A stretch of 64,000 nucleotides of DNA from Buxus sempervirens. Its lineage: Eukaryota > Streptophyta > Magnoliopsida > Buxales > Buxaceae. A program made the position numbers and the translations under genes. This document shows positions 1 through 64,000 of the stretch, piece by piece. Location of the stretch: positions 8,602,150 through 8,666,149 of the forward strand of contig OX387188.1 of the NCBI GenBank assembly GCA_947561395.2, in the 5' to 3' direction. Every line of letters begins with the position of its first letter. Position 1 is the stretch's first letter. Below the pieces are notes generated by a model. The model had not been told where the DNA came from, did not search any database, and saw nothing but the letters and a program-made list of their open reading frames with translations.

Positions 1-68
1 ACGTGTGTGAGACATGGAAAATCACATATATGACTTCCTAATCATCACATGAGGTTCAAAAAAGATTG

Positions 69-106
69 GAGTCGCCACCATTCAATTTAAGGTGTGAATG
101 AACACC
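69..106 (-). other. U5 pseudoknot-like fold plus PBS-like 9-mer, LTR A
   Basis: On the minus strand: GGTGT (plus 102-106), stem strand TCATTC (96-101), ACACC (91-95), A/T-rich linker (84-90), GAATGG (78-83), then TGGCGACTC (69-77). GGTGT can pair with ACACC, and TCATTC with GAATGG (one G-U), giving H-type pseudoknot topology. The 9-mer matches the first nine bases of the PBS used by both Ogre elements in this window. Function is inferred. Confidence 0.6.
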
Positions 107-2011
107 AAAGTGATCATAAAAAGGTAAAAAATAGAGCTAAAGTAGCTCATATTCATGGTTAAATCCAGAGATCAGGTAAGGGGATTATATTATGAGTAAG
201 AGAAGGTGTTAGGCACCCTTACCCATCTATACAAAATGGTTACCATATGCTATTCATGCTTTAAAATTGCTTGCTAACAAAATCAATCAAAAAGTACTTG
301 AAAAGAAACAAATATATGTGTGAATTTTCCATAGGAGTAATCCAATGATCCTGGACTCTCTCTATGGATATATTATCTTTAGGAATTCATGATCAAATAA
401 AAATCAAGGTAAAACTTGAATAAAAGCAAGCTAAACCAAATCTGGAAAAGTCAACTCAAGATTAAGCCATTTAAACTTGAAGAGCTCAACCATCCATAAG
501 TCATTCAATTAAAATTCAAATTGAGTGAAACCAAAGCCATTTGAAAGCTGATAGGAAGTATAAGACTCAGTAAAAATTTCACCCCAATGTGATTAAAACC
601 AAAGGAGATACACTTGTTCAAATCTACTGTTGAAAAGCGGTAAAAGCGGCGAGTAGCCAACTTTGAAAACCTATTTGTGGAATTTGGCTCTATATAAATC
701 TTTGAAAATCTGTATGAATGAAGCATAAGGTGCCATCTTTCGAATGAAATAAGCCTCACACAAAACTTCATCCATTTGTGGCTTGTGTGCCCGCTCAAAC
801 ATGCCAAGAGGATCACAGATTGACTCTGTTATCTACTACTGAGCAGTTCAAAGTCCATTAAGCACACAAAACTCAAATCAAAATAAAAACTCATGAGACC
901 ACTTGGATTTGAAAATAGACTCATAAATTAAGACTCAAAGACTGAATTCATTCAAATGGGAGTTAAAATGATCCTTTGGTGCTCAATCAAAGTGACAAGT
1001 TTAGCAATCTGACCTGAACTGACCTATCAACTTTAATCAAATGTTATCAAAAATCCGCTTCATATAAATTCCTCAAATTTTACAAGATTAAATTAGACAT
1101 CTTCATCTATCACATATCTTTAGAATCATTCAAAAATTCATCCGAATGATGAAGTTATAAATGATCCAAGACAGGGTACAGGTTTTGTCCAGATCTGTAA
1201 AATTTGAATGAAAGTGAGCCAAAGCAATGAGTGTGTGCATTTGTTCCAACTGATTTGGATTGAAAACACTTGTAATGAGTTGAAAAACACTTGAAAAAGA
1301 TTTATGGCAAGGATTTGGCTCAGATCTCTTATTAATTGGAGAGGATGAGCCAAATCTACCCAAATTGAGGAAAAATGCCCAAAATAGAGAGATTAGACCA
1401 TAATGTCATTTCTAGGAGATAAAACCACTTGAAATTAATTCACAAAGTCCTAGGGGATTGCTCTAAGGCCTATGATCTCAGATCTACCATATTGAGCGTG
1501 GTAAATCTTAGATCCTATTCTGACAAAAACCAAGTGATATATGTGTGATTGTGTAGGAAATCAGAATTTTAGGAGAAAATTGAGATCTAATGCTATATAG
1601 AGCATAGATCCATGTAATTTCTCCAGATTCAAAACAAATTCAAACACTAACATCAATCATGCATGAATTTAAACCAAACATGAAATTATCTCATCAAAAG
1701 TTGGTTCTAAGCCTAAGGTTCCATTCCAACACTTGTTTCCCCTAACTTTCTCTTCACGTTTTATAGCTAGAGAGGTTGCTTAAGGTACTTTAAGTGTGGT
1801 TTAGGGCTACAATCAAAAAGAGGCTGTACACTACAGAAAGGTAGAAGATGAGAGAGTGCTTGTATTAAAGAAAAAAAAATGAAGAAAAAGGGTGTAGGAG
1901 CTCACCTTGGGTGCTTGAGAGACTTGAGCAAAGAATTGGGCAGAGCTTCCCTTATTCTTCTAGAGCCTTAGACCTTCAAATTGTCCAGCCATTTGCAAGA
2001 CGATAGACCCT

Positions 2012-2020
2012 CTATTTATA
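2012..2020 (-). promoter_or_regulatory. TATA box of LTR A
   Basis: TATAAATAG on the minus strand. The same 9-mer occurs at the corresponding place in LTRs B and C. Confidence 0.65.
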
Positions 2021-2254
2021 GGCAAGAGCAAGGGTGGGAAAGTCACAAGGGTAGACACAAAAGTGTGTCTAGAACCTTCCAAATTTTGTCTAAAGCATGA
2101 ATTGGGGTAATTTGGCCAATTTCGGAGGTCAAATTGGGGAATTCAGACATCCCAGATAGAGGTATGGCCGAAAATAAAAGAGAACTCACAGGGTTTTTCA
2201 AATTGAAGCAAAAATAGTATAACCAAAAACACTATTCAGTTATACTCCAAAACA

Positions 2255-2529
2255 CTTATAATCGAAATATGATTTCGGTTATAAGTAAAATAGGCTTAAC
2301 CGAAATTACATTTCGGTTCAAATTCTGTTATGCCCATGTGCAAACAATTATGAGGCCTAACAAAAAAATATTCGCCAGATCTTTCTAGAAAGAACCGAAA
2401 TTAAACTTCGGTTAAACAAATACTAGCCATGCACGAAATACATTCTTGGTTATTCGTAAAATTTTTAATGACCGAAATATTATTTCGGTTATTCATATTT
2501 AACACTTAGCCGAAATTTAACTTCGGTCA
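2255..2529 (-). repeat. U3 array of ACCGAAAT/ATTTCGGT palindromes, LTR A
   Basis: Five inverted repeats: 2255-2285 (14-bp arms, one mismatch), 2298-2318 (9-bp perfect arms), 2393-2413 (7-bp), 2471-2489 (9-bp) and 2510-2529 (5-bp core). All share CCGAA/TTCGG. The array lies upstream of the TATA box in the LTR's own orientation, where enhancer elements are expected. Confidence 0.75.
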
Positions 2530-2596
2530 AAACCTGAAAAAATTCTTTTACACTTTCAAATTTCAAACTTGTGTAATTTGAGGTGCCTACAACGTG

Positions 2597-4332
2597 ATCC
2601 CACAAGTAATGAAAAAACAGAATGAGAATTAACACCAACTTGATTGTATGAAAATTTTAGTATCTTGTTGATGCAGGGGAATCCGAGACAGAGGATGTTG
2701 AGCTCTCAGATTACATGTTGATGGCGCTGAGATACCATGAGATGACGGATCAGCGCAATGGCAGGAAGTGACAGTGATACTTTCCGAAATAGGGCGGTTT
2801 CGAATGTGTTTTCAGTCTTTTGGTCATAACTTTGGCTACGGTTATCGGAATCTTGCATATGACCCCAATTCGGAAAGCTCTCTTCGGCGCACACGCCGTG
2901 AACATCGAGCTTTGCTCGATGGGAATTGCTTACGCCCTCAAATTCTGTTGTTTACCCCTCCGAATCACTTTTAGTTATTTTTTGCTATTTTTGGTAAGTC
3001 TTGGATTGTCAATTAGGAGGTTATTTTAAACCTGATTTGGGCCAAATTTCTGGCAAAATGCTTATTTTATTTTGTACTTCCTTTTAAGGCCCTGTTACTA
3101 TTTTTGGTTTCGTACGAGTTTTTGGCTATATAGTCCGGCTTATGGACTGTTTTGATAATTACTTGATTTTATAGAATTCAATTGAATCTCAGAAACGTTT
3201 CTCTGCGTTTCTAGGGCAAACAAACTGTGTTCTTCCTTGTTAAATCATTTGTTCAATCTAGCCTGCAGAGTAATCGCTACTCTGTCCGGCGTCACTTGCG
3301 TTATTGTTGCTTACCAGTATGCCAGTACTTTAGTTCATATATATATATATATCATGAATGCCAACTCTTCGCCATGTAAAAGGTGAAAATCAGCTACTCT
3401 GAACCAGATTGGCATCTGAATTGTGTAGTAGAGGACAACCAGTTGTGATTTTGGACCACTTTGAATGTAGTGGAGGCCTACCGATCAGCTAGAACTAAAC
3501 CACAACCATAATATTTGGTCCCCATCATCTTTAGGGACAAATCATGCAGCAAAATAAATAAATAAGCAAAGAAGACATGGTTTTTTCTTTGTTTTTGGGT
3601 GCTAATCTCTCAAGCTTCATATCCATAGATCCTCAAGGTCTAAATGATTGGTGTTTCACTGTTTAACGGTTCCTATTCATACTCAAAATATAAATTCTAT
3701 ATTTAGACACAGTGAAAGTAAAAGAAGACATGGTTTGCATTTCTCTTCTATTCTTCTTGATTGGGCTCATATTATCTGGAAACTTTCTGCTTCAATAGAG
3801 ATATGTTATAAGTGGAAAGAACTACAAAAAAATTGTTCTTCTGGTGCATTTGTAGGTCTGGTTAGATAAAACATAAGGAACTTAATGATCTTGTTGATTC
3901 TTTTTTTCAATGAGGAATCCATGGTATCATACTAAATGATCTGTTGTGAAAAAATGACAATAATATTCAATCTGATCGAGATTTGGAATAAGAGTAGACT
4001 CCTTTGAGATCTTTTACATGATAGTGGTTCGTCTTGATAAAAGTGTGATGTACCCTGTTTTATGAAAGAGAATGAATCATGTGTATATCTATACACGTGC
4101 TCTTCCCTTTTTTTTTTTGTTCTTGTTGATATTGTTGATGTGTTCTTAATATTATTTTATCAATGAAAATGATATTGTGTGGTGGATGTTTGCTGTTTGA
4201 CGTATTTTTGTGGAATGCTAAATAGGTATTTTTTAGGTTTCTACTATAGTGGCATTTGGCTTTGATTCCCAAAACCAATTTTGGTTGTTTTTGTTTTGAA
4301 TATCACTTGCCTAAATTACGATGCTTCGTTCT
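2597..4332. other. Unassigned stretch between solo LTR A and the CACTA terminus
   Basis: No recognised gene. At about 2678-2771, after an acceptor-like 'gatgcag', an open frame reads ESETEDVELSDYMLMALRY and continues a few residues to a TGA. This could be a terminal exon of an unidentified gene or retroelement. 2770-3330 resembles an LTR or long 3' UTR in composition, with a TATATAG at about 3127, but I cannot fix ends. An ORF at 3648-3869 (+, 73 aa) matches nothing I know. It may be a gene fragment or chance. Confidence 0.3.
3337..3352. repeat. (AT)8 microsatellite
   Basis: Eight uninterrupted AT dinucleotides. Confidence 0.9.
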
Positions 4333-4520
4333 CACTACAAAACAAGCGGCTTTTAGCGGCGGACCAAGACCGCCGCTAAAAGTCCAAAGACCGCTGCTAA
4401 AAGGCCTACTGAACAACGCCTGTCCGCCAATGACTCGTCTGTCGCTGATTCTTTCAGTAGCGGTCTTTCTGACTTTTAGCAGCAGTCTTAGTCCGCCGCT
4501 AAAAGTCTCTTATTTTCTTT
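4333..4520 (+). mobile_element. CACTA (En/Spm-type) terminal and subterminal repeats
   Basis: The segment starts CACTACAAAACAAG, the usual plant CACTA terminus. Next comes a perfect inverted repeat, TTTTAGCGGCGG (4351-4362) and CCGCCGCTAAAA (4370-4381), with a 7-nt loop. Further GCGG/CCGC subterminal copies follow: CCGCTGCTAAAA, TTTTAGCAGCAG and CCGCCGCTAAAAG near 4500. Subterminal repeats are where CACTA transposase normally binds. The matching right terminus is not visible. It would lie beyond element C, or this may be a separate small CACTA derivative unrelated to the transposase remnant at 10650. Confidence 0.65.
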
Positions 4521-5547
4521 TTCTTTTTTTTCCTACCCAAATCGACCCATTTTCTTTTAATTTTTACAACCGCACCCCTCCCCCTCAAATTTCTATACCC
4601 CACCCACCAAATTTCTATTATTACGAACAAACCCCCCCCCCCGGAGAAGCCAAAAAAAAAATTTTTTAATTTGCAATTTGAAAAAAATCATTAATTTGAA
4701 AGTTGCACTTTCCATTTCAATATTAGTACCAAGCCACAAACCCAAAAAAAAAAAACCTATTTCACAGCATTTGATGGTTCAAAAATATCCATCTACAAAC
4801 CTTATAAAAAAAAATTTTTTTCCTCACAACTATGGTTTGATGCTTCAAAATCCATCTCCAAACCTTCAAGCTCCATTGCGAAAATAGTCACCTCCAAGTG
4901 CTAATAGATCTGCCCTCGACTGAGAACTGCCAGATGAAAGTAGAATCCAATATTAATAAAACCATGTGATAGCAAAGACACAGATCAAGTATAATTATTT
5001 TGAACCAATAGAAAAAGGGATGTCTTTCAACTATAATAATAATACAGACAGAACTGGATTATTTTTTCTATGAATGGTTATCCAGTGTAACGTTGTCCAT
5101 AAAAAATTATGTAATTCAGTTAGCTAAAGACTGTAAATTCAAACTATCCCTTCGAGGCTTAGATTAGTTCTCCAATCCCACTGTTAACTTCCATTCGAAA
5201 ATTATGTAATTCAGTTATGAACAACAGAATCCATCATGTGGATTGAAGGTGGCTTCTAATCCATTCCTACTCACAACAATATCCACAAAAGGCATTTAAA
5301 AGAATTTCAACAGCCAGCATATACGTACTGTTTAAATAGGCAACAGATTGCTTTCACATTCTTTGACATGGTTTCTGGGAACTTAATAGATTGGGTAATA
5401 CAGAAACTAGTTTAGTAGAAAATAGAAAATAGAAAATAGAATTCCAGAAATCTGAACATAATCAAAGAGAGCAAAATGCAAACCATAATAGAGCCACTTG
5501 TGACAGGGAAGATGCGTTTCAGAACAAATAAATAAGTAAATAATGTA

Positions 5548-5584
5548 CCCCCCCCCCCCCCCCAAAAAAAAAAAAAAAAAAAAA
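5548..5584. repeat. C16-A21 homopolymer junction
   Basis: Sixteen C followed by twenty-one A. On the minus strand this is T21-G16. It is a likely slippage hotspot and possibly an assembly weak point. Confidence 0.85.
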
Positions 5585-5929
5585 CACGTTCATACCTTCG
5601 ATTCTTCCAAGCTGAAAACTCTCTAAAATCGGTATATGTGAACTGTAGCTCCTCTTACTCCAGCATGTTATGAAACTGCAACAGATCTGAAAAAAGTAAC
5701 GACACATATGTTAACAACTTCAACTATGTACTCCTTTATACATGAAAACAAACTCGAAAATGTAGATCATCACCTGAAAAAATTACATGACATGGGGGAA
5801 ATCAAGTATAAAAGCTTCAAGAAGATTGCAGCAGTATGAAAAAATTGATTAATTTTATTATGAAAAAATAAAATAAAATGCAAAGAGGAATTGTCATCTG
5901 ATACTTCAATGGACTTTATATTAGTGGCA

Positions 5930-6115
5930 TCAAGCATAACAAAGGGGGAATCAAGCATAACAATAGATCAGATGAATCGAACAGTGCGAACAAGAGGAAT
6001 GCACAACAATAAATTCTCATATTGCAGCAGTGCAAACAAAGGGGGAATCAAACATAGCAAAGAGGAATCGAACAGTGCGAACAAGAGGAATCAAGCATAA
6101 CAAAGGGGGGAAAAA
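5930..6115. repeat. Short degenerate tandem duplications
   Basis: 'gaatcgaacagtgcgaaca' style blocks (with 'agaggaat' following) occur at about 5976 and 6065. 'aatcaagcataacaa' occurs at about 5930, 5949 and 6090. This is a locally duplicated A-rich segment with no coding meaning seen. Confidence 0.6.
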
Positions 6116-8979
6116 ATTAACACTCCAAAAATAAAGAGATTCAGAAAATATTTAGTTAGAAAGGATCTGAACATCATAAGATGAGTGAAGATATGGTTTG
6201 CAACAGATTGGAATGGAGGAATAGGATTCATGTTGCAAACCCCAACTATATGAGCTAAAGCATTTTATTATTGATTGATTAAAAGATGCTGAATTACAAC
6301 ACCATTCAGGACATGGTACTCTAAAAAAACTAGAAAAAAATTAATCAATATAAAGAAGATGACCTCATCTGAATGGCCTTCGTTGTCGAATTCCTCTAGC
6401 TGCTCCCAACTATATCTCTGTAAGTGTCCTTGATTTTCTTTATAAGTGCCTCCCTGAGATTCCATAAACAGCGAAATGAGAAAGTTTATATCCGTGGAGG
6501 AATTTGAGCAGATCTGAGTGTTGAATTAAAGTTGCCGGTTTGAGATTTACCTGTCTGGCTTGAAAATCAGGTTTCGATACGCAAACCACTGTAAGGAAAG
6601 TGGCCAGACAAACATTGAAGCTGACCAAGAAATTGTTAGAGTTGATGTTCAAAAAAACATATTAGACAATAGCCACATCAACTTTCAATTAAAAAGAAAG
6701 AAACAACAAGAGCATTATGCTTGTCTGACAAAACACAGCACACACAGCAGAGGGAAAGGGACGCTGCTAGAAGCTCTAAAATAACTGTGGATGGAAAATA
6801 TTGATCGAAAACAGTAATTGAATATATAATAAAATGCCATCAGAGTCATATAATAAAAAGCCATCGAAAACAGTAAGATTCATTTCTGCAATTGTTCATT
6901 ATTAAAGAATGATCAGAGTCATATAAGAAGGAGCCCTTCATCAAGCACACCCAACTGACCGCATTGTAAGTACAACCTTAAGCATCTAGAAATGCAATAA
7001 AAATATATTTGACTGATAAAAAAGCTGTCAGTTCACCCTCTATCCAAAATGGCTAAAATAATATAGTACCAAGTATACACAGACTAGTTTTTTAAAGTTT
7101 ACTCGTTTCTCTGCACTAAATTGTCACAAGTGCATTTTCGTTTTAGGAAGATTTATAAAAGGGATGCAACACTAACTGCATCTATTGGCTGAATACAAAT
7201 TACAATGCTGGCCTGGACAGTTACAAATTACAGTGAGTAATTGCTTTGGTAAACACGGAAAGCCTACTTCACCAAGTCATTTTAAAGTGCGACCAAAAGG
7301 GCATTTTACGAAAAACAAAATTACATTAGGGATCATGGCAATCTAAGAACTTCGGATACATGAAGGGATTTTATGGATTCCAAGCCAACTGTTAAGAGGA
7401 TGGTTACGCAGTAACAGTTGATGGTGAGCAGGAAGACTGCAGGTCAAAATTGTTCATAGCAGAACAGGTTTCTTCCTCCATAATTATCAACTGTGTTCAA
7501 AGTGGAGCAGTAGGCAACCTCTAAGATGATTTCTTCATGCAAGAGAAGCAAACTTCTTCTTGATAAGGGCAATGGAAGAGTTTGTAGGATCTGGTCTTAT
7601 GAAGATAAATTACCTCCTGTTGTGGATGACTGTGGCAGAAAAATCCCATGTAGTATCCCACCTGCTTTATCAGGTGCCCTACAACAAAGCTGAATTGGAG
7701 GTCTGATACATTATAACAGTAAGTAAATGTTGGGAAGAATGATGACTGAGAGAGGTAAAACTTAGATGACTCTAGCAGTGAACTGTTCCACAACTTATGC
7801 TGTCCAAGCAAATACAATGCTAAACAGGCAATCTGATCTAACAATTCAATGGCATATGATGTATAATTTATTAAATAGAAATACATTTCAGACACAATGC
7901 AAAAAAGGTAATATGGAACAACTTGAATACACACCTTGTGAAATATTTATATTAATTTTTTTTTTATTAATGTTCTGCTCCTAGCAAACCAAGAATTGGG
8001 AATTATGGGACAGAACTTAAAACAAAAATTAGAAATGGCATATGAGATCATTGCAGATAATATTAAGCAAACAGAACATCGATAATATGATTTACCCAAA
8101 AAATAATACATATGCTTTACAGAAAATAAAATGAAAAAACCGGATATGTCGGTGACTAACTAGACCCAACAATGAACAATATACACTATGTATATACCTG
8201 GGTAAGAATCTTAGATATATAATTAATCCATTAATGATAAAAATAAAAGAGATCTCTTTCTTTTATTTTGTTTCTCATGCCATTACGTCTGTAGATGATT
8301 GGCATGTTGGGGGTGTCGAACAATTGAATTGGATATGATTAAAACATGTAAGGAATTAAAAGAAAATAGGATATATTTTCTTTTAATATTATTCAGGCTT
8401 AAAAAATTATTTATCATTAAATTCATATACATATTTAGGGCCAAATAGGATTATTTTTTCTCCCAATCGAAACATGGAGAGAACATAAGTGGGAAAAAAG
8501 TTAAAAGAAATGGTTAAAGAAAAATTATTATAGCGATAAGATTGGGATCTGATGAAGCAAAAAACAAGGATATAAATTATATGATGGAAAAAATAAACAT
8601 AAGATGAAGAAGATAAAACATAGAGAAAAAATAACGGGAAAAAATTAGAGCAAAAAATTAGAATTGAGTGATCAAGTTCACACCTGTTTAACAATCTACA
8701 TGCATGGCTTTGGAAGGATTGAGTTTAATTTTCACTTTCCTTTTTACCTTTTTATTTTTTATTTCTTGATGGGGCAATGACTTTATATTATTATTATGGT
8801 TCGATAATGATGAGGGAAGTAGAGTGGCTCCTTTCTTACTCCATAAACACCCAACGAACTTTTCTTGAATGGAAAGTCCATTTAGACAGCAAAGGCATAA
8901 AAATAAGTAGGTGAACAATAAGATTCCTACTGCCAATTGAGGTGAACTGCATACACGATTTGCCAAATATTTACTTTTG

Positions 8980-10640
8980 TTATGGGGCTAGCTCACTACC
9001 CCCAAATTAAGGTGAACAATAGTTCACTACCCCCAATTGAGGTAAACTGCTCAAATAGAATGTCAAACACATGGGCCAATGCCCTAAATACATCTCATGA
9101 ACTTCTAGGCTACTGCCTCTTATACAATTTATGTCATGTGTGTAGAGCCGAAGCCCTCTGTTCAACATTCCTCAATGTCATTGGGGCCACTGCCCTTTTG
9201 TCTCATATTGCAAATAATGGGCCAAAGCCCTTGAGGTGGTGCAAATATAATACGGGCCTATGCCCTTTTCTCACGGGTCAAATACTAGGCCGAAGACCAT
9301 AATTCCAGGTGTGGTGTACTCGCATTGGTATTCAATGGTAAGGTTGGGTTTTCAGAATTTCTACCCTTTACGACTCATTTTAGGCAACCTATGCCTCAAC
9401 TCTTTTGATACTTGTACATCTCGGTCTTGGTTCTTGATTTTTACTTCTAATTGTTAATTGTAAAGTGTTTGAGGTGGTAGAATCAAGTTATCCTATTTCT
9501 ATAGTATTCTGGGACAGGAAACCTTTCTAAGACCTTCTTGGGCAAAACGTACCCAAAATCTTCGTTACTTGGAATTTCGAGTTACTTCCAGTTGGAACAC
9601 CTCCTAGACACCTATCTCTCACTTATACATAGGTTGGTTTTGAATAAAATCAAAGGGTACTTCAATCCGGGCAAAAAGTGCAATTTATGGAAATTCTGGT
9701 AAGGGCGCTCGATGGGTCGCTCGAACCGGCTTCGAGCGGCTAGGAATTTCACTCTCGGGTTCTCTATTAAAACAGGGCGCTAGAACAGTTGCTCGAGCGG
9801 CCATGCCTTAATTCTCTGTCTAAAGCCACTCAACACTACCGCCTGATGCCCGCTCGAGCGACTGCTCGAGCGGCTGGGTTTTCTCAATAGCTTGCGAAAT
9901 CCGATTTTCGGGGGATTTGGGGATTTTCTCAAATCTCACTTGTTCTAGGTGTTTTTGGGCTCGAAATCTCTCCTAGCATGTGTAGACGCTTACTACCTAC
10001 AAAACCCTCAAAGAAAACTCTCATATTGGCCCTAGAACTTGTTTTCACATCTCAACCCTAGCATTCATTTACACATATGAAAAATGACCGAAATCGTGAA
10101 ATAAGGATTGGGGTGGTGTTGTTTACCTCTTGCAAACTCTCAAAAAAGTTCCTTAGCTCCTAAAACAACCCACGAACAGCTCCCAATGTGCTCCTTGGTG
10201 ATTTCCTCCAACGATCTCCAAGCAAACCCAAACGAGAATCACTTCCCTTGGGGTTTCTTTCTTCCTTTTTCTGGCTAACAACTTCTCCAATGATTTGAAA
10301 TGGATGGGGGACGAAAATGGGGAAGAATGATGAGAAGAAGATGGAAGAATGAGAGTGTGGGAGAGCAAGAGAAGAGGGAAAGGGTTTGAGCAAGGGTTTG
10401 GTTGTGAATGGCACTCTTGGGCTATTTTTTTTTAAGTGGCTCTCCAAAAAGACACTAAAATTACATTTTTGCCATTCCTCCTCCTATGTGCACATAACAC
10501 CAACACTTAGCAAATTGTCTCACTATATGGAATCTCATTTTAGCCAAATAGAGGTTTCTCACCTCAATAGGCTGTCGACAGCTCGGAGCTTAGCCACTTT
10601 GGCTGGCTTTAGGCTTGAGTTGCTCCAGTTTCACCTACAC
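8980..10640. mobile_element. LTR-retrotransposon-like remnant with palindromes
   Basis: No ORF. Features resemble an LTR. GGGCC-NNN-GCCC type mini-palindromes recur at about 9070-9290 (gggccaatgccc, gggccactgccc, gggccaaagccc, gggcctatgccc). A second palindrome group with core CGCTCGA/TCGAGCG lies at 9705-9873. The stretch 'tttcacctaca' ending at 10639 resembles the outer end of the other minus-strand LTRs here. Neither boundary nor target duplication could be fixed. It interrupts or abuts the 5' side of the TNP2 remnant. Confidence 0.4.
9705..9873. repeat. CGCTCGAG palindrome group
   Basis: Perfect inverted repeat CGCTCGAA (9718-9725)/TTCGAGCG (9731-9738). Perfect CCGCTCGAG (9850-9858)/CTCGAGCGG (9865-9873). 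A degenerate copy lies near 9775-9803. The organisation parallels the U3 arrays of LTRs A, B, C and Ogre2. Confidence 0.6.
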
Positions 10641-10649
10641 ATCAAGCTC

Positions 10650-12505
10650 ACTAATTAGGGTATGCCTGGGTTATTGGAATGGGGTTTCACATACTGCATG
10701 CTTTTCTATGGACAAAACTAAGAAAGAGCTCTTTTGTAAAGTTTTACAGAATTTAAAGGTTCCAGTTGGCTATTCGTCGAGTATTGCAAGGCATGTCAAT
10801 ATCAAGGACCGCAAGATATTTGGATGGAAAAGTCATGATTCTCATGTTATAATGCAACAATTTTCTCCATTGGCTATTAGAAAGGCGTTACCTAAGGATG
10901 TAAGTTCTGTCTTGATTGAATTGAGTAATTTCTTCCATGGACTATGTTCTAAATTTTGTCAAATAAACAAGTAGAGAAGTCTTCAACAACTCATTACTTT
11001 AGTGCTTTGCCACTTGTAGAGGTTTTTTCCTCTTGCATTATTTGATGTCATGTTGCATTTGCCAATTCATTTGATAGAGGAGACAATACTTGGTGGGCCT
11101 GTTCACTACCTTTTGATGTATCCCATTGAAAGGTACGCATCCCATTATATATTAATGATGTTTTTAACACAGTGATTGAATTTATAGGAGCTTACATAGT
11201 TTACGATAATGCATGTAGGTACGTATATACGTTGAAATCATATGTACGTAATAGAGCTCAACCAGAGGGCTCAATTGCTGAACGATATATAGCGAAAGAA
11301 TGTCTCACATTTTGTTCGAGGTACTCACATAATGTTGACACAAGGTTAAACCAACCAGAAAGGAATACTGATGAAAGTGTTGTTGGAGGTGTCAAAGCTT
11401 TCAAGTTGAATGATATAGAATGGACACATGAACATCGCTATGTTGTATTCAACAATGAGAATATTTCAAGTTATCTTGAGTAAGATAGTAGTACTTGATA
11501 TATCTTTTCATATAATTTTACATAATTTGTTATAACATGTGTTCGAGACTTGATAAGGTAACACCATTCATTACCCTATAGGCATCACCTTACAACTCTT
11601 AATATGAAGCATCCTAGAGCAAGTGTTCATAAATTCAAAAGTGACATAATGAAGAGTTCATTGAATGGTTCAAAGAACTTGTAAGTTATGGATAATTTTT
11701 AATTTACATAGGCTACTTTCGTGCTATTGATAACAAATATCTTAGCCTTTTTCCTTACTTTAAAATAGGTTGAATTAGGACGGAAGTCAAGTGTATCATT
11801 GCCCAAGGAAATTATTTTGCTTGTTCAAGGACCAAGATCTATTGCAAAAAGATTGAAGGGATATATGATCAATGGATACAGATTCCACACAATGGATAAA
11901 GAGAAGCATGGTAAAAGTCAAAATAGCGGAGTTGTGGTCAATGCTACGACTACAAGTTATGCAAGCTCTAGAGATAGAAGACCAGTTGTGAAAGCTATCA
12001 CTTATTATAGTCGTATCGTGGATATAATTGAGTTGGCATATTCTGAGCATCTCAAATTCATATTTGTTTAAGTGTGATTGGGTTAATGTCATGGCACATG
12101 GCAAAGGAATAAAAACGGATGAATTTGGGTTTACTCTTGTAAACTGATCAAAATTATTATTTCCTTCGCAACAAGTGAACGACAAACCTTTTGTATTGGC
12201 TTCTCAAGCTGAATAGGTTTTTTATGAGTAGCATCCGACTAAACGAGATTGGCATGTTGTCATTTGGACTAAACCTAGAGACATATGATCTTAATGGAGA
12301 TGATGATTTATTATTGGAGATTAGGCCATATGATGATCATCAATTACATGATGAGGCTGTACAAGATGGTAACGAAGGTTTGAGATGGGTGAGGGAAGAT
12401 ATGCTTGGAGAAACTGTTGATGCACCTCCACAACCCATTGTCGAGCAACATAATCATTCTAGTGATTCTAGTAATGATGAAGATGGATTGGGAATCAAAT
12501 ATTGA
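10650..12505 (+). pseudogene. CACTA TNP2-type transposase, decayed C-terminal half
   Basis: Several plus-strand pieces in different frames match the C-terminal half of plant En/Spm TNP2 transposases. 10660-10974 has the pattern 'LKVPVGYSSSIARHVN...KSHDSHVIMQQF...IRKALPKDV', the segment before and into DUF4218. About 11040-11160 encodes a 'LPIHLIEE..LGGPVHYLLMYPIERY' equivalent. 11172-11483 carries YVRNRAQPEGSIAERYIAKE, the DUF4218 signature. 11799-12071 carries GYRFHTMDKEKHGKSQNSGV and SRDRRPVVKAITYYSRIVDI, the DUF4216 signature. 12070-12300 continues with CDWVNVMAHGKGIKTDEFGF and a later WHVVIWTKPRD match. 12191-12505 is an acidic tail. Some breaks may be introns, but in-frame stops within DUF4218 show it is dead. 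The catalytic N-terminal half is not in the window. Confidence 0.82.
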
Positions 12506-12874
12506 TTGTTAAATTGAATCGTTTTTTTTTTTAATCAATTGAAATTGATTACATATATAAAACAATGAAAAACTTTTCATCATTCTCTTGTTTGAATTGT
12601 TCATTGACTATTTATTAAGTCTATTGCTTTTTTGAGTTTTTCAATAACATGTGTCACATGTGGTTTAAAATCTTAGTTTCAGTCCTTTTATTTTCCTTAA
12701 ATTTTGACTAATTTTTTTTTTGGCACCTACACAAGCGGTAGATGGATGATTCTCAAAGGACATTTAATGCAAGTTCATCCACATCTAAATCACGACGGGG
12801 CCGTGTAAGACATGGGAAAAATCACCGGAGATGATTCCCCTCAGTCAACACACGGGCTCAACGCAAATACGGGA

Positions 12875-12914
12875 GAGTCGCCACCATTCAGATTTTTGGG
12901 TGTGAATGGACACC
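12875..12914 (-). other. U5 pseudoknot-like fold plus PBS-like 9-mer, LTR B
   Basis: Minus strand order: GGTGT (plus 910-914 of 12,000), CCATTC (12904-12909), ACACC (12899-12903), linker (12890-12898), GAATGG (12884-12889), TGGCGACTC (12875-12883). Both stems are perfect, and the second stem ends exactly where the 9-mer begins. Confidence 0.62.
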
Positions 12915-14710
12915 AAAAGATTAGAAATAAGCAAAAAGAGCTAAAAAGTAAATTCTAGAGTAAAAATAACTCTACTTGAAAATCAAATCTAGAGATGGGT
13001 AAGGGGATTAGATTATGAACGGGGGAAAGTGTTAGGCACCCCCATTCACCCACACAAGGTGGTTGCCAAGTGTTTGTTCATGCAAAAAAATAAGAAAGCT
13101 TGCTAAAAATCATTAAAAACCTTGAAAAAGGACAAGTGTATGATATCTTCACATGAAGATCCAAATGGATTCCAGATCCTCTCTTATGTCAATATCATTT
13201 CTGGAATATCAACAATAAATGGAAATCAAAGCAAAGATTGCACAAAGCCAAGTTGAGTTAAATTCGGAAAATTCGGTAAAAGATAATGCCATTTGTCTTG
13301 AAATCATTCAAATCCAATTTTAAATTGAATCAAACCAAATCCATTTGAAAGATTATGTTAAATAAGAGACTCATGCAAAATTTCAAGTAAATCCGGTTGA
13401 AATCCTAAGAGTTATGCCTCCTTTAAAATTGCTGCTGGAGATAATTAAAAGTGGCAAGTAGGCAAGTTTGGAAAATCACCTAGAAAAATCGGCTCCATAT
13501 AAATTCATGAAATTTGGTGTGATTGCAGTCTGTATGGCCATATTTCAAACGAAACTAGCCTCATACAGAAATTCATTCGGATGTGCCTTGGGTGGTCTCC
13601 CGAATAGGCCCCGAAGATCACACATTTACCCAGAAAAGTGCTGATGAGCAGTTCTGAGTAAATCTGTTACCAACAACACAAATGGAGTCAAAACATTATG
13701 ACACCAACTGGATTTGAAAATAGACTCATAATGGAGTACCCAGAGACAAGAATCACTCAAATCGGATTTAAAACAAGTAGATGGCGCTCATTTGAAGTGA
13801 TAGGTTCAACAGTTTGACCTGAACTGACCTATCAACTTCGACAGAATGGTGTCAAAATTTTGCTTGATAGAAATTGATGCAATTTGGTTGGCATAAACTA
13901 GACAGCCTCACCTTTCCTATGGTTCTATAATCACTCTAAAATTCATCCGGACGACGAAGTTATAAGTGTCCGAAGTCGGGGTACAGTTGCTGTCAAGTTA
14001 AGCCATTTTTGAAGAAAACCAACTCCAAATAGTGATAAAGTGTGTGTGATCCGTGCAAGATTAATCAAAATCCTTTGAAAATCATTTGAAAACATTCCAG
14101 AATTGCTTGAGGCTATTTATTTCAGATTTATCACAATAAATGCAATAAATCCGAAATATGAGCCAATCCCGCCAAAATCACGTGCTATATATGTGTAAGT
14201 GTAAAAATCATTCCAACAACATAGCAAAGATAGCATGCATTCATATTAATCAAAATAGGGTTCTAAAAACAACCTAGGGTTCCGTTCCATTATCGTTTCT
14301 CTTAGTTCTCTCTCCCCGTTAAACACGGTTCTTCAAGATAATCTTAGGGTACTTTAAATATGGAACGGTTTATATAGATTCAAAAGGCTTATGCAAGAGA
14401 GGTTCTAGTACTAGGATCAATCCCCAGTCTCATTTCTCCTAGATCCCGCCTTCACGTTTTATGGCTAGGGGGAGTCTTGAGATACTTTGAGCCGGGGAAG
14501 GGTTTTCATACACACATCAAGGCCTTATTCTACAGAAAGGTAGAAGAAGAGATATAGATCTAGAAATGTAAAAACAGAAAATAAAAGATAGGTTTGAGGC
14601 TTACCTGGGTTCTGGAAGCAGTTCCACAGTGGTTACCATCTTCACTCGGAGTTCTTCTTGGCAAAACTTCTTGACAAGAGTTGTTGGCCATTTGCTTAAG
14701 AAGGAGCCTC

Positions 14711-14719
14711 CTATTTATA
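14711..14719 (-). promoter_or_regulatory. TATA box of LTR B
   Basis: TATAAATAG on the minus strand, about 165-320 bp downstream of the U3 palindromes in LTR orientation. Confidence 0.65.
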
Positions 14720-14883
14720 GGCAAAGGCTAGGGTTAGGGTTGGTGAGATGGTAGACACAAACTAATGTCTAGAGCCCACCAACCTTAACCCTAAGGCCAT
14801 TTCCAAGATTTCCCCTCATTTAATGAAGGATATGATGGTAAAATGTGAAATCTCTCGGAAAACCCTAATTTTGAGCAAAACTT

Positions 14884-15029
14884 ATGTATCCGACATATCA
14901 GGTCGGATACATGAGTGCCTTAATGTATTCGGCATATGATGCCGGATACACTAGAGCCTGCTTGTATCCGGCATATTCCATCGGATACGAAGAAAGACAC
15001 TTGTATCCAACCTGAGTTGTCGGATACAA
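14884..15029 (-). repeat. U3 array of GTATCCG/CGGATAC palindromes, LTR B
   Basis: Four inverted repeats about 38-40 bp apart: 14884-14912 (11-bp perfect arms ATGTATCCGAC/GTCGGATACAT), 14924-14950 (12-bp arms, one mismatch), 14964-14988 (7-bp perfect) and 15001-15029 (8-bp plus 2 beyond one mismatch). The core resembles that of Ogre2's LTR although the LTRs are otherwise very different. Confidence 0.75.
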
Positions 15030-15317
15030 GTAAAAAACTTATTTTCTCAAATTTTGTACTAACTTCCAAGGAGATATTGATTTTTGTTGATTATTGATCA
15101 TTTTTACTGTGCAATTTGGGGTGTCTACAGGCCGAGGTCCTACCAGGTGCCTGAACTTACATAATATGCCGCCTAAATAGAACTAATGAATTAGTGCGGT
15201 ACTATAGCTACAGATGGTCATATTCTACCATTACATCGAAATAGTTGTGTAAGACATGGGGAAAAAATCAATTGAATGACTTTCCTTTATCATCACACGG
15301 GCTCCATAAAAATCATG

Positions 15318-15356
15318 GAGTCGCCACCATTCCTTTTTAGGGTGTGAATGGACACC
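15318..15356 (-). other. U5 pseudoknot-like fold plus PBS-like 9-mer, LTR C
   Basis: Minus strand order: GGTGT (15352-15356), CCATTC (15346-15351), ACACC (15341-15345), A-rich linker (15333-15340), GAATGG (15327-15332), TGGCGACTC (15318-15326). Both stems are perfect. Confidence 0.62.
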
Positions 15357-16533
15357 AAAATAATCAAATAAAAAACAAAATTAGAGTAAAAATAACTCTT
15401 AACTAAAAAAATAAACCAGAGATGGGTAAGGAGATTAGGTTATGAACTGGAGAAGGTGTTAGGCACCCCCATTCATCCACACAAGGTGGTTGCCAAGTGT
15501 TGTTCATGTTTTTTTTAAAAAGGCTTGTTAATAGAAATAAAAAAAAAGTAAAAGGAAAAAAAGAATGTATGGCTTTTTTCCATATGAATGATCCAATTAA
15601 TTCTGGATCCTTCTTATGAAAACAAAAGCCATTTCTTGGGCTTCATGATTGACTGAAATCATGATAAAGAAAATAAATCTAAAGTAAAAACTTCAAAAAT
15701 CTTGCTTTAAGTTAAATCCTTGAAATCTAGGAATAATAAACAAAATATTATTGTTACAAAATATTGAAGAATTGAATCTAAACAATCGAGGATACAGATC
15801 TGGCCTAGATTTCTCATTAATTAAAAAAATCTAAATCAAATAGACCCACGTTGATGAAAAACATCAAAAGGGGAGAGTTTAGACCGTAGGGTCTTCTCTC
15901 AAAAATAAAAAATAACTCAAAAATCATCTCATGAAACCCTAGAGATTACTTGAAGGCTTCTGATTCCAGATCTTCCATATTGACAATGGCAGATCCAAGA
16001 TCTTAGCCTAAATGACTAAAAACATCAAAAAACATAAAAAGGGAGAAAACAATGTAAAAAAATCAAAATCTAGGAGGAAAATGAGATCTAATGCTGTGAA
16101 CAACATAGATCCATGGTATTCCTCCATATTTCATCAATAATCAATTATACAACGTAAACAAAATACTACAACTACATATTTCTAAGATTACAGTATATGG
16201 GGATCTGCCCTACGGATCCATTCCTGTCCTCCTTTCCCCTAGAACTCTCTTCACGTTTTACGGCTAGAGATTGAAGATACCTGAGGTACTTGGATTTAGG
16301 TTTGGGGTTGCAATCACACACAGGCCTTATTCTACAGAAAGGGAGAAGATTAGAACTATCCTAGAAATTAAAACTAGAAAATAAAGAGATAGAGAAGCAT
16401 ACCTGGACTTTAGAAAGCAAAGAGGCAGGAGTTCTCTTCTTCACTTGGAGTTTTCCCAATCTTTAATTTCTTAGCAATTCTTAGCCACAATTCTAGCCTT
16501 CAATTCCCAGCCATTTGCTTAAGGAGAGGCCCT

Positions 16534-16542
16534 CTATTTATA
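16534..16542 (-). promoter_or_regulatory. TATA box of LTR C
   Basis: TATAAATAG on the minus strand, positioned as in LTRs A and B. Confidence 0.65.
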
Positions 16543-16729
16543 AGCAAAAGCAAGGGCAAGGGTGGTCCCAATAAGTTCTAGAATGTTCCAATTCAGTTTT
16601 AGAAACATGAGTTGGAGTAAATATGAGAATCAATGAAGGTAAAACGGGATGGATGAAACCTTAGGGAGAGGTATAAGTGGTAAATATGGCTCAGAAATCG
16701 AGTATTGCAAATTCACTCAAAACTGTTCG

Positions 16730-16834
16730 TGTCCGCATTTGGATTGTGGACATGCCTTGACCGCATACCAAATGCGAACATGCCATGACCACATCTCAAA
16801 TGCGGACATGCCTTGACCGCATATCAAATGCAGA
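16730..16834 (-). repeat. U3 28-bp repeats with GACCGCAT/ATGCGGAC symmetry, LTR C
   Basis: Three direct 28-bp repeats of the form TGCCWTGACCRCAT then MYCAAATGCRGACA (about 16752-16836). An upstream half-related palindrome TGTCCGCA/TGTGGACA lies at 16730-16752. Each unit is itself an imperfect palindrome. Confidence 0.65.
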
Positions 16835-17426
16835 TAGCACAGGTTTGTTCAATTTTTCACCTTTTTTGACCCTTACCTGTACAAGCAATACTTATTTACA
16901 TATAATATCATTTAAGTAAATGTCCTCGTATTTTTTAATCTCCATTTACTTAAGATAGTACATGTAAATAAGCAAACACCCCCCCCCCCTCATTTGAATC
17001 CATTAAAAATAGTTCCAGACCCAAATTACAAGTTAATAAATAGTCAACTTTCCAGTTCAAGGCTAAATTCTTGTTTTTCAGGTCCGGTAAAATGATTCAA
17101 CATATTAATACCAAGGTATTTGTAAAGATTTAAAGGCTCAAAAAATTCATTTATGCAATAACATTGCTAAAAACTTGATTACCAGGAAAAATTATCTTGA
17201 AATCTTGCCTTTAAAAAAATTTTATTTTCTGGGGTCAAAAGTCAACAAAATTCAATCGGAAAAAGTTTGACTTTGCACAAAAGATTGAATTTGGACCTTT
17301 TCCTCTGTGGTTTTGGATTCAAATGGGTTAAGGATCTCAAACTCAATGTTAAGAATTGAAAATTCCAATAAAATATTTCTCTCCTTCAAGATTTATCAAA
17401 AAAAGTGCAATTTGGGGGTGTCTACA

Positions 17427-17441
17427 ACTGCCCCTCTTTTC
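17427..17441 (-). other. Polypurine tract of element C
   Basis: On the minus strand AGAAAAGAGGGGCAGT directly precedes the LTR. Compare AAAGAGGGGCAGC before the 3' LTR in both Ogre elements. It primes plus-strand DNA synthesis in this family and fixes the element's orientation. Confidence 0.8.
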
Positions 17442-19636
17442 TGGAGTTGTAGCACAATGAACAAGAAAGAACAGACACAACTCAAAAGTGCACATTTGAA
17501 AGACATATCATTAATTGAACTTGCTTTAGTCAAACAAAGAAGTGATAAAAAACATGGATTTGAAGATAGCCAATGAAACCCTTGCTTGAAGTCTGACGGG
17601 ATGGCATCTCTTCCTTATCTCAAATTTCTTGGAGCTCTCGTGGCTATGAAAATAAATCTAAGACAAAAAAATTTTGAAAAGATGGTGAATTTAAAATTGA
17701 CCTCTGCAAACTCAATTGCTTTTGATGTTCTTCACTTTACAGCTCAACAACAAAGAAGGAAATATTTTATTGAATTTTCTTGATTGATTTTTTTATTTGA
17801 CTTACCTGGGTGCCATTTGATGCCCAAACCTGTGCTTGAATATTCTGCAACTTGCTTTTGCTTCTTCATCTTCCTGTTCTTTCAATAATGATGTATGTGC
17901 CCTTGTTGCCCATACCCTGCCTTCATTCTTTTCTACTGCCCAAGTGAATACCCTCTTCTTGATTGATGGATTTGAGAATCATGATCTATTGATCTAACAT
18001 CATGCTATTACTACCCATGATCTCTTCTTCATGCCTTCTTACTACCCCAATAAAATCCTTCCTCATGATTGAAGAATTGGAAACCCTTGTTTAAAGAAGA
18101 AAACATGCAACTACTTCGAAGCTTTTTTTTTTTCAAAACCGAAGACTAAGGCTTGATTGCATCTTCCATATGTTGTAATTCATTTCAATGAAAACCCAGA
18201 GAGAAAGACGCTGAGCATGCCCCGGTTTTGATTGCTTGAAGAAGTATTTGCCCCTTAGCAGAGATGATCCTCTTTTTTCCTTTTTCTCTTTTTTTCTCTT
18301 TTTTCTTCTTTTTCTCTCTCTCTCTTTCTCTCTCTTTTTTTTAAAACCTTTGCAAAAAGGAACCCTAATAAAAGAATGCAAATACAAAAATAGGAAAATA
18401 GGTTTTATACTAGTGGCCTCAGAATTCTCTAATGCTTGCAAAACCCATGTTTTATGAAAAGACATAGATGCTCATCATGGGCCAAAAATATAGTTTTTTT
18501 TTTTTTGACTTTTTGTGTTTTTATACTTTTTTTTTTTAAGAAATGGTCCAATCACTTATTAGCATATAATCCAAAACAATTAAAATCAAGTTGAATAATG
18601 AGAAGATTATTTCAGAAAATGAAGAAAGACCAAAATAAGCCTTCGGAACCTTTAGAATCATTCCCATGACCATCGGCCTATCAATTGATGCTCCAGATAT
18701 GATGACTCTTTCAATTTGACTATTTTTCCCTAGTCTGGAAAGACATCTTCCTTCATCCAATTGAAGAGCAATTGTTTCTCCATTGTATCTATGGTATGAT
18801 AATTTATGACTTCAACTTCAGCAACAGTTTCCTAATGCCAATTTTGATGGCCATCGACTTGTTCACAGATGCTTCATATCGTAGTTCTGATTATTTTGCT
18901 TCCATCTTGAAAAGAGAATTTTCCTCAATCACTTGAAGAGTGACTGTACCACCAACTTGAGGACTTCATTTGGATCTATGCCAATTCTGGGCTTTCCTCT
19001 CTGACGATTTCCTTCTTGTAGACAGTTGATTATTTGCCATGTAGCGCCCTTCCGGGTTTTCACTACATTTTCTCCATTTCTTCTTCTTTTTTTTCCTTTA
19101 TTTTTTTAATCCTTCATCACCAGCAACTATATAGTCAAAACTACCTCAATTCAAAATTTCTTAATCAAAGAGGACTTATGAATGGGACGAAACGAAGGCT
19201 TAGTGTTTGTTTAGAAAGAAAAGGAATAAAAGGCTCAAATACCATATGATCAAATGGATTAACTGAAATTGAAATTTTTAAGGCATTTCTTCCTTTGGAA
19301 TGAATACAAAATTTCCCCCAGTAATGAAGTTCTTCCCCCACTTTGATTTCTTCATTTGAAACTTATTCCCCAGTATTGAACTTTTTTTTCCGTTTTTCTC
19401 TTCACAATTTTGAAGACATTCTCCAAATAGCATTTGATGATCTCTCTTCTTTCTTTCTTCCTTTCTCTTTTTCCTTTTTTTTCTCCTTTTTCATTTCTTT
19501 GCCCCATTTTCTGAAAACATCTTCAAAATCCCTTTTGAACTTCAATAATGCCCCCCCTTCCTTTTTTTTTTCTTCTAATTTGTCCCTTCATTCTCTTTTT
19601 TTTTTCTATGCATTAATAAATTTTCCCCAATGTCAT
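17442..19636 (-). other. 3' internal region of element C
   Basis: No pol-like reading frame on either strand. The DNA is A-rich on the minus strand with many T/C-rich low-complexity tracts on plus (18270-18350, 19080-19110, 19440-19620). This is probably the long 3' untranslated region of the gag-only element. It is interrupted at 19637-19645 by the LINE target duplication. Confidence 0.5.
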
Positions 19637-19645
19637 GTTAAAATT

Positions 19646-19664
19646 TTTTTTTTTTTTTTTTTTT
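19646..19664 (-). other. LINE poly-A tail
   Basis: T-run on the plus strand between the target duplication and the LINE 3' UTR. It is the expected product of target-primed reverse transcription. Confidence 0.8.
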
Positions 19665-19906
19665 GGAAAAAACCCACTAAGGCAGGAAGAACCTTAGTGG
19701 CACTCCATCGGAGGGAGGAGGGTTAAGGCAGACCCCGACCTGTATATTAATACCAACAAACAAAATACATCTGATGGGGGGGACATAAAACCTAACCCCT
19801 GAAAGAACAAAAATAAACCAGCTAGAGGAATAGAAACTCAAAAGAAACACAACCGAAAAGGGGGGACATACAACCTTACCCATTTCGAGAAACCAAAAAA
19901 ATACAT

Positions 19907-22900
19907 CTAATATCTAATAGAGAATAAACCTGATCTATCATGAAACAAGCAATTTTTTACATTTTGAGACAAATCATCAAAAGACTCAAATACAACTTTG
20001 GAAAAATGAAAACAACTTTCATTAGCCAAACCATCAACAACTATATTAGCCTCTCTGTAAACATGACGCACATCCCTGATAGCAATTTGTAATCTGTCTT
20101 TTATTTCTCTCCAATAAAGAAGAAACTTCCATGGGATGGAAGCAGTTCCCACAAGAGAGTCCACAATAGTTTTAGAGTCTGATTCAACATGCAAATTCTG
20201 AATTCCATAGTTATCGGCAATACGAAGACCATCTCTCAGAACCAAGATTTCGGCCATAGTATTAGTGGTATGACCATAACAGTTGGAGAAGGCAACAATG
20301 AAATGACCAGCAGCAGTACGAATAACCCCACCTCCTCCACTCATACCTGGATTACCCTTGGAAGCACCATCCACATTCAGGATCAATGAAGAAGATCTTA
20401 TCCCTTTCCATCTAACAAATTTAGAAGTAGGAGAATGAATAGTAGGAATAAAAATATTTAACCTCTCAATGATTGGAGTTCTACTTGGGCCACATTTAAT
20501 AGCTGGTTTAGTGTAATACGACACCTCCTGAAGCCATTTTTGAACATTAGAAATAATACTATTTGCAACCATCTGATCACCTTCAAAACGGCTTTTGCAT
20601 CTTGATTTCCAGATTTCCCAGCAGATAAATAAAGGAGTAGATTTCCAAAGAATACCCAGCTGGTCTTGTGAAGTAGGACGAGAAAACTAGAAAGAAAGTC
20701 TTGTAACAAGATCATGAAGAGGGTGATATCGACAGCTAAACAAATCAAAGAAATGGGACCAAACCGATTTTGATGTGTCTCCAAATGCAAAAAGATGATT
20801 TATGGATTCCCTTCTTTTTCCCAAACAGCAATTACATTGAGAACAAATACTAATACCACATCCCTGAATTCGTTCATCTGTGGCAACTGCACCCTTCATA
20901 AGTTTCCAGATAAAAACATTGATTTTTGAAGGTATAAAACTAGCCCACAAATTTTGCCCCCAAGCGAAAGGATTACCTCTAATTCTGATTAGTTCCCAAG
21001 CTATAGAGGTAGAGAACTTACCTGTAGAGGAACCCATCCAAATCGGCTTATCTTTTAGAGAAGACGGTTTAAAATATAAGTCTATGATTTCAGCAACAGT
21101 AGTTTGAGGGAGAAAATATGAGAACATATGAAATTTCCAAGAAGCATCCTCATTAATGACTTCAGCTACTTGCAAATCCAGATTTGGAATAACCTCCGTC
21201 TGAACATGATCCAAAAGCTTGCCCATATGAGACCATTGGTCCAGCCAGAAATTGACTTTTCCTTCTTCCAACGCCCAAGCTTTATTATTCAGAATGATAT
21301 CTTTAACATTTAATATACTTCTCCAGATTTTCGAACTCCCACTTTTGTCTCGAATATTGTGAAGATGAGTCAATGGGAAGTATTTGGCACGCATGAAAAG
21401 AGACCATAAACTATCCCCATAAAATACCCTCCATCCCATTTTAATTTGGAGACTGACCATTACATCAACCACAGACTTGATACCCAGACCACCTTCATTC
21501 TTTGGCTTTGCAATTTTTTCCCAGCTCAACCAATGCTTTTTTGGCCCATGATCAGAGCTTTCTCCCTAGAAAAAAATTAGCAAACAGAACTTCAATTCTT
21601 TTAATAACTGCTTTTGGAAAAGAGATAGCAGATAAAGAATGTATAGGAATGCTTGATAATACACTTTGAAGGAGAGTAAGTTTACCTCCATGAGATAGCA
21701 GTTTTGACTTCCATCCACTAATTTTCTTCTGAATCTTCTCCAATAGATCTGAAAACATAGGCAAAGTCGCCCTTCCATGAAAGAGGGGAATCCCCAAATA
21801 TTTTATTGGTAAGTTGGCCTTTTTGAAACCAGAAGTAGAGAGCAACATGTCTAATCGTTGAGAAGAAATTCTAGATGAAGCAATTAAGCAGCTTTTCTCC
21901 ACATTGATAGACTGTCCAGACACACTTTCGTACTCTTTGAGAAATTTAAGAACATTTATCATTGTAGACCTTCTACCATTAGAGAAAATAAGGATATCAT
22001 CAGCAAATAACAGGTGTGAAATTCTAACATCAGTTCTGCCAGTATGAAAATGCCCCATACTACCCTCTTGAAGCATTTTTAAGCCCCCTGCTCATTACCT
22101 CTTCCGCAATAATGAATAGCAGAGGTGATAAAGGATCTCCTTGCCTAAGACCTCTAGAAGATTTGAAAAACCCACATGAAACACCATTAACCAGTATACT
22201 GAACCAACAATTTCCAAGGCATCTTTTAATGAGCTTACACCAAAATTCAGAAAAGCCAAACCTTTTACAAACTTCAATAATGAAATCCCATTCCATCCTA
22301 TCAAAAGCCTTCGCCATATCGATCTTAAGCATGATATTGCTGCCTAGGCACTTTCTGTTAATGTCTTGACACATCTCATGTGCTAATGCAATATTATCAG
22401 TAATGTTTCTTCCTGTTATAAAGGCACTCTGCTCACTACTAATAATGAGAGGAAGAACTTTTGATAATCTTGAAGCTAAAATCTTAGAAATTATCTTATA
22501 AGAAAAATTGCATAGACTTATAGGGCGGAAATCTGAAAAAGATTCTGGCTTACTAACCTTGGGGATTAGAGCAATATGAGAAGTAGTAAAAGATACAGGA
22601 AGAGAACTTCCATTAAAGAACTCAATAACAGCAGCATATAAATCTTGAGCTATTATATCCTAGCAGGTTTGGAAGAAACATCCTGAAAAACCATCAGGTC
22701 CTGGAGCACTGTCAGAGTTAAGATAAAAAACCGCCCTTTTCACTTCCTCAAAAGTAGGAATAGCAGATAAAGAATCATTCAATTTTGAATCCAACATGTT
22801 TGGAATCACATCCAAACATTGATTAAAAGTGTGAGAGGATGAAGAGAAGCAGTTAGAGAAGAACGAAACCGCTTCCTCTTCTATATTGGCATTCCCTACC

Positions 22901-24051
22901 AAGCCATCCCTACTAAGCAACTTTAGCTTTTGGCGACGGATTTGCAGTGAGGCATGAAAGAATCCAGTGTTTCTATCTCCCTCTTTTAGCCACTTAATTC
23001 TAGATTGTTGCCTATAAAGGGTTTCTTGCTGAGATATGCTATTAAGAAGATCCCTTTTGCATTGATGGAGCTGATCCGAGACATTCTGACTCCATTGAAT
23101 GGATATCAGATGTTCCATTTCCATCACCTTAGAAGATAAAACCTCAATTCTTCTGTGCACATCTCCAAACACTTCCCAATTCCACTTTCTCATAACAGCC
23201 CTCAATATTTTAAGCTTTCTAGAGAAGGCTATCAATGGGGCAGCAATAACTTGAACGTCCCAAGTGCTTCGAACAACTTCCATAAATTCCTCATGAGTAG
23301 TCCACATCTTCTGAAACTTAAAAATAGATGGAGAACTTCTTTGAATGGGTTCAAAAGAAAGAAAAATGGGAGAGTGATCAAAACATACTCTAGGAAGATG
23401 TGAAACTTTCAAGTCTGCTACAGAACTTAACCCTAGATGATTTAGCAGGAACCTGTCAAGTCTTGCCCAAATTCGTCTCTGTCCAGATTGCTCATTACAC
23501 CATGTATACTTATCCCCAGAAAAACCAAGATCTTTTATTCCCGCTCTATGAACAAAATCCTGAAAATCATGCATTGAACGACCATCTGGATTTCTGCCCC
23601 CTAATTTCTCATCATTAGAAAGAATCACATTGAAATCTCCCCCTATAATCCAAGGAAGAGATGCAGTGCGAGAGAAAACCAGTAATTCATCCCAAAGAGT
23701 CCTTCTATCTTGCACATCACACTTAGCATACACAAAAGAGATCAAAAATGGATTGAAACCTACATTATCCTTTGATGACACCAATGCTGTAATATACTGT
23801 GAGGTAGTAGAAATGAATTCCATTTGAATGTGATCTGTCCAGAAAACCCAGATTTTGCTGTCCCCCTCAGAGCTGCAATAAGAATTCTTCATCTTGATTG
23901 TCTTTGCTACTTGTTTGCATCTAGAATAACTAGTCATGGGCTCTAAAAGAGCAAGAACCTGCACCTTATTTTTGAAAACATGATGTTTTAACATGTTAAT
24001 AGAATCCAAATTGGCAGCCCCTCGAATATTCCAAACTAGTGTATTAATCAT
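19907..24051 (-). pseudogene. LINE ORF2: APE endonuclease, reverse transcriptase, RNase H
   Basis: The start ATG at 24051 overlaps the ORF1 stop (ATGATTAA). 24051-22660 is the APE-type endonuclease, with NIRG near the N-terminus, LLEPM (catalytic Glu), GGDFN (Asp/Asn) and FDHSP (His). It then enters RT at SDSAPGPDG. An in-frame TAG at about 22658 follows FFQTC. The same frame then runs to about 22060 with KIDMAKAFDRMEWDF and RGLRQGDPLSPLLF. A frameshift near 22070 leads to 21552-22076 with FADD, the RT active site. A second frameshift near 21560 leads to 20687-21529, a zf-RVT-like region. An in-frame TAG at about 20687 precedes RNase H (19907-20572) with NVDGASKGNPG, AEILVLRDG, ESDS and VVDGLA. 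RNase H is a known addition in plant L1 elements. Confidence 0.88.
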
Positions 24052-25146
24052 GAGAAACAGATGATTTTTTGGAGGAGGAGGTCTTTAATTGAGACCTTGT
24101 ACTGATAATTGAAGTCACCTTATTCTTCTTTTTCTTAGCCGACTGCTTTGTGTTGCTCAATGAAGGATTACTATCAATTTCCTGTTGAGACATATTATCC
24201 AGATTGCCCAAGATATGCATCATTCTTCCTGAAATAATTTTCTGATCTTGCTTTAATGCTTCCTTTGCCGAAGAAAGAGTAGAGAAGCCTTCTGTGAAAC
24301 TATTTCTGTCACCATCCAAAATTAAAGCCTGAATGAAGGAAACAGGTGCTCCAAATATCCTTTTTCCATTTCCTTCAACTTCAGAAATCGGCAAAAGCTT
24401 TTAATCCACTGATTTAGAAGTTTCCTTATTTCTCTTATCACTCTTAATCGAATCTTCCCCCAACAAAAGATTTTCCAAGATCTGCTCCTTTTGCCCATGC
24501 ACCATATTAGCATCCAAAGATTCCAATCTTTCATCGTCTTTATTAGTTTCCTCTGTTAAATCAACTTCAGGAATCGTTATTTTATGTGAAGTTTCCTTTG
24601 AACGCTCATCAATCATCCTTGCTTGCAAATTCTGGGTATGAACCGTATCATCTTGACTAATAGAAAACTTTCCACTTCCCAAAGAATTGATCACGTTCTT
24701 GGTTGGAAGAAGGTCGAAAGTATTTTCCATTGAAGGAAAATTTGCAAAACGCCCTACAGCAACATAATCTTGGTTTCTCTCGTCAACAACTTTTTTCTTC
24801 AATGCAAACCTACATTGAGCAACTTCATTTCCTCTATGAAAACAGCATGTACAATAAAGAGGCACTTTCTCATACACAACACGCTGCCATTTCCCGAAAT
24901 CAGACCCCATACAGATCCAAACCTTGTCAGGTCTAGGACTGAGAATGTCTAACAGCACACAAACTCTGGCAAGACTTGGGCGAGTAAAATTCTTTGTTGG
25001 TGCATCTGAACATAGAGGCTTCCCTATAGCTCCTGCAATAGAAAAAAGAAACAATTCTGGGAACAAATTAAGAGGAAGATTTGGGAAAGAAATCCAAACC
25101 GGCGCCAACGATGATTCCTTTGAAGGATCAAACCTATAACTCCATT
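24044..25146 (-). pseudogene. LINE ORF1, C-terminal part
   Basis: Continues the DUF4283-type ORF1 that begins at 43297 across the Ogre1 insertion. The frame is conserved if the insertion and one ccatt copy are removed. The segment reads 'VWISFPNLPLNLF', typical of the plant LINE ORF1 core. It then has a CCHC-like zinc knuckle (C-TC-C-FH-RGNEVAQ-C, near 24830) and a Ser/Lys-rich tail. One in-frame TAA lies at about 24401. The frame then resumes to the stop at 24044, which overlaps the ORF2 start. The product would be the RNA-binding nucleoprotein of the LINE. Confidence 0.8.
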
Positions 25147-25396
25147 TGTCAGCACCCCATTTTTGCACTATAAAATTGCCCAAGAAGCATATCTTAAACT
25201 GGCATATATGTGGGCACGTAAATCGAGGTTTTTATAGTGGACCCATCTTTTTGAAATAACAAGCCCATAACAAAGAGAATTCTTAACCGATTCCGATGCA
25301 CCGAACCGTGCTCAAATCGGATGTCAGACGGCTAAGTTATGAATAAAATAAATAAAGGGTAGTTTGGGGATTTTTACAAAACCGAAATTGGATGCC

Positions 25397-25434
25397 ACAT
25401 GGCAGCCACGTGTACACCATGGTGGCTGCCATGT
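25397..25434. repeat. 13-bp perfect palindrome with G-box, Ogre1 LTR
   Basis: ACATGGCAGCCAC (25397-25409) and GTGGCTGCCATGT (25422-25434) around a 12-bp centre. CACGTG occurs at 25407-25412. The same sequence lies in the 3' LTR at about 41066-41103. Confidence 0.8.
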
Positions 25435-25712
25435 AACCAATGACAAATTAAAATTTTGTGGGGTTGTTTTAGTAAATAATTAAGTTTCCTAATGGGGTTT
25501 CTTATGCAAATAAATAACAAAGTTAATAAAAGATTAAGATTAAAAAAATAATAATAATAAAAATAAACAAAGAGAAATGAGTTGGACGAATTGGTCCAAC
25601 TCATATTCTCTTGAGATATTGAAACTAAACCTAAAAAATATAAGCCTAATAAAAATGGGGGACAATATAGACTTTGACCAAACCTAAATGAATGAAGGGT
25701 TTAAGAGAGGAA

Positions 25713-25878
25713 TAGGAGTTAGGAGTTAGGAGTTAGGAGTTTAAGTGTTTAAGAGGAGAAGTTAAGAAAATGAGAGGTTTAAGAGAGGAAGAGGAGGAGT
25801 TAGGAGTTTAGGTGTTTAAGAGAGGAGTTAGGAGTTTAGGTGTTTAAGAAAGGAGTTAGGAGCTTAGGTGTTTAAAAG
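25713..25878 (+). repeat. Direct repeats upstream of the Ogre1 TATA box (5' LTR copy)
   Basis: A run of TAGGAGT 7-mers, then 28-bp units of the type GAGGAGTTAGGAGTTT plus AGGTGTTTAAGA. The 3' LTR (41386-41579) has one unit more. Confidence 0.85.
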
Positions 25879-25912
25879 GAGAAGTTAAGAAGTTGAATGG
25901 GTGAGAATCCTC

Positions 25913-25919
25913 TATAAAA
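25913..25919 (+). promoter_or_regulatory. TATA box of Ogre1 5' LTR
   Basis: TATAAAA in 'cctctataaaagggc', with the same context at 41614 in the 3' LTR. Confidence 0.7.
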
Positions 25920-27013
25920 GGGCTTGAAGTTGAGAGCAAAAGGGGAGGTAGGAAGAAGTGGAGAAAAGAAGAGGGACGTCTACTAGCAAGGAGGGAGAAA
26001 GGAAAACTGCTGTTCACGACACACCAAGGCTCCAAGACTTGATTTGAAGTGTCAATCCATAACAGGTGAGTCATTTGTTTAATACATTGTATGAGACCTC
26101 TCTTTCATTACAATTTTTGAGATAAGATTACATGATTGATGAGAGACATGTATATATGTTTGATGGCTTTGGGTAATTTTATCATGTAAAAAAAAAAAAA
26201 AAGACAAAGATGTAAAGTTCTGAATTTTTTTCCTGCATTAGGTTTGCACCTGTTTTCCAGATAAACTAATTTTTTTCACCTTGTTCTAGTTTGATTCAAT
26301 TCTGGAGTCCTTCATGAGATTTGTGGTATTTTTATTTTAGTTTAATCTAAAACTACGCTCGAGACCTTACACTATGAGTAGGTATTTTATTTTTAATTTT
26401 CTTTGGTTCAGATTTTCAATTGGAAATGTATAACAGTAACATTTGGAGTTTCATATCTCTTAAATGAAAATGAATTTTTGAAAACTGCTATAGGTTATTT
26501 TAGTGTTTAAAGTCATGATTCTAAGGAATCAAATTTTGCACAATTTGGTTAAGAATTGAGGGAGATATGAATCTTTGAATGTGGATAGCGCAGTAATTCA
26601 GGTTGTTTCATTTTGTTTGTTTCCTTTGTAAATTAGTAATTAGGCCATGGTTAAAAGTAGTTCAGGTGGTCTCATTTTCTTACTTTGTAAATTAGTAATT
26701 AGTTAATCTTGCATGATAAAAACAATAGAAAACAAAACAAAACAAAAAATAATAAATAATAAGAAAGGGAAAAAGCAAATGAAACAAGCATTGAAGCGAT
26801 GATTCTTTCTTGTGGTTGAAAATTGTTTTAGCATGGTTTTGTTTTGTTCATATGGTTTTACTTTCAATGTAATTTTGTGGAGGCCATGTACATATAGATT
26901 AATATTTGTTGTACGCTTAAAATGAAAAAAAATTAGAAAAGAAAAAAATAAAAATAATAAATAAGAGAGCTCATTAAATATCCAACTAATTTAAGGGAAT
27001 CCATTTCGATGGG

Positions 27014-27048
27014 ACAACCCAGGGTGTTCAAGGACTTCCCTAGGTTGT
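27014..27048 (+). other. U5 hairpin with conserved 13-nt loop, Ogre1
   Basis: ACAACCCAGGG and CCCTAGGTTGT (10 of 11 pairs) close the 13-nt loop TGTTCAAGGACTT. Ogre2 has the loop TGTCTACGGACTT on a different stem. Confidence 0.55.
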
Positions 27049-27096
27049 AATCGGGTCACTTAACCGGAATCACTGGTGCAGACCAAAAATCAACAA

Positions 27097-27132
27097 GGTG
27101 TCTACCTGCACCATTTCAGGTAGTGGCGACTC
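27097..27132 (+). other. U5 pseudoknot-like fold plus PBS-like 9-mer, Ogre1
   Basis: GGTG (27097-27100), T, CTACCTG (27102-27108), CACC (27109-27112), ATTT, CAGGTAG (27117-27123), TGGCGACTC (27124-27132). Stem 1 is GGTG/CACC and stem 2 is CTACCTG/CAGGTAG. The 9-mer repeats the start of the true PBS 59 bp downstream. Confidence 0.65.
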
Positions 27133-27182
27133 TATAACAGATTGTAACGCGCTTTTTCCGCGCGCCCGAGGTGCGCACAGCT

Positions 27183-27200
27183 TGGCGACTCTGCTGGGGA
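27183..27200 (+). other. Primer-binding site of Ogre1 (tRNA-Arg type)
   Basis: TGGCGACTCTGCTGGGGA, three bases after the LTR. It is complementary to a tRNA 3' end and matches the PBS type reported for Ogre elements (tRNA-Arg). Ogre2 has the same 18 bases. Confidence 0.85.
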
Positions 27201-28619
27201 CCGACCTAACCCGGTTTGATTAGTTGGATTATAATGGGTTTATTCTTTGCACATGTGCACACACTTGCACATACACGCACACTCTTTTTGTACATATGCA
27301 CACACTTGCACAAATGGGTCAAGGAAGATTTGCCTCCTTATTTAGTAAGTGTTGAATATACACAATAACATATTCTGGGGAGTTCTGTCATAAAGGACGA
27401 GATAATTGCCTAAGGAAATTGGTTTTTAAGTGGGACCACTGTGACCCCTCCAATTACCTGGGAACTCTCCCGGAACATTGTTTTGTGTACCAATTCATCA
27501 CTTTACTATATGAGACAGTGAAAATTCCTTCCCATGCACACATGTGCACTCACGCACACTGTGGTTTCTTTACATGCTTTGATATAAATTGTGTGGGGTG
27601 ACACGCGCGAGGGAGCCCGTGTGGGTGATCCGATTGAATGATTACCTAAACCTAGATCTCTCTAGCAGCCACCCTTCTTTATCGTATAAACAAATTTTGG
27701 GATGGTATTAGCCTCACGCGCCCTTGGCTTGCCAGGGAAAGCGAGGTAAAACATCCCCCCAGGTATCTGGATTCCTATAGCGCCACTGGTTTCTTGCCGT
27801 GGTATGCGAGGGTCTAATACTTGGCTCAGACCCTTGTAGGCATTTGTCTCGGGCTGGGTACCCTTTTCCCACCTAATGCTCTGATACACCCTACTATGTG
27901 AATGTGAATGTGAATGTGAATGATGAATGAAGTCTAAAACCCATGAGTCCATCAGGGGCAACAACCCTTGCCTCCTTTTGTATCAAATTGAGTAGACCCT
28001 AGATTCTGGGCTACCTCAGCCCTAAATTAGGGAGCTTACCTAAACTTTGATCAGGGGAACCACCCCAGATCCATGCATTGAGTCCGGAGAGCCGTGGGCC
28101 TCGACCCATTGAGTCCGTGGGAAGTATCTTGAGTCCGGATCAGTCTTTAAGCAGATGAAAGCAGGCCAGATCAGAACAAAGAAATTTGAACCCTAGATTT
28201 AGGCTTTTTTTTTTTAACCTACCCTTTTTGAATCAAATGTATCCTTTCTTAGAGTTCTCAACAACCGTAAGATTGCATTATTTTTTTTTAGCTTTTTGAA
28301 CATCATGTAATTTTCGCCCTAGCTGGCAAGTTGTAAGTTTAACATTAGTGGATGAAAGAGCAGATGAAAGGATAAGGCTGGTCAGGACTTAGGTGTGCTT
28401 CCTTACACAAGTATGTCTAGGAGTCATGCCTTGACAAGCACCAACCCTTAGGATCACACACTTTGTGTGCATGGTTTCTTTTCTTGTTTAGAGACATGAA
28501 ATATGGTGATGTCCCGTTCTTTTTTTTACTTGCTTTGATTTTACTGTTCATTACACTAATAGAGAACTTTCACGTTGAAATCCAAAATGACTTGGAACAC
28601 TAATTGGATAGTACAGTAC
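27201..28619 (+). other. Ogre1 5' leader
   Basis: Untranslated. Blocks are shared with the Ogre2 leader (50277-51806), for example 'gataattgcctaagg', 'ctctagcagcc', 'ttgggatggtattagc' and 'ggtttcttgccgtgg'. They are candidates for packaging or translation signals. A (GAATGT)n microsatellite lies at about 27897-27925. Confidence 0.65.
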
Positions 28620-30050
28620 ATGGCATCGTCTTCGTCTTCTGAGAAAACCAAGTTCCCTAGGATAGAGAAGTGTGCCTGGGATACTCCTTGGATCCGATCT
28701 TGGACACGGCAGCTCCAGGGGGATGAGCAAATTAAGTGGGAGGCACAATACCACATGAGGCAAACCTTATCCCTATTGAATGTGCCAATCAATTGGAACA
28801 TGATTCAGTCATCCTTGTTATTCTGGGATCCTCAATTTTCAGTTTTCCGATTTGGGACTATAGAGTTGACACCCACAATTGAGGAGTTAGAATTACTCCT
28901 CAGGTTTCGTGATCGTGGAGAACCCGCCAGGCCAAACCTCAAAGACAGTTACAAGAATGAAGCTTGTACTTTCTTTGGCCTCTCGAGGGAAGAATTCCAG
29001 ACTTTAGGAGGTGACAAATCATTCACGAGGGTCTCCAAGAAATTCCTCGCAGAAAAGATAAGGAACAAAAAGCAGGCAAGACCCCGTGTTTGGTTGGACA
29101 CCTTCACCCTTGTGGTTCTGTCACAAATTTTTTTTCCAACTGGGGGAGACACCATTAATTTGGCCCTCATGGAAATTGTGGATCAACTCTCGGTTGGATA
29201 CCGGATCATGCCACTGATACTTGCTCAACTCTATCATGCCTTAACCTTGTCCAAGAATGGAACCAGAAGGTTTCAAGGGTGCGCTCCCCTTCTTCATATA
29301 TGGCTGCAAGACCATCTGATGGTGGCAGAACCCATTAGTGACAGATATGGGCTAGTCCGTGACAACGTCACATACATGGCCCGAAGAGAAATACATCCAG
29401 ACTTACCTACTAGAGAGGAGTGGCTGAACTACTTTCTACACCTAGATGAGGATGTTGATATCAGGTGGTGGGGAACCTTCCATTTCACTTATACCCCCAT
29501 TTTAGCCTTCAGAGATAGGAGATGCCTGGCCTTAATTGGCCTCACACATGCTGTACCGTACTATCCAATAAGAGTTTTGAGACAGTTTGGGAAACCGCAG
29601 GGAATCCCCCTTGAGGATGATGCGACTAATCTGACAGGCCCGCTTTCGAAGGAGTTGAGGAAACAGTTACTGATAGAGTGGAAGACTGTGCGCAAGCACG
29701 AGCATGATATATTCTCGAAACATAATATTCGAGAATATAAGCAAAAAATGGCTAGGGATTTTGGCCATGACGGCGTCCCACCTCTCCAGACTGGCATACC
29801 CAAGGACATTCCGGTTCCGCCCCCTGATATCTATGGAGATAGGGTGGCCGAACTGCAGGAGGCACACTCCCGTATCCATTTAACCTACATTGAATCGGAG
29901 CGGGAGAGTAGGCAGGCCAATGAGGCCCTCCAGCATCAATTGAGTGGCGTGCGCAAGCACGCAGATGAGGACAGGCGTTTGCGGAATAAACTTCTGCGCG
30001 CCCTTAGGAGGCAGGATGTGTCCTCCTCTTATGATGACCCACCTAGTTAG
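28620..30050 (+). CDS. Ogre1 ORF1 protein, function unknown
   Basis: 476 aa. The start was chosen at MASSSSSEKTKFPRIEKC because the Ogre2 homologue begins at the same residue; an ATG 45 bp upstream is not conserved. An ORF before gag is the hallmark of Ogre elements, and its role is unknown. The central part (about residues 60-300) reads 'LLFWDPQFSVFRFGTIELTPTIEEL...FRDRGEP', reminiscent of plant-mobile-domain or DUF7745-like proteins found in many plant transposons. This is an impression, not a proven match. The last about 70 residues are charged and heptad-like (AELQEAHSRIHLTYIESER), a probable coiled coil. There are no membrane segments. The protein is intact here and broken in Ogre2. Confidence 0.85.
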   Translation: MASSSSSEKTKFPRIEKCAWDTPWIRSWTRQLQGDEQIKWEAQYHMRQTLSLLNVPINWNMIQSSLLFWDPQFSVFRFGTIELTPTIEELELLLRFRDRGEPARPNLKDSYKNEACTFFGLSREEFQTLGGDKSFTRVSKKFLAEKIRNKKQARPRVWLDTFTLVVLSQIFFPTGGDTINLALMEIVDQLSVGYRIMPLILAQLYHALTLSKNGTRRFQGCAPLLHIWLQDHLMVAEPISDRYGLVRDNVTYMARREIHPDLPTREEWLNYFLHLDEDVDIRWWGTFHFTYTPILAFRDRRCLALIGLTHAVPYYPIRVLRQFGKPQGIPLEDDATNLTGPLSKELRKQLLIEWKTVRKHEHDIFSKHNIREYKQKMARDFGHDGVPPLQTGIPKDIPVPPPDIYGDRVAELQEAHSRIHLTYIESERESRQANEALQHQLSGVRKHADEDRRLRNKLLRALRRQDVSSSYDDPPS

Positions 30051-30524
30051 ACATTGGCTAGGATGCTTTCGTTTTTGGACCTAACTTTGATGTATTTTGA
30101 GCCATGTTTGTTTTTTTTTTTGTGATATAATTTATGCATATGTTTTTATTTCAGTTTAATGCTTTAATTTTAATTTTGAATGGAAATGAAGAAACAGAAA
30201 TTAGTTTGCAGATGCTTGTTGTAAAGTTAATATTGCCTTTTGGTCCTAAGTGACTCTCTCTCTTTCCAGTTATACAAAATCATGATTTCTGGTCATATTA
30301 GATCCCTTCCTTCAAATCCTACTCCTTAATTATCCTAATATTAATACTTATAGGCGTTTCTTAAAGCGCTCATGGATTGAACTCAGATCACACCCGAATG
30401 CATTATTTACAAGATCACTCGGTTTTTGCCCTGGATCCAACGATCCAAATTGGTGGCGTTTGAATGTGGCCCCATCAAGACCAACCCTTCAAATGAGCCC
30501 GGAGGCGGCTATTTTTTAGCCCTT

Positions 30525-30765
30525 CCCCTATGGAGACATAAGTCCAAAAATGGTGGTGCCTGGTGACCGATTCTTAAATCGGAGACCAACTGGGTGAACC
30601 CGGGTATTTGCTTTCTAGCTTACCCCCTATGGAGACATAAGTCCAAAAATTGTGGCACTTGGCGACCGATTCTTAAATCGGAGACCAGCTGGGTGAGCCC
30701 GGGTGTTGTTTTTAGCTCACCCCCTGCGGAGACATAAGTCCAATCCCGTGATATTTGAGTTCAAT
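30525..30765 (+). repeat. About 98-bp tandem repeats with CCGATT hairpins
   Basis: About 2.5 units starting 'ctatggagacataagtcc' at about 30528, 30627 and 30724. Two units carry the perfect hairpin CCGATT-CTTA-AATCGG (30567-30582, 30666-30681). Confidence 0.8.
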
Positions 30766-30819
30766 TCATTATAAGCAAGCTCCGGTTCATTAGGGCATGA
30801 GCCAAGAGGTTCTCTTTCC

Positions 30820-31241
30820 TTGTCGCAAGCGACTAAAATAGATCAAATTCTTTAGGTTCTCTTTCCTTGCTGACTTGACGCAGCTAAAACAGATCAATCC
30901 CTTGGGTTCTCTTTCCTAGTCGTCCACCAGACGACTAAAACAGACCACTAGACATTGGGTTCTCTCTCCCAATTGCCTTTGTGCAACTAAAATAGATCAC
31001 TACCTTGGGTTCTCTTTCCCAGTCGTCCACCAGACGACTAAAACAGACCACTAGACATTGGGTTCTCTCTCCCAGTTGCCTTTGTGCAACTAAAATAGAT
31101 CACTACCTTGGGTTCTCTTTCCTAGTTGTCCATAGACGACTAAGACAGACCAGTAGACATAGGTTTTCTCTCCCAATTGCCTTTGTGCAACTAAAAATGA
31201 TACATTTTTATAGATTCCCCCTAAGTTGTTTCCACACAGCT
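30820..31241 (+). repeat. Stem-loop array between ORF1 and gag, Ogre1
   Basis: Nine copies of a pattern: GGTTCTCTYTCCC (or similar), a short stem-loop, then AAAAYAGAYC. Stem-loops: 30822-30833, 30869-30884, 30918-30936 (AGTCGTC/GACGACT), 30971-30988, 31021-31039, 31074-31091 (AGTTGC/GCAACT), 31124-31141, 31175-31192 and 31224-31241. Stem sequence varies but pairing is mostly kept, with G-U or compensatory changes. Confidence 0.75.
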
Positions 31242-31320
31242 AAATCAAATCACAAATTTTGATCTCGATTGACCATGGCAAAAAAAAAAAAAAAAAACAT
31301 AAAAATATTGCCAAAGAAAT

Positions 31321-31348
31321 GCACTAACTTCTGCAAAATGATCAACAG
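31321..31348 (+). other. Splice-acceptor-like site before Ogre1 gag
   Basis: Branch-like GCACTAAC followed by CAG|GT at 31346-31350. The AG is 58 bp before the gag ATG. Ogre2 has GCACTAAT and TAG|GT at the equivalent place. Confidence 0.35.
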
Positions 31349-31405
31349 GTATCCAAAATTGCTCCAAGAAGCCCATACAATCTTCGATCTCGCAAAAGAC
31401 TGGAT

Positions 31406-34400
31406 ATGGATGCACAAGGAAATCAGACTCCACCAGCTCAGTACCAAGCGGAATCTAGTGAAACCCAAGTGGTTAATGACCTAACCCAAAAGGTCGAAAA
31501 CATGGCTATGGTTATTCAGTCCCTCATGGCAGAGATCAGGGATCTGAAACAAGTTCAATCAACTGTTCCGATCACTCAACAGCACCAACCACCACTCCCA
31601 CCACGGGCAGAAGTGCCAGCAGTACTGCTTCCACCACAACCAGCACAACCTCTACCTATGGCACCACCACATCCGCCACCGCAAGCTGTTCCATTCCCAC
31701 CTCCTGTGGTAGATCTTGTCCACCCGATACAGCAGCAAGAACAATTCGCGCCTGTCCAACTGGGGCAGGATGAAGAAGACTGGTATAGAACGCAAGAAGC
31801 TCAATTCGAGACCCGTCTGGCGGCCATGAAGGAAGATCTTTTAAAGCAGCTACAGCCAAACACTGTTCAGAGTGAGGCTACTCTGGAAAACCTTTGTTTT
31901 TTCTCAGATATACAACTCCCTACCAAGTTCAAATGTCCTGAGTTGCACCAGTTTAATGGAACTGGTTGTCCGCTAAACCACTTAAGGTCGTATTCAGGCG
32001 ACATGTGCCAATACGCAAAAAATGAGAAAATCATGGTACAGTTCTTTCAGCGGTCTTTAACTGGGGCTGCTTATTCTTGGTTTTTGAGCTTAGACAAAGC
32101 CAAGATAAAGACTTGGAATGACCTCGCTGCGGTGTTCATTCAGCAATATCGTTTGAACAGCCAGATGGTTCAAACAAGGGCAGAGCTGCAAAGGCTAGCA
32201 AAGAAGAGTCATGAGTCAGTTCGGGACTATGCTAAAAGATGGAAAGAGCTGGCAACACTAGTCCAGCCACCACTGTTAGAGCAAGAGATGACATCTTTGT
32301 TTATAGCATCACTTGGTCAACCTTTCTTCACTCTGTTACTGGGGCAGAGTTCTACAAGTTTTAATGACTTGATTCTAACAGCTGACAGAATTGAAGATGC
32401 AGTAAGGTCAGGGAAGATAGATAGCAGTGGACAGAATGCTACTCAGAGGAGACCAATGGCAAATCAGGGTAATAGAAGCCAGGGACAAGAGCAACCAAGG
32501 AGAACTGAGGGGCAGGCAGTGAATTATGTACAGCCTACTCAACCTTATCACATTTCGCGAACAGCTCCACAAAATCAAGGGCAAGTGGCCATACCATATC
32601 AGGGTCCACCGAGACGGACAAGAGAAGAAATGGAGGCAAGGTTTAAAAGAGTATTCACTCCACTTCCCTACACACCAGCTGAGTTATTACCCACACTACT
32701 GAAAGGAGGGTATTTGCGAATCAAGTCACCAAATCCTAGAACATTCATTGGCAAGAATTACAATCCTAATGAGAGATGTGAGTACCACTCAGGGGCACCA
32801 GGACATGACACCAACCGATGTTGGGATCTGAGGCATGATATCCAAGACTTGATTGATCAGAAACGCCTTACAGTCGATCCTCCGGCACCGCCTCCAGTAA
32901 CTCCAGCCACTGGTGTTGCAACCAACCCTTTGCCTAGTCATTCTCAAGCATCTACTAGTAAGACCGTCAATCATATAAGCACCAGTTGCAACACAATGCA
33001 ATTTGATCCATCAATTTTGATTGGACATCTCGGACAGACAGTGAGGGTTAACCTCCAAGCAGAAATTGAATGGCAAGAAGTAAATGTCATCGGAGGAGAA
33101 GATAGAACAGAATTCCCTCCACAATTCCCTCGAGTGCATCTACACCCCAATTCAGAATCTGAGTATCTTCTCCCATCACCCATTGATGATCCCACACCAT
33201 CTAGCTATATCACTCCACCAGCTTATATCCCTACCAGAGCACCACTGATCAACCTCTTCTCTCTCAGGAACCCAGTAATACCTAACCCTACCATCATCCC
33301 AGTTGAGCCAGAAAGCCTGAATCTTTCCCAACTCACCTTAGATCCCCCATCATACCACACCGCTCCACTTGCCTATACCATTGATCCCGCTTTTTATGAA
33401 CTTCCCCGCCTTTTTACTGAAACTGAAGTCAACCGGATCACCCGATCGGGTCGATATGTGAACACAGACCCTACACCTGCACCCGAGGAAGAGACAGAAG
33501 AAGATAAAAGAAAGAAGGAGAAAGGGAAGGAAGTGGCAGTCGAGCAGTCATTTACCCAAAAGAGAAAGGGACGAGCATCTGATGATGAGATCACGGAATT
33601 GTATAACAGCATACACATGCCTGACTATGACATTGTTCAACAGTTGAACAAGGTCCCTGCACAGATCTCTATCATGCGACTACTCATGGACTCCCCAAAG
33701 CACAAGGATGTTTTAATGAAAGTTTTATCTGATGCCCATGTGCCGGAAACAACTGCACCTGAACAGTTGGAAGCTATAGTCTCTCAGATAATGGCACCAA
33801 AGGCTATCTCCTTCTCAGATGATGATTTACCTCCTGATGGCCCTGATCATATCGAACCTCTTTACATCATGGTCAAATGCAATGACAAGGTAGTAAAAAG
33901 GGCAATGATTGACAATGGCTCCGCTTTGAACATTTGCCCAATGAGGACTTTTTATGGATTGCAGCTTGACTCTTCCTTGATCAAGCCTAGTACACATAAT
34001 GTCAGAGGTTTTGATAATGCCAAAAGAGATTCTGTTGGAGAGATTGTTATGACGATCATCATAGCAGAGAAGCCGTTTACCCTAGCCTTTGAACTGATGG
34101 ATCTGAATTCCTCTTTCAACTTGTTGATTGGCCGACCTTGGCTTCATCATGCTGGGGCAGTACCCTCCACTCTTCATAGAATGATCCGATTCATTTCTGG
34201 CAATGAGTTAATCACGGTACATGCTGAGGACCACAGGGAATTTGAAAGACTAGGTGTTCCCTATGTTGATTATGAGTTGCCAACATCCTTGGCATTCCAT
34301 GCTACAGAACTAGTTAATGTGATTAATATCCCAGCATATGAAAGGGGAAGAAAATTCAAGAGAAGGAAGAGAGAATGCATGTTCGGAACTGTTGAATGTG

Positions 34401-37400
34401 CCGACTGGGGACTTCGTGCAGGAGAAGGTCTGGGCCGTTACAAGCAAGGAATGAAGAAGGCCATTGAAGTGGCAGAAAAAATCACTGGATTTGGAGTTGG
34501 TTACACCCCAGGACCACATGACTGTGCAAAACTTTTTAGGCGTCAGTCAGAGTTGAGGAGGGCAAAGGCAGAAGGCAGAGAACCAGAATGGCCTATTTAC
34601 TTCTATGAAGAGTTGTACAGAACATTTACTAATGACCGTTTGAAGGCACTCTGGTCCCTTGAGAATGTAGTTGCCCAAGGATGGGGTGATGACTTTCCAC
34701 CTTCCCCAAAGAAAGATGAAGATAATCTGGAAGGAATAGCACAGATGTTTTGGAATGAATCAACTATCATGAATAAGCCAATTGCTGAATCCCCCACCGT
34801 GAACTTGCAGGACCCATTTGTTGACTGGTCCTCTTCAGACTTGATCAAGCTGCCAGAGCTAGGCCCAAAAGAAACATCTGCTGATGCTTTTCAACCGCTT
34901 GCTATGCCATTTGAAGCTGAAGAACCACCCACTTTTCCTGCCATAGGTCTGGACACTCTGTTCACTAATGAGAGGGATCCTGAAATGCACATTTTCATGG
35001 TTGAGAAGAATCAAGAGAAAAAGAATGATGCAACAGTTGAGGAAGAAGCTTCAGCACCAATCAAGAATTGGAGCTCCATGCCTTTTGCAGTCAGCCGGGC
35101 TGACCTTTTTAAGGGAGTTTTTGATACTTCTTCTGACATTTCTGTTGTAACTGATTCTAAATTATTCAATGAGTACCTGACTGAGTTCTACTACTTGCAT
35201 GTGTCTGATAGTAATAATAAATCTGAATCCAGTAATCTTAGTATCAATCTCGATGCAAACCCGGGCAAGCCGAAACTCGAGATAGATAATGAGACAAAAG
35301 TAATTGAACAAAAAGAAGAAGAAATAACAAGCCTTGGCTTTGAAAAACCAACTGAGCAGGCAAACTTAATAACAGAAAAACATGATCAAATATTAGATGT
35401 CGAGCATGAAAAAGATCTTAATAGGTCAGATTGGAGCATAAGCTCACTGCAGAATAATGATTTAGACGTCATCTCTGATATAGACCAAGATAGGTCTTTA
35501 GAATATGAGGACGACTATGAACCATTGGAGACCCCACCTGAAATCCAATCTGCTTTGGAAAGACATGAAAGGGGTCTCCAGGCCAACATTGAGGAAACTG
35601 AACCCATTGATATAGGTGAACCAACACAACCCAAGATAGTTCAAATTGGTAAAAAGCTGTCTCAAACATTGAAGTTGCAAATAACTGAATTTTTAAAATT
35701 ATATTCTGACGCGTTTGCTTGGTCGTACGAGGATATGCCCGGGTTAGATACGGACTTGGTTGTACATCAGTTACCCACAAAGTCTGAGGCCACTCCAGTG
35801 AAACAAAAACTCAGACGCATGAAGCCAGAATGGGCCCTGAAGATCAAAGAAGAGGTTACCAAACAGTTGAATGCAGGGTTCTTGCAAGTAACGGAATATC
35901 CTGAATGGTTAGCTAACATTGTGCCAGTACCAAAGAAGGATGGAAAGGTCAGAATGTGTATTGACTATAGAGATTTGAACAAGGCAAGCCCAAAGGATGA
36001 CTTCCCATTACCCCATATTGATGTTCTAGTGGATAACACTGCAACGCATTCAATGTTTTCATTTATGGATGGATTTTCTGGTTACAACCAGATAAGGATG
36101 GCATCAGAAGATATGGAAAAGACATCCTTTATCACACACTGGGGCACGTACTGCTACCAAGTGATGCCATTCGGACTAAAGAATGCAGGTGCAACCTATC
36201 AAAGGGCAATGACTCTGTTATTTCATGACATGATACACAAAGAAATGGAGGTGTATGTGGATGACATGATAGCAAAGTCAAAAGAATCAGAAAATCATCT
36301 AATAAACCTTGGAAAAGTCTTTGATAGGCTCAGAAAGTTCAAGCTCAGAATCAATCCAAGCAAATGTGTGTTCGGAGTTACATCTGGAAAACTACTCGGT
36401 TTTATTGTTGGAAAGCGGGGAATTGAAGTTGACCCTATCAAAGCAAAGGCAATTCTAGAAATGCCTCCACCATCAACAGAGAAGGAAGTAAGAGGGTTTC
36501 TTGGCAGGTTGCAATACATCAGTCGGTTCATTGCACAGATGACTCCCATATGTGAGCCAATATTTAAATTGCTGAGAAAAGATAACCCAGTGGTCTGGAA
36601 TGAAGATTGCCAAGAAGCTTTTGACAAAATCAAGATATATCTCATGAATCCGCCGACACTGATACCACCGGTGCCTGGGCGACCTTTGATCATGTACTTG
36701 ACAGTCTCAGAAACAGCTATAGGATGTGTTCTAGGACAACACGATGAAACAGGAAGAAAAGAACAAGCAATCTACTACTTGAGTAAGAAATTCACTAATT
36801 ATGAGTCGAAATATTCAGTGCTTGAAAAAACGTGTTGTGCCTTAGTCTGGGCAGCTCAAAAGCTTCGGCATTATTTGCTCAGTCATACAGTTCTGCTAAT
36901 ATCAAATTTGGATCCGTTAAGATATATTTTTGAGAAGCCAATCTCAACTGGAAGGGTAGCAAGGTGGCAAGTCCTTTTATCTGAGTATGATATTGTCTAT
37001 ACGACAAGGAAAGCGATAAAAGGACAAGCAGTAGCAGATCATTTGGCAGCACATCCTCTCCCAGATTACCAGCCACTTCTGACTCACTTCCCAGATGAAG
37101 ATGTGATGTGTACGGAGTCGACGGAAGAAATGGATGAAACTAAGTGGAGAATGTTTTTTGATGGAGCGGTAAATGTTAATGGAAAGGGAATTGGGGCAGT
37201 GTTAGTCTCCCCAGATGGTGTTCATCACCCAGTAGCAGCAAAACTTCTATTTGACTGCACCAACAATATGGCGGAATACGAAGCGTGTGCGTTGGGTTTG
37301 CGAGCAGCAATCGAAATGCACATACAAAAGTTGGAGGTATTCGGAGACTCAAGTCTTATCATTTATCAAGTAATGGGAGATTGGAGGACCAGGGATGTAA

Positions 37401-38419
37401 AACTAGTGCCGTACCAAGAATTGATCAAAGAATTAGAGGAGCAGATTGAGAAAGTGACATTCAATTATATGCCACGAGACAATAATCAGTTCGCTGATGC
37501 CTTGGCAACTCTCGCCTCCATGGCAACTATCACAGACAATGCATTTGTGCAACCTCTAGAGATTGAAGTTCGCCATCTACCAGTTTACTGTTTTAGCATC
37601 GAGAGGAGTAAACCAGAGGATGAGCCGTGGTATGCAGACATTGAGAGGTATCTAAAGGACAGAACTTTGCCAGAAAGTGCCACGGCTGCAGAGAAGCGAA
37701 CAATACAGAGGCTCGCAGGACAGTATTTTCTCAGCGGAGGCAGAGTATATAAGAAGTCATTCAATGACTCACTGCTACTGTGTGTGAAAGAAGAAGAAGC
37801 ACGAAACTTGATCAATGAAGTGCACGGAGGTTTGTGCGGTGCACACATGAATGGCCACATGCTTGCAAGAAAGATCCTAAGGATGGGTTACTATTGGATG
37901 ACGATGGAAACAGATTGCTACACCCATGTCAGGAGATGCCACTTGTGCCAGATTTATGCAGACAACATCTATGCACCGCCAAACACACTGTACTCCATGG
38001 CGTCACCTTGGCCATTTGCAATATGGGGAATTGATATGATAGGACAGATTCATCCGAAAGCTTCTAATGGACACAGATTCATCTTGGTTGCCATTGATTA
38101 TTTTACGAAGTGGGTAGAAGCCATGTCTTTTGTGGATGTGAAGAAGTCTCATGTGTTGAAGTTCATCAGAAACAACATCGTTTGCCGTTATGGCGTGCCA
38201 GAGGCTATCATCACTGATAATGCAAAGAATTTGAACAATAAAGACATGGACAAGATGTGTGAAGATCTAAGGATCAGACATTTGAATTCTACAGCTTACC
38301 GACCTAAGATGAATGGAGCAGTAGAGGCCGCTGCACGCGTATCGAACATCAATCAGGACTTCAACTGGGGCAACTCCCTTCTCCCTTGTGTATGGAATGG
38401 AAGCTGTTCTCCCTATTGA
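31406..38419 (+). CDS. Ogre1 gag-protease-RT-RNase H-aRNase H-integrase polyprotein (integrase truncated)
   Basis: 2337 aa. The start MDAQGNQTPPAQYQAESSE matches the Ogre2 gag start. Order: Gag core (residues about 165-340, FKCPELHQFNGTGCPLNHL); zinc knuckle C-EYH-SGAPGHDTNR-C (458-472); protease AMIDNGSALN (Asp about 836, DNG instead of the usual D-S/T-G, as in Tat elements); a G-patch-like GEGLGRYKQG (about 1006); RT with YVDD at 1617-1620. Next is a gypsy RNase H near 1766 with TVSETAIG where an Asp is expected, probably catalytically degenerate. The archaeal-type RNase H has Asp1919, Glu1957, Asp1981 and Asp2031. Integrase has the HHCC region from His2140 and the D,D,35,E triad Asp2210, Asp2271, Glu2307. 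Shortly after the Glu the frame is lost at about 38336, and the last about 28 residues are out of frame. Gag and pol share one frame with no stop. Confidence 0.92.
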   Translation: MDAQGNQTPPAQYQAESSETQVVNDLTQKVENMAMVIQSLMAEIRDLKQVQSTVPITQQHQPPLPPRAEVPAVLLPPQPAQPLPMAPPHPPPQAVPFPPPVVDLVHPIQQQEQFAPVQLGQDEEDWYRTQEAQFETRLAAMKEDLLKQLQPNTVQSEATLENLCFFSDIQLPTKFKCPELHQFNGTGCPLNHLRSYSGDMCQYAKNEKIMVQFFQRSLTGAAYSWFLSLDKAKIKTWNDLAAVFIQQYRLNSQMVQTRAELQRLAKKSHESVRDYAKRWKELATLVQPPLLEQEMTSLFIASLGQPFFTLLLGQSSTSFNDLILTADRIEDAVRSGKIDSSGQNATQRRPMANQGNRSQGQEQPRRTEGQAVNYVQPTQPYHISRTAPQNQGQVAIPYQGPPRRTREEMEARFKRVFTPLPYTPAELLPTLLKGGYLRIKSPNPRTFIGKNYNPNERCEYHSGAPGHDTNRCWDLRHDIQDLIDQKRLTVDPPAPPPVTPATGVATNPLPSHSQASTSKTVNHISTSCNTMQFDPSILIGHLGQTVRVNLQAEIEWQEVNVIGGEDRTEFPPQFPRVHLHPNSESEYLLPSPIDDPTPSSYITPPAYIPTRAPLINLFSLRNPVIPNPTIIPVEPESLNLSQLTLDPPSYHTAPLAYTIDPAFYELPRLFTETEVNRITRSGRYVNTDPTPAPEEETEEDKRKKEKGKEVAVEQSFTQKRKGRASDDEITELYNSIHMPDYDIVQQLNKVPAQISIMRLLMDSPKHKDVLMKVLSDAHVPETTAPEQLEAIVSQIMAPKAISFSDDDLPPDGPDHIEPLYIMVKCNDKVVKRAMIDNGSALNICPMRTFYGLQLDSSLIKPSTHNVRGFDNAKRDSVGEIVMTIIIAEKPFTLAFELMDLNSSFNLLIGRPWLHHAGAVPSTLHRMIRFISGNELITVHAEDHREFERLGVPYVDYELPTSLAFHATELVNVINIPAYERGRKFKRRKRECMFGTVECADWGLRAGEGLGRYKQGMKKAIEVAEKITGFGVGYTPGPHDCAKLFRRQSELRRAKAEGREPEWPIYFYEELYRTFTNDRLKALWSLENVVAQGWGDDFPPSPKKDEDNLEGIAQMFWNESTIMNKPIAESPTVNLQDPFVDWSSSDLIKLPELGPKETSADAFQPLAMPFEAEEPPTFPAIGLDTLFTNERDPEMHIFMVEKNQEKKNDATVEEEASAPIKNWSSMPFAVSRADLFKGVFDTSSDISVVTDSKLFNEYLTEFYYLHVSDSNNKSESSNLSINLDANPGKPKLEIDNETKVIEQKEEEITSLGFEKPTEQANLITEKHDQILDVEHEKDLNRSDWSISSLQNNDLDVISDIDQDRSLEYEDDYEPLETPPEIQSALERHERGLQANIEETEPIDIGEPTQPKIVQIGKKLSQTLKLQITEFLKLYSDAFAWSYEDMPGLDTDLVVHQLPTKSEATPVKQKLRRMKPEWALKIKEEVTKQLNAGFLQVTEYPEWLANIVPVPKKDGKVRMCIDYRDLNKASPKDDFPLPHIDVLVDNTATHSMFSFMDGFSGYNQIRMASEDMEKTSFITHWGTYCYQVMPFGLKNAGATYQRAMTLLFHDMIHKEMEVYVDDMIAKSKESENHLINLGKVFDRLRKFKLRINPSKCVFGVTSGKLLGFIVGKRGIEVDPIKAKAILEMPPPSTEKEVRGFLGRLQYISRFIAQMTPICEPIFKLLRKDNPVVWNEDCQEAFDKIKIYLMNPPTLIPPVPGRPLIMYLTVSETAIGCVLGQHDETGRKEQAIYYLSKKFTNYESKYSVLEKTCCALVWAAQKLRHYLLSHTVLLISNLDPLRYIFEKPISTGRVARWQVLLSEYDIVYTTRKAIKGQAVADHLAAHPLPDYQPLLTHFPDEDVMCTESTEEMDETKWRMFFDGAVNVNGKGIGAVLVSPDGVHHPVAAKLLFDCTNNMAEYEACALGLRAAIEMHIQKLEVFGDSSLIIYQVMGDWRTRDVKLVPYQELIKELEEQIEKVTFNYMPRDNNQFADALATLASMATITDNAFVQPLEIEVRHLPVYCFSIERSKPEDEPWYADIERYLKDRTLPESATAAEKRTIQRLAGQYFLSGGRVYKKSFNDSLLLCVKEEEARNLINEVHGGLCGAHMNGHMLARKILRMGYYWMTMETDCYTHVRRCHLCQIYADNIYAPPNTLYSMASPWPFAIWGIDMIGQIHPKASNGHRFILVAIDYFTKWVEAMSFVDVKKSHVLKFIRNNIVCRYGVPEAIITDNAKNLNNKDMDKMCEDLRIRHLNSTAYRPKMNGAVEAAARVSNINQDFNWGNSLLPCVWNGSCSPY

Positions 38420-38798
38420 AGTACAGATTCCTTCACTAAGAATTCTGAAGGAAGCCGAGATAAACGATATTGAATGGGAACAATCCAGATTTGACCAACT
38501 TCAGCTGTTGGATGAGAAAAGGATAAAGGCATTATGCCATAGCCAACTCTATCAGCAGAGAGTGGCACGAGCCTATAATAAGAAAGTCAAGCCACGTCAT
38601 TTCAAGGTGGGAGATCTAGTACTCAAAAGGATCTTTCCCCACCAAGAGGACAATAGAGGAAAATTCAAGCCAAATTACGAAGGACCATTCGTAGTTCATA
38701 AGGTTTTGTCCAGGGGAGCATTGATCTTACAAGAGATGGACGGAGCCATTTTTCCTGAGCCAATAAATGCAGATGCAGTCAAGTTGTACTATGCTTGA
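38337..38798 (+). pseudogene. Integrase C-terminal part in a shifted frame, Ogre1
   Basis: Opens AYRTSIRTSTGATPFSLVY (overlapping the end of the previous frame) and continues with GMEAVLPIEV, KVGDLVLKRIF and NYEGPFVV to a stop at 38798. It is the normal C-terminal integrase region of Tat elements. The roughly 30 codons expected between the catalytic Glu and this segment are absent, so a deletion of a length not divisible by three removed them. No chromodomain is seen. Confidence 0.85.
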
Positions 38799-40806
38799 GA
38801 TCATTCTAATTGAGAAATGAAGAGAGGCCATCTTTGACCTTTCCTTTAAATAGTAAATCCCTCCAATAAAACCCTAAAATTCTTTCACCCTAGTGAACCC
38901 CTTTTGAGCCTTAAATAAAGTTTCTTTCAACCCTGCACATGTGATCTACTCAGTAAACTGGGGCATTTCAAAAAAAAAAAAAAAAAAAAAAAGTTAGACC
39001 GAGGCAAAGTTTGCCTAGCAAAAGCAAAACTGGGGCAAACATTGCCCAATAAAAAAAAAAAGGATGTAAGCCCCCAAAAGTAATAAAAGGGTAGATTACT
39101 GTTGAGAACCCAATTAATCAAGCCTTTTGAGCCATCTACTTTCTTTTCATAACTTGAAACCCTGCCTATGTTTCGTCCTATTCTCAAGACCTCTCAGATC
39201 CCAAAAAGAATGATCTCAGCAAACTTCGGGTCTACACTTGTTGGTGATGACGGAACCCATGGCACTCAAAGAAACTAGACATGGCAAAAAAAAAAAAAAA
39301 AAGGGTCGAAAAGAGCAAAAAGGAATAGAATTCTACTGAAAGAACAGCACAATGAGAACAAAGCAGAGCAGTAAATGAGTTTGACAAAGCCAAAATGGAT
39401 TGAATAGAAGCTGAAGGGTTCGGACTAGCGGAATGTGTCTGAGTCAAAGCTTCACTGGCCCGTGATGACAATGATACTGAAAATGCCAAGTATACCAAGT
39501 CCCGTTTGGCCCTTGGGACCGATCTTTTAAGACTGAAAGCACGTGCACACACAGACACGTTTGCAATGCTTTGTTTACTTCAGCTTATACTTTTTTTGAA
39601 CTTATTGTGCTATTAGCCTCAGTTGACAGGTTCATAACCCCAATGAAGGCCGCCCACTTCTGCAGTGGACCATGCTAAAAAAAATTAATAATAAAAAAAA
39701 AATAATAATAATATATTTTTTTTACTTCCTAATAAACAATGATTAATTGATCTTCTTTTTCTCAGGAGCAAATAGGCAAAGGGAAAGAGAAGCAAACAAG
39801 GGGAATCCGCCACAAAGAAGATGAGTACACTCAAAAGGACACACAAGCTTCTCATCCAAGACCCCACCAGAGAATGCCGAAAAAAAAAAAAAAGCAAGAG
39901 AGGTGACACCTTCCTCTACAAATGCCCAGTGGAGTTTCCTCGTCGAGAAGAGGTGATTACCCAACAGAAGAAGAGTACCAATTGAAGGGAGAGACATTGT
40001 CAGAACATGAGAACCTCAGATAGGCGAAATAACAGCGCCATTCTACATAGAGACACACTGGATGAAACAGGATGACAGATGAGAAGGTTCTCATAAAATT
40101 CTCAAAAGAATTTTCCTTTAAAAGGGAGTTTTACAAATCCCAGTGGAGAATCATCAAGAACAATAAAGCTCAGGCAAGCTCAAGACCAAGAGGAGAAGAC
40201 ATGTTTTGAAGATTTAAAGGGCAGAGAAGGCCCTCATGTAATTTTCATTTTCCCACTTTTGTATCATAGGATTTGAACCAGGATTCGGATTTCCTCGGTG
40301 TGCTGGGCAGCAGTGACTCTTAGCCAAATAGAGTTAGGGGTAGTGCACCTACATGGGGGATAAAGAATTTCAAACTTAAAAAAAAAAAAAAAGTAATAAT
40401 AATAATAAAACAAAATAATAAAAAATAATAATAAAAAAATAAATAATAAAAAAAAGTGAATAAATCTGAAAAGATAAAAGAAGAAGTCAAAAGTCAATGG
40501 AATAAACAAGAAGAAAAGAGCATTGTTGAAGCACTTTTGCATCAACGCCGAAACAAGTCGGTGAGTCTAAGTCCAATCCATCATTTTCAACTTAAACTAA
40601 AAAAGGGGAACAATTCCAAACGCCCAATGGCAAGGAAATTCCCCAGAACTTAGAAGTGAGCTAAAGCAACGCAGAGCTTGCACCGGCGCTTCCACATCTT
40701 TGAAAACATTAAAGGACTTGACTCGTCGGTTATGTCGACAGAAATGCAAAATGCAAAAATAGGGTTCTTTTTATTCTTTGTCATTCATCACCTTGGTGAC
40801 TCTGAC
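38799..40806 (+). other. Ogre1 3' untranslated region
   Basis: No coding frame. It contains A-runs (38969-38992, 39283-39302, 40380-40455), repeated AAACTGGGGCA motifs (38956, 39029) and 'tttcgtcctat' near 39171, all echoed in the Ogre2 3' region. The last about 350 bp are recognisably similar to Ogre2 60420-60710 ('tgtcgacagaaatgc...aaagaggggcagc'). Confidence 0.7.
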
Positions 40807-40819
40807 AAAGAGGGGCAGC
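40807..40819 (+). other. Polypurine tract of Ogre1
   Basis: AAAGAGGGGCAGC immediately before the 3' LTR, the same as in Ogre2. Confidence 0.85.
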
Positions 40820-42880
40820 TGTCAGCACCCCATTTTTGCACTATAAAATTGCCCAAGAAGCATATCTTAAACTGGCATATATGTGGGCACGTAAATCGAG
40901 GTTTTTATAGTGGACCCATCTTTTTGAAATAACAAGCCCATAACAAAGAGAATTCTTAACCGATTCCGATGCACCGAACCGTGCTCAAATCGGATGTCAG
41001 ACGGCTAAGTTATGAATAAAATAAATAAAGGGTAGTTTGGGGATTTTTACAAAACCGAAATTGGATGCCACATGGCAGCCACGTGTACACCATGGTGGCT
41101 GCCATGTAACCAATGACAAATTAAAATTTTGTGGGGTTGTTTTAGTAAATAATTAAGTTTCCTAATGGGGTTTCTTATGCAAATAAATAACAAAGTTAAT
41201 AAAAGATTAAGATTAAAAAAATAATAATAATAAAAATAAACAAAGAGAAATGAGTTGGACGAATTGGTCCAACTCATATTCTCTTGAGATATTGAAACTA
41301 AACCTAAAAAATATAAGCCTAATAAAAATGGGGGACAATATAGACTTTGACCAAACCTAAATGAATGAAGGGTTTAAGAGAGGAATAGGAGTTAGGAGTT
41401 AGGAGTTAGGAGTTTAAGTGTTTAAGAGGAGAAGTTAAGAAAATGAGAGGTTTAAGAGAGGAAGAGGAGGAGTTAGGAGTTTAGGTGTTTAAGAGAGGAG
41501 TTAGGAGTTTAGGTGTTTAAGAGAGGAGTTAGGAGTTTAGGTGTTTAAGAAAGGAGTTAGGAGCTTAGGTGTTTAAAAAGAGAAGTTAAGAAGTTGAATG
41601 GGTGAGAATCCTCTATAAAAGGGCTTGAAGTTGAGAGCAAAAGGGGAGGTAGGAAGAAGTGGAGAAAAGAAGAGGGACGTCTACTAGCAAGGAGGGAGAA
41701 AGGAAAACTGCTGTTCACGACACACCAAGGCTCCAAGACTTGATTTGAAGTGTCAATCCATAACAGGTGAGTCATTTGTTTAATACATTGTATGAGACCT
41801 CTCTTTCATTACAATTTTTGAGATAAGATTACATGATTGATGAGAGACATGTATATATGTTTGATGGCTTTGGGTAATTTTATCATGTAAAAAAAAAAAA
41901 AAAGACAAAGATGTAAAGTTCTGAATTTTTTTCCTGCATTAGGTTTGCACCTGTTTTCCAGATAAACTAATTTTTTTCACCTTGTTCTAGTTTGATTCAA
42001 TTCTGGAGTCCTTCATGAGATTTGTGGTATTTTTATTTTAGTTTAATCTAAAAATACGCTCGAGACCTTACACTATGAGTAGGTATTTTATTTTTAATTT
42101 TCTTTGGTTCAGATTTTCAATTGGAAATGTATAACAGTAACTTTTGGAGTTTCATATCTCTTAAATGAAAATGAATTTTTGAAAACTGCTATAGGTTATT
42201 TTAGTGTTTAAAGTCATGATTCTAAGGAATCAAATTTTGCACAATTTGGTTAAGAATTGAGGGAGATATGAATCTTTGAATGTGGATAGCGCAGTAATTC
42301 AGGTTGTTTCATTTTGTTTGTTTCCTTTGTAAATTAGTAATTAGGCCATGGTTAAAAGTAGTTCAGGTGGTCTCATTTTCTTACTTTGTAAATTAGTAAT
42401 TAGTTAATCTTGCATGATAAAAACAATAGAAAACAAAACAAAACAAAAAATAATAAATAATAAGAAAGGGAAAAAGCAAATGAAACAAGCATTGAAGCGA
42501 TGATTCTTTCTTGTGGTTGAAAATTGTTTTAGCATGGTTTTGTTTTGTTCATATGGTTTTACTTTCAATGTAATTTTGTGGAGGCCATGTACATATAGAT
42601 TAATATTTGTTGTACGCTTAAAATGAAAAAAAATTAGAAAAGAAAAAAATAAAAATAATAAATAAGAGAGCTCATTAAATATCCAACTAATTTAAGGGAA
42701 TCCATTTCGATGGGACAACCCAGGGTGTTCAAGGACTTCCCTAGGTTGTAATCGGGTCACTTAACCGGAATCACTGGTGCAGACCAAAAATCAACAAGGT
42801 GTCTACCTGCACCATTTCAGGTAGTGGCGACTCTATAACAGATTGTAACTCGCTTTTTCCGCGCGCCCGAGGTGCGCACA
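40820..42880 (+). mobile_element. 3' LTR of Ogre1
   Basis: Near-identical to the 5' LTR, 28 bp longer because of one extra repeat unit (41386-41579). TATAAAA at 41614. U5 pseudoknot-like fold at 42798-42833. It is followed by the target duplication ccatt. Confidence 0.92.
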
Positions 42881-42885
42881 CCATT

Positions 42886-43297
42886 GAAATAAACGAAAAT
42901 GAGAATCCTTAATAACAAGTGACTCCCTTGTCCAAATCTTGATAAAATCCTTTTCATCTTTAAACCGGAACAGCAAATGCCTCCCATCCAGAACGCCAAC
43001 GTGGAAACTTCCTTGCACTCCCCAAGATTTAAAAATAGTGTCCCGAACAATGTCCACCGATGGCCTTCCTGAAACAAACTTGGCGATCAAAGCATAACTG
43101 AAGGCATTTAAAGATTTGTTAATCTCCATATCTGAAAACTCAACTGTAGGACATCCATGGAAAGAAGAAGGAACTTTCCTGGGGACATTGACATCATCAA
43201 CAATGAGCGCCCTAGGAAGAGAAGAAACAACAACAGCAAAAGATCTTGGCATATCCGGAGGGATTGAAGAAGAACCTCCTTGAATCAGATCAGCCAT
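42886..43297 (-). pseudogene. LINE ORF1, N-terminal part
   Basis: Starts MADLIQGGSSSIPPDMPRSF and runs 137 codons to the Ogre1 junction. It holds the first half of a DUF4283 fold, with VPSSFHGCPTVEFSD and later LDGRHLLFRFKDEKDFIKI, as in plant LINE ORF1 proteins. The 15 residues that follow in the unspliced frame are LTR sequence. The upstream 5' UTR is 43298-43372. Confidence 0.8.
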
Positions 43298-43381
43298 GGA
43301 GGAAAACCTTAATCGCCAACAAAAACCCTAATCGCCCCTCCAAAGGAAAAGGAGCACCACGATTCAAGTCAGGTTAAAATT

Positions 43382-44210
43382 CTCAGTTTAGATTACTTGG
43401 AAAAAGTTATCAAGCTCAAAGGGTCTAACTAGGGATTTCCAAAAATTTTGGGGATATAAGCAAGAAAGGCCTCTTATCATTTTAAGAAAAGTTTGAATTT
43501 TCAAACTTGGTAGAGTTGTACTACATGATTGGCTCAGGAATTTTTTTTTCTTCTTTTCTTTTTTTTCTTCTTTTTTTCTTTTTTTTTATCACCTTCAATC
43601 AAGATGAAAGCCTCTTCAAATAGAACCTTTGTTATGAATCACCTTTTGATCAATCTTATGGATTTGGATTCTTTCCATCAAATAATGCCCAATTCCATTT
43701 CCAATGAAAAAGTCAAATCTTCTCCCATATTTTCAAGTGCAAAGCCCCAACTTTCTTCAAACAATATTATCAACTTCCCTTTAAACGAATCAACAAGTGA
43801 TGCGATCCTTTCTATATTATAATGAAGAAACTTCAAATCTTCTTCCATATTTTCTATTGAAGAATGTGGGTCATCTTTGGTTCGAAAGGCCATAAAATTG
43901 GTTATTTCATAATTTCACAGAACATTCTTCTCATGACACTTAAAAAGATTTTCATATAAAATGTCTTTTTCTTCGATTTTGGTCTCAAAATTGAGCCCAA
44001 TGTTGAGGTCATATTCAACTTAATGAAATTTAATAGGAAATATGACTCATAAGTAAAAAGGACTTTGTTGAAAACTTTTTTTTACTTTTTCTAGAAAAAT
44101 GTTAAAGGGGAAATCTTTTTTTTTTGTTTTTTTGCTTTTTAAAGAGCCTTTATTGAAATCACTCCTTGAGGACAAGGCTCCTTAGGATCCTCAGGAAATG
44201 TGCATTCTTC
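43382..44210 (-). other. Internal region of element C, right of the LINE
   Basis: Resumes element C after the LINE target duplication. A/T-rich, with T/C tracts at 43541-43590. Downstream of gag in the element's orientation and without recognisable pol. Confidence 0.5.
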
Positions 44211-46160
44211 TTATGGGGGTTTCTTTTCAAAGAACAAGGGAATTCGAGAACTACCCCAATTCTTAAAAGCAAAAGCTGATTTTTCTTTCTTTGTTAGAAA
44301 ATTTCTTTCTCCTGCTAAGTGAGGCAAACGTCTCATTTCATGATTTGGGAGGATCTCCTTCTCTGGGGCATTGTGCTCATTCTCTGAAAGAAGTGACATT
44401 CCTTGATATGGAATCTGGATAGTAGCCCAGTCAATCAATGGAAGCTTAAACTTGGCCTCAATCTTTTCATTTGAATCTTCCTCTTTCTTTTCTTAGGATT
44501 TTCCTTTTTCAATTACCTCTGCTTCATTTTCTTCTTGTATGGAGAGTGATTTCATACCCTTCAGACAATCATTATCATCCATACTGAATTCTTGTTCAAC
44601 ATCTGGTGCTAGGCCATTTGTTTGCCCAAACTGCTCAAATGGAATTATTTGCACTTCCTCTACCCTTTCACCTGTCATTTCATTTTCTTTCAATTTTAGC
44701 TTTTCTTCTTCCTCTTCCTTCCTTTCTTTGATATCAAAATTTGCCCCTGTGTGAGTCTCTTTCTCCACATGTCCCCATTCATCTTCTTTTTCAAAATAAA
44801 CCCGGACTATGATACCCACTAGAGCAATAAGTTGAGAAGGGTCAAATCTTATTTTTCCTGAAAAAATCACCCCTACTGCATTTGAGCTGCCTGCCCCATT
44901 GTTATCGGTAGGTGGGATGGGTGTGACTAAATTGAATGATAAGGAGTTATTAGGGCCAAGCAACGATCAGTGGTATGCCCTAGAGTGCTCATATGATTCT
45001 CACAAATTGCAGATTAATCATAATTCTTCCCCTTGCTTGCATGCTGATTTGGCAACTTCAAAGTCACATAACCCTTCTGAAGTAAGGTAGGCAAAAGTTC
45101 AGATGGTCTCATAGGAAGTTTTGAAAACTCCCTTCTCTTTCTTACTTCTGTTTCATCTTTCACAGGCTGTGCGGAAGGGACATTAATTTGGATAGGCAGC
45201 AAAGGAACTTGATGGGTTGGCTTGATAGGAGGTGGATGAACATTGATTTGAAGCGGTTTTCCAAGTGACTGCACAATTTTTACTTCTGCTTCCCTCCTTT
45301 CTTCTTCCATTACCATTCTCCTTTTTCTGTGTAAAGAAAGTGGTAGAAGCTTCCTAGTTCAACACAGCAGAGTAATCAGCAATTTTTCTAGACTTGATCT
45401 CATCTTCAATTTTGTCTGCCACTTGCACTAGGGTAGCAAAACTGGTGGTGGTCTGACCAACAAGGTGATTGTAGAAAGGCTGCCCCAATGTCATGATGAA
45501 AGTTGAAATCATTTCTGGTTCTCCCACGGGTGGCCTGACTTGCGCAGCCAATTCCCTCCACCTCTTAGCATATTGCCTTATGGTCTCATCACTTTTCTTC
45601 ATCATCCTCATCATGCCATACATATCTGGTATAATCTCAGAGTTGAACCTGTATTGTGCCAAGAAAAACGTCAGCCAAATCCTTCCACCTTCTGATTTTC
45701 CCATGGTCAAGTGTGGCAAACCACCTCAGAGCAGATCTAGTCAAACTCCTCTGGAATAGCTGAATTAGAATGCCATCATCCCAGCCAAATTGGTATAGAG
45801 CCCCACAATAGAGCTTTAGATGGCTCATAGGGCAGCCAGTGCCATCGTATTTGTCAAAGTCTGGGCACTTAAATTTGGCTGGTAGGCATACATCTGGGTA
45901 TAGACACAGGTCTTCAAAGTTTGTGCCTCCATAACCGTTCACCCCTTTCACTTCTCTCAGTCTTCCTGAATCATCTCCAGCCTATGCAAGAATTTCCTTT
46001 CCATCTCATCCCTCATTCTTTCCTTTTCCTTTTCTTTTTCAGATTCAACACTATCTTCCCTGATCAGTATAGGTTCAGGGACATGTTCAGAAATGGGTTC
46101 AGGGATAGGTTGAGCTGGAGGTGGAATGTTGGTTTGAGGTGGAGGTACTTGATGGGAAGT
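44211..46160 (-). pseudogene. gag of element C, decayed
   Basis: Reads leftward from about 46160. It has an N-terminal Pro-rich segment, then the Gag core with CLPAKFKCPDFDKYDGTGCP (45637-45951), clearly homologous to FKCPELHQF-GTGCPLNHL of Ogre1 and Ogre2. Next are FFLAQYRFNSEI and SDETIRQYAKRWRELAAQV (45354-45719) and a 'LPMRPSELLPTLLQKGYV' segment (45014-45316). The CCHC-like knuckle (C-ENH...GHTTDR-C, about 44975-45010) lies just after an in-frame TAA. A Glu-rich tail runs through one more TAA to 44211. At least three frameshifts (near 45955, 45660 and 45350) and two stops. No pol follows. Confidence 0.82.
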
Positions 46161-46162
46161 GG

Positions 46163-47055
46163 TGTAACGCCTCGAACCCGGGTCAGTGCAAACCGGCACC
46201 CGACCCGAACCCGGTTCGCTACTGTAACAACCCGAATTTAGTTCAACAACCAAATCCGAGGTGTTACTGGCCCATATCAGATACATCATCAATAATATAC
46301 CAGACCAAAGAATTGAAATCCATTCACTTTATTATACTATCAGAGTTGCGGAAACAAGTATGTGCGGAAGTGTAGTTTAAAATCCTCAAATAACATATAG
46401 TTTGATCATCAATCATTAATATCAAAGTCTGGTAAAATAAACTGGTTACTATCTCTCTCTCATCTCTCTAATACATCAAATCCAAATGAATAATAATAAT
46501 CTAATCAAAAGTGCTAAGTCTATGTCATTCATCCACCTCAAACAAGATCCGGATAATAGTAATCCTCCGGTGTATACTCAGCTATCTCTCCCTGGAAATC
46601 ACTAAGATCCCCCTCTCGCGTATCAGCTGAAAAATGAAATAAAAGTAGGGTGAGATACGAATATCCCAGTAGGTAACACATGCATGATTAAACAGTTCAT
46701 ATAAGTAAAGTAACAGTTCATGCACGATTAAGCAATATCGACTAATTAGGCTCATATAATCATTCATATCATTCATGAATACAAAACAATTTGATAAACA
46801 GTTCTAGAAATGAATTTCAGCAAGTTTTAATATAAGAATCCAATATCAAGATCAATAACATGATTCACACTTTGCTAGGATGCACTAAGCAGTAACATCC
46901 GATCAATATCCCAATCACATGCCTCCAGCATGTATTCAATAATAATATCAAGTGTTGTGATTTCAGTGTCATTGTAGGACTCACAAAGATAGATAAACCT
47001 TTTGAGATGATTCTCAACCAATTGCTATACCACCGTGCGATTTAGGAGCAATGCT
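46163..47055. mobile_element. Element D: LTR-like sequence, interrupted by Ogre2
   Basis: Abruptly ends the gag of element C and begins TGTAACGCCTCGAACCCGG. A second TGTAACAACCCGAAT lies at 46223. TGTAAC(G)CCC starts are common in Ty3-gypsy LTRs. The interior is AT-rich with no ORF of note. Ogre2 inserted at atgct, so element D continues at 63928-64000. Orientation, right end and family are unknown. Confidence 0.45.
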
Positions 47056-47775
47056 TGTAAGCACCTCATTTTTGCGCTCCCAAAAAGCCAGAAAATGTAA
47101 AACCCGGCTAAAAAGTCAAACCCTGAGATGCGAAAAGTTGACCTTTTAATCAAATGAAAATTGGCCACCTTGATCTATCCCATTGGATAAAGAATCTCGA
47201 CGCGGTTCCAACGCAACTGGGTTTGCAGGAATCGGAGTCCGGATGAAGGTTCTGCGGGCGGTCAAACTCGAAGGAAAGCCAAGAGTTGACTTTTCCTTGA
47301 TTTCCGTGCCAAATACCTTGATCTATCCCATTGGATAAAGAATCTCGACGCGATTCCAACGCAACTGGGTTTGCTGGAATCGGAGTCCGGATGAGGGTTC
47401 TGCGGGCGATCAAACTTGAGGATGAGCCGAAAGTTGACTTTTCCTCGAACCCCGTGCCAAGTGCTTAACCCTATGTCATTGAATAGAGGGCTCCAATACG
47501 AGTTCAACGCAATTGAGTTTGCTCAAATCGGAGATCAGATGAAAGAGATATGAGCTGTCGAAGTTTCCGGGCAGCAAAAGCCGGAAACTGCACACGTGGC
47601 GCAGGAACTGCACACGTGGCTGCCAACGCAGCGAAATATCTCGGGGACTAAATCTTGAATATCCAAAAACCTCAAGGACTAAACAAAAATTCGTACGGGG
47701 CAATCCGTAGATATCCAAAAGTGTCAAATCGGTCGAATCGGTCAAGTCGAAGGGCAAATCCGTAATTTTTTGATT

Positions 47776-48023
47776 TGTATCCGGCATTTAATGCCGGATA
47801 CAGGTGCCCCTATGTATATCCGGACTCCAAGGCCGGATACAAAGATTTGCTCGGCGAGATTCGCGTCGATTCTCCGACAAATTCGCGGCGGAAATCAATT
47901 TTGCCAATTATTATGTTTTGTATCCGGACTCCAAGTCCGGATACAAAGGCAGCTTAATGTATCCGGACTCCAAGTCCGGATACACAAGATATATAGTGTA
48001 TCCGGACTCCAAGTCCGGATACA
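47776..48023 (+). repeat. U3 array of TATCCGG/CCGGATA palindromes, Ogre2 LTR
   Basis: Five palindromes end 11 bp before the TATA box. 47776-47802 (13-bp perfect arms, 1-nt centre), 47817-47839 (one mismatch), 47917-47947 (14-bp perfect arms, centre CCA), 47958-47984 and 47997-48023 (12-bp perfect arms, centre CCA). Repeated in the 3' LTR at about 61443-61690. Confidence 0.85.
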
Positions 48024-48033
48024 TTAAGTTTTC

Positions 48034-48040
48034 TATAAAA
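48034..48040 (+). promoter_or_regulatory. TATA box of Ogre2 5' LTR
   Basis: TATAAAA in 'ttctataaaagagggc', 978 bp from the LTR start. Same offset in the 3' LTR (61701). Confidence 0.7.
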
Positions 48041-49055
48041 GAGGGCAGCAGCCCCCTTTCCAAGGGTTGGCTCATTCCACCCTTCTTGGACTTGCTTTGC
48101 CCCCTTTTGCCTCTCCGAACCAGCCTCCTTCCAACCCTCTTTGCCTCCACCACCACCCCAAATCACCCCAAGGTGATCCCACCTTTCTTTCTTCTTCTTC
48201 TCCTTCACTTCCACTCCAAGAGGAGGAGGAGCAAGTGTTGTTGGTGCAAGGAAAAGCAGGCCCCAGTTGCTGTCCAGCTTCAAGGAGGAGCTTCCACACT
48301 AGGTAGCAACCCAGGAACCACGAGGTGAGTCTTTTTGACACGTTTGCTTATACATATATGAAAATGGTGTTGTTCTAAGCAAGTTAATGAGCTTGTTCTC
48401 CTCTTTTACCACAAATCTGTCATAAATGCTTGCATGGCATGAACTTGCCCTTCATTTCATCACGTGGGAGTCTCTGAAGGTAAAAGAATTCCCGCGTTTA
48501 GTTCTATAAGAGAATGGGAGGAGGTCCACCCCATTTAGAGTTTCTTTAACCCAGTGTTTTTTATTTCCTTTTGCTTTCCTTATGATGGTCTCTAGCAATA
48601 TTTTTCGTCCATTAAGAGAGAACATGTTCTCCCTACTTCTTCATCCAATGTATCCCCCATGTAATCCCCCCTCCCTTCCCTTCTTTAGATGCTTGTAGGC
48701 CAGGAGAATAAGTGTAGGAATTTCGGCCATGTGTAGCATTTTAGGTGATGCATGCTAGCTTCATTTGATTTCTTATGAGCATATATGCTAGTTGGTCCTT
48801 TTGTTCACATGCCTGCATGCACACTTGCACACACCCCCCATGACCCACTATTTTATGAGAATGCATCAGCATGATCCCCGTCCCCAAGGCCCCTTTTACC
48901 TTGCTGTAAACCCAAGGAGAGAAGCCCAGTGTGGCTTCTCCCAAATCTGAACCTACGCGGGCCCATCAGAGGGCCCACCAGACTTCCTAAACCCTCCTGG
49001 GAACCCCTGTAATCCATCCCGAATGGCAGAATCAAGAAAAAAAGCCATCTCAGGG

Positions 49056-49200
49056 TGATCCGGCAACTCAGGCCGGATCACCTGTGGCCCAGGCATATCC
49101 GGCAACTAAGGTCGGATAACCTGTGGCCCCTGTGTATCCGGCCAATGAGCCAGGATCACTTGCAGACCCTGTGTATCCGGCCTGAGTTGCCGGATACACA
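49056..49200 (+). repeat. Transcribed palindromes downstream of TATA, Ogre2 LTR
   Basis: Four more of the same family. 49056-49080 (9-bp perfect arms TGATCCGGC/GCCGGATCA), 49096-49118 (with one G-T), a degenerate copy at about 49130-49157, and 49170-49200 (12-bp perfect arms). Confidence 0.8.
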
Positions 49201-50082
49201 CAGAAAATGTGATTTTTGTATTTTGATGCTCTTTGCCGAATTGCATGATGATTTTTACTAAAACCATTGAACCAACAGGGCTTCCGGGCCACCCGGAAAC
49301 CCAACTTGGGACATGGACCGTTGGTCCAACTCGGAACACCCGTGGGCCTTCCAACGGGGCCCACCAAGCCCAATAAACACCAAAGCATGCAACTTAAGCA
49401 AGATTAAGTGAAATGAGCCGATTGAACCGGGCGGGCCGAGCCCAATGCGGCCCACCCATACCTTGATGTGAATGTATGGAATGCATAAAATGCCTGGTTT
49501 GGCCGAGACCATGGGCCAGGGCCTGTCGGGCCCGCTAAAGCCCACCAAGTGAACCAAGTTAGGGTGCAATCCCTAATTTCCAAGGAACTGGGCTTTCAAA
49601 GCCCAAAGCCGGGATCATGGGCCCCAAGCCCAATGACCGGCCCACTTTGGCTCAAATATAAACAAGATAAGTCTAAAATACCCTCGGCCACCATGGGGGC
49701 CCACCAAAGGGGCCCACAGATCCGTCCGGCCCACCCTTGCATGAAAACAACCTAATAATTCAAATCTAAACCTAAAGCCAAATCAATTCACTAACCAAAG
49801 CCCACAGGGCCTCCTAGGGTTAGACAGAGGCCCACTAAGGGCACACGGGCCAACTCAAGCCCATCCAGGACATCGGTCGGGCCTTCCAACGGGGCCCACC
49901 CAATCAGACTCAGAAAGCCAAAGATAAGCAAAGATAAAATCAACTAAAGGGACCCACACCACTCAGGTGGTCCCACCAATACCCAACAAAAATGCATGCT
50001 GGATTAGGAATCGGGTGAGAAACCAAAGAAAAGCTGACTCAAATTAGGGAACCCACGAGACCCGTCATCCGACGGGGCGGAT

Positions 50083-50105
50083 TGGGGTGTCTACGGACTT
50101 CCCCA
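50083..50105 (+). other. U5 hairpin with conserved 13-nt loop, Ogre2
   Basis: TGGGG/CCCCA closes loop TGTCTACGGACTT. The counterpart in Ogre1 is at 27014-27048. A further perfect hairpin CCCGTC-ATCC-GACGGG lies just upstream at 50061-50076. Confidence 0.5.
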
Positions 50106-50182
50106 GCCCGCAACCGAGAACCAACCTTAGAATCTCAAAGCCGCAGACCCCAAAAGCCCTAAATAAACAAGATTAGGCACCC

Positions 50183-50218
50183 AGGTGTCCGCCTGCACCC
50201 CATCAGGCGGTGGCGACT
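50183..50218 (+). other. U5 pseudoknot-like fold plus PBS-like 9-mer, Ogre2
   Basis: GGTG (50183-50186), T, CCGCCTG (50188-50194), CACC (50195-50198), CCAT, CAGGCGG (50203-50209), TGGCGACTC (50210-50218). Two base pairs of stem 2 differ from Ogre1 in a compensatory way. The 3' LTR copy is at 63851-63886. Confidence 0.65.
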
Positions 50219-50258
50219 CCGAATTACCCCGTGCCGCGTTTCCCACGCGCGCACAGCC

Positions 50259-50276
50259 TGGCGACTCTGCTGGGGA
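50259..50276 (+). other. Primer-binding site of Ogre2 (tRNA-Arg type)
   Basis: TGGCGACTCTGCTGGGGA, three bases after the LTR, identical to Ogre1. Confidence 0.85.
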
Positions 50277-51806
50277 CCACTCAGCCCAGTAGGACCCTGC
50301 TTAGACCGAGTCAGCTTAATGGGGAATTAGTGGATATTTGGGAAAACTTTCTACCTCGCTTAGCAAGGCACGGAATACACGTGACTACGTGTTCTGGGGA
50401 GTCCTGTCACAAGGACGCGATAATTGCCTAAGGCAAGTGGAATTTAAGTGGTCCCCTGTGACCCTCCACTTACCTGGGGATTCTCCCAGGACATCGTAAA
50501 ACGTGCCAATTCTGCACCTTACTTTACGAGGCAGTAGGGATTCCTTTATCACCTAAATCCAAACCAAACTCGCCCGTATAGGCACAGCACGCAGCCCAAC
50601 TGCACACACGGGCACACCACCACACCGTGGATGGATGATTGCGTAGATTTAGATTCTAAATTTCCCGCATTGATGTGATGGAACTGCGTGGGGTGACACG
50701 CACGAGGGAGGATGCGTGAATGATCCGACCTTTGATAGATGAGTGAATCGGATATTGCTACTTCTTTACCAAAACTTAGACCTCTCTAGCAGCCTACCCT
50801 TCTTCTTACTATGAACTGATCTTTGGGATGGTATTAGCACCTACGCTCCCGTGGCTTGCCGGGGAAAGCAGGGTAAACCCATCCCCCCAGTTTACTGGAG
50901 TCCGTTAGCACCACTGGTTTCTTGCCGTGGCACGCGAGGATCCAGTACTGGTCCAGACCCTTGTAGGCTTATGTCTCGGGCTGGGTATCCTTCCCCACCT
51001 AACGTTTTTGAATGAACTTTACGTTGAGCATGAGAGGGTGAGTAGGATGTGAATGATGATTAAAATTGAAATAAAATCCAGAGTCCATTTGGGGCAGCAA
51101 CCCCCGCTTTTTGCATCAAATGGAGTAAACCCTATATGCTGGGCGACCTCAGCCCTAATTTAGGAAGCTCACCCAATTTTGATCAGGGGAACCACCCCAG
51201 ATCCATGCATGGAGTCCTGTATGCTATGGGTCTTGACCCATTAGAGTCCGCTGGGAGCACTTTAAGTCCAGATTGGTCTTTTAGAGTAGACGAAAGCCGG
51301 CCAGATCAGACAAGCAGATGAAAGCACGCCAGATCAGAACATGGGCACTAAACCCTAGATCTAGGAAATTTTTAGCCTACCCGCTTGAAAAGCAATTTGT
51401 ATCCTCCCTTTTGGCTCCCAACAGCCTTAAGGAGGAATTCTTTGAAGTTTTTGGTAAATATCTTGTAAACCTTCGCCCTCGATGGCAAGTTGTAATTTTT
51501 GCTGTGGTCTGACACCGAAGGCAGATGAAAGAACAGATGAAAGACGGAAAGACTGATCAGGACTTGAATGTGCTCCTCTACACAAGTATGTCTAGGAGTC
51601 GCGCCTTCATTGGCGCCAACCCTTAGGACCACACACCATGTGTGCCTGGGTTAAATTCCGCACTGTTTTGTTTTTGCTTTATTTTGTGAAGCATGTTAGA
51701 ACTGCTAGTGATTAGTCTTTTGCTTGAAATTATGCATGTCTTAGGACTGACTTAGAGTCTTGATGTGGAACCTTAACTGATTCGGAATTTCGATCGGATA
51801 GTTGGC
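50277..51806 (+). other. Ogre2 5' leader
   Basis: Non-coding. Blocks are shared with the Ogre1 leader, among them 'gataattgcctaagg', 'cttgccgtgg' and 'aaccaccccagatccatgca'. This is consistent with a common packaging system. Confidence 0.65.
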
Positions 51807-52862
51807 ATGGCATCCTCATCCTCATATGAAAGAACCCGTTTCCCTAGGATAGAGAAGTGCGCCTGGGATACCCCCTGGATCCGTTCTTGGACAAGACAGC
51901 TCCAAGGGAGTGAGCAGATTGAATGGGAGCACAAATACCACATGGGACAGACTTTGTCCCCGTTAAATGTGCCGATCAACTGGGACATGATCCAAGCAGC
52001 TTTGCTTTTCTGGGATCCCCAGCTTTCAGTGTTTCGATTCGGGATCAATGAGTTGACTCCCACAATTGAGGAACTTGACATGTTCCTCCGATTTCGCGAC
52101 TTAGGAGAACCCGCTAGGCCAAGCCTCAAAGAAAGCTACAAGAATAAAGCTTGTGTTTTCTTTGGCCTCTCAAGGGGAGAATTCCAGACCTTAGGAGGTG
52201 ACAAGTCATTCACTAGGGTCTCCAAAACATTCCTTGCTGAAAAAATAAGAAACAAAAAGCAGGAAAGACCCCGGGTTTGGTTTGACACCTTCACCCTTGT
52301 GGCTCTGTCGCAAATCTTCTTTCCAGCTGGGGGGGACACCATTAATTTGGCCCTCATGGAAATTGTGGATCAACTCAGGGCAGGATACCGAATCATGCCA
52401 CTGATCCTAGCTCAACTGTTCCACTCCCTAACTTTGTCCAAAAATGGAACCCGGAGGTTTCAAGGGTGCGCTCCCCTTCTCCACATTTGGCTGCAAGACC
52501 ACCTGATGGTGTCATCACCTGTCAGTGCACACTACGGCCTAGTCCGTGACAACATACATCGGTTGGCTCAAAGAGAGATCCGACCAGACCTACCCACTCG
52601 TGAGGATTGGTTCAACCACTTTCTCCACCTGAAGGGAGAAACAGACATTCGATGGTGGGGCACATATAACATCCCCTACACCCCCATTATACCTTTCAAA
52701 AAAAAAAAAGAAAGAGAGGGACTTGCCTTGATAGGCCTTACCCATGCGGTGCCATACTATCTGATTCGGATTCTGAGACAGTTTGGGAAACCGCAGGGAG
52801 TCCCGATCCAAGACAACCTGAGCAGTCGGACTGGTCCACTCACTAAGGGACTGAGGTCATAG
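51807..52862 (+). pseudogene. Ogre2 ORF1, truncated
   Basis: 351 codons from MASSSSYERTRFPRIEKC, collinear with residues 1 to about 350 of Ogre1 ORF1 ('LLFWDPQLSVFRFGINELTPT', 'FRDLGEPARPSLKESYK', 'RVSKTFLAEKIRNKKQ'). It ends at an in-frame TAG where Ogre1 has Gln. A second stop follows, and the about 120-residue charged C-terminal region is missing. An A-rich in-frame expansion (FKKKKERE) lies near codon 305. The truncation did not prevent a very recent transposition, so Ogre2's own full-length ORF1 is dispensable or supplied in trans. Confidence 0.8.
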
Positions 52863-53203
52863 TTACCGGTAGAATGGACGAGGGTGTGCGTGTACTGATG
52901 GTTTGTCGTATTTGTGATCAGCATGATATACTTGACGCCGCAGCGGCGCCTCTTAATTGAAGCATGGTTTCCTTTTCACACTGCTATATTGTTTAAATTT
53001 TAACAAAACAAAAACTTGGAATAAAAGAATTAATTCCCTCCAATAGGGCAACTCGGTCTCAGACAGACCGCCTCTTCTTAAATAATTGCGATATTCCTGG
53101 TCGCTGCGACCACCTAATTCCCTTTATTTGCATCCCCCCATGGAGATCGCAAAACCCGGCAAGTGTTTAAAAACAAGACATAGAACTCAGAGCGTCTAAA
53201 CTA

Positions 53204-53775
53204 GGGTTCTCTTTCCCAGTCGCTTCCAAGCGACTAAAATAGATCAGTCTTCAAAAATAGGGTTCTCTCTCCCAGTTGCCTACGGGTAGCTAAAATAGAT
53301 TCGGTCAGTAGGGTTCTCTTTCCCAGTCGCTTCCAAGCGACTAAAATAGATCAGTCTTCAAAAATAGGGTTCGCTCTCCCAGTTGCCTACGGGTAGCTAA
53401 AATAGATTCGGTCAGTAGGGTTCTCTTTCCCAGTCGCTTCCAAGCGACTAAAATAGATCAGTCTTCAAAAATAGGGTTCGCTCTCCCAGTTGCCTACGGG
53501 TAGCTAAAATAGATTCGGTCAGTAGGGTTCTCTTTCCCAGTCGCTTCCAAGCGACTAAAATAGATCAGTCTTCAAAAATAGGGTTCTCTCTCCCAGTTGC
53601 CTACGGGCAGCTAAAATAGATTCGGTCATTAGGGTTCTCTTTCCCAGTCGCTTCCAAGCGACTAAAATAGATCAGTTTTCAAAAATAGGGTTCTCTTTCC
53701 CAGTCGCCTCCGAGCGTCTGAAATAGATCAGTTTTCAAAAATCAGGTTCTCTCCCCTTGTTACCTACGGGTAGCT
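53204..53775 (+). repeat. 107-bp tandem array with alternating stem-loops, Ogre2
   Basis: About five units. Each has two stem-loops, both preceded by GGGTTCTCTYTCCC (or close) and followed by AAAATAGAT. Type A is AGTCGCT-TCCA-AGCGACT (53218, 53325, 53432, 53539, 53646, degenerate 53702). Type B is AGTTGCC-TACG-GGTAGCT (53274, 53381, 53488; with G-C replacing G-U at 53595; with A-U replacing G-U at about 53759). Type B closes a C(UACG)G tetraloop, an unusually stable RNA motif. Confidence 0.82.
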
Positions 53776-53847
53776 AAAATAGATCAGTTAGGCGAAACAT
53801 ATCAGAAAACAAAATAAATCAGATAAAGTTTTGTGTTCATGCAAAAT

Positions 53848-53876
53848 TGCACTAATGCTTGTTAACTGTACCCTAG
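53848..53876 (+). other. Splice-acceptor-like site before Ogre2 gag
   Basis: TTGCACTAAT followed by a T-rich stretch and CCCTAG|GT. The AG is 59 bp before the gag ATG, nearly the same spacing as in Ogre1. Confidence 0.35.
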
Positions 53877-53934
53877 GTACCAAGAAAGTGCTTGCAGAAG
53901 TCCATACCTGTTAAGAACAAGGAAAAGGCCCGAT

Positions 53935-55344
53935 ATGGACCAACAAGGAGAGCAGACACCGCCGGGGCAACACTCGGCAGAATCTAGCCATGGGCCAGCA
54001 GTGAATGAGATGCAACAGCGAATCGACGGCATGGGGTCCGTCATCCAGGAGCTAATGGCAGAACTAAGAGTGCTAAAGCAAGTTCCACCTGCAGTGCCGG
54101 CCACCCAGCCGCCACAGCCACCACAAGCAGAGATGGCACCACCACTATACCCGGGGCATCCTCCTCCCGAGGCACCACCACAGCCACCACTAGCGGCGCC
54201 TTTCCCCATCATGCAGCAGGATCAGTTTGCACCGGCTCAACCGGGGCAGGATGACGAAGACTGGTACAGAACTCAGGAAGTGCAGTTTGAAGGAAAATTG
54301 GCAACAGTAAGAGAAGAAAACAGGGCAGAAATGGCCACCATGAGAGAACTCCTCAAGCAGATCCAACCCAGTACAGTGCAGAACGAGGCTACGCTCGAAA
54401 GCCTCTGCTTCTTTTCGGACATCCAACTCCCAGCTAAGTTCAAATGTCCTGAGCTACATCAATTCGATGGCACGGGTTGCCCACTGAACCACCTAAGAGC
54501 ATATTCTGGCGACATGTGCCAGTATGCCAAGGAAGAACAGATCATGGTACAGTTCTTCCAGAGGTCGTTGACTGACGCGGCTTACTCTTGGTTTTTGAGT
54601 CTGGATAAAATCAAAATTAATACGTGGAACGATTTGGCCGCCGTGTTCATCCAACGGTATCGTCTGAATAGCCAAATGGTTCAAACCCGGGCAGAATTGC
54701 AAAGATTGTCAAGGAGGAATAGCGAGTCTGTGAGAGACTACGCTAAAAGATGGATGAAACTAGCAAGCGTGGTGCAACCCCCGCTCCTTGAACAAGAACA
54801 GACTTCGTTGTTCATCCCATCGCTGGGGCAACCATACTTCACAATGTTGTTAGGACAGTGCGCTGCGAACTTCACCGATCTAATCATGGCGGCAGGCAGG
54901 ATCGAAGATGCGGTTAGGGATGGAAAGATAAGAGGCTCCATGGCAGAATCCTCCCAGGGGGCGAAAGAAGGCAAAAGATATGAAGGAACGATCAACCAGG
55001 TCCGATCTGCCAAGCGCAAGAGAGGAAGTGACCGTCCCCACGCCAGTGTCGCTCCGGCTCAGCTAAAGGAGCCTCTGACCAAGGAAGGAAGAAAGAATCG
55101 TGTGTTTACACAGCTCCCATATACCTTGGCAGAAATACTGCCCACCTTGTTGCAAGAAGGACACCTGGAGCAGGTTCCACCAAATAGAAGGGCACCAGCG
55201 AGTAGAGGGTATGACCCAGCCAAGACATGCGGTTACCATAGAGGAGCACCGGGGCATGACACTGATGAATGTTGGAGCCTTCGTCATGCCGTCCAAGATC
55301 TTCTGGAAGCTGGGGAGCTCAAGATTGACCCTCCACCAAATTGA
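53935..55344 (+). CDS. Ogre2 Gag, intact
   Basis: 469 aa, MDQQGEQTPPGQHSAESSH to a stop at 55344. Pro/Gln-rich N-terminal region (residues about 50-100), Gag core with FKCPELHQFDGTGCPLNHL (about residues 160-325), and FTQLPYTLAEILPTLLQEGH. The zinc knuckle C-GYH-RGAPGHDTDE-C is near the C-terminus. It ends after the knuckle with no protease or pol in frame. It is the structural capsid protein that packages element RNA. The frame is fully open in an element that moved recently, suggesting Gag is needed in cis or that there has been no time for decay. Confidence 0.9.
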   Translation: MDQQGEQTPPGQHSAESSHGPAVNEMQQRIDGMGSVIQELMAELRVLKQVPPAVPATQPPQPPQAEMAPPLYPGHPPPEAPPQPPLAAPFPIMQQDQFAPAQPGQDDEDWYRTQEVQFEGKLATVREENRAEMATMRELLKQIQPSTVQNEATLESLCFFSDIQLPAKFKCPELHQFDGTGCPLNHLRAYSGDMCQYAKEEQIMVQFFQRSLTDAAYSWFLSLDKIKINTWNDLAAVFIQRYRLNSQMVQTRAELQRLSRRNSESVRDYAKRWMKLASVVQPPLLEQEQTSLFIPSLGQPYFTMLLGQCAANFTDLIMAAGRIEDAVRDGKIRGSMAESSQGAKEGKRYEGTINQVRSAKRKRGSDRPHASVAPAQLKEPLTKEGRKNRVFTQLPYTLAEILPTLLQEGHLEQVPPNRRAPASRGYDPAKTCGYHRGAPGHDTDECWSLRHAVQDLLEAGELKIDPPPN

Positions 55345-55410
55345 AAAAAAAAGAAAAAAAAAGAAAAAAAAAAAAAAAAAAAAGAAAAAAGAAAAAAGAA
55401 AAAGAGATTA
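55345..55410 (+). repeat. A-rich simple sequence after Ogre2 gag
   Basis: AAAG/A-run tract directly after the gag stop, slippage-prone. Confidence 0.8.
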
Positions 55411-55510
55411 ATTGAAGTCCTCAACATCATCATGCATCTTGGCATTTCACATCATGTATTCTGCCTTCTAATGCTTATCTCTCCTATCAGGAACCGTGTC
55501 AACAGTCAAC

Positions 55511-56260
55511 ATGGATAGCACTTCAGGAATGCTTCCGGTGGTTCGCGAGATGGTGGACCTTTTCCGTATATTATGGCAAATAATACAAGACAGAGAAGAA
55601 GCGTGGAATAAACGCTGGGAAGCATGGAGGGAAGAAGATTTCGAGCTGCGAGTCAGAGTAAGGGTTCTTGAAGAAGAAATCAAAAGCATGAAAGAAAGGA
55701 TACCCTTGAGCCGCCAAGAAGTGAGCCCTCCACTAACCATAGCAGATGGTCGGAGGCAAAGGGAGAAAGGAAAAGCCATAGCAGCAGATGTTCCCCAGCT
55801 TACGAAGAAGCTAAACGTCTACCGTGGCAAAGGGCAACACGACCGAAGGATGGATCATTCAGAGGGCCCCCCAAGGAGGACAAGAGAAGAAATGGAGGCC
55901 AGACTAAGGAGGGTTTTTACCCCACTACCATGTGCACCGGCTGGGTTACTACCAATGCTGCTGAAGGAGGGGTATGTGCGGATTAAGCCCCCAAACCCTC
56001 GACTGGTTAATGCCAGAAGCTACAATGCTGCGGAGCGATGCGAGTACCATTTTGGTGCTCCAGGGCACCACACAAGCCGATGCTGGGACCTACGGCATGA
56101 CATTCAAGATCTGATTGATCAAGGGTTCTTGAAGGAAATGCTCGAGAAGCCAAGGCCCACTGAAGGACAAGACATCTCCGACATGTTAGCACAGATTCGG
56201 ATATCCGAACCACCCATCTCCCCACAAGAAGGAGAGGATGATGATGAGAAGAGCACTTGA
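55511..56260 (+). CDS. Ogre2 second nucleocapsid-like protein with coiled-coil N-terminus
   Basis: 249 aa from the first ATG (MDSTSGMLPVVREMVDLFR). Residues about 25-75 are highly charged with heptad spacing, a probable coiled coil. The second half repeats the Gag C-terminal module: GPPRRTREEMEARLRRVFTP, LLPMLLKEGYVRIKPPNP and a zinc knuckle C-EYH-FGAPGHHTSR-C with DLRHDIQDLID. This module resembles Ogre1 Gag more than Ogre2's own Gag. There is no capsid core. An acceptor-like 'ttatctctcctatcag' precedes it at 55475-55490, so it may be expressed from a spliced RNA. A likely RNA-binding accessory protein; function unknown. Confidence 0.75.
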   Translation: MDSTSGMLPVVREMVDLFRILWQIIQDREEAWNKRWEAWREEDFELRVRVRVLEEEIKSMKERIPLSRQEVSPPLTIADGRRQREKGKAIAADVPQLTKKLNVYRGKGQHDRRMDHSEGPPRRTREEMEARLRRVFTPLPCAPAGLLPMLLKEGYVRIKPPNPRLVNARSYNAAERCEYHFGAPGHHTSRCWDLRHDIQDLIDQGFLKEMLEKPRPTEGQDISDMLAQIRISEPPISPQEGEDDDEKST

Positions 56261-58190
56261 AGGCTCCCGGCCGTGGCATGCAATCAAATTCCAAAAACGC
56301 CGATCACATCGGCCATCCTTTTGCATAATATGATTGCCTGTTTTGCTTATGCTTTCTTTTCTTTTAAATTCTGAACTAGACAGCATATTCCTTTTTTTCA
56401 AGATTATGAAATCTTTTGGGAAATCACTGAAGTGTTCAGCCACACCCAGGCATGACCGTGATCTTGGAACAAACCTGAACAATCAAAATTTGACAAATGG
56501 AAACGTGCCAAACAACACGAACTGTGCGGGTTTCAACATAGCTAAGGGATCCCCCAACACCGCATTTGAACCCGTCCATGCCAAACAAAGGGGCAAATTG
56601 GGATATAGGAAAAGAGAAAAGAAAGGGCAAGGTGCCCATACCAGTCAAAGGTCACTGACATGATCCAGGATCAATGATCTCAATGAAGTGATGAGAGGCC
56701 ATCTTTTGGCTAAGATACTTCAAATAAATTCCGCTAGTTAAACGTGTTGAGCTTGATCGTCTCATTTCTAACCCACGTTATGTCTAGCCACCCCAAACTG
56801 GGGTAAAGTCAAAAAGCAAAAAAAAAAAAAAAATGATGAACAAAGAAGAAGAATGGCTCTCGAGCCAGCTAATCATGCAAAAGTAATTAAGTGTTACATT
56901 CTCTGTGAAAGGAAGAAAGGCCATCCTTGATCTCCTCCAAAAATCATCTGACACCAGATGAAACCCTAGCAAAACACTTTGAGCCTAACAATTCCTTCAT
57001 TTAACCTACCATGTCCTGTCTCCAAAACTGGGGCATAAAGATTCGTACAGTTGGAGACGCAAAGAGGAGGAAGGTGGAGATAGGACAGAGCGAAAAGCAC
57101 CCTAAGAACAAAGGGGACAGAAATGAGGAAAGGAAAGAGCCCCCAGAAAGCAAGAACTTCAAGAAAAAACTGAGGGCAGTCCCTCGAAAGAAAAGAAAAG
57201 AAAAGAAAAAAGAAGAGAACAAATGCCGGGGAAAACCCCGAGGGCAAGAATCAAGAATTGGGGCAGAATACCCGAGAAAGAAGGGAAAGAAAGAAAAGAA
57301 CAAAAATGGAAAAATGAGAAGAAGCTAAGTTGCAGGAACAAAGGTGAAGCGAGCCCTAACCAAAAAAGGGGTGGACAAGACATGGCTCTTAACCCATACG
57401 TCAATTTCGAGCCTTTATATCATTTCTTTTGAACCCTTGAGCCCAGCCTACATTTCGTCCTACTATGAAGTCCTTTTTGATTGCAGAGAATGTAACATCG
57501 AATCTTGGGCAAGCTGGCAATGACAGAACCATAAAAGACAGAGAAGAACTTTGGCTAGACATAATGGTTACCCATAGAGTGAAGCTGTATAGGGTTTGAG
57601 CCTGTTTTTCCTTCATTTCTAAACACTGGAAACAAAGCCTACATTTCGTCCTACGGATAAGTCCTCTCTGATCATTGTGTGTCATGATCCATGGAAATTG
57701 TCAAGGCCCTAAAACTGGGGTGGGGCACCAAACCCAAATGAGAGAATCAATCAAAAAGAAAAAAAATCCCTTACACAACCCCCAACCAAGGGTAGGGGAA
57801 AAGGAGAAAGAAAAAGAGAGAGAGAAAATCAAAGAAAAACCAGGGCGGGGCAGTACCAAAGAAACCCCCTGAACCCAAAATAACTCCCCTCATTTCAACC
57901 GGGGGCATGCCATTGAAGGCCAAAATGTTGAGACACCTACAGGAAGTGCCGGATGACACATTTTCCTAAGTCTAAATGAGAGTGTCAGGTAACTGACCCA
58001 AAGATTGCTGGTCTCGCCATGGACCCACTTCAGAAAGAAAAATCCGAACATTTGGTGAATCCCCAAAAGGTTTCAAAAAAGGAGAAATTACTTGGATTTG
58101 CACATAATTTTTGATGAAACAAATGAATTCTAATTGACCCAATTTCACATGAACTTCTACAGGTACTGACAGAACTTGGGACAGACAGAA
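56261..58190 (+). other. Ogre2 3' region, pol replaced by non-coding DNA
   Basis: No pol. Repeated motifs: AAACTGGGG (about 56796, 57024, 57711), 'acatttcgtcctac' (57450, 57640), and 'gagaggccatctt' or 'gaaaggccatcctt' (56693, 56925). The same words occur after the Ogre1 stop codon, so this is expanded 3' UTR. Confidence 0.65.
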
Positions 58191-59240
58191 AAGCCATCAT
58201 TGCGTATCCACACGCTGATGCGCAAAAGAACCGTCACCGTGTATTCACACATGGGACGCAGAGAAGCCATCACTGCGTATTCACACGCTGATGTGCAAAA
58301 GAACCGTCACCGTGTATTCACACATGGGACGCAGAGAAGCCATCACTGCGTATTCACACGCTGATGCGCAAAAGAACCGTCACCGTGTATTCACACATGG
58401 GACGCAGAGAAGCCATCACTGCGTATTCACACGCTGATGCGCAAAAGAACCGTCACCGTGTATTCACACATGGGATGCAGAAAAGCCATCACTGTGTATT
58501 CACACGCTGATGCGCGAAAGAACCGTCACCATGTATTCACACATGGGACGCAGAAAAGCCATCACTGCGTATTCACACGCTGATGCGCGAAAGAACCGTC
58601 ACCATGTATTCACACATGGGACGCAGAAAAGCCATCACTGCGTATTCACACGCTGATGTGCAAAAGAACCGTCACCGTGTATTCACACATGGGACGCAGA
58701 GAAGCCATCACTGCGTATTCACACGCTGATGCGCAAAAGAGCCGTCACCGTGTATTCACACATGGGACACAGAAAAGCCATCACTGCGTATTCACACGCT
58801 GATGCGCAAAAGAACCGTCACTGTGTATTCACACATGGGACGCAGAGAAGCCATCACTGCGTATTCACACGCTGATGCGCAAAAGAACCGTCACCGTGTA
58901 TTCACACATGGGACGCAGAGAAGGCATCACTGCGTATTCACACGCTGATGCGCAAAAGAACCGTCACCGTGTATTCACACATGGGACGCAGAGAAGCCAT
59001 CACTGCGTATTCACACGCTGATGCGCAAAAGAACCGTCACCGTGTATTCACACATGGGACGCAGAGAAGCCATTACTGCGTATTCACACGCTGATGCGCA
59101 AAAGAACCGTCACCGTGTATTCACACATGGGACGCAGAGAAGCCATTACTGCGTATTCACACGCTGATGCGCGGAAAACCGTCACCGTGTACTCACACAT
59201 GGGACGCAGAAAGAGTCATCACCGTGTATTCACACATCGG
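58191..59240 (+). repeat. 73-bp satellite array in Ogre2
   Basis: About 14 head-to-tail copies. Period 73 bp, measured from successive 'aagccatcac' words at 58191, 58264, 58337 and 58410. Each unit is a dimer of about 37 and 36 bp halves sharing CCRTCACYGYGTATTCACAC. Copies are very similar. Frames drift because 73 is not a multiple of three, so it is not coding. Two stray dimers lie at about 59540-59680. Confidence 0.92.
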
Positions 59241-59389
59241 TTGACTAAGTTTATGAAGCCAAAGCCATTGGCGAATGAGTCAGAGATTGGGGAAGGCAAC
59301 TTTAAATGCAATCAAGAAAGAAAAGAGAAATTACCAAGTCAGAATAAGTAATGGGCAAAGACAGAATGGAGCAAGAAGCCTCCGAAATT

Positions 59390-60040
59390 TGAAGACAGAA
59401 TGGAGCGAGGAGCCTCCAACAAAAAAATTGATTGAAGAATTAAGGAGCAAGGCATCTCCCAAAAAATTGAATTTGAAGATAGAATTGAGCAAGGAGCCTC
59501 CAAGGCTTAAAAACAAAAGGAGCAAGGCATCTCCAAGACAATCGTCACCGTGTATTCACACATGGGACGCCGAAAAGTCATCACTGCGTATTCACACGCT
59601 GATGCAAGAAAACGTCATCGTGTATTCACACATGGGACGCCAAAGGAGCCATCACAGTGTATTCACACATTGGTTGGCAGAATCTTGTGAAACCAAAGCC
59701 GCTGAAAGATGAGTCAGAGATAGGCAAAGGTAGCTTCAGAGACAAACGAGACAAAGAAAAGAATGAGCGAAAGACTAAAGGAGCAAGGCGACTCCGAACC
59801 ACCAGGAGCAAGATGTCTCCCATCATTTGAATGACACGGAAATGTGTCCCTAAGGAGCCAGATGTCTCCCACCATTTGAATGACACGGAAATGTGTCCCT
59901 CAGGAGCAAAGCGACTCCCGCTTTTGAAATCCCTAAGGAGCAAGATGTCTCCCACCATTTGAATGACACAAGAATGCGTCCTCAAGGAGTAAAGCATCTC
60001 CCAATGCTGAAGGACACGGAGTCCCCAGAGCAAAGTGTCT
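59390..60040 (+). repeat. GGAG-N8-CTCC repeats and 49-bp minisatellite in Ogre2
   Basis: About eleven copies of GGAGCAARRYRWCTCC, for example at about 59444, 59519, 59780, 59805, 59854, 59903, 59938 and 59987. From 59805 they sit in a 49-bp unit with 'accatttgaatgacacggaa' between them. Confidence 0.78.
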
Positions 60041-60710
60041 CCACACAGTTGAACAAGTTGTTCCCATTCCTGGAAACGGCAGAAAGTCAAGACATGAAGA
60101 AGAAAGCAGAAATGAAGATCTAATCGGGCAAGATGACCCATGTTGTAATTTTTGATTTCAAACTTTTGTAAATAGAGTAGAGCAGGTGTGTGAGCTCCCT
60201 TGAGGCACTGGACAGCACTGGATGCACCTCCTCACCAACAGCAGCTCCCCCTCTGCCCTTCCCTCCTCCTTTCTCCATTCGGTCCGCGTCCTAACCCAAC
60301 CCTTGGCCATCACATTCCTTTTAAAAAAAAAAAAAAAACAAGTAAGCTTCAAATAAAAGACACAAAATGGATCAAAAGTCTGAAATCACCTAAAAGCTTT
60401 AAGGGAACAAACAAAAAGGAAAGAATATTGTCAAGTGTCTGGCATCAATGCTGAAACAGGTTGGCGAGCTCAAGTCCAATCTAATCTCTTTCAAACTTAA
60501 ATTACATGCTGAAGAGTTGCCCTACAGAAACCCGAAAGCAAAGGGTAAGGAAACTCTGAAGCTAGGAAGTGACGCCACATCATTGGCTGCTTCCCTCTCA
60601 AAATGAAAACTTCAAAGGACTAAAGCTCGTCAACCATGTCGACAGAAATGCCAGGCGCAAAAACGAGATTCTTTTTCTCTTTGCCGTTCATCCGCAACGT
60701 GACTCCGGCA
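60041..60710 (+). other. Ogre2 terminal 3' UTR
   Basis: Non-coding. 60420-60710 is similar to the end of the Ogre1 3' UTR. A-run at 60323-60339. Confidence 0.6.
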
Positions 60711-60722
60711 AAGAGGGGCAGC
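60711..60722 (+). other. Polypurine tract of Ogre2
   Basis: AAGAGGGGCAGC, directly before the 3' LTR. Confidence 0.85.
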
Positions 60723-63700
60723 TGTAAGCACCTCATTTTTGCGCTCCCAAAAAGCCAGAAAATGTAAAACCCGGCTAAAAAGTCAAACCCTGAGAGGCGA
60801 AAAGTTGACCTTTTAATCAAATGAAAATTGGCCACCTTGATCTATCCCATTGGATAAAGAATCTCGACGCGGTTCCAACGCAACTGGGTTTGCAGGAATC
60901 GGAGTCCGGATGAAGGTTCTGCGGGCGGTCAAACTCGAAGGAAAGCCAAGAGTTGACTTTTCCTTGATTTCCGTGCCAAATACCTTGATCTATCCCATTG
61001 GATAAAGAATCTCGACGCGATTCCAACGCAACTGGGTTTGCTGGAATCGGAGTCCGGATGAGGGTTCTGCGGGCGATCAAACTTGAGGATGAGCCGAAAG
61101 TTGACTTTTCCTCGAACCCCGTGCCAAGTGCTTAACCCTATGTCATTGAATAGAGGGCTCCAATACGAGTTCAACGCAATTGAGTTTGCTCAAATCGGAG
61201 ATCAGATGAAAGAGATATGAGCTGTCGAAGTTTCCGGGCAGCAAAAGCCGGAAACTGCACACGTGGCGCAGGAACTGCACACGTGGCTGCCAACGCAGCG
61301 AAATATCTCGGGGACTAAATCTTGAATATCCAAAAACCTCAAGGACTAAACAAAAATTCGTACGGGGCAATCCGTAGATATCCAAAAGTGTCAAATAGGT
61401 CGAATCGGTCAAGTCGAAGGGCAAATCCGTAATTTTTTGATTTGTATCCGGCATTTAATGCCGGATACAGGTGCCCCTATGTATATCCGGACTCCAAGGC
61501 CGGATACAAAGATTTGCTCGGCGAGATTCGCGTCGATTCTCCGACAAATTCGCGGCGGAAATCAATTTTGCCAATTATTATGTTTTGTATCCGGACTCCA
61601 AGTCCGGATACAAAGGCAGCTTAATGTATCCGGACTCCAAGTCCGGATACACAAGATATATAGTGTATCCGGACTCCAAGTCCGGATACATTAAGTTTTC
61701 TATAAAAGAGGGCAGCAGCCCCCTTTCCAAGGGTTGGCTCATTCCACCCTTCTTGGACTTGCTTTGCCCCCTTTTGCCTCTCCGAACCAGCCTCCTTCCA
61801 ACCCTCTTTGCCTCCACCACCACCCCAAATCACCCCAAGGTGATCCCACCTTTCTTTCTTCTTCTTCTCCTTCACTTCCACTCCAAGAGGAGGAGGAGCA
61901 AGTGTTGTTGGTGCAAGGAAAAGCAGGCCCCAGTTGCTGTCCAGCTTCAAGGAGGAGCTTCCACACTAGGTAGCAACCCAGGAACCACGAGGTGAGTCTT
62001 TTTGACACGTTTGCTTATACATATATGAAAATGGTGTTGTTCTAAGCAAGTTAATGAGCTTGTTCTCCTCTTTTACCACAAATCTGTCATAAATGCTTGC
62101 ATGGCATGAACTTGCCCTTCATTTCATCACGTGGGAGTCTCTGAAGGTAAAAGAATTCCCGCGTTTAGTTCTATAAGAGAATGGGAGGAGGTCCACCCCA
62201 TTTAGAGTTTCTTTAACCCAGTGTTTTTTATTTCCTTTTGCTTTCCTTATGATGGTCTCTAGCAATATTTTTCGTCCATTAAGAGAGAACATGTTCTCCC
62301 TACTTCTTCATCCAATGTATCCCCCATGTAATCCCCCCTCCCTTCCCTTCTTTAGATGCTTGTAGGCCAGGAGAATAAGTGTAGGAATTTCGGCCATGTG
62401 TAGCATTTTAGGTGATGCATGCTAGCTTCATTTGATTTCTTATGAGCATATATGCTAGTTGGTCCTTTTGTTCACATGCCTGCATGCACACTTGCACACA
62501 CCCCCCATGACCCACTATTTTATGAGAATGCATCAGCATGATCCCCGTCCCCAAGGCCCCTTTTACCTTGCTGTAAACCCAAGGAGAGAAGCCCAGTGTG
62601 GCTTCTCCCAAATCTGAACCTACGCGGGCCCATCAGAGGGCCCACCAGACTTCCTAAACCCTCCTGGGAACCCCTGTAATCCATCCCGAATGGCAGAATC
62701 AAGAAAAAAAGCCATCTCAGGGTGATCCGGCAACTCAGGCCGGATCACCTGTGGCCCAGGCATATCCGGCAACTAAGGTCGGATAACCTGTGGCCCCTGT
62801 GTATCCGGCCAATGAGCCAGGATCACTTGCAGACCCTGTGTATCCGGCCTGAGTTGCCGGATACACACAGAAAATGTGATTTTTGTATTTTGATGCTCTT
62901 TGCCGAATTGCATGATGATTTTTACTAAAACCATTGAACCAACAGGGCTTCCGGGCCACCCGGAAACCCAACTTGGGACATGGACCGTTGGTCCAACTCG
63001 GAACACCCGTGGGCCTTCCAACGGGGCCCACCAAGCCCAATAAACACCAAAGCATGCAACTTAAGCAAGATTAAGTGAAATGAGCCGATTGAACCGGGCG
63101 GGCCGAGCCCAATGCGGCCCACCCATACCTTGATGTGAATGTATGGAATGCATAAAATGCCTGGTTTGGCCGAGACCATGGGCCAGGGCCTGTCGGGCCC
63201 GCTAAAGCCCACCAAGTGAACCAAGTTAGGGTGCAATCCCTAATTTCCAAGGAACTGGGCTTTCAAAGCCCAAAGCCGGGATCATGGGCCCCAAGCCCAA
63301 TGACCGGCCCACTTTGGCTCAAATATAAACAAGATAAGTCTAAAATACCCTCGGCCACCATGGGGGCCCACCAAAGGGGCCCACAGATCCGTCCGGCCCA
63401 CCCTTGCATGAAAACAACCTAATAATTCAAATCTAAACCTAAAGCCAAATCAATTCACTAACCAAAGCCCACAGGGCCTCCTAGGGTTAGACAGAGGCCC
63501 ACTAAGGGCACACGGGCCAACTCAAACCCATCCAGGACATCGGTCGGGCCTTCCAACGGGGCCCACCCAATCAGACTCAGAAAGCCAAAGATAAGCAAAG
63601 ATAAAATCAACTAAAGGGACCCACACCACTCAGGTGGTCCCACCAATACCCAACAAAAATGCATGCTGGATTAGGAATCGGGTGAGAAACCAAAGAAAAG

Positions 63701-63922
63701 CTGACTCAAATTAGGGAACCCACGAGACCCGTCATCCGACGGGGCGGATTGGGGTGTCTACGGACTTCCCCAGCCCGCAACCGAGAACCAACCTTAGAAT
63801 CTCAAAGCCGCAGACCCCAAAAGCCCTAAATAAACAAGATTAGGCACCCAGGTGTCCGCCTGCACCCCATCAGGCGGTGGCGACTCCGAATTACCCTGTG
63901 CCGCGTTTCCCACGCGCGCACA
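60723..63922 (+). mobile_element. 3' LTR of Ogre2
   Basis: 3,200 bp, same length as the 5' LTR, about four substitutions. It carries the same palindromes, TATA box (61701) and U5 folds. Confidence 0.93.
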
Positions 63923-63927
63923 ATGCT

Positions 63928-64000
63928 ATTAATGATACTCAAGTCCCATGCAGCGCAGCTTAGACAAAAGCCGTAGTCACTGACTTATTGCACACGTACC
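63928..64000. mobile_element. Continuation of element D
   Basis: After the right-hand atgct duplication the sequence resumes that of 47055 and runs off the window. Nothing diagnostic in the 73 bases. Confidence 0.45.

Follow-up and report, generated by a model that had tools for sequence, protein, structure and literature searches.

The window analysed here, a 64,000-nt stretch of the Buxus sempervirens genome (676.5 Mb), contains two long Ogre-type elements, Ogre1 and Ogre2, and on its minus strand three more LTR stretches, A, B and C. No adjacent primer site accompanies A, B or C within the window; relatives of these stretches that carry the same motif elsewhere in the genome lie upstream of a tRNA-Arg primer site. 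The positions of the LTRs and of the features discussed below are collected in Table 1.

Table 1. LTRs and leader features of the five LTR types in the 64,000-nt window.
Feature	Position	Strand	Evidence or remark
Ogre1 5' LTR	25147..27179	+	LTR pair comparison
Ogre1 hairpin H0 (CCAT/ATGG)	27001..27012	+	Compensatory changes
Ogre1 hairpin HI	27014..27048	+	11-position covarying stem, loop TGTTCAAGGACTT
Ogre1 tRNA-body complementary block	27064..27084	+	Contains CCGGAATCACTGGT and GCAGACC
Ogre1 S1 5' strand, GGTG	27097..27100	+	Would pair with 27109-27112; conserved, without covariation
Ogre1 S2 5' strand, CTACCTG	27102..27108	+	Sequence and covariation
Ogre1 S1 3' strand, CACC	27109..27112	+	Sequence
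Ogre1 S2 3' strand, CAGGTAG	27117..27123	+	Adjoins the 9-mer without a gap
Ogre1 9-mer, TGGCGACTC	27124..27132	+	Complement of tRNA-Arg nts 68-76
Ogre1 9-mer-to-LTR-end stretch	27133..27179	+	Predicted terminal hairpin; z 0.02 in L094, not stabler than shuffles
Ogre1 primer binding site	27183..27200	+	Complement of tRNA-Arg(ACG) nts 59-76
Ogre1 3' LTR	40820-42880		98.4% identity to the 5' LTR
Ogre1 3' LTR motif	42798..42833	+	Same motif as in the 5' LTR
Ogre2 LTRs	47056-50255 and 60723-63922		99.9% identity
Ogre2 hairpin H0 (CCCGTC/GACGGG)	50061..50076	+	
Ogre2 hairpin HI	50077..50111	+	H0+HI z -4.03
Ogre2 tRNA-body complementary block	50129..50149	+	AGAATCTC (nts 43-50), CCGCAGACC (nts 29-37, C opposite A34)
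Ogre2 5' LTR motif	50184..50219	+	S1 50184-50187/50196-50199, S2 50189-50195/50204-50210, 9-mer 50211-50219
Ogre2 primer binding site	50259..50276	+	
Ogre2 3' LTR motif	63851..63886	+	Same motif as in the 5' LTR
B LTR motif	12875..12914	-	S2 CCATTC/GAATGG, 9-mer 12875-12883
B hairpin HI	13015..13049	-	
B candidate tRNA-complementary block	12989..13004	-	Weak in the B family
C LTR motif	15318..15356	-	S2 CCATTC/GAATGG, 9-mer 15318-15326
A LTR motif	69..106	-	S2 TCATTC/GAATGG, first pair T.G, 9-mer 69-77

A primer site complementary to tRNA-Arg is a trait of Ogre elements. Domain searches of the Ogre1 open reading frames gave the coding order plant mobile domain (PMD) ORF, gag, reverse transcriptase (RT), RNase H, second RNase H and integrase; the matches RVT_1, RT_RNaseH, RVT_3 and then rve place a second RNase H (aRH) between RNase H and integrase. 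The PMD (PF10536) was matched at 28575-30047 in Ogre1 and at 51807-52859 in Ogre2, where PMD and gag were identified in the three ORFs searched and a second RNase H was not found in those three. A related L014-type element shows RVT_1, RVT_3/RNase_H and rve, corresponding to RT, second RNase H and integrase, and its integrase is identical to that of Ogre1 at 119 of 171 positions. The aRH of Ogre1 and the L014-type element, the PMD of Ogre1 and Ogre2 and the tRNA-Arg primer site place these elements in the Tat clade, Ogre lineage. In the L001-type stretch searched for pol every match was sub-threshold, and B and L001 are therefore assigned to their lineage by leader and primer site. In the sections of PMC6317226 consulted, an aRH between RNase H and integrase is a trait of the Ogre lineage shared with Retand, a plant mobile domain is encoded by an extra ORF in 57% of Ogre elements, and Arg is listed among the primers of non-chromoviruses. 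The Ogre elements also contain tandem repeats at window positions 58174-59235, 53202-53728 and 30808-31196, with units of about 73-75, 107 and 97 bp respectively, and an L014-type Tat element encodes a G-patch domain 5' of its RT (L195:1-879, plus strand).

The sequence-only reading of the window had reported one motif in all five LTR types: GGTG, a stem strand, CACC, a linker and the complementary stem strand, followed without a gap by the 9-mer TGGCGACTC. On rechecking the letters, all five copies are present, and both LTRs of each Ogre element carry the motif, with 9-mers starting at 27124 and 42825 (Ogre1) and at 50211 and 63878 (Ogre2). The Ogre2 copy had been placed at 50183-50218, one base too early. 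As proposed, the 9-mer copies the primer site's first half; it is exactly complementary to the 3' end of tRNA-Arg(ACG). The primer site starts 59 bp after the 9-mer start in Ogre1, as had been given, and 48 bp after it in Ogre2, where 49 had been given. From motif start to LTR end there are 83 bases in Ogre1 and 72 in Ogre2. All of this may be U5; when 38 stretches further upstream were scanned for TATAWA, no consistent promoter emerged.

The motif is abundant in the genome. The pattern GGTGT-N(5-10)-CACC-N(8-22)-TGGCGACTC has 17,861 matches (8850 and 9011 on the two strands) and its reversed form none. Among the 100 matches listed of these 17,861, the downstream stem (S2) lies flush with the 9-mer with at least six pairs (G.U counted) in 92, and the spacer between GGTGT and CACC is 7 nt in all 100, the pattern permitting 5-10. 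Exact copies of the primer site number 3,184 in the genome, with no match to the reversed control. Absence of the 9-mer from most Tat LTRs had been named as evidence against the proposal. The 9-mer was found within one mismatch upstream of the primer site in all 50 primer-site loci sampled (43 exact), a set of 30 returned loci and 20 hand-picked listed places, all on contig C1, with many near-identical copies and seven from one apparent tandem array; 2000 shuffles produced 20 occurrences with one mismatch and no exact one. The 9-mer starts 48-85 bp upstream of the primer site across the 50 loci. On C1, at G000:C1:8477725-8569677, seven same-strand primer sites of one LTR family are spaced 15,318-15,327 bp apart, as if a 15.3-kb unit were repeated in tandem.

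In a viral contig collection, searched for relatives, the same motif pattern has 52 matches, used only as chance controls, and none has a flush stem of at least five pairs; the exact primer site has a single match there (L031), with no motif upstream, and a variant primer site has none. No Rfam family matched the window at gathering thresholds. A doubled form of what we take to be the initiator-Met primer-site pattern, at similar spacing, matched the genome once, the count covering doubled sites only. Replacing the 9-mer by a TGGCGCC-type half-site gave eight matches against one for the reversed pattern; by eye, six resemble altered Arg copies and two chance occurrences. No family that combines the motif with such a half-site, or with another primer tRNA, was found in the genome.

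S2 is maintained by compensatory change, as the sequence-only reading had asserted for the five LTRs. In 40 of 46 distinct motif strings, most of them recovered by a pattern that fixes the upstream stem (S1), 61 cells show a double change within this one genome; shuffles average 19.6 and none of 500 reaches 61, and controls with the partner strand slid gave at most 18. Changes on both sides are seen at six of the seven pairs, and the seventh is unpaired in 10 of the 40 strings. On two of five covariation measures the strings do no better than shuffles, with 6 pairs changed on both sides where shuffles give 5.7, and 12 pair types where they give 14.4. Among 100 listed Ogre-type copies, the second pair is C-G in 47, T-A in 47, T.G in three and C.A in three, and the third is G-C in 88, A-T in seven, G.T in three and A.C in two; these copies are related by descent, and p-values for such pair counts are descriptive only. 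Family differences in S2 among the sampled copies are transitions, which pass via G.U. A base of the other class occurs at S2 positions 2 and 3 in 74 and 107 of the 17,861 matches, by eye mostly as single-site decay. When the upstream partner is left free, 272 of 2000 shuffles also reach at least six flush pairs, and a longer flush helix with a different upstream partner is possible in eight of 50 loci; the case for S2 therefore rests on the fixed partner and the covariation.

The H-type pseudoknot proposed earlier fares unevenly: S2 covaries, but S1 is conserved without covariation. Two S1 pairs are invariant and two depart only via unpaired cells, in strings that come mostly from the S1-fixing pattern. 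In the 50 primer-site loci, where S1 was not fixed, 45 have GGTG/CACC, one has GGTG/CACT and four are weaker. The L028-like family has an S1 of only 3 bp, and its predicted nested hairpin (-15.1) is stabler than the rough pseudoknot estimate. Judged by S1 conservation, exact spacing and rough energies, a pseudoknot is likely.

What had not been noticed before is that S2 is part of a wider covarying leader, with two hairpins, H0 and HI, upstream. HI terminates 93-162 nt upstream of the last base of the 9-mer. The pattern used for the HI loop constrains the base class of the innermost pairs as well; it matched 69 of 73 loci (52 distinct) and missed L085, L103, L110 and L125. In HI 95.1% of cells are paired and 68 are doubly changed, compared with a shuffle mean of 14.6 (largest 27) and at most 20 in slid controls; one stem position shows G-C, A-T, T-A and C-G. 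H0, directly before HI, varies in step (CCAC/GTGG, CCCGTC/GACGGG, CTGGTT/AACCAG), with a mean score of 11.5 against 4.7 when shuffled, and is absent in three of the 52. Folding energies of H0+HI in 12 copies gave z values from -0.66 to -4.13. Most of the folded copies are predicted to form a terminal hairpin that separates the 9-mer from the primer site; its z values run from +0.33 to -3.53, and it clearly beats shuffles in few of the 12. At window positions 15119 and 17416 (plus strand), GGGGTGTCTACA resembles the start of the Ogre2 HI (GGGGTGTCTACGGACTTCCCC), and an LTR start with GGGGTGTCTACA may form an HI-like hairpin.

By sequence, the primer is tRNA-Arg(ACG). Two identical genes for this tRNA (L128, L129) yield, with CCA added, a 3' end that is the exact complement of the 18-nt primer site, and among 27 distinct tRNA sequences of the genome only this one is complementary to the 9-mer. 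In the fossil L130 (G000:C19, near 15089946) the primer site continues, beyond one differing base, into 20 nt that are exactly antisense to tRNA-Arg nts 38-57, which supports tRNA-Arg(ACG) as the primer. L130 also shows head-to-head LTR ends, and its second LTR piece begins at the joint of S2 and the 9-mer.

The sequence-only reading had suggested an auxiliary tRNA-Arg site at the 9-mer, and that suggestion can be widened: between HI and the motif lies a third stretch of the leader complementary to the same tRNA. In Ogre1, CCGGAATCACTGGT agrees with the antisense of tRNA-Arg nts 39-52 at 12 of 14 positions (scored on the identical L094 stretch), and GCAGACC corresponds by eye to nts 29-35, with C opposite A34. 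The L117 block CCAGAATCACTGGTTC matches the antisense of nts 37-52 at 15 of 16 positions, and in Ogre2-like copies AGAATCTC precedes CCGCAGACC. The corresponding blocks are CCGCAGACCAG in L028-like copies (one change in L102), ATCTCTGGTT in L007-like copies and (A)ATCTCTGG in L014-like copies. By eye, the blocks are largely colinear with the antisense tRNA. Ogre2-like and L028-like copies have C opposite tRNA position A34, which in the mature tRNA-Arg(ACG) we take to be inosine.

Complementarity to the tRNA body was scored in 43 of 62 distinct stretches, sorted into eight family groups after the complementarity had been seen, the groups sharing ancestry. With C scored for position 34, shuffled tRNA bodies reached the observed mean per 1000 trials in 0 (Ogre1-like), 1 (Ogre2-like), 6 (L028-like), 25 (L106-like), 6 (L014-like), 3 (L007-like), 125 (A-like) and 32 (B/L001-like) cases. 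A natural control, scored with plain A34, drew on 32 of the 62 tRNA places listed in this genome; with tRNA-Arg(ACG) added, they make 27 distinct sequences, several of them of one kind. The blocks match tRNA-Arg(ACG) better than any control tRNA in six of the eight groups; it ranks second in the B/L001-like group and twelfth in the A-like group, and its summed score is 72.3 against 57.6 for the next tRNA and a median of 53.5. The complementarity goes beyond chance in the Ogre-like, L007-like and L014-like groups, and not in the A-like group, which has no tRNA-Arg preference. The B/L001-like block is weak and its best match is frequently to the D-arm, to which CCTTACCCAT is complementary. Across related groups, the sequence evidence for the block is strong in the Ogre-like families and weaker in families B and A.

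We suggest that these LTRs end in ~180-270 nt of sequence specifying a structured RNA leader, which would serve to initiate reverse transcription and dock tRNA-Arg at several sites; to this reading we give a probability of roughly 45%. The leader would run, in order, through H0, HI, the block directed at the anticodon, variable and T-arm side of tRNA-Arg(ACG), the H-type pseudoknot, the 9-mer and the terminal hairpin to the 18-nt primer site immediately beyond the LTR. The 9-mer would address the same part of the tRNA as the primer site does, and the block would pair with another part. tRNA-Arg might thus be recruited by the block, after which the 3' strand of its acceptor would pair with the 9-mer and stack end to end on S2, so that its 3' OH would abut the pseudoknot and be held there in a poorly extendable state. 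From this parking place the tRNA end would transfer to the longer primer site, where extension would begin. The calculated duplex energies (-15.7 kcal/mol for the 9-mer, -39.3 for the primer site) favour such a hand-over, the primer-site duplex being far the stabler.

Part of these data could also be read as a checkpoint for RT, in which the pseudoknot is the first strong roadblock past the terminal hairpin and tRNA docking on the 9-mer is secondary; the halted cDNA would share letters with the tRNA 3' end and might be held, re-annealed or template-switched. S2 is flush with the 9-mer, hence a halted cDNA would end in GAGTCGCCA, and the breakpoints of the LTR remnants L130, L199 and L200 fall no more than a few nt from the joint of S2 and the 9-mer. 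Such breaks account for three of five matches at the joint, the remaining two being L198, which is no LTR, and L201, which carries a small change; a single control position within the same region shows none in 14 (Fisher p 0.010). L130 had, however, prompted the breakpoint test, and without it the comparison is two of four against 0 of 14 (p 0.039). The breakpoints are suggestive at most: the cases are few, the control position is a single one, and other recombination might yield the same joints; the tRNA-body block is left unexplained, and we hold this reading to be unlikely. L199 and L200 can be read as U3 starts (TGTCTACAG after a GGGG or GGG tract) that run into the 9-mer with hardly anything between, as though a single jump had removed U3-R. 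Equally, the leader might sort genomic RNA, as an element for packaging, dimerization or translation, with the 9-mer kept for a protein or an intramolecular contact. H0, HI and S2 varying in step would suit this, as would the Ty1 5' pseudoknot, which in the parts of PMC4974528 consulted contains a major Gag binding site, an encapsidation role having proved impossible to show. This account predicts neither the identity of 9-mer and primer site nor that the block should be most complementary to that primer tRNA in six of eight groups, and is in our view doubtful.

That the conserved motif stretch is instead a transcription-factor or promoter site in the DNA, with its pairing incidental, would agree with the near invariance of GGTG and CACC and with a transcription start that is unmapped; two-sided changes that preserve the pairing of S2, HI and H0 are not expected of a DNA site, which makes this very improbable. 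The sequence-only reading had itself allowed that the 9-mer might be a relic of an earlier LTR boundary; it might also be left over from a duplicated primer site. The 9-mer agrees letter for letter with part of the primer site, with one further primer-site letter in 41 of 50 loci and two in three. A relic would, however, be expected to show more primer-site letters or a CA end, and neither is present in the 50 loci: the match stops at 9-11 nt (no extra letter in six of 50), a stem strand rather than a CA end precedes the 9-mer, which sits flush on a covarying stem, and the 9-mer is unaltered in 43 of the 50, although the bases that follow differ among families. The relic explanation thus fits poorly, and we regard it as scarcely tenable.

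A more elaborate form of the docking leader would have it read the mature primer in several parts, with a contact to the anticodon loop that sets C against inosine 34, a 9-nt parking site stacked on the pseudoknot, hand-over, and a checkpoint at that pseudoknot where halted cDNA mimics the tRNA 3' end; taken as a whole this is unlikely. If the docking leader is right, a hugely copied class of elements (17,861 pattern matches) has a retrovirus-like initiation complex in its own LTR end, visible through comparative genomics alone and a plant counterpart of the HIV-1 primer activation signal. The leader might also serve as a sequence signature for solo and broken Tat LTRs.

To our knowledge, the loading and positioning of primer tRNAs in plant LTR retrotransposons have been little studied. 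A literature search of open-licence papers, mostly by title and the start of the abstract, found no such leader described for plant elements; a search with the primer-site string gave no match, and the 9-mer matches listed looked unrelated by title. A U5 inverted-repeat stem of Rous sarcoma virus is named in PMC3601003. That stem is a hairpin at the LTR end, beside the primer site, and the Buxus terminal hairpin resembles it in this; the Buxus hairpin, however, has the 9-mer on one side and the primer site on the other, and its statistical support is mixed. For the Tat-clade elements Ogre and Retand, the sections of PMC6317226 drawn on here describe neither a structured leader nor a second primer-site copy. 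Several tRNA-binding segments are found in Ty1 and Ty3, and pairing in the Ty1 5' pseudoknot is required for efficient reverse transcription (both from excerpts of PMC11381356 and PMC4974528). The two parts of the Ty3 primer site lie at opposite ends of the genome and the Ty1 parts lie in the GAG ORF with a long-range pseudoknot, whereas the Buxus parts lie within or just past one LTR end, and the Buxus 9-mer repeats the primer site rather than extending it. In their relation to the tRNA, the block and the 9-mer resemble the A-rich loop and the primer activation signal of HIV-1. In the portion of PMC13191261 consulted, segments upstream of the HIV-1 primer site, in a structured leader, can pair with the body of the tRNA that serves as primer: an A-rich loop contacts the anticodon loop of tRNA-Lys3, the primer activation signal contacts its TpsiC arm, and anticodon modification matters. 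That portion describes no primer-site copy flush on a pseudoknot, and compared with HIV-1 the Buxus block extends to the variable and T-arm side of its tRNA and, in Ogre2-like copies, sets a C opposite A34.
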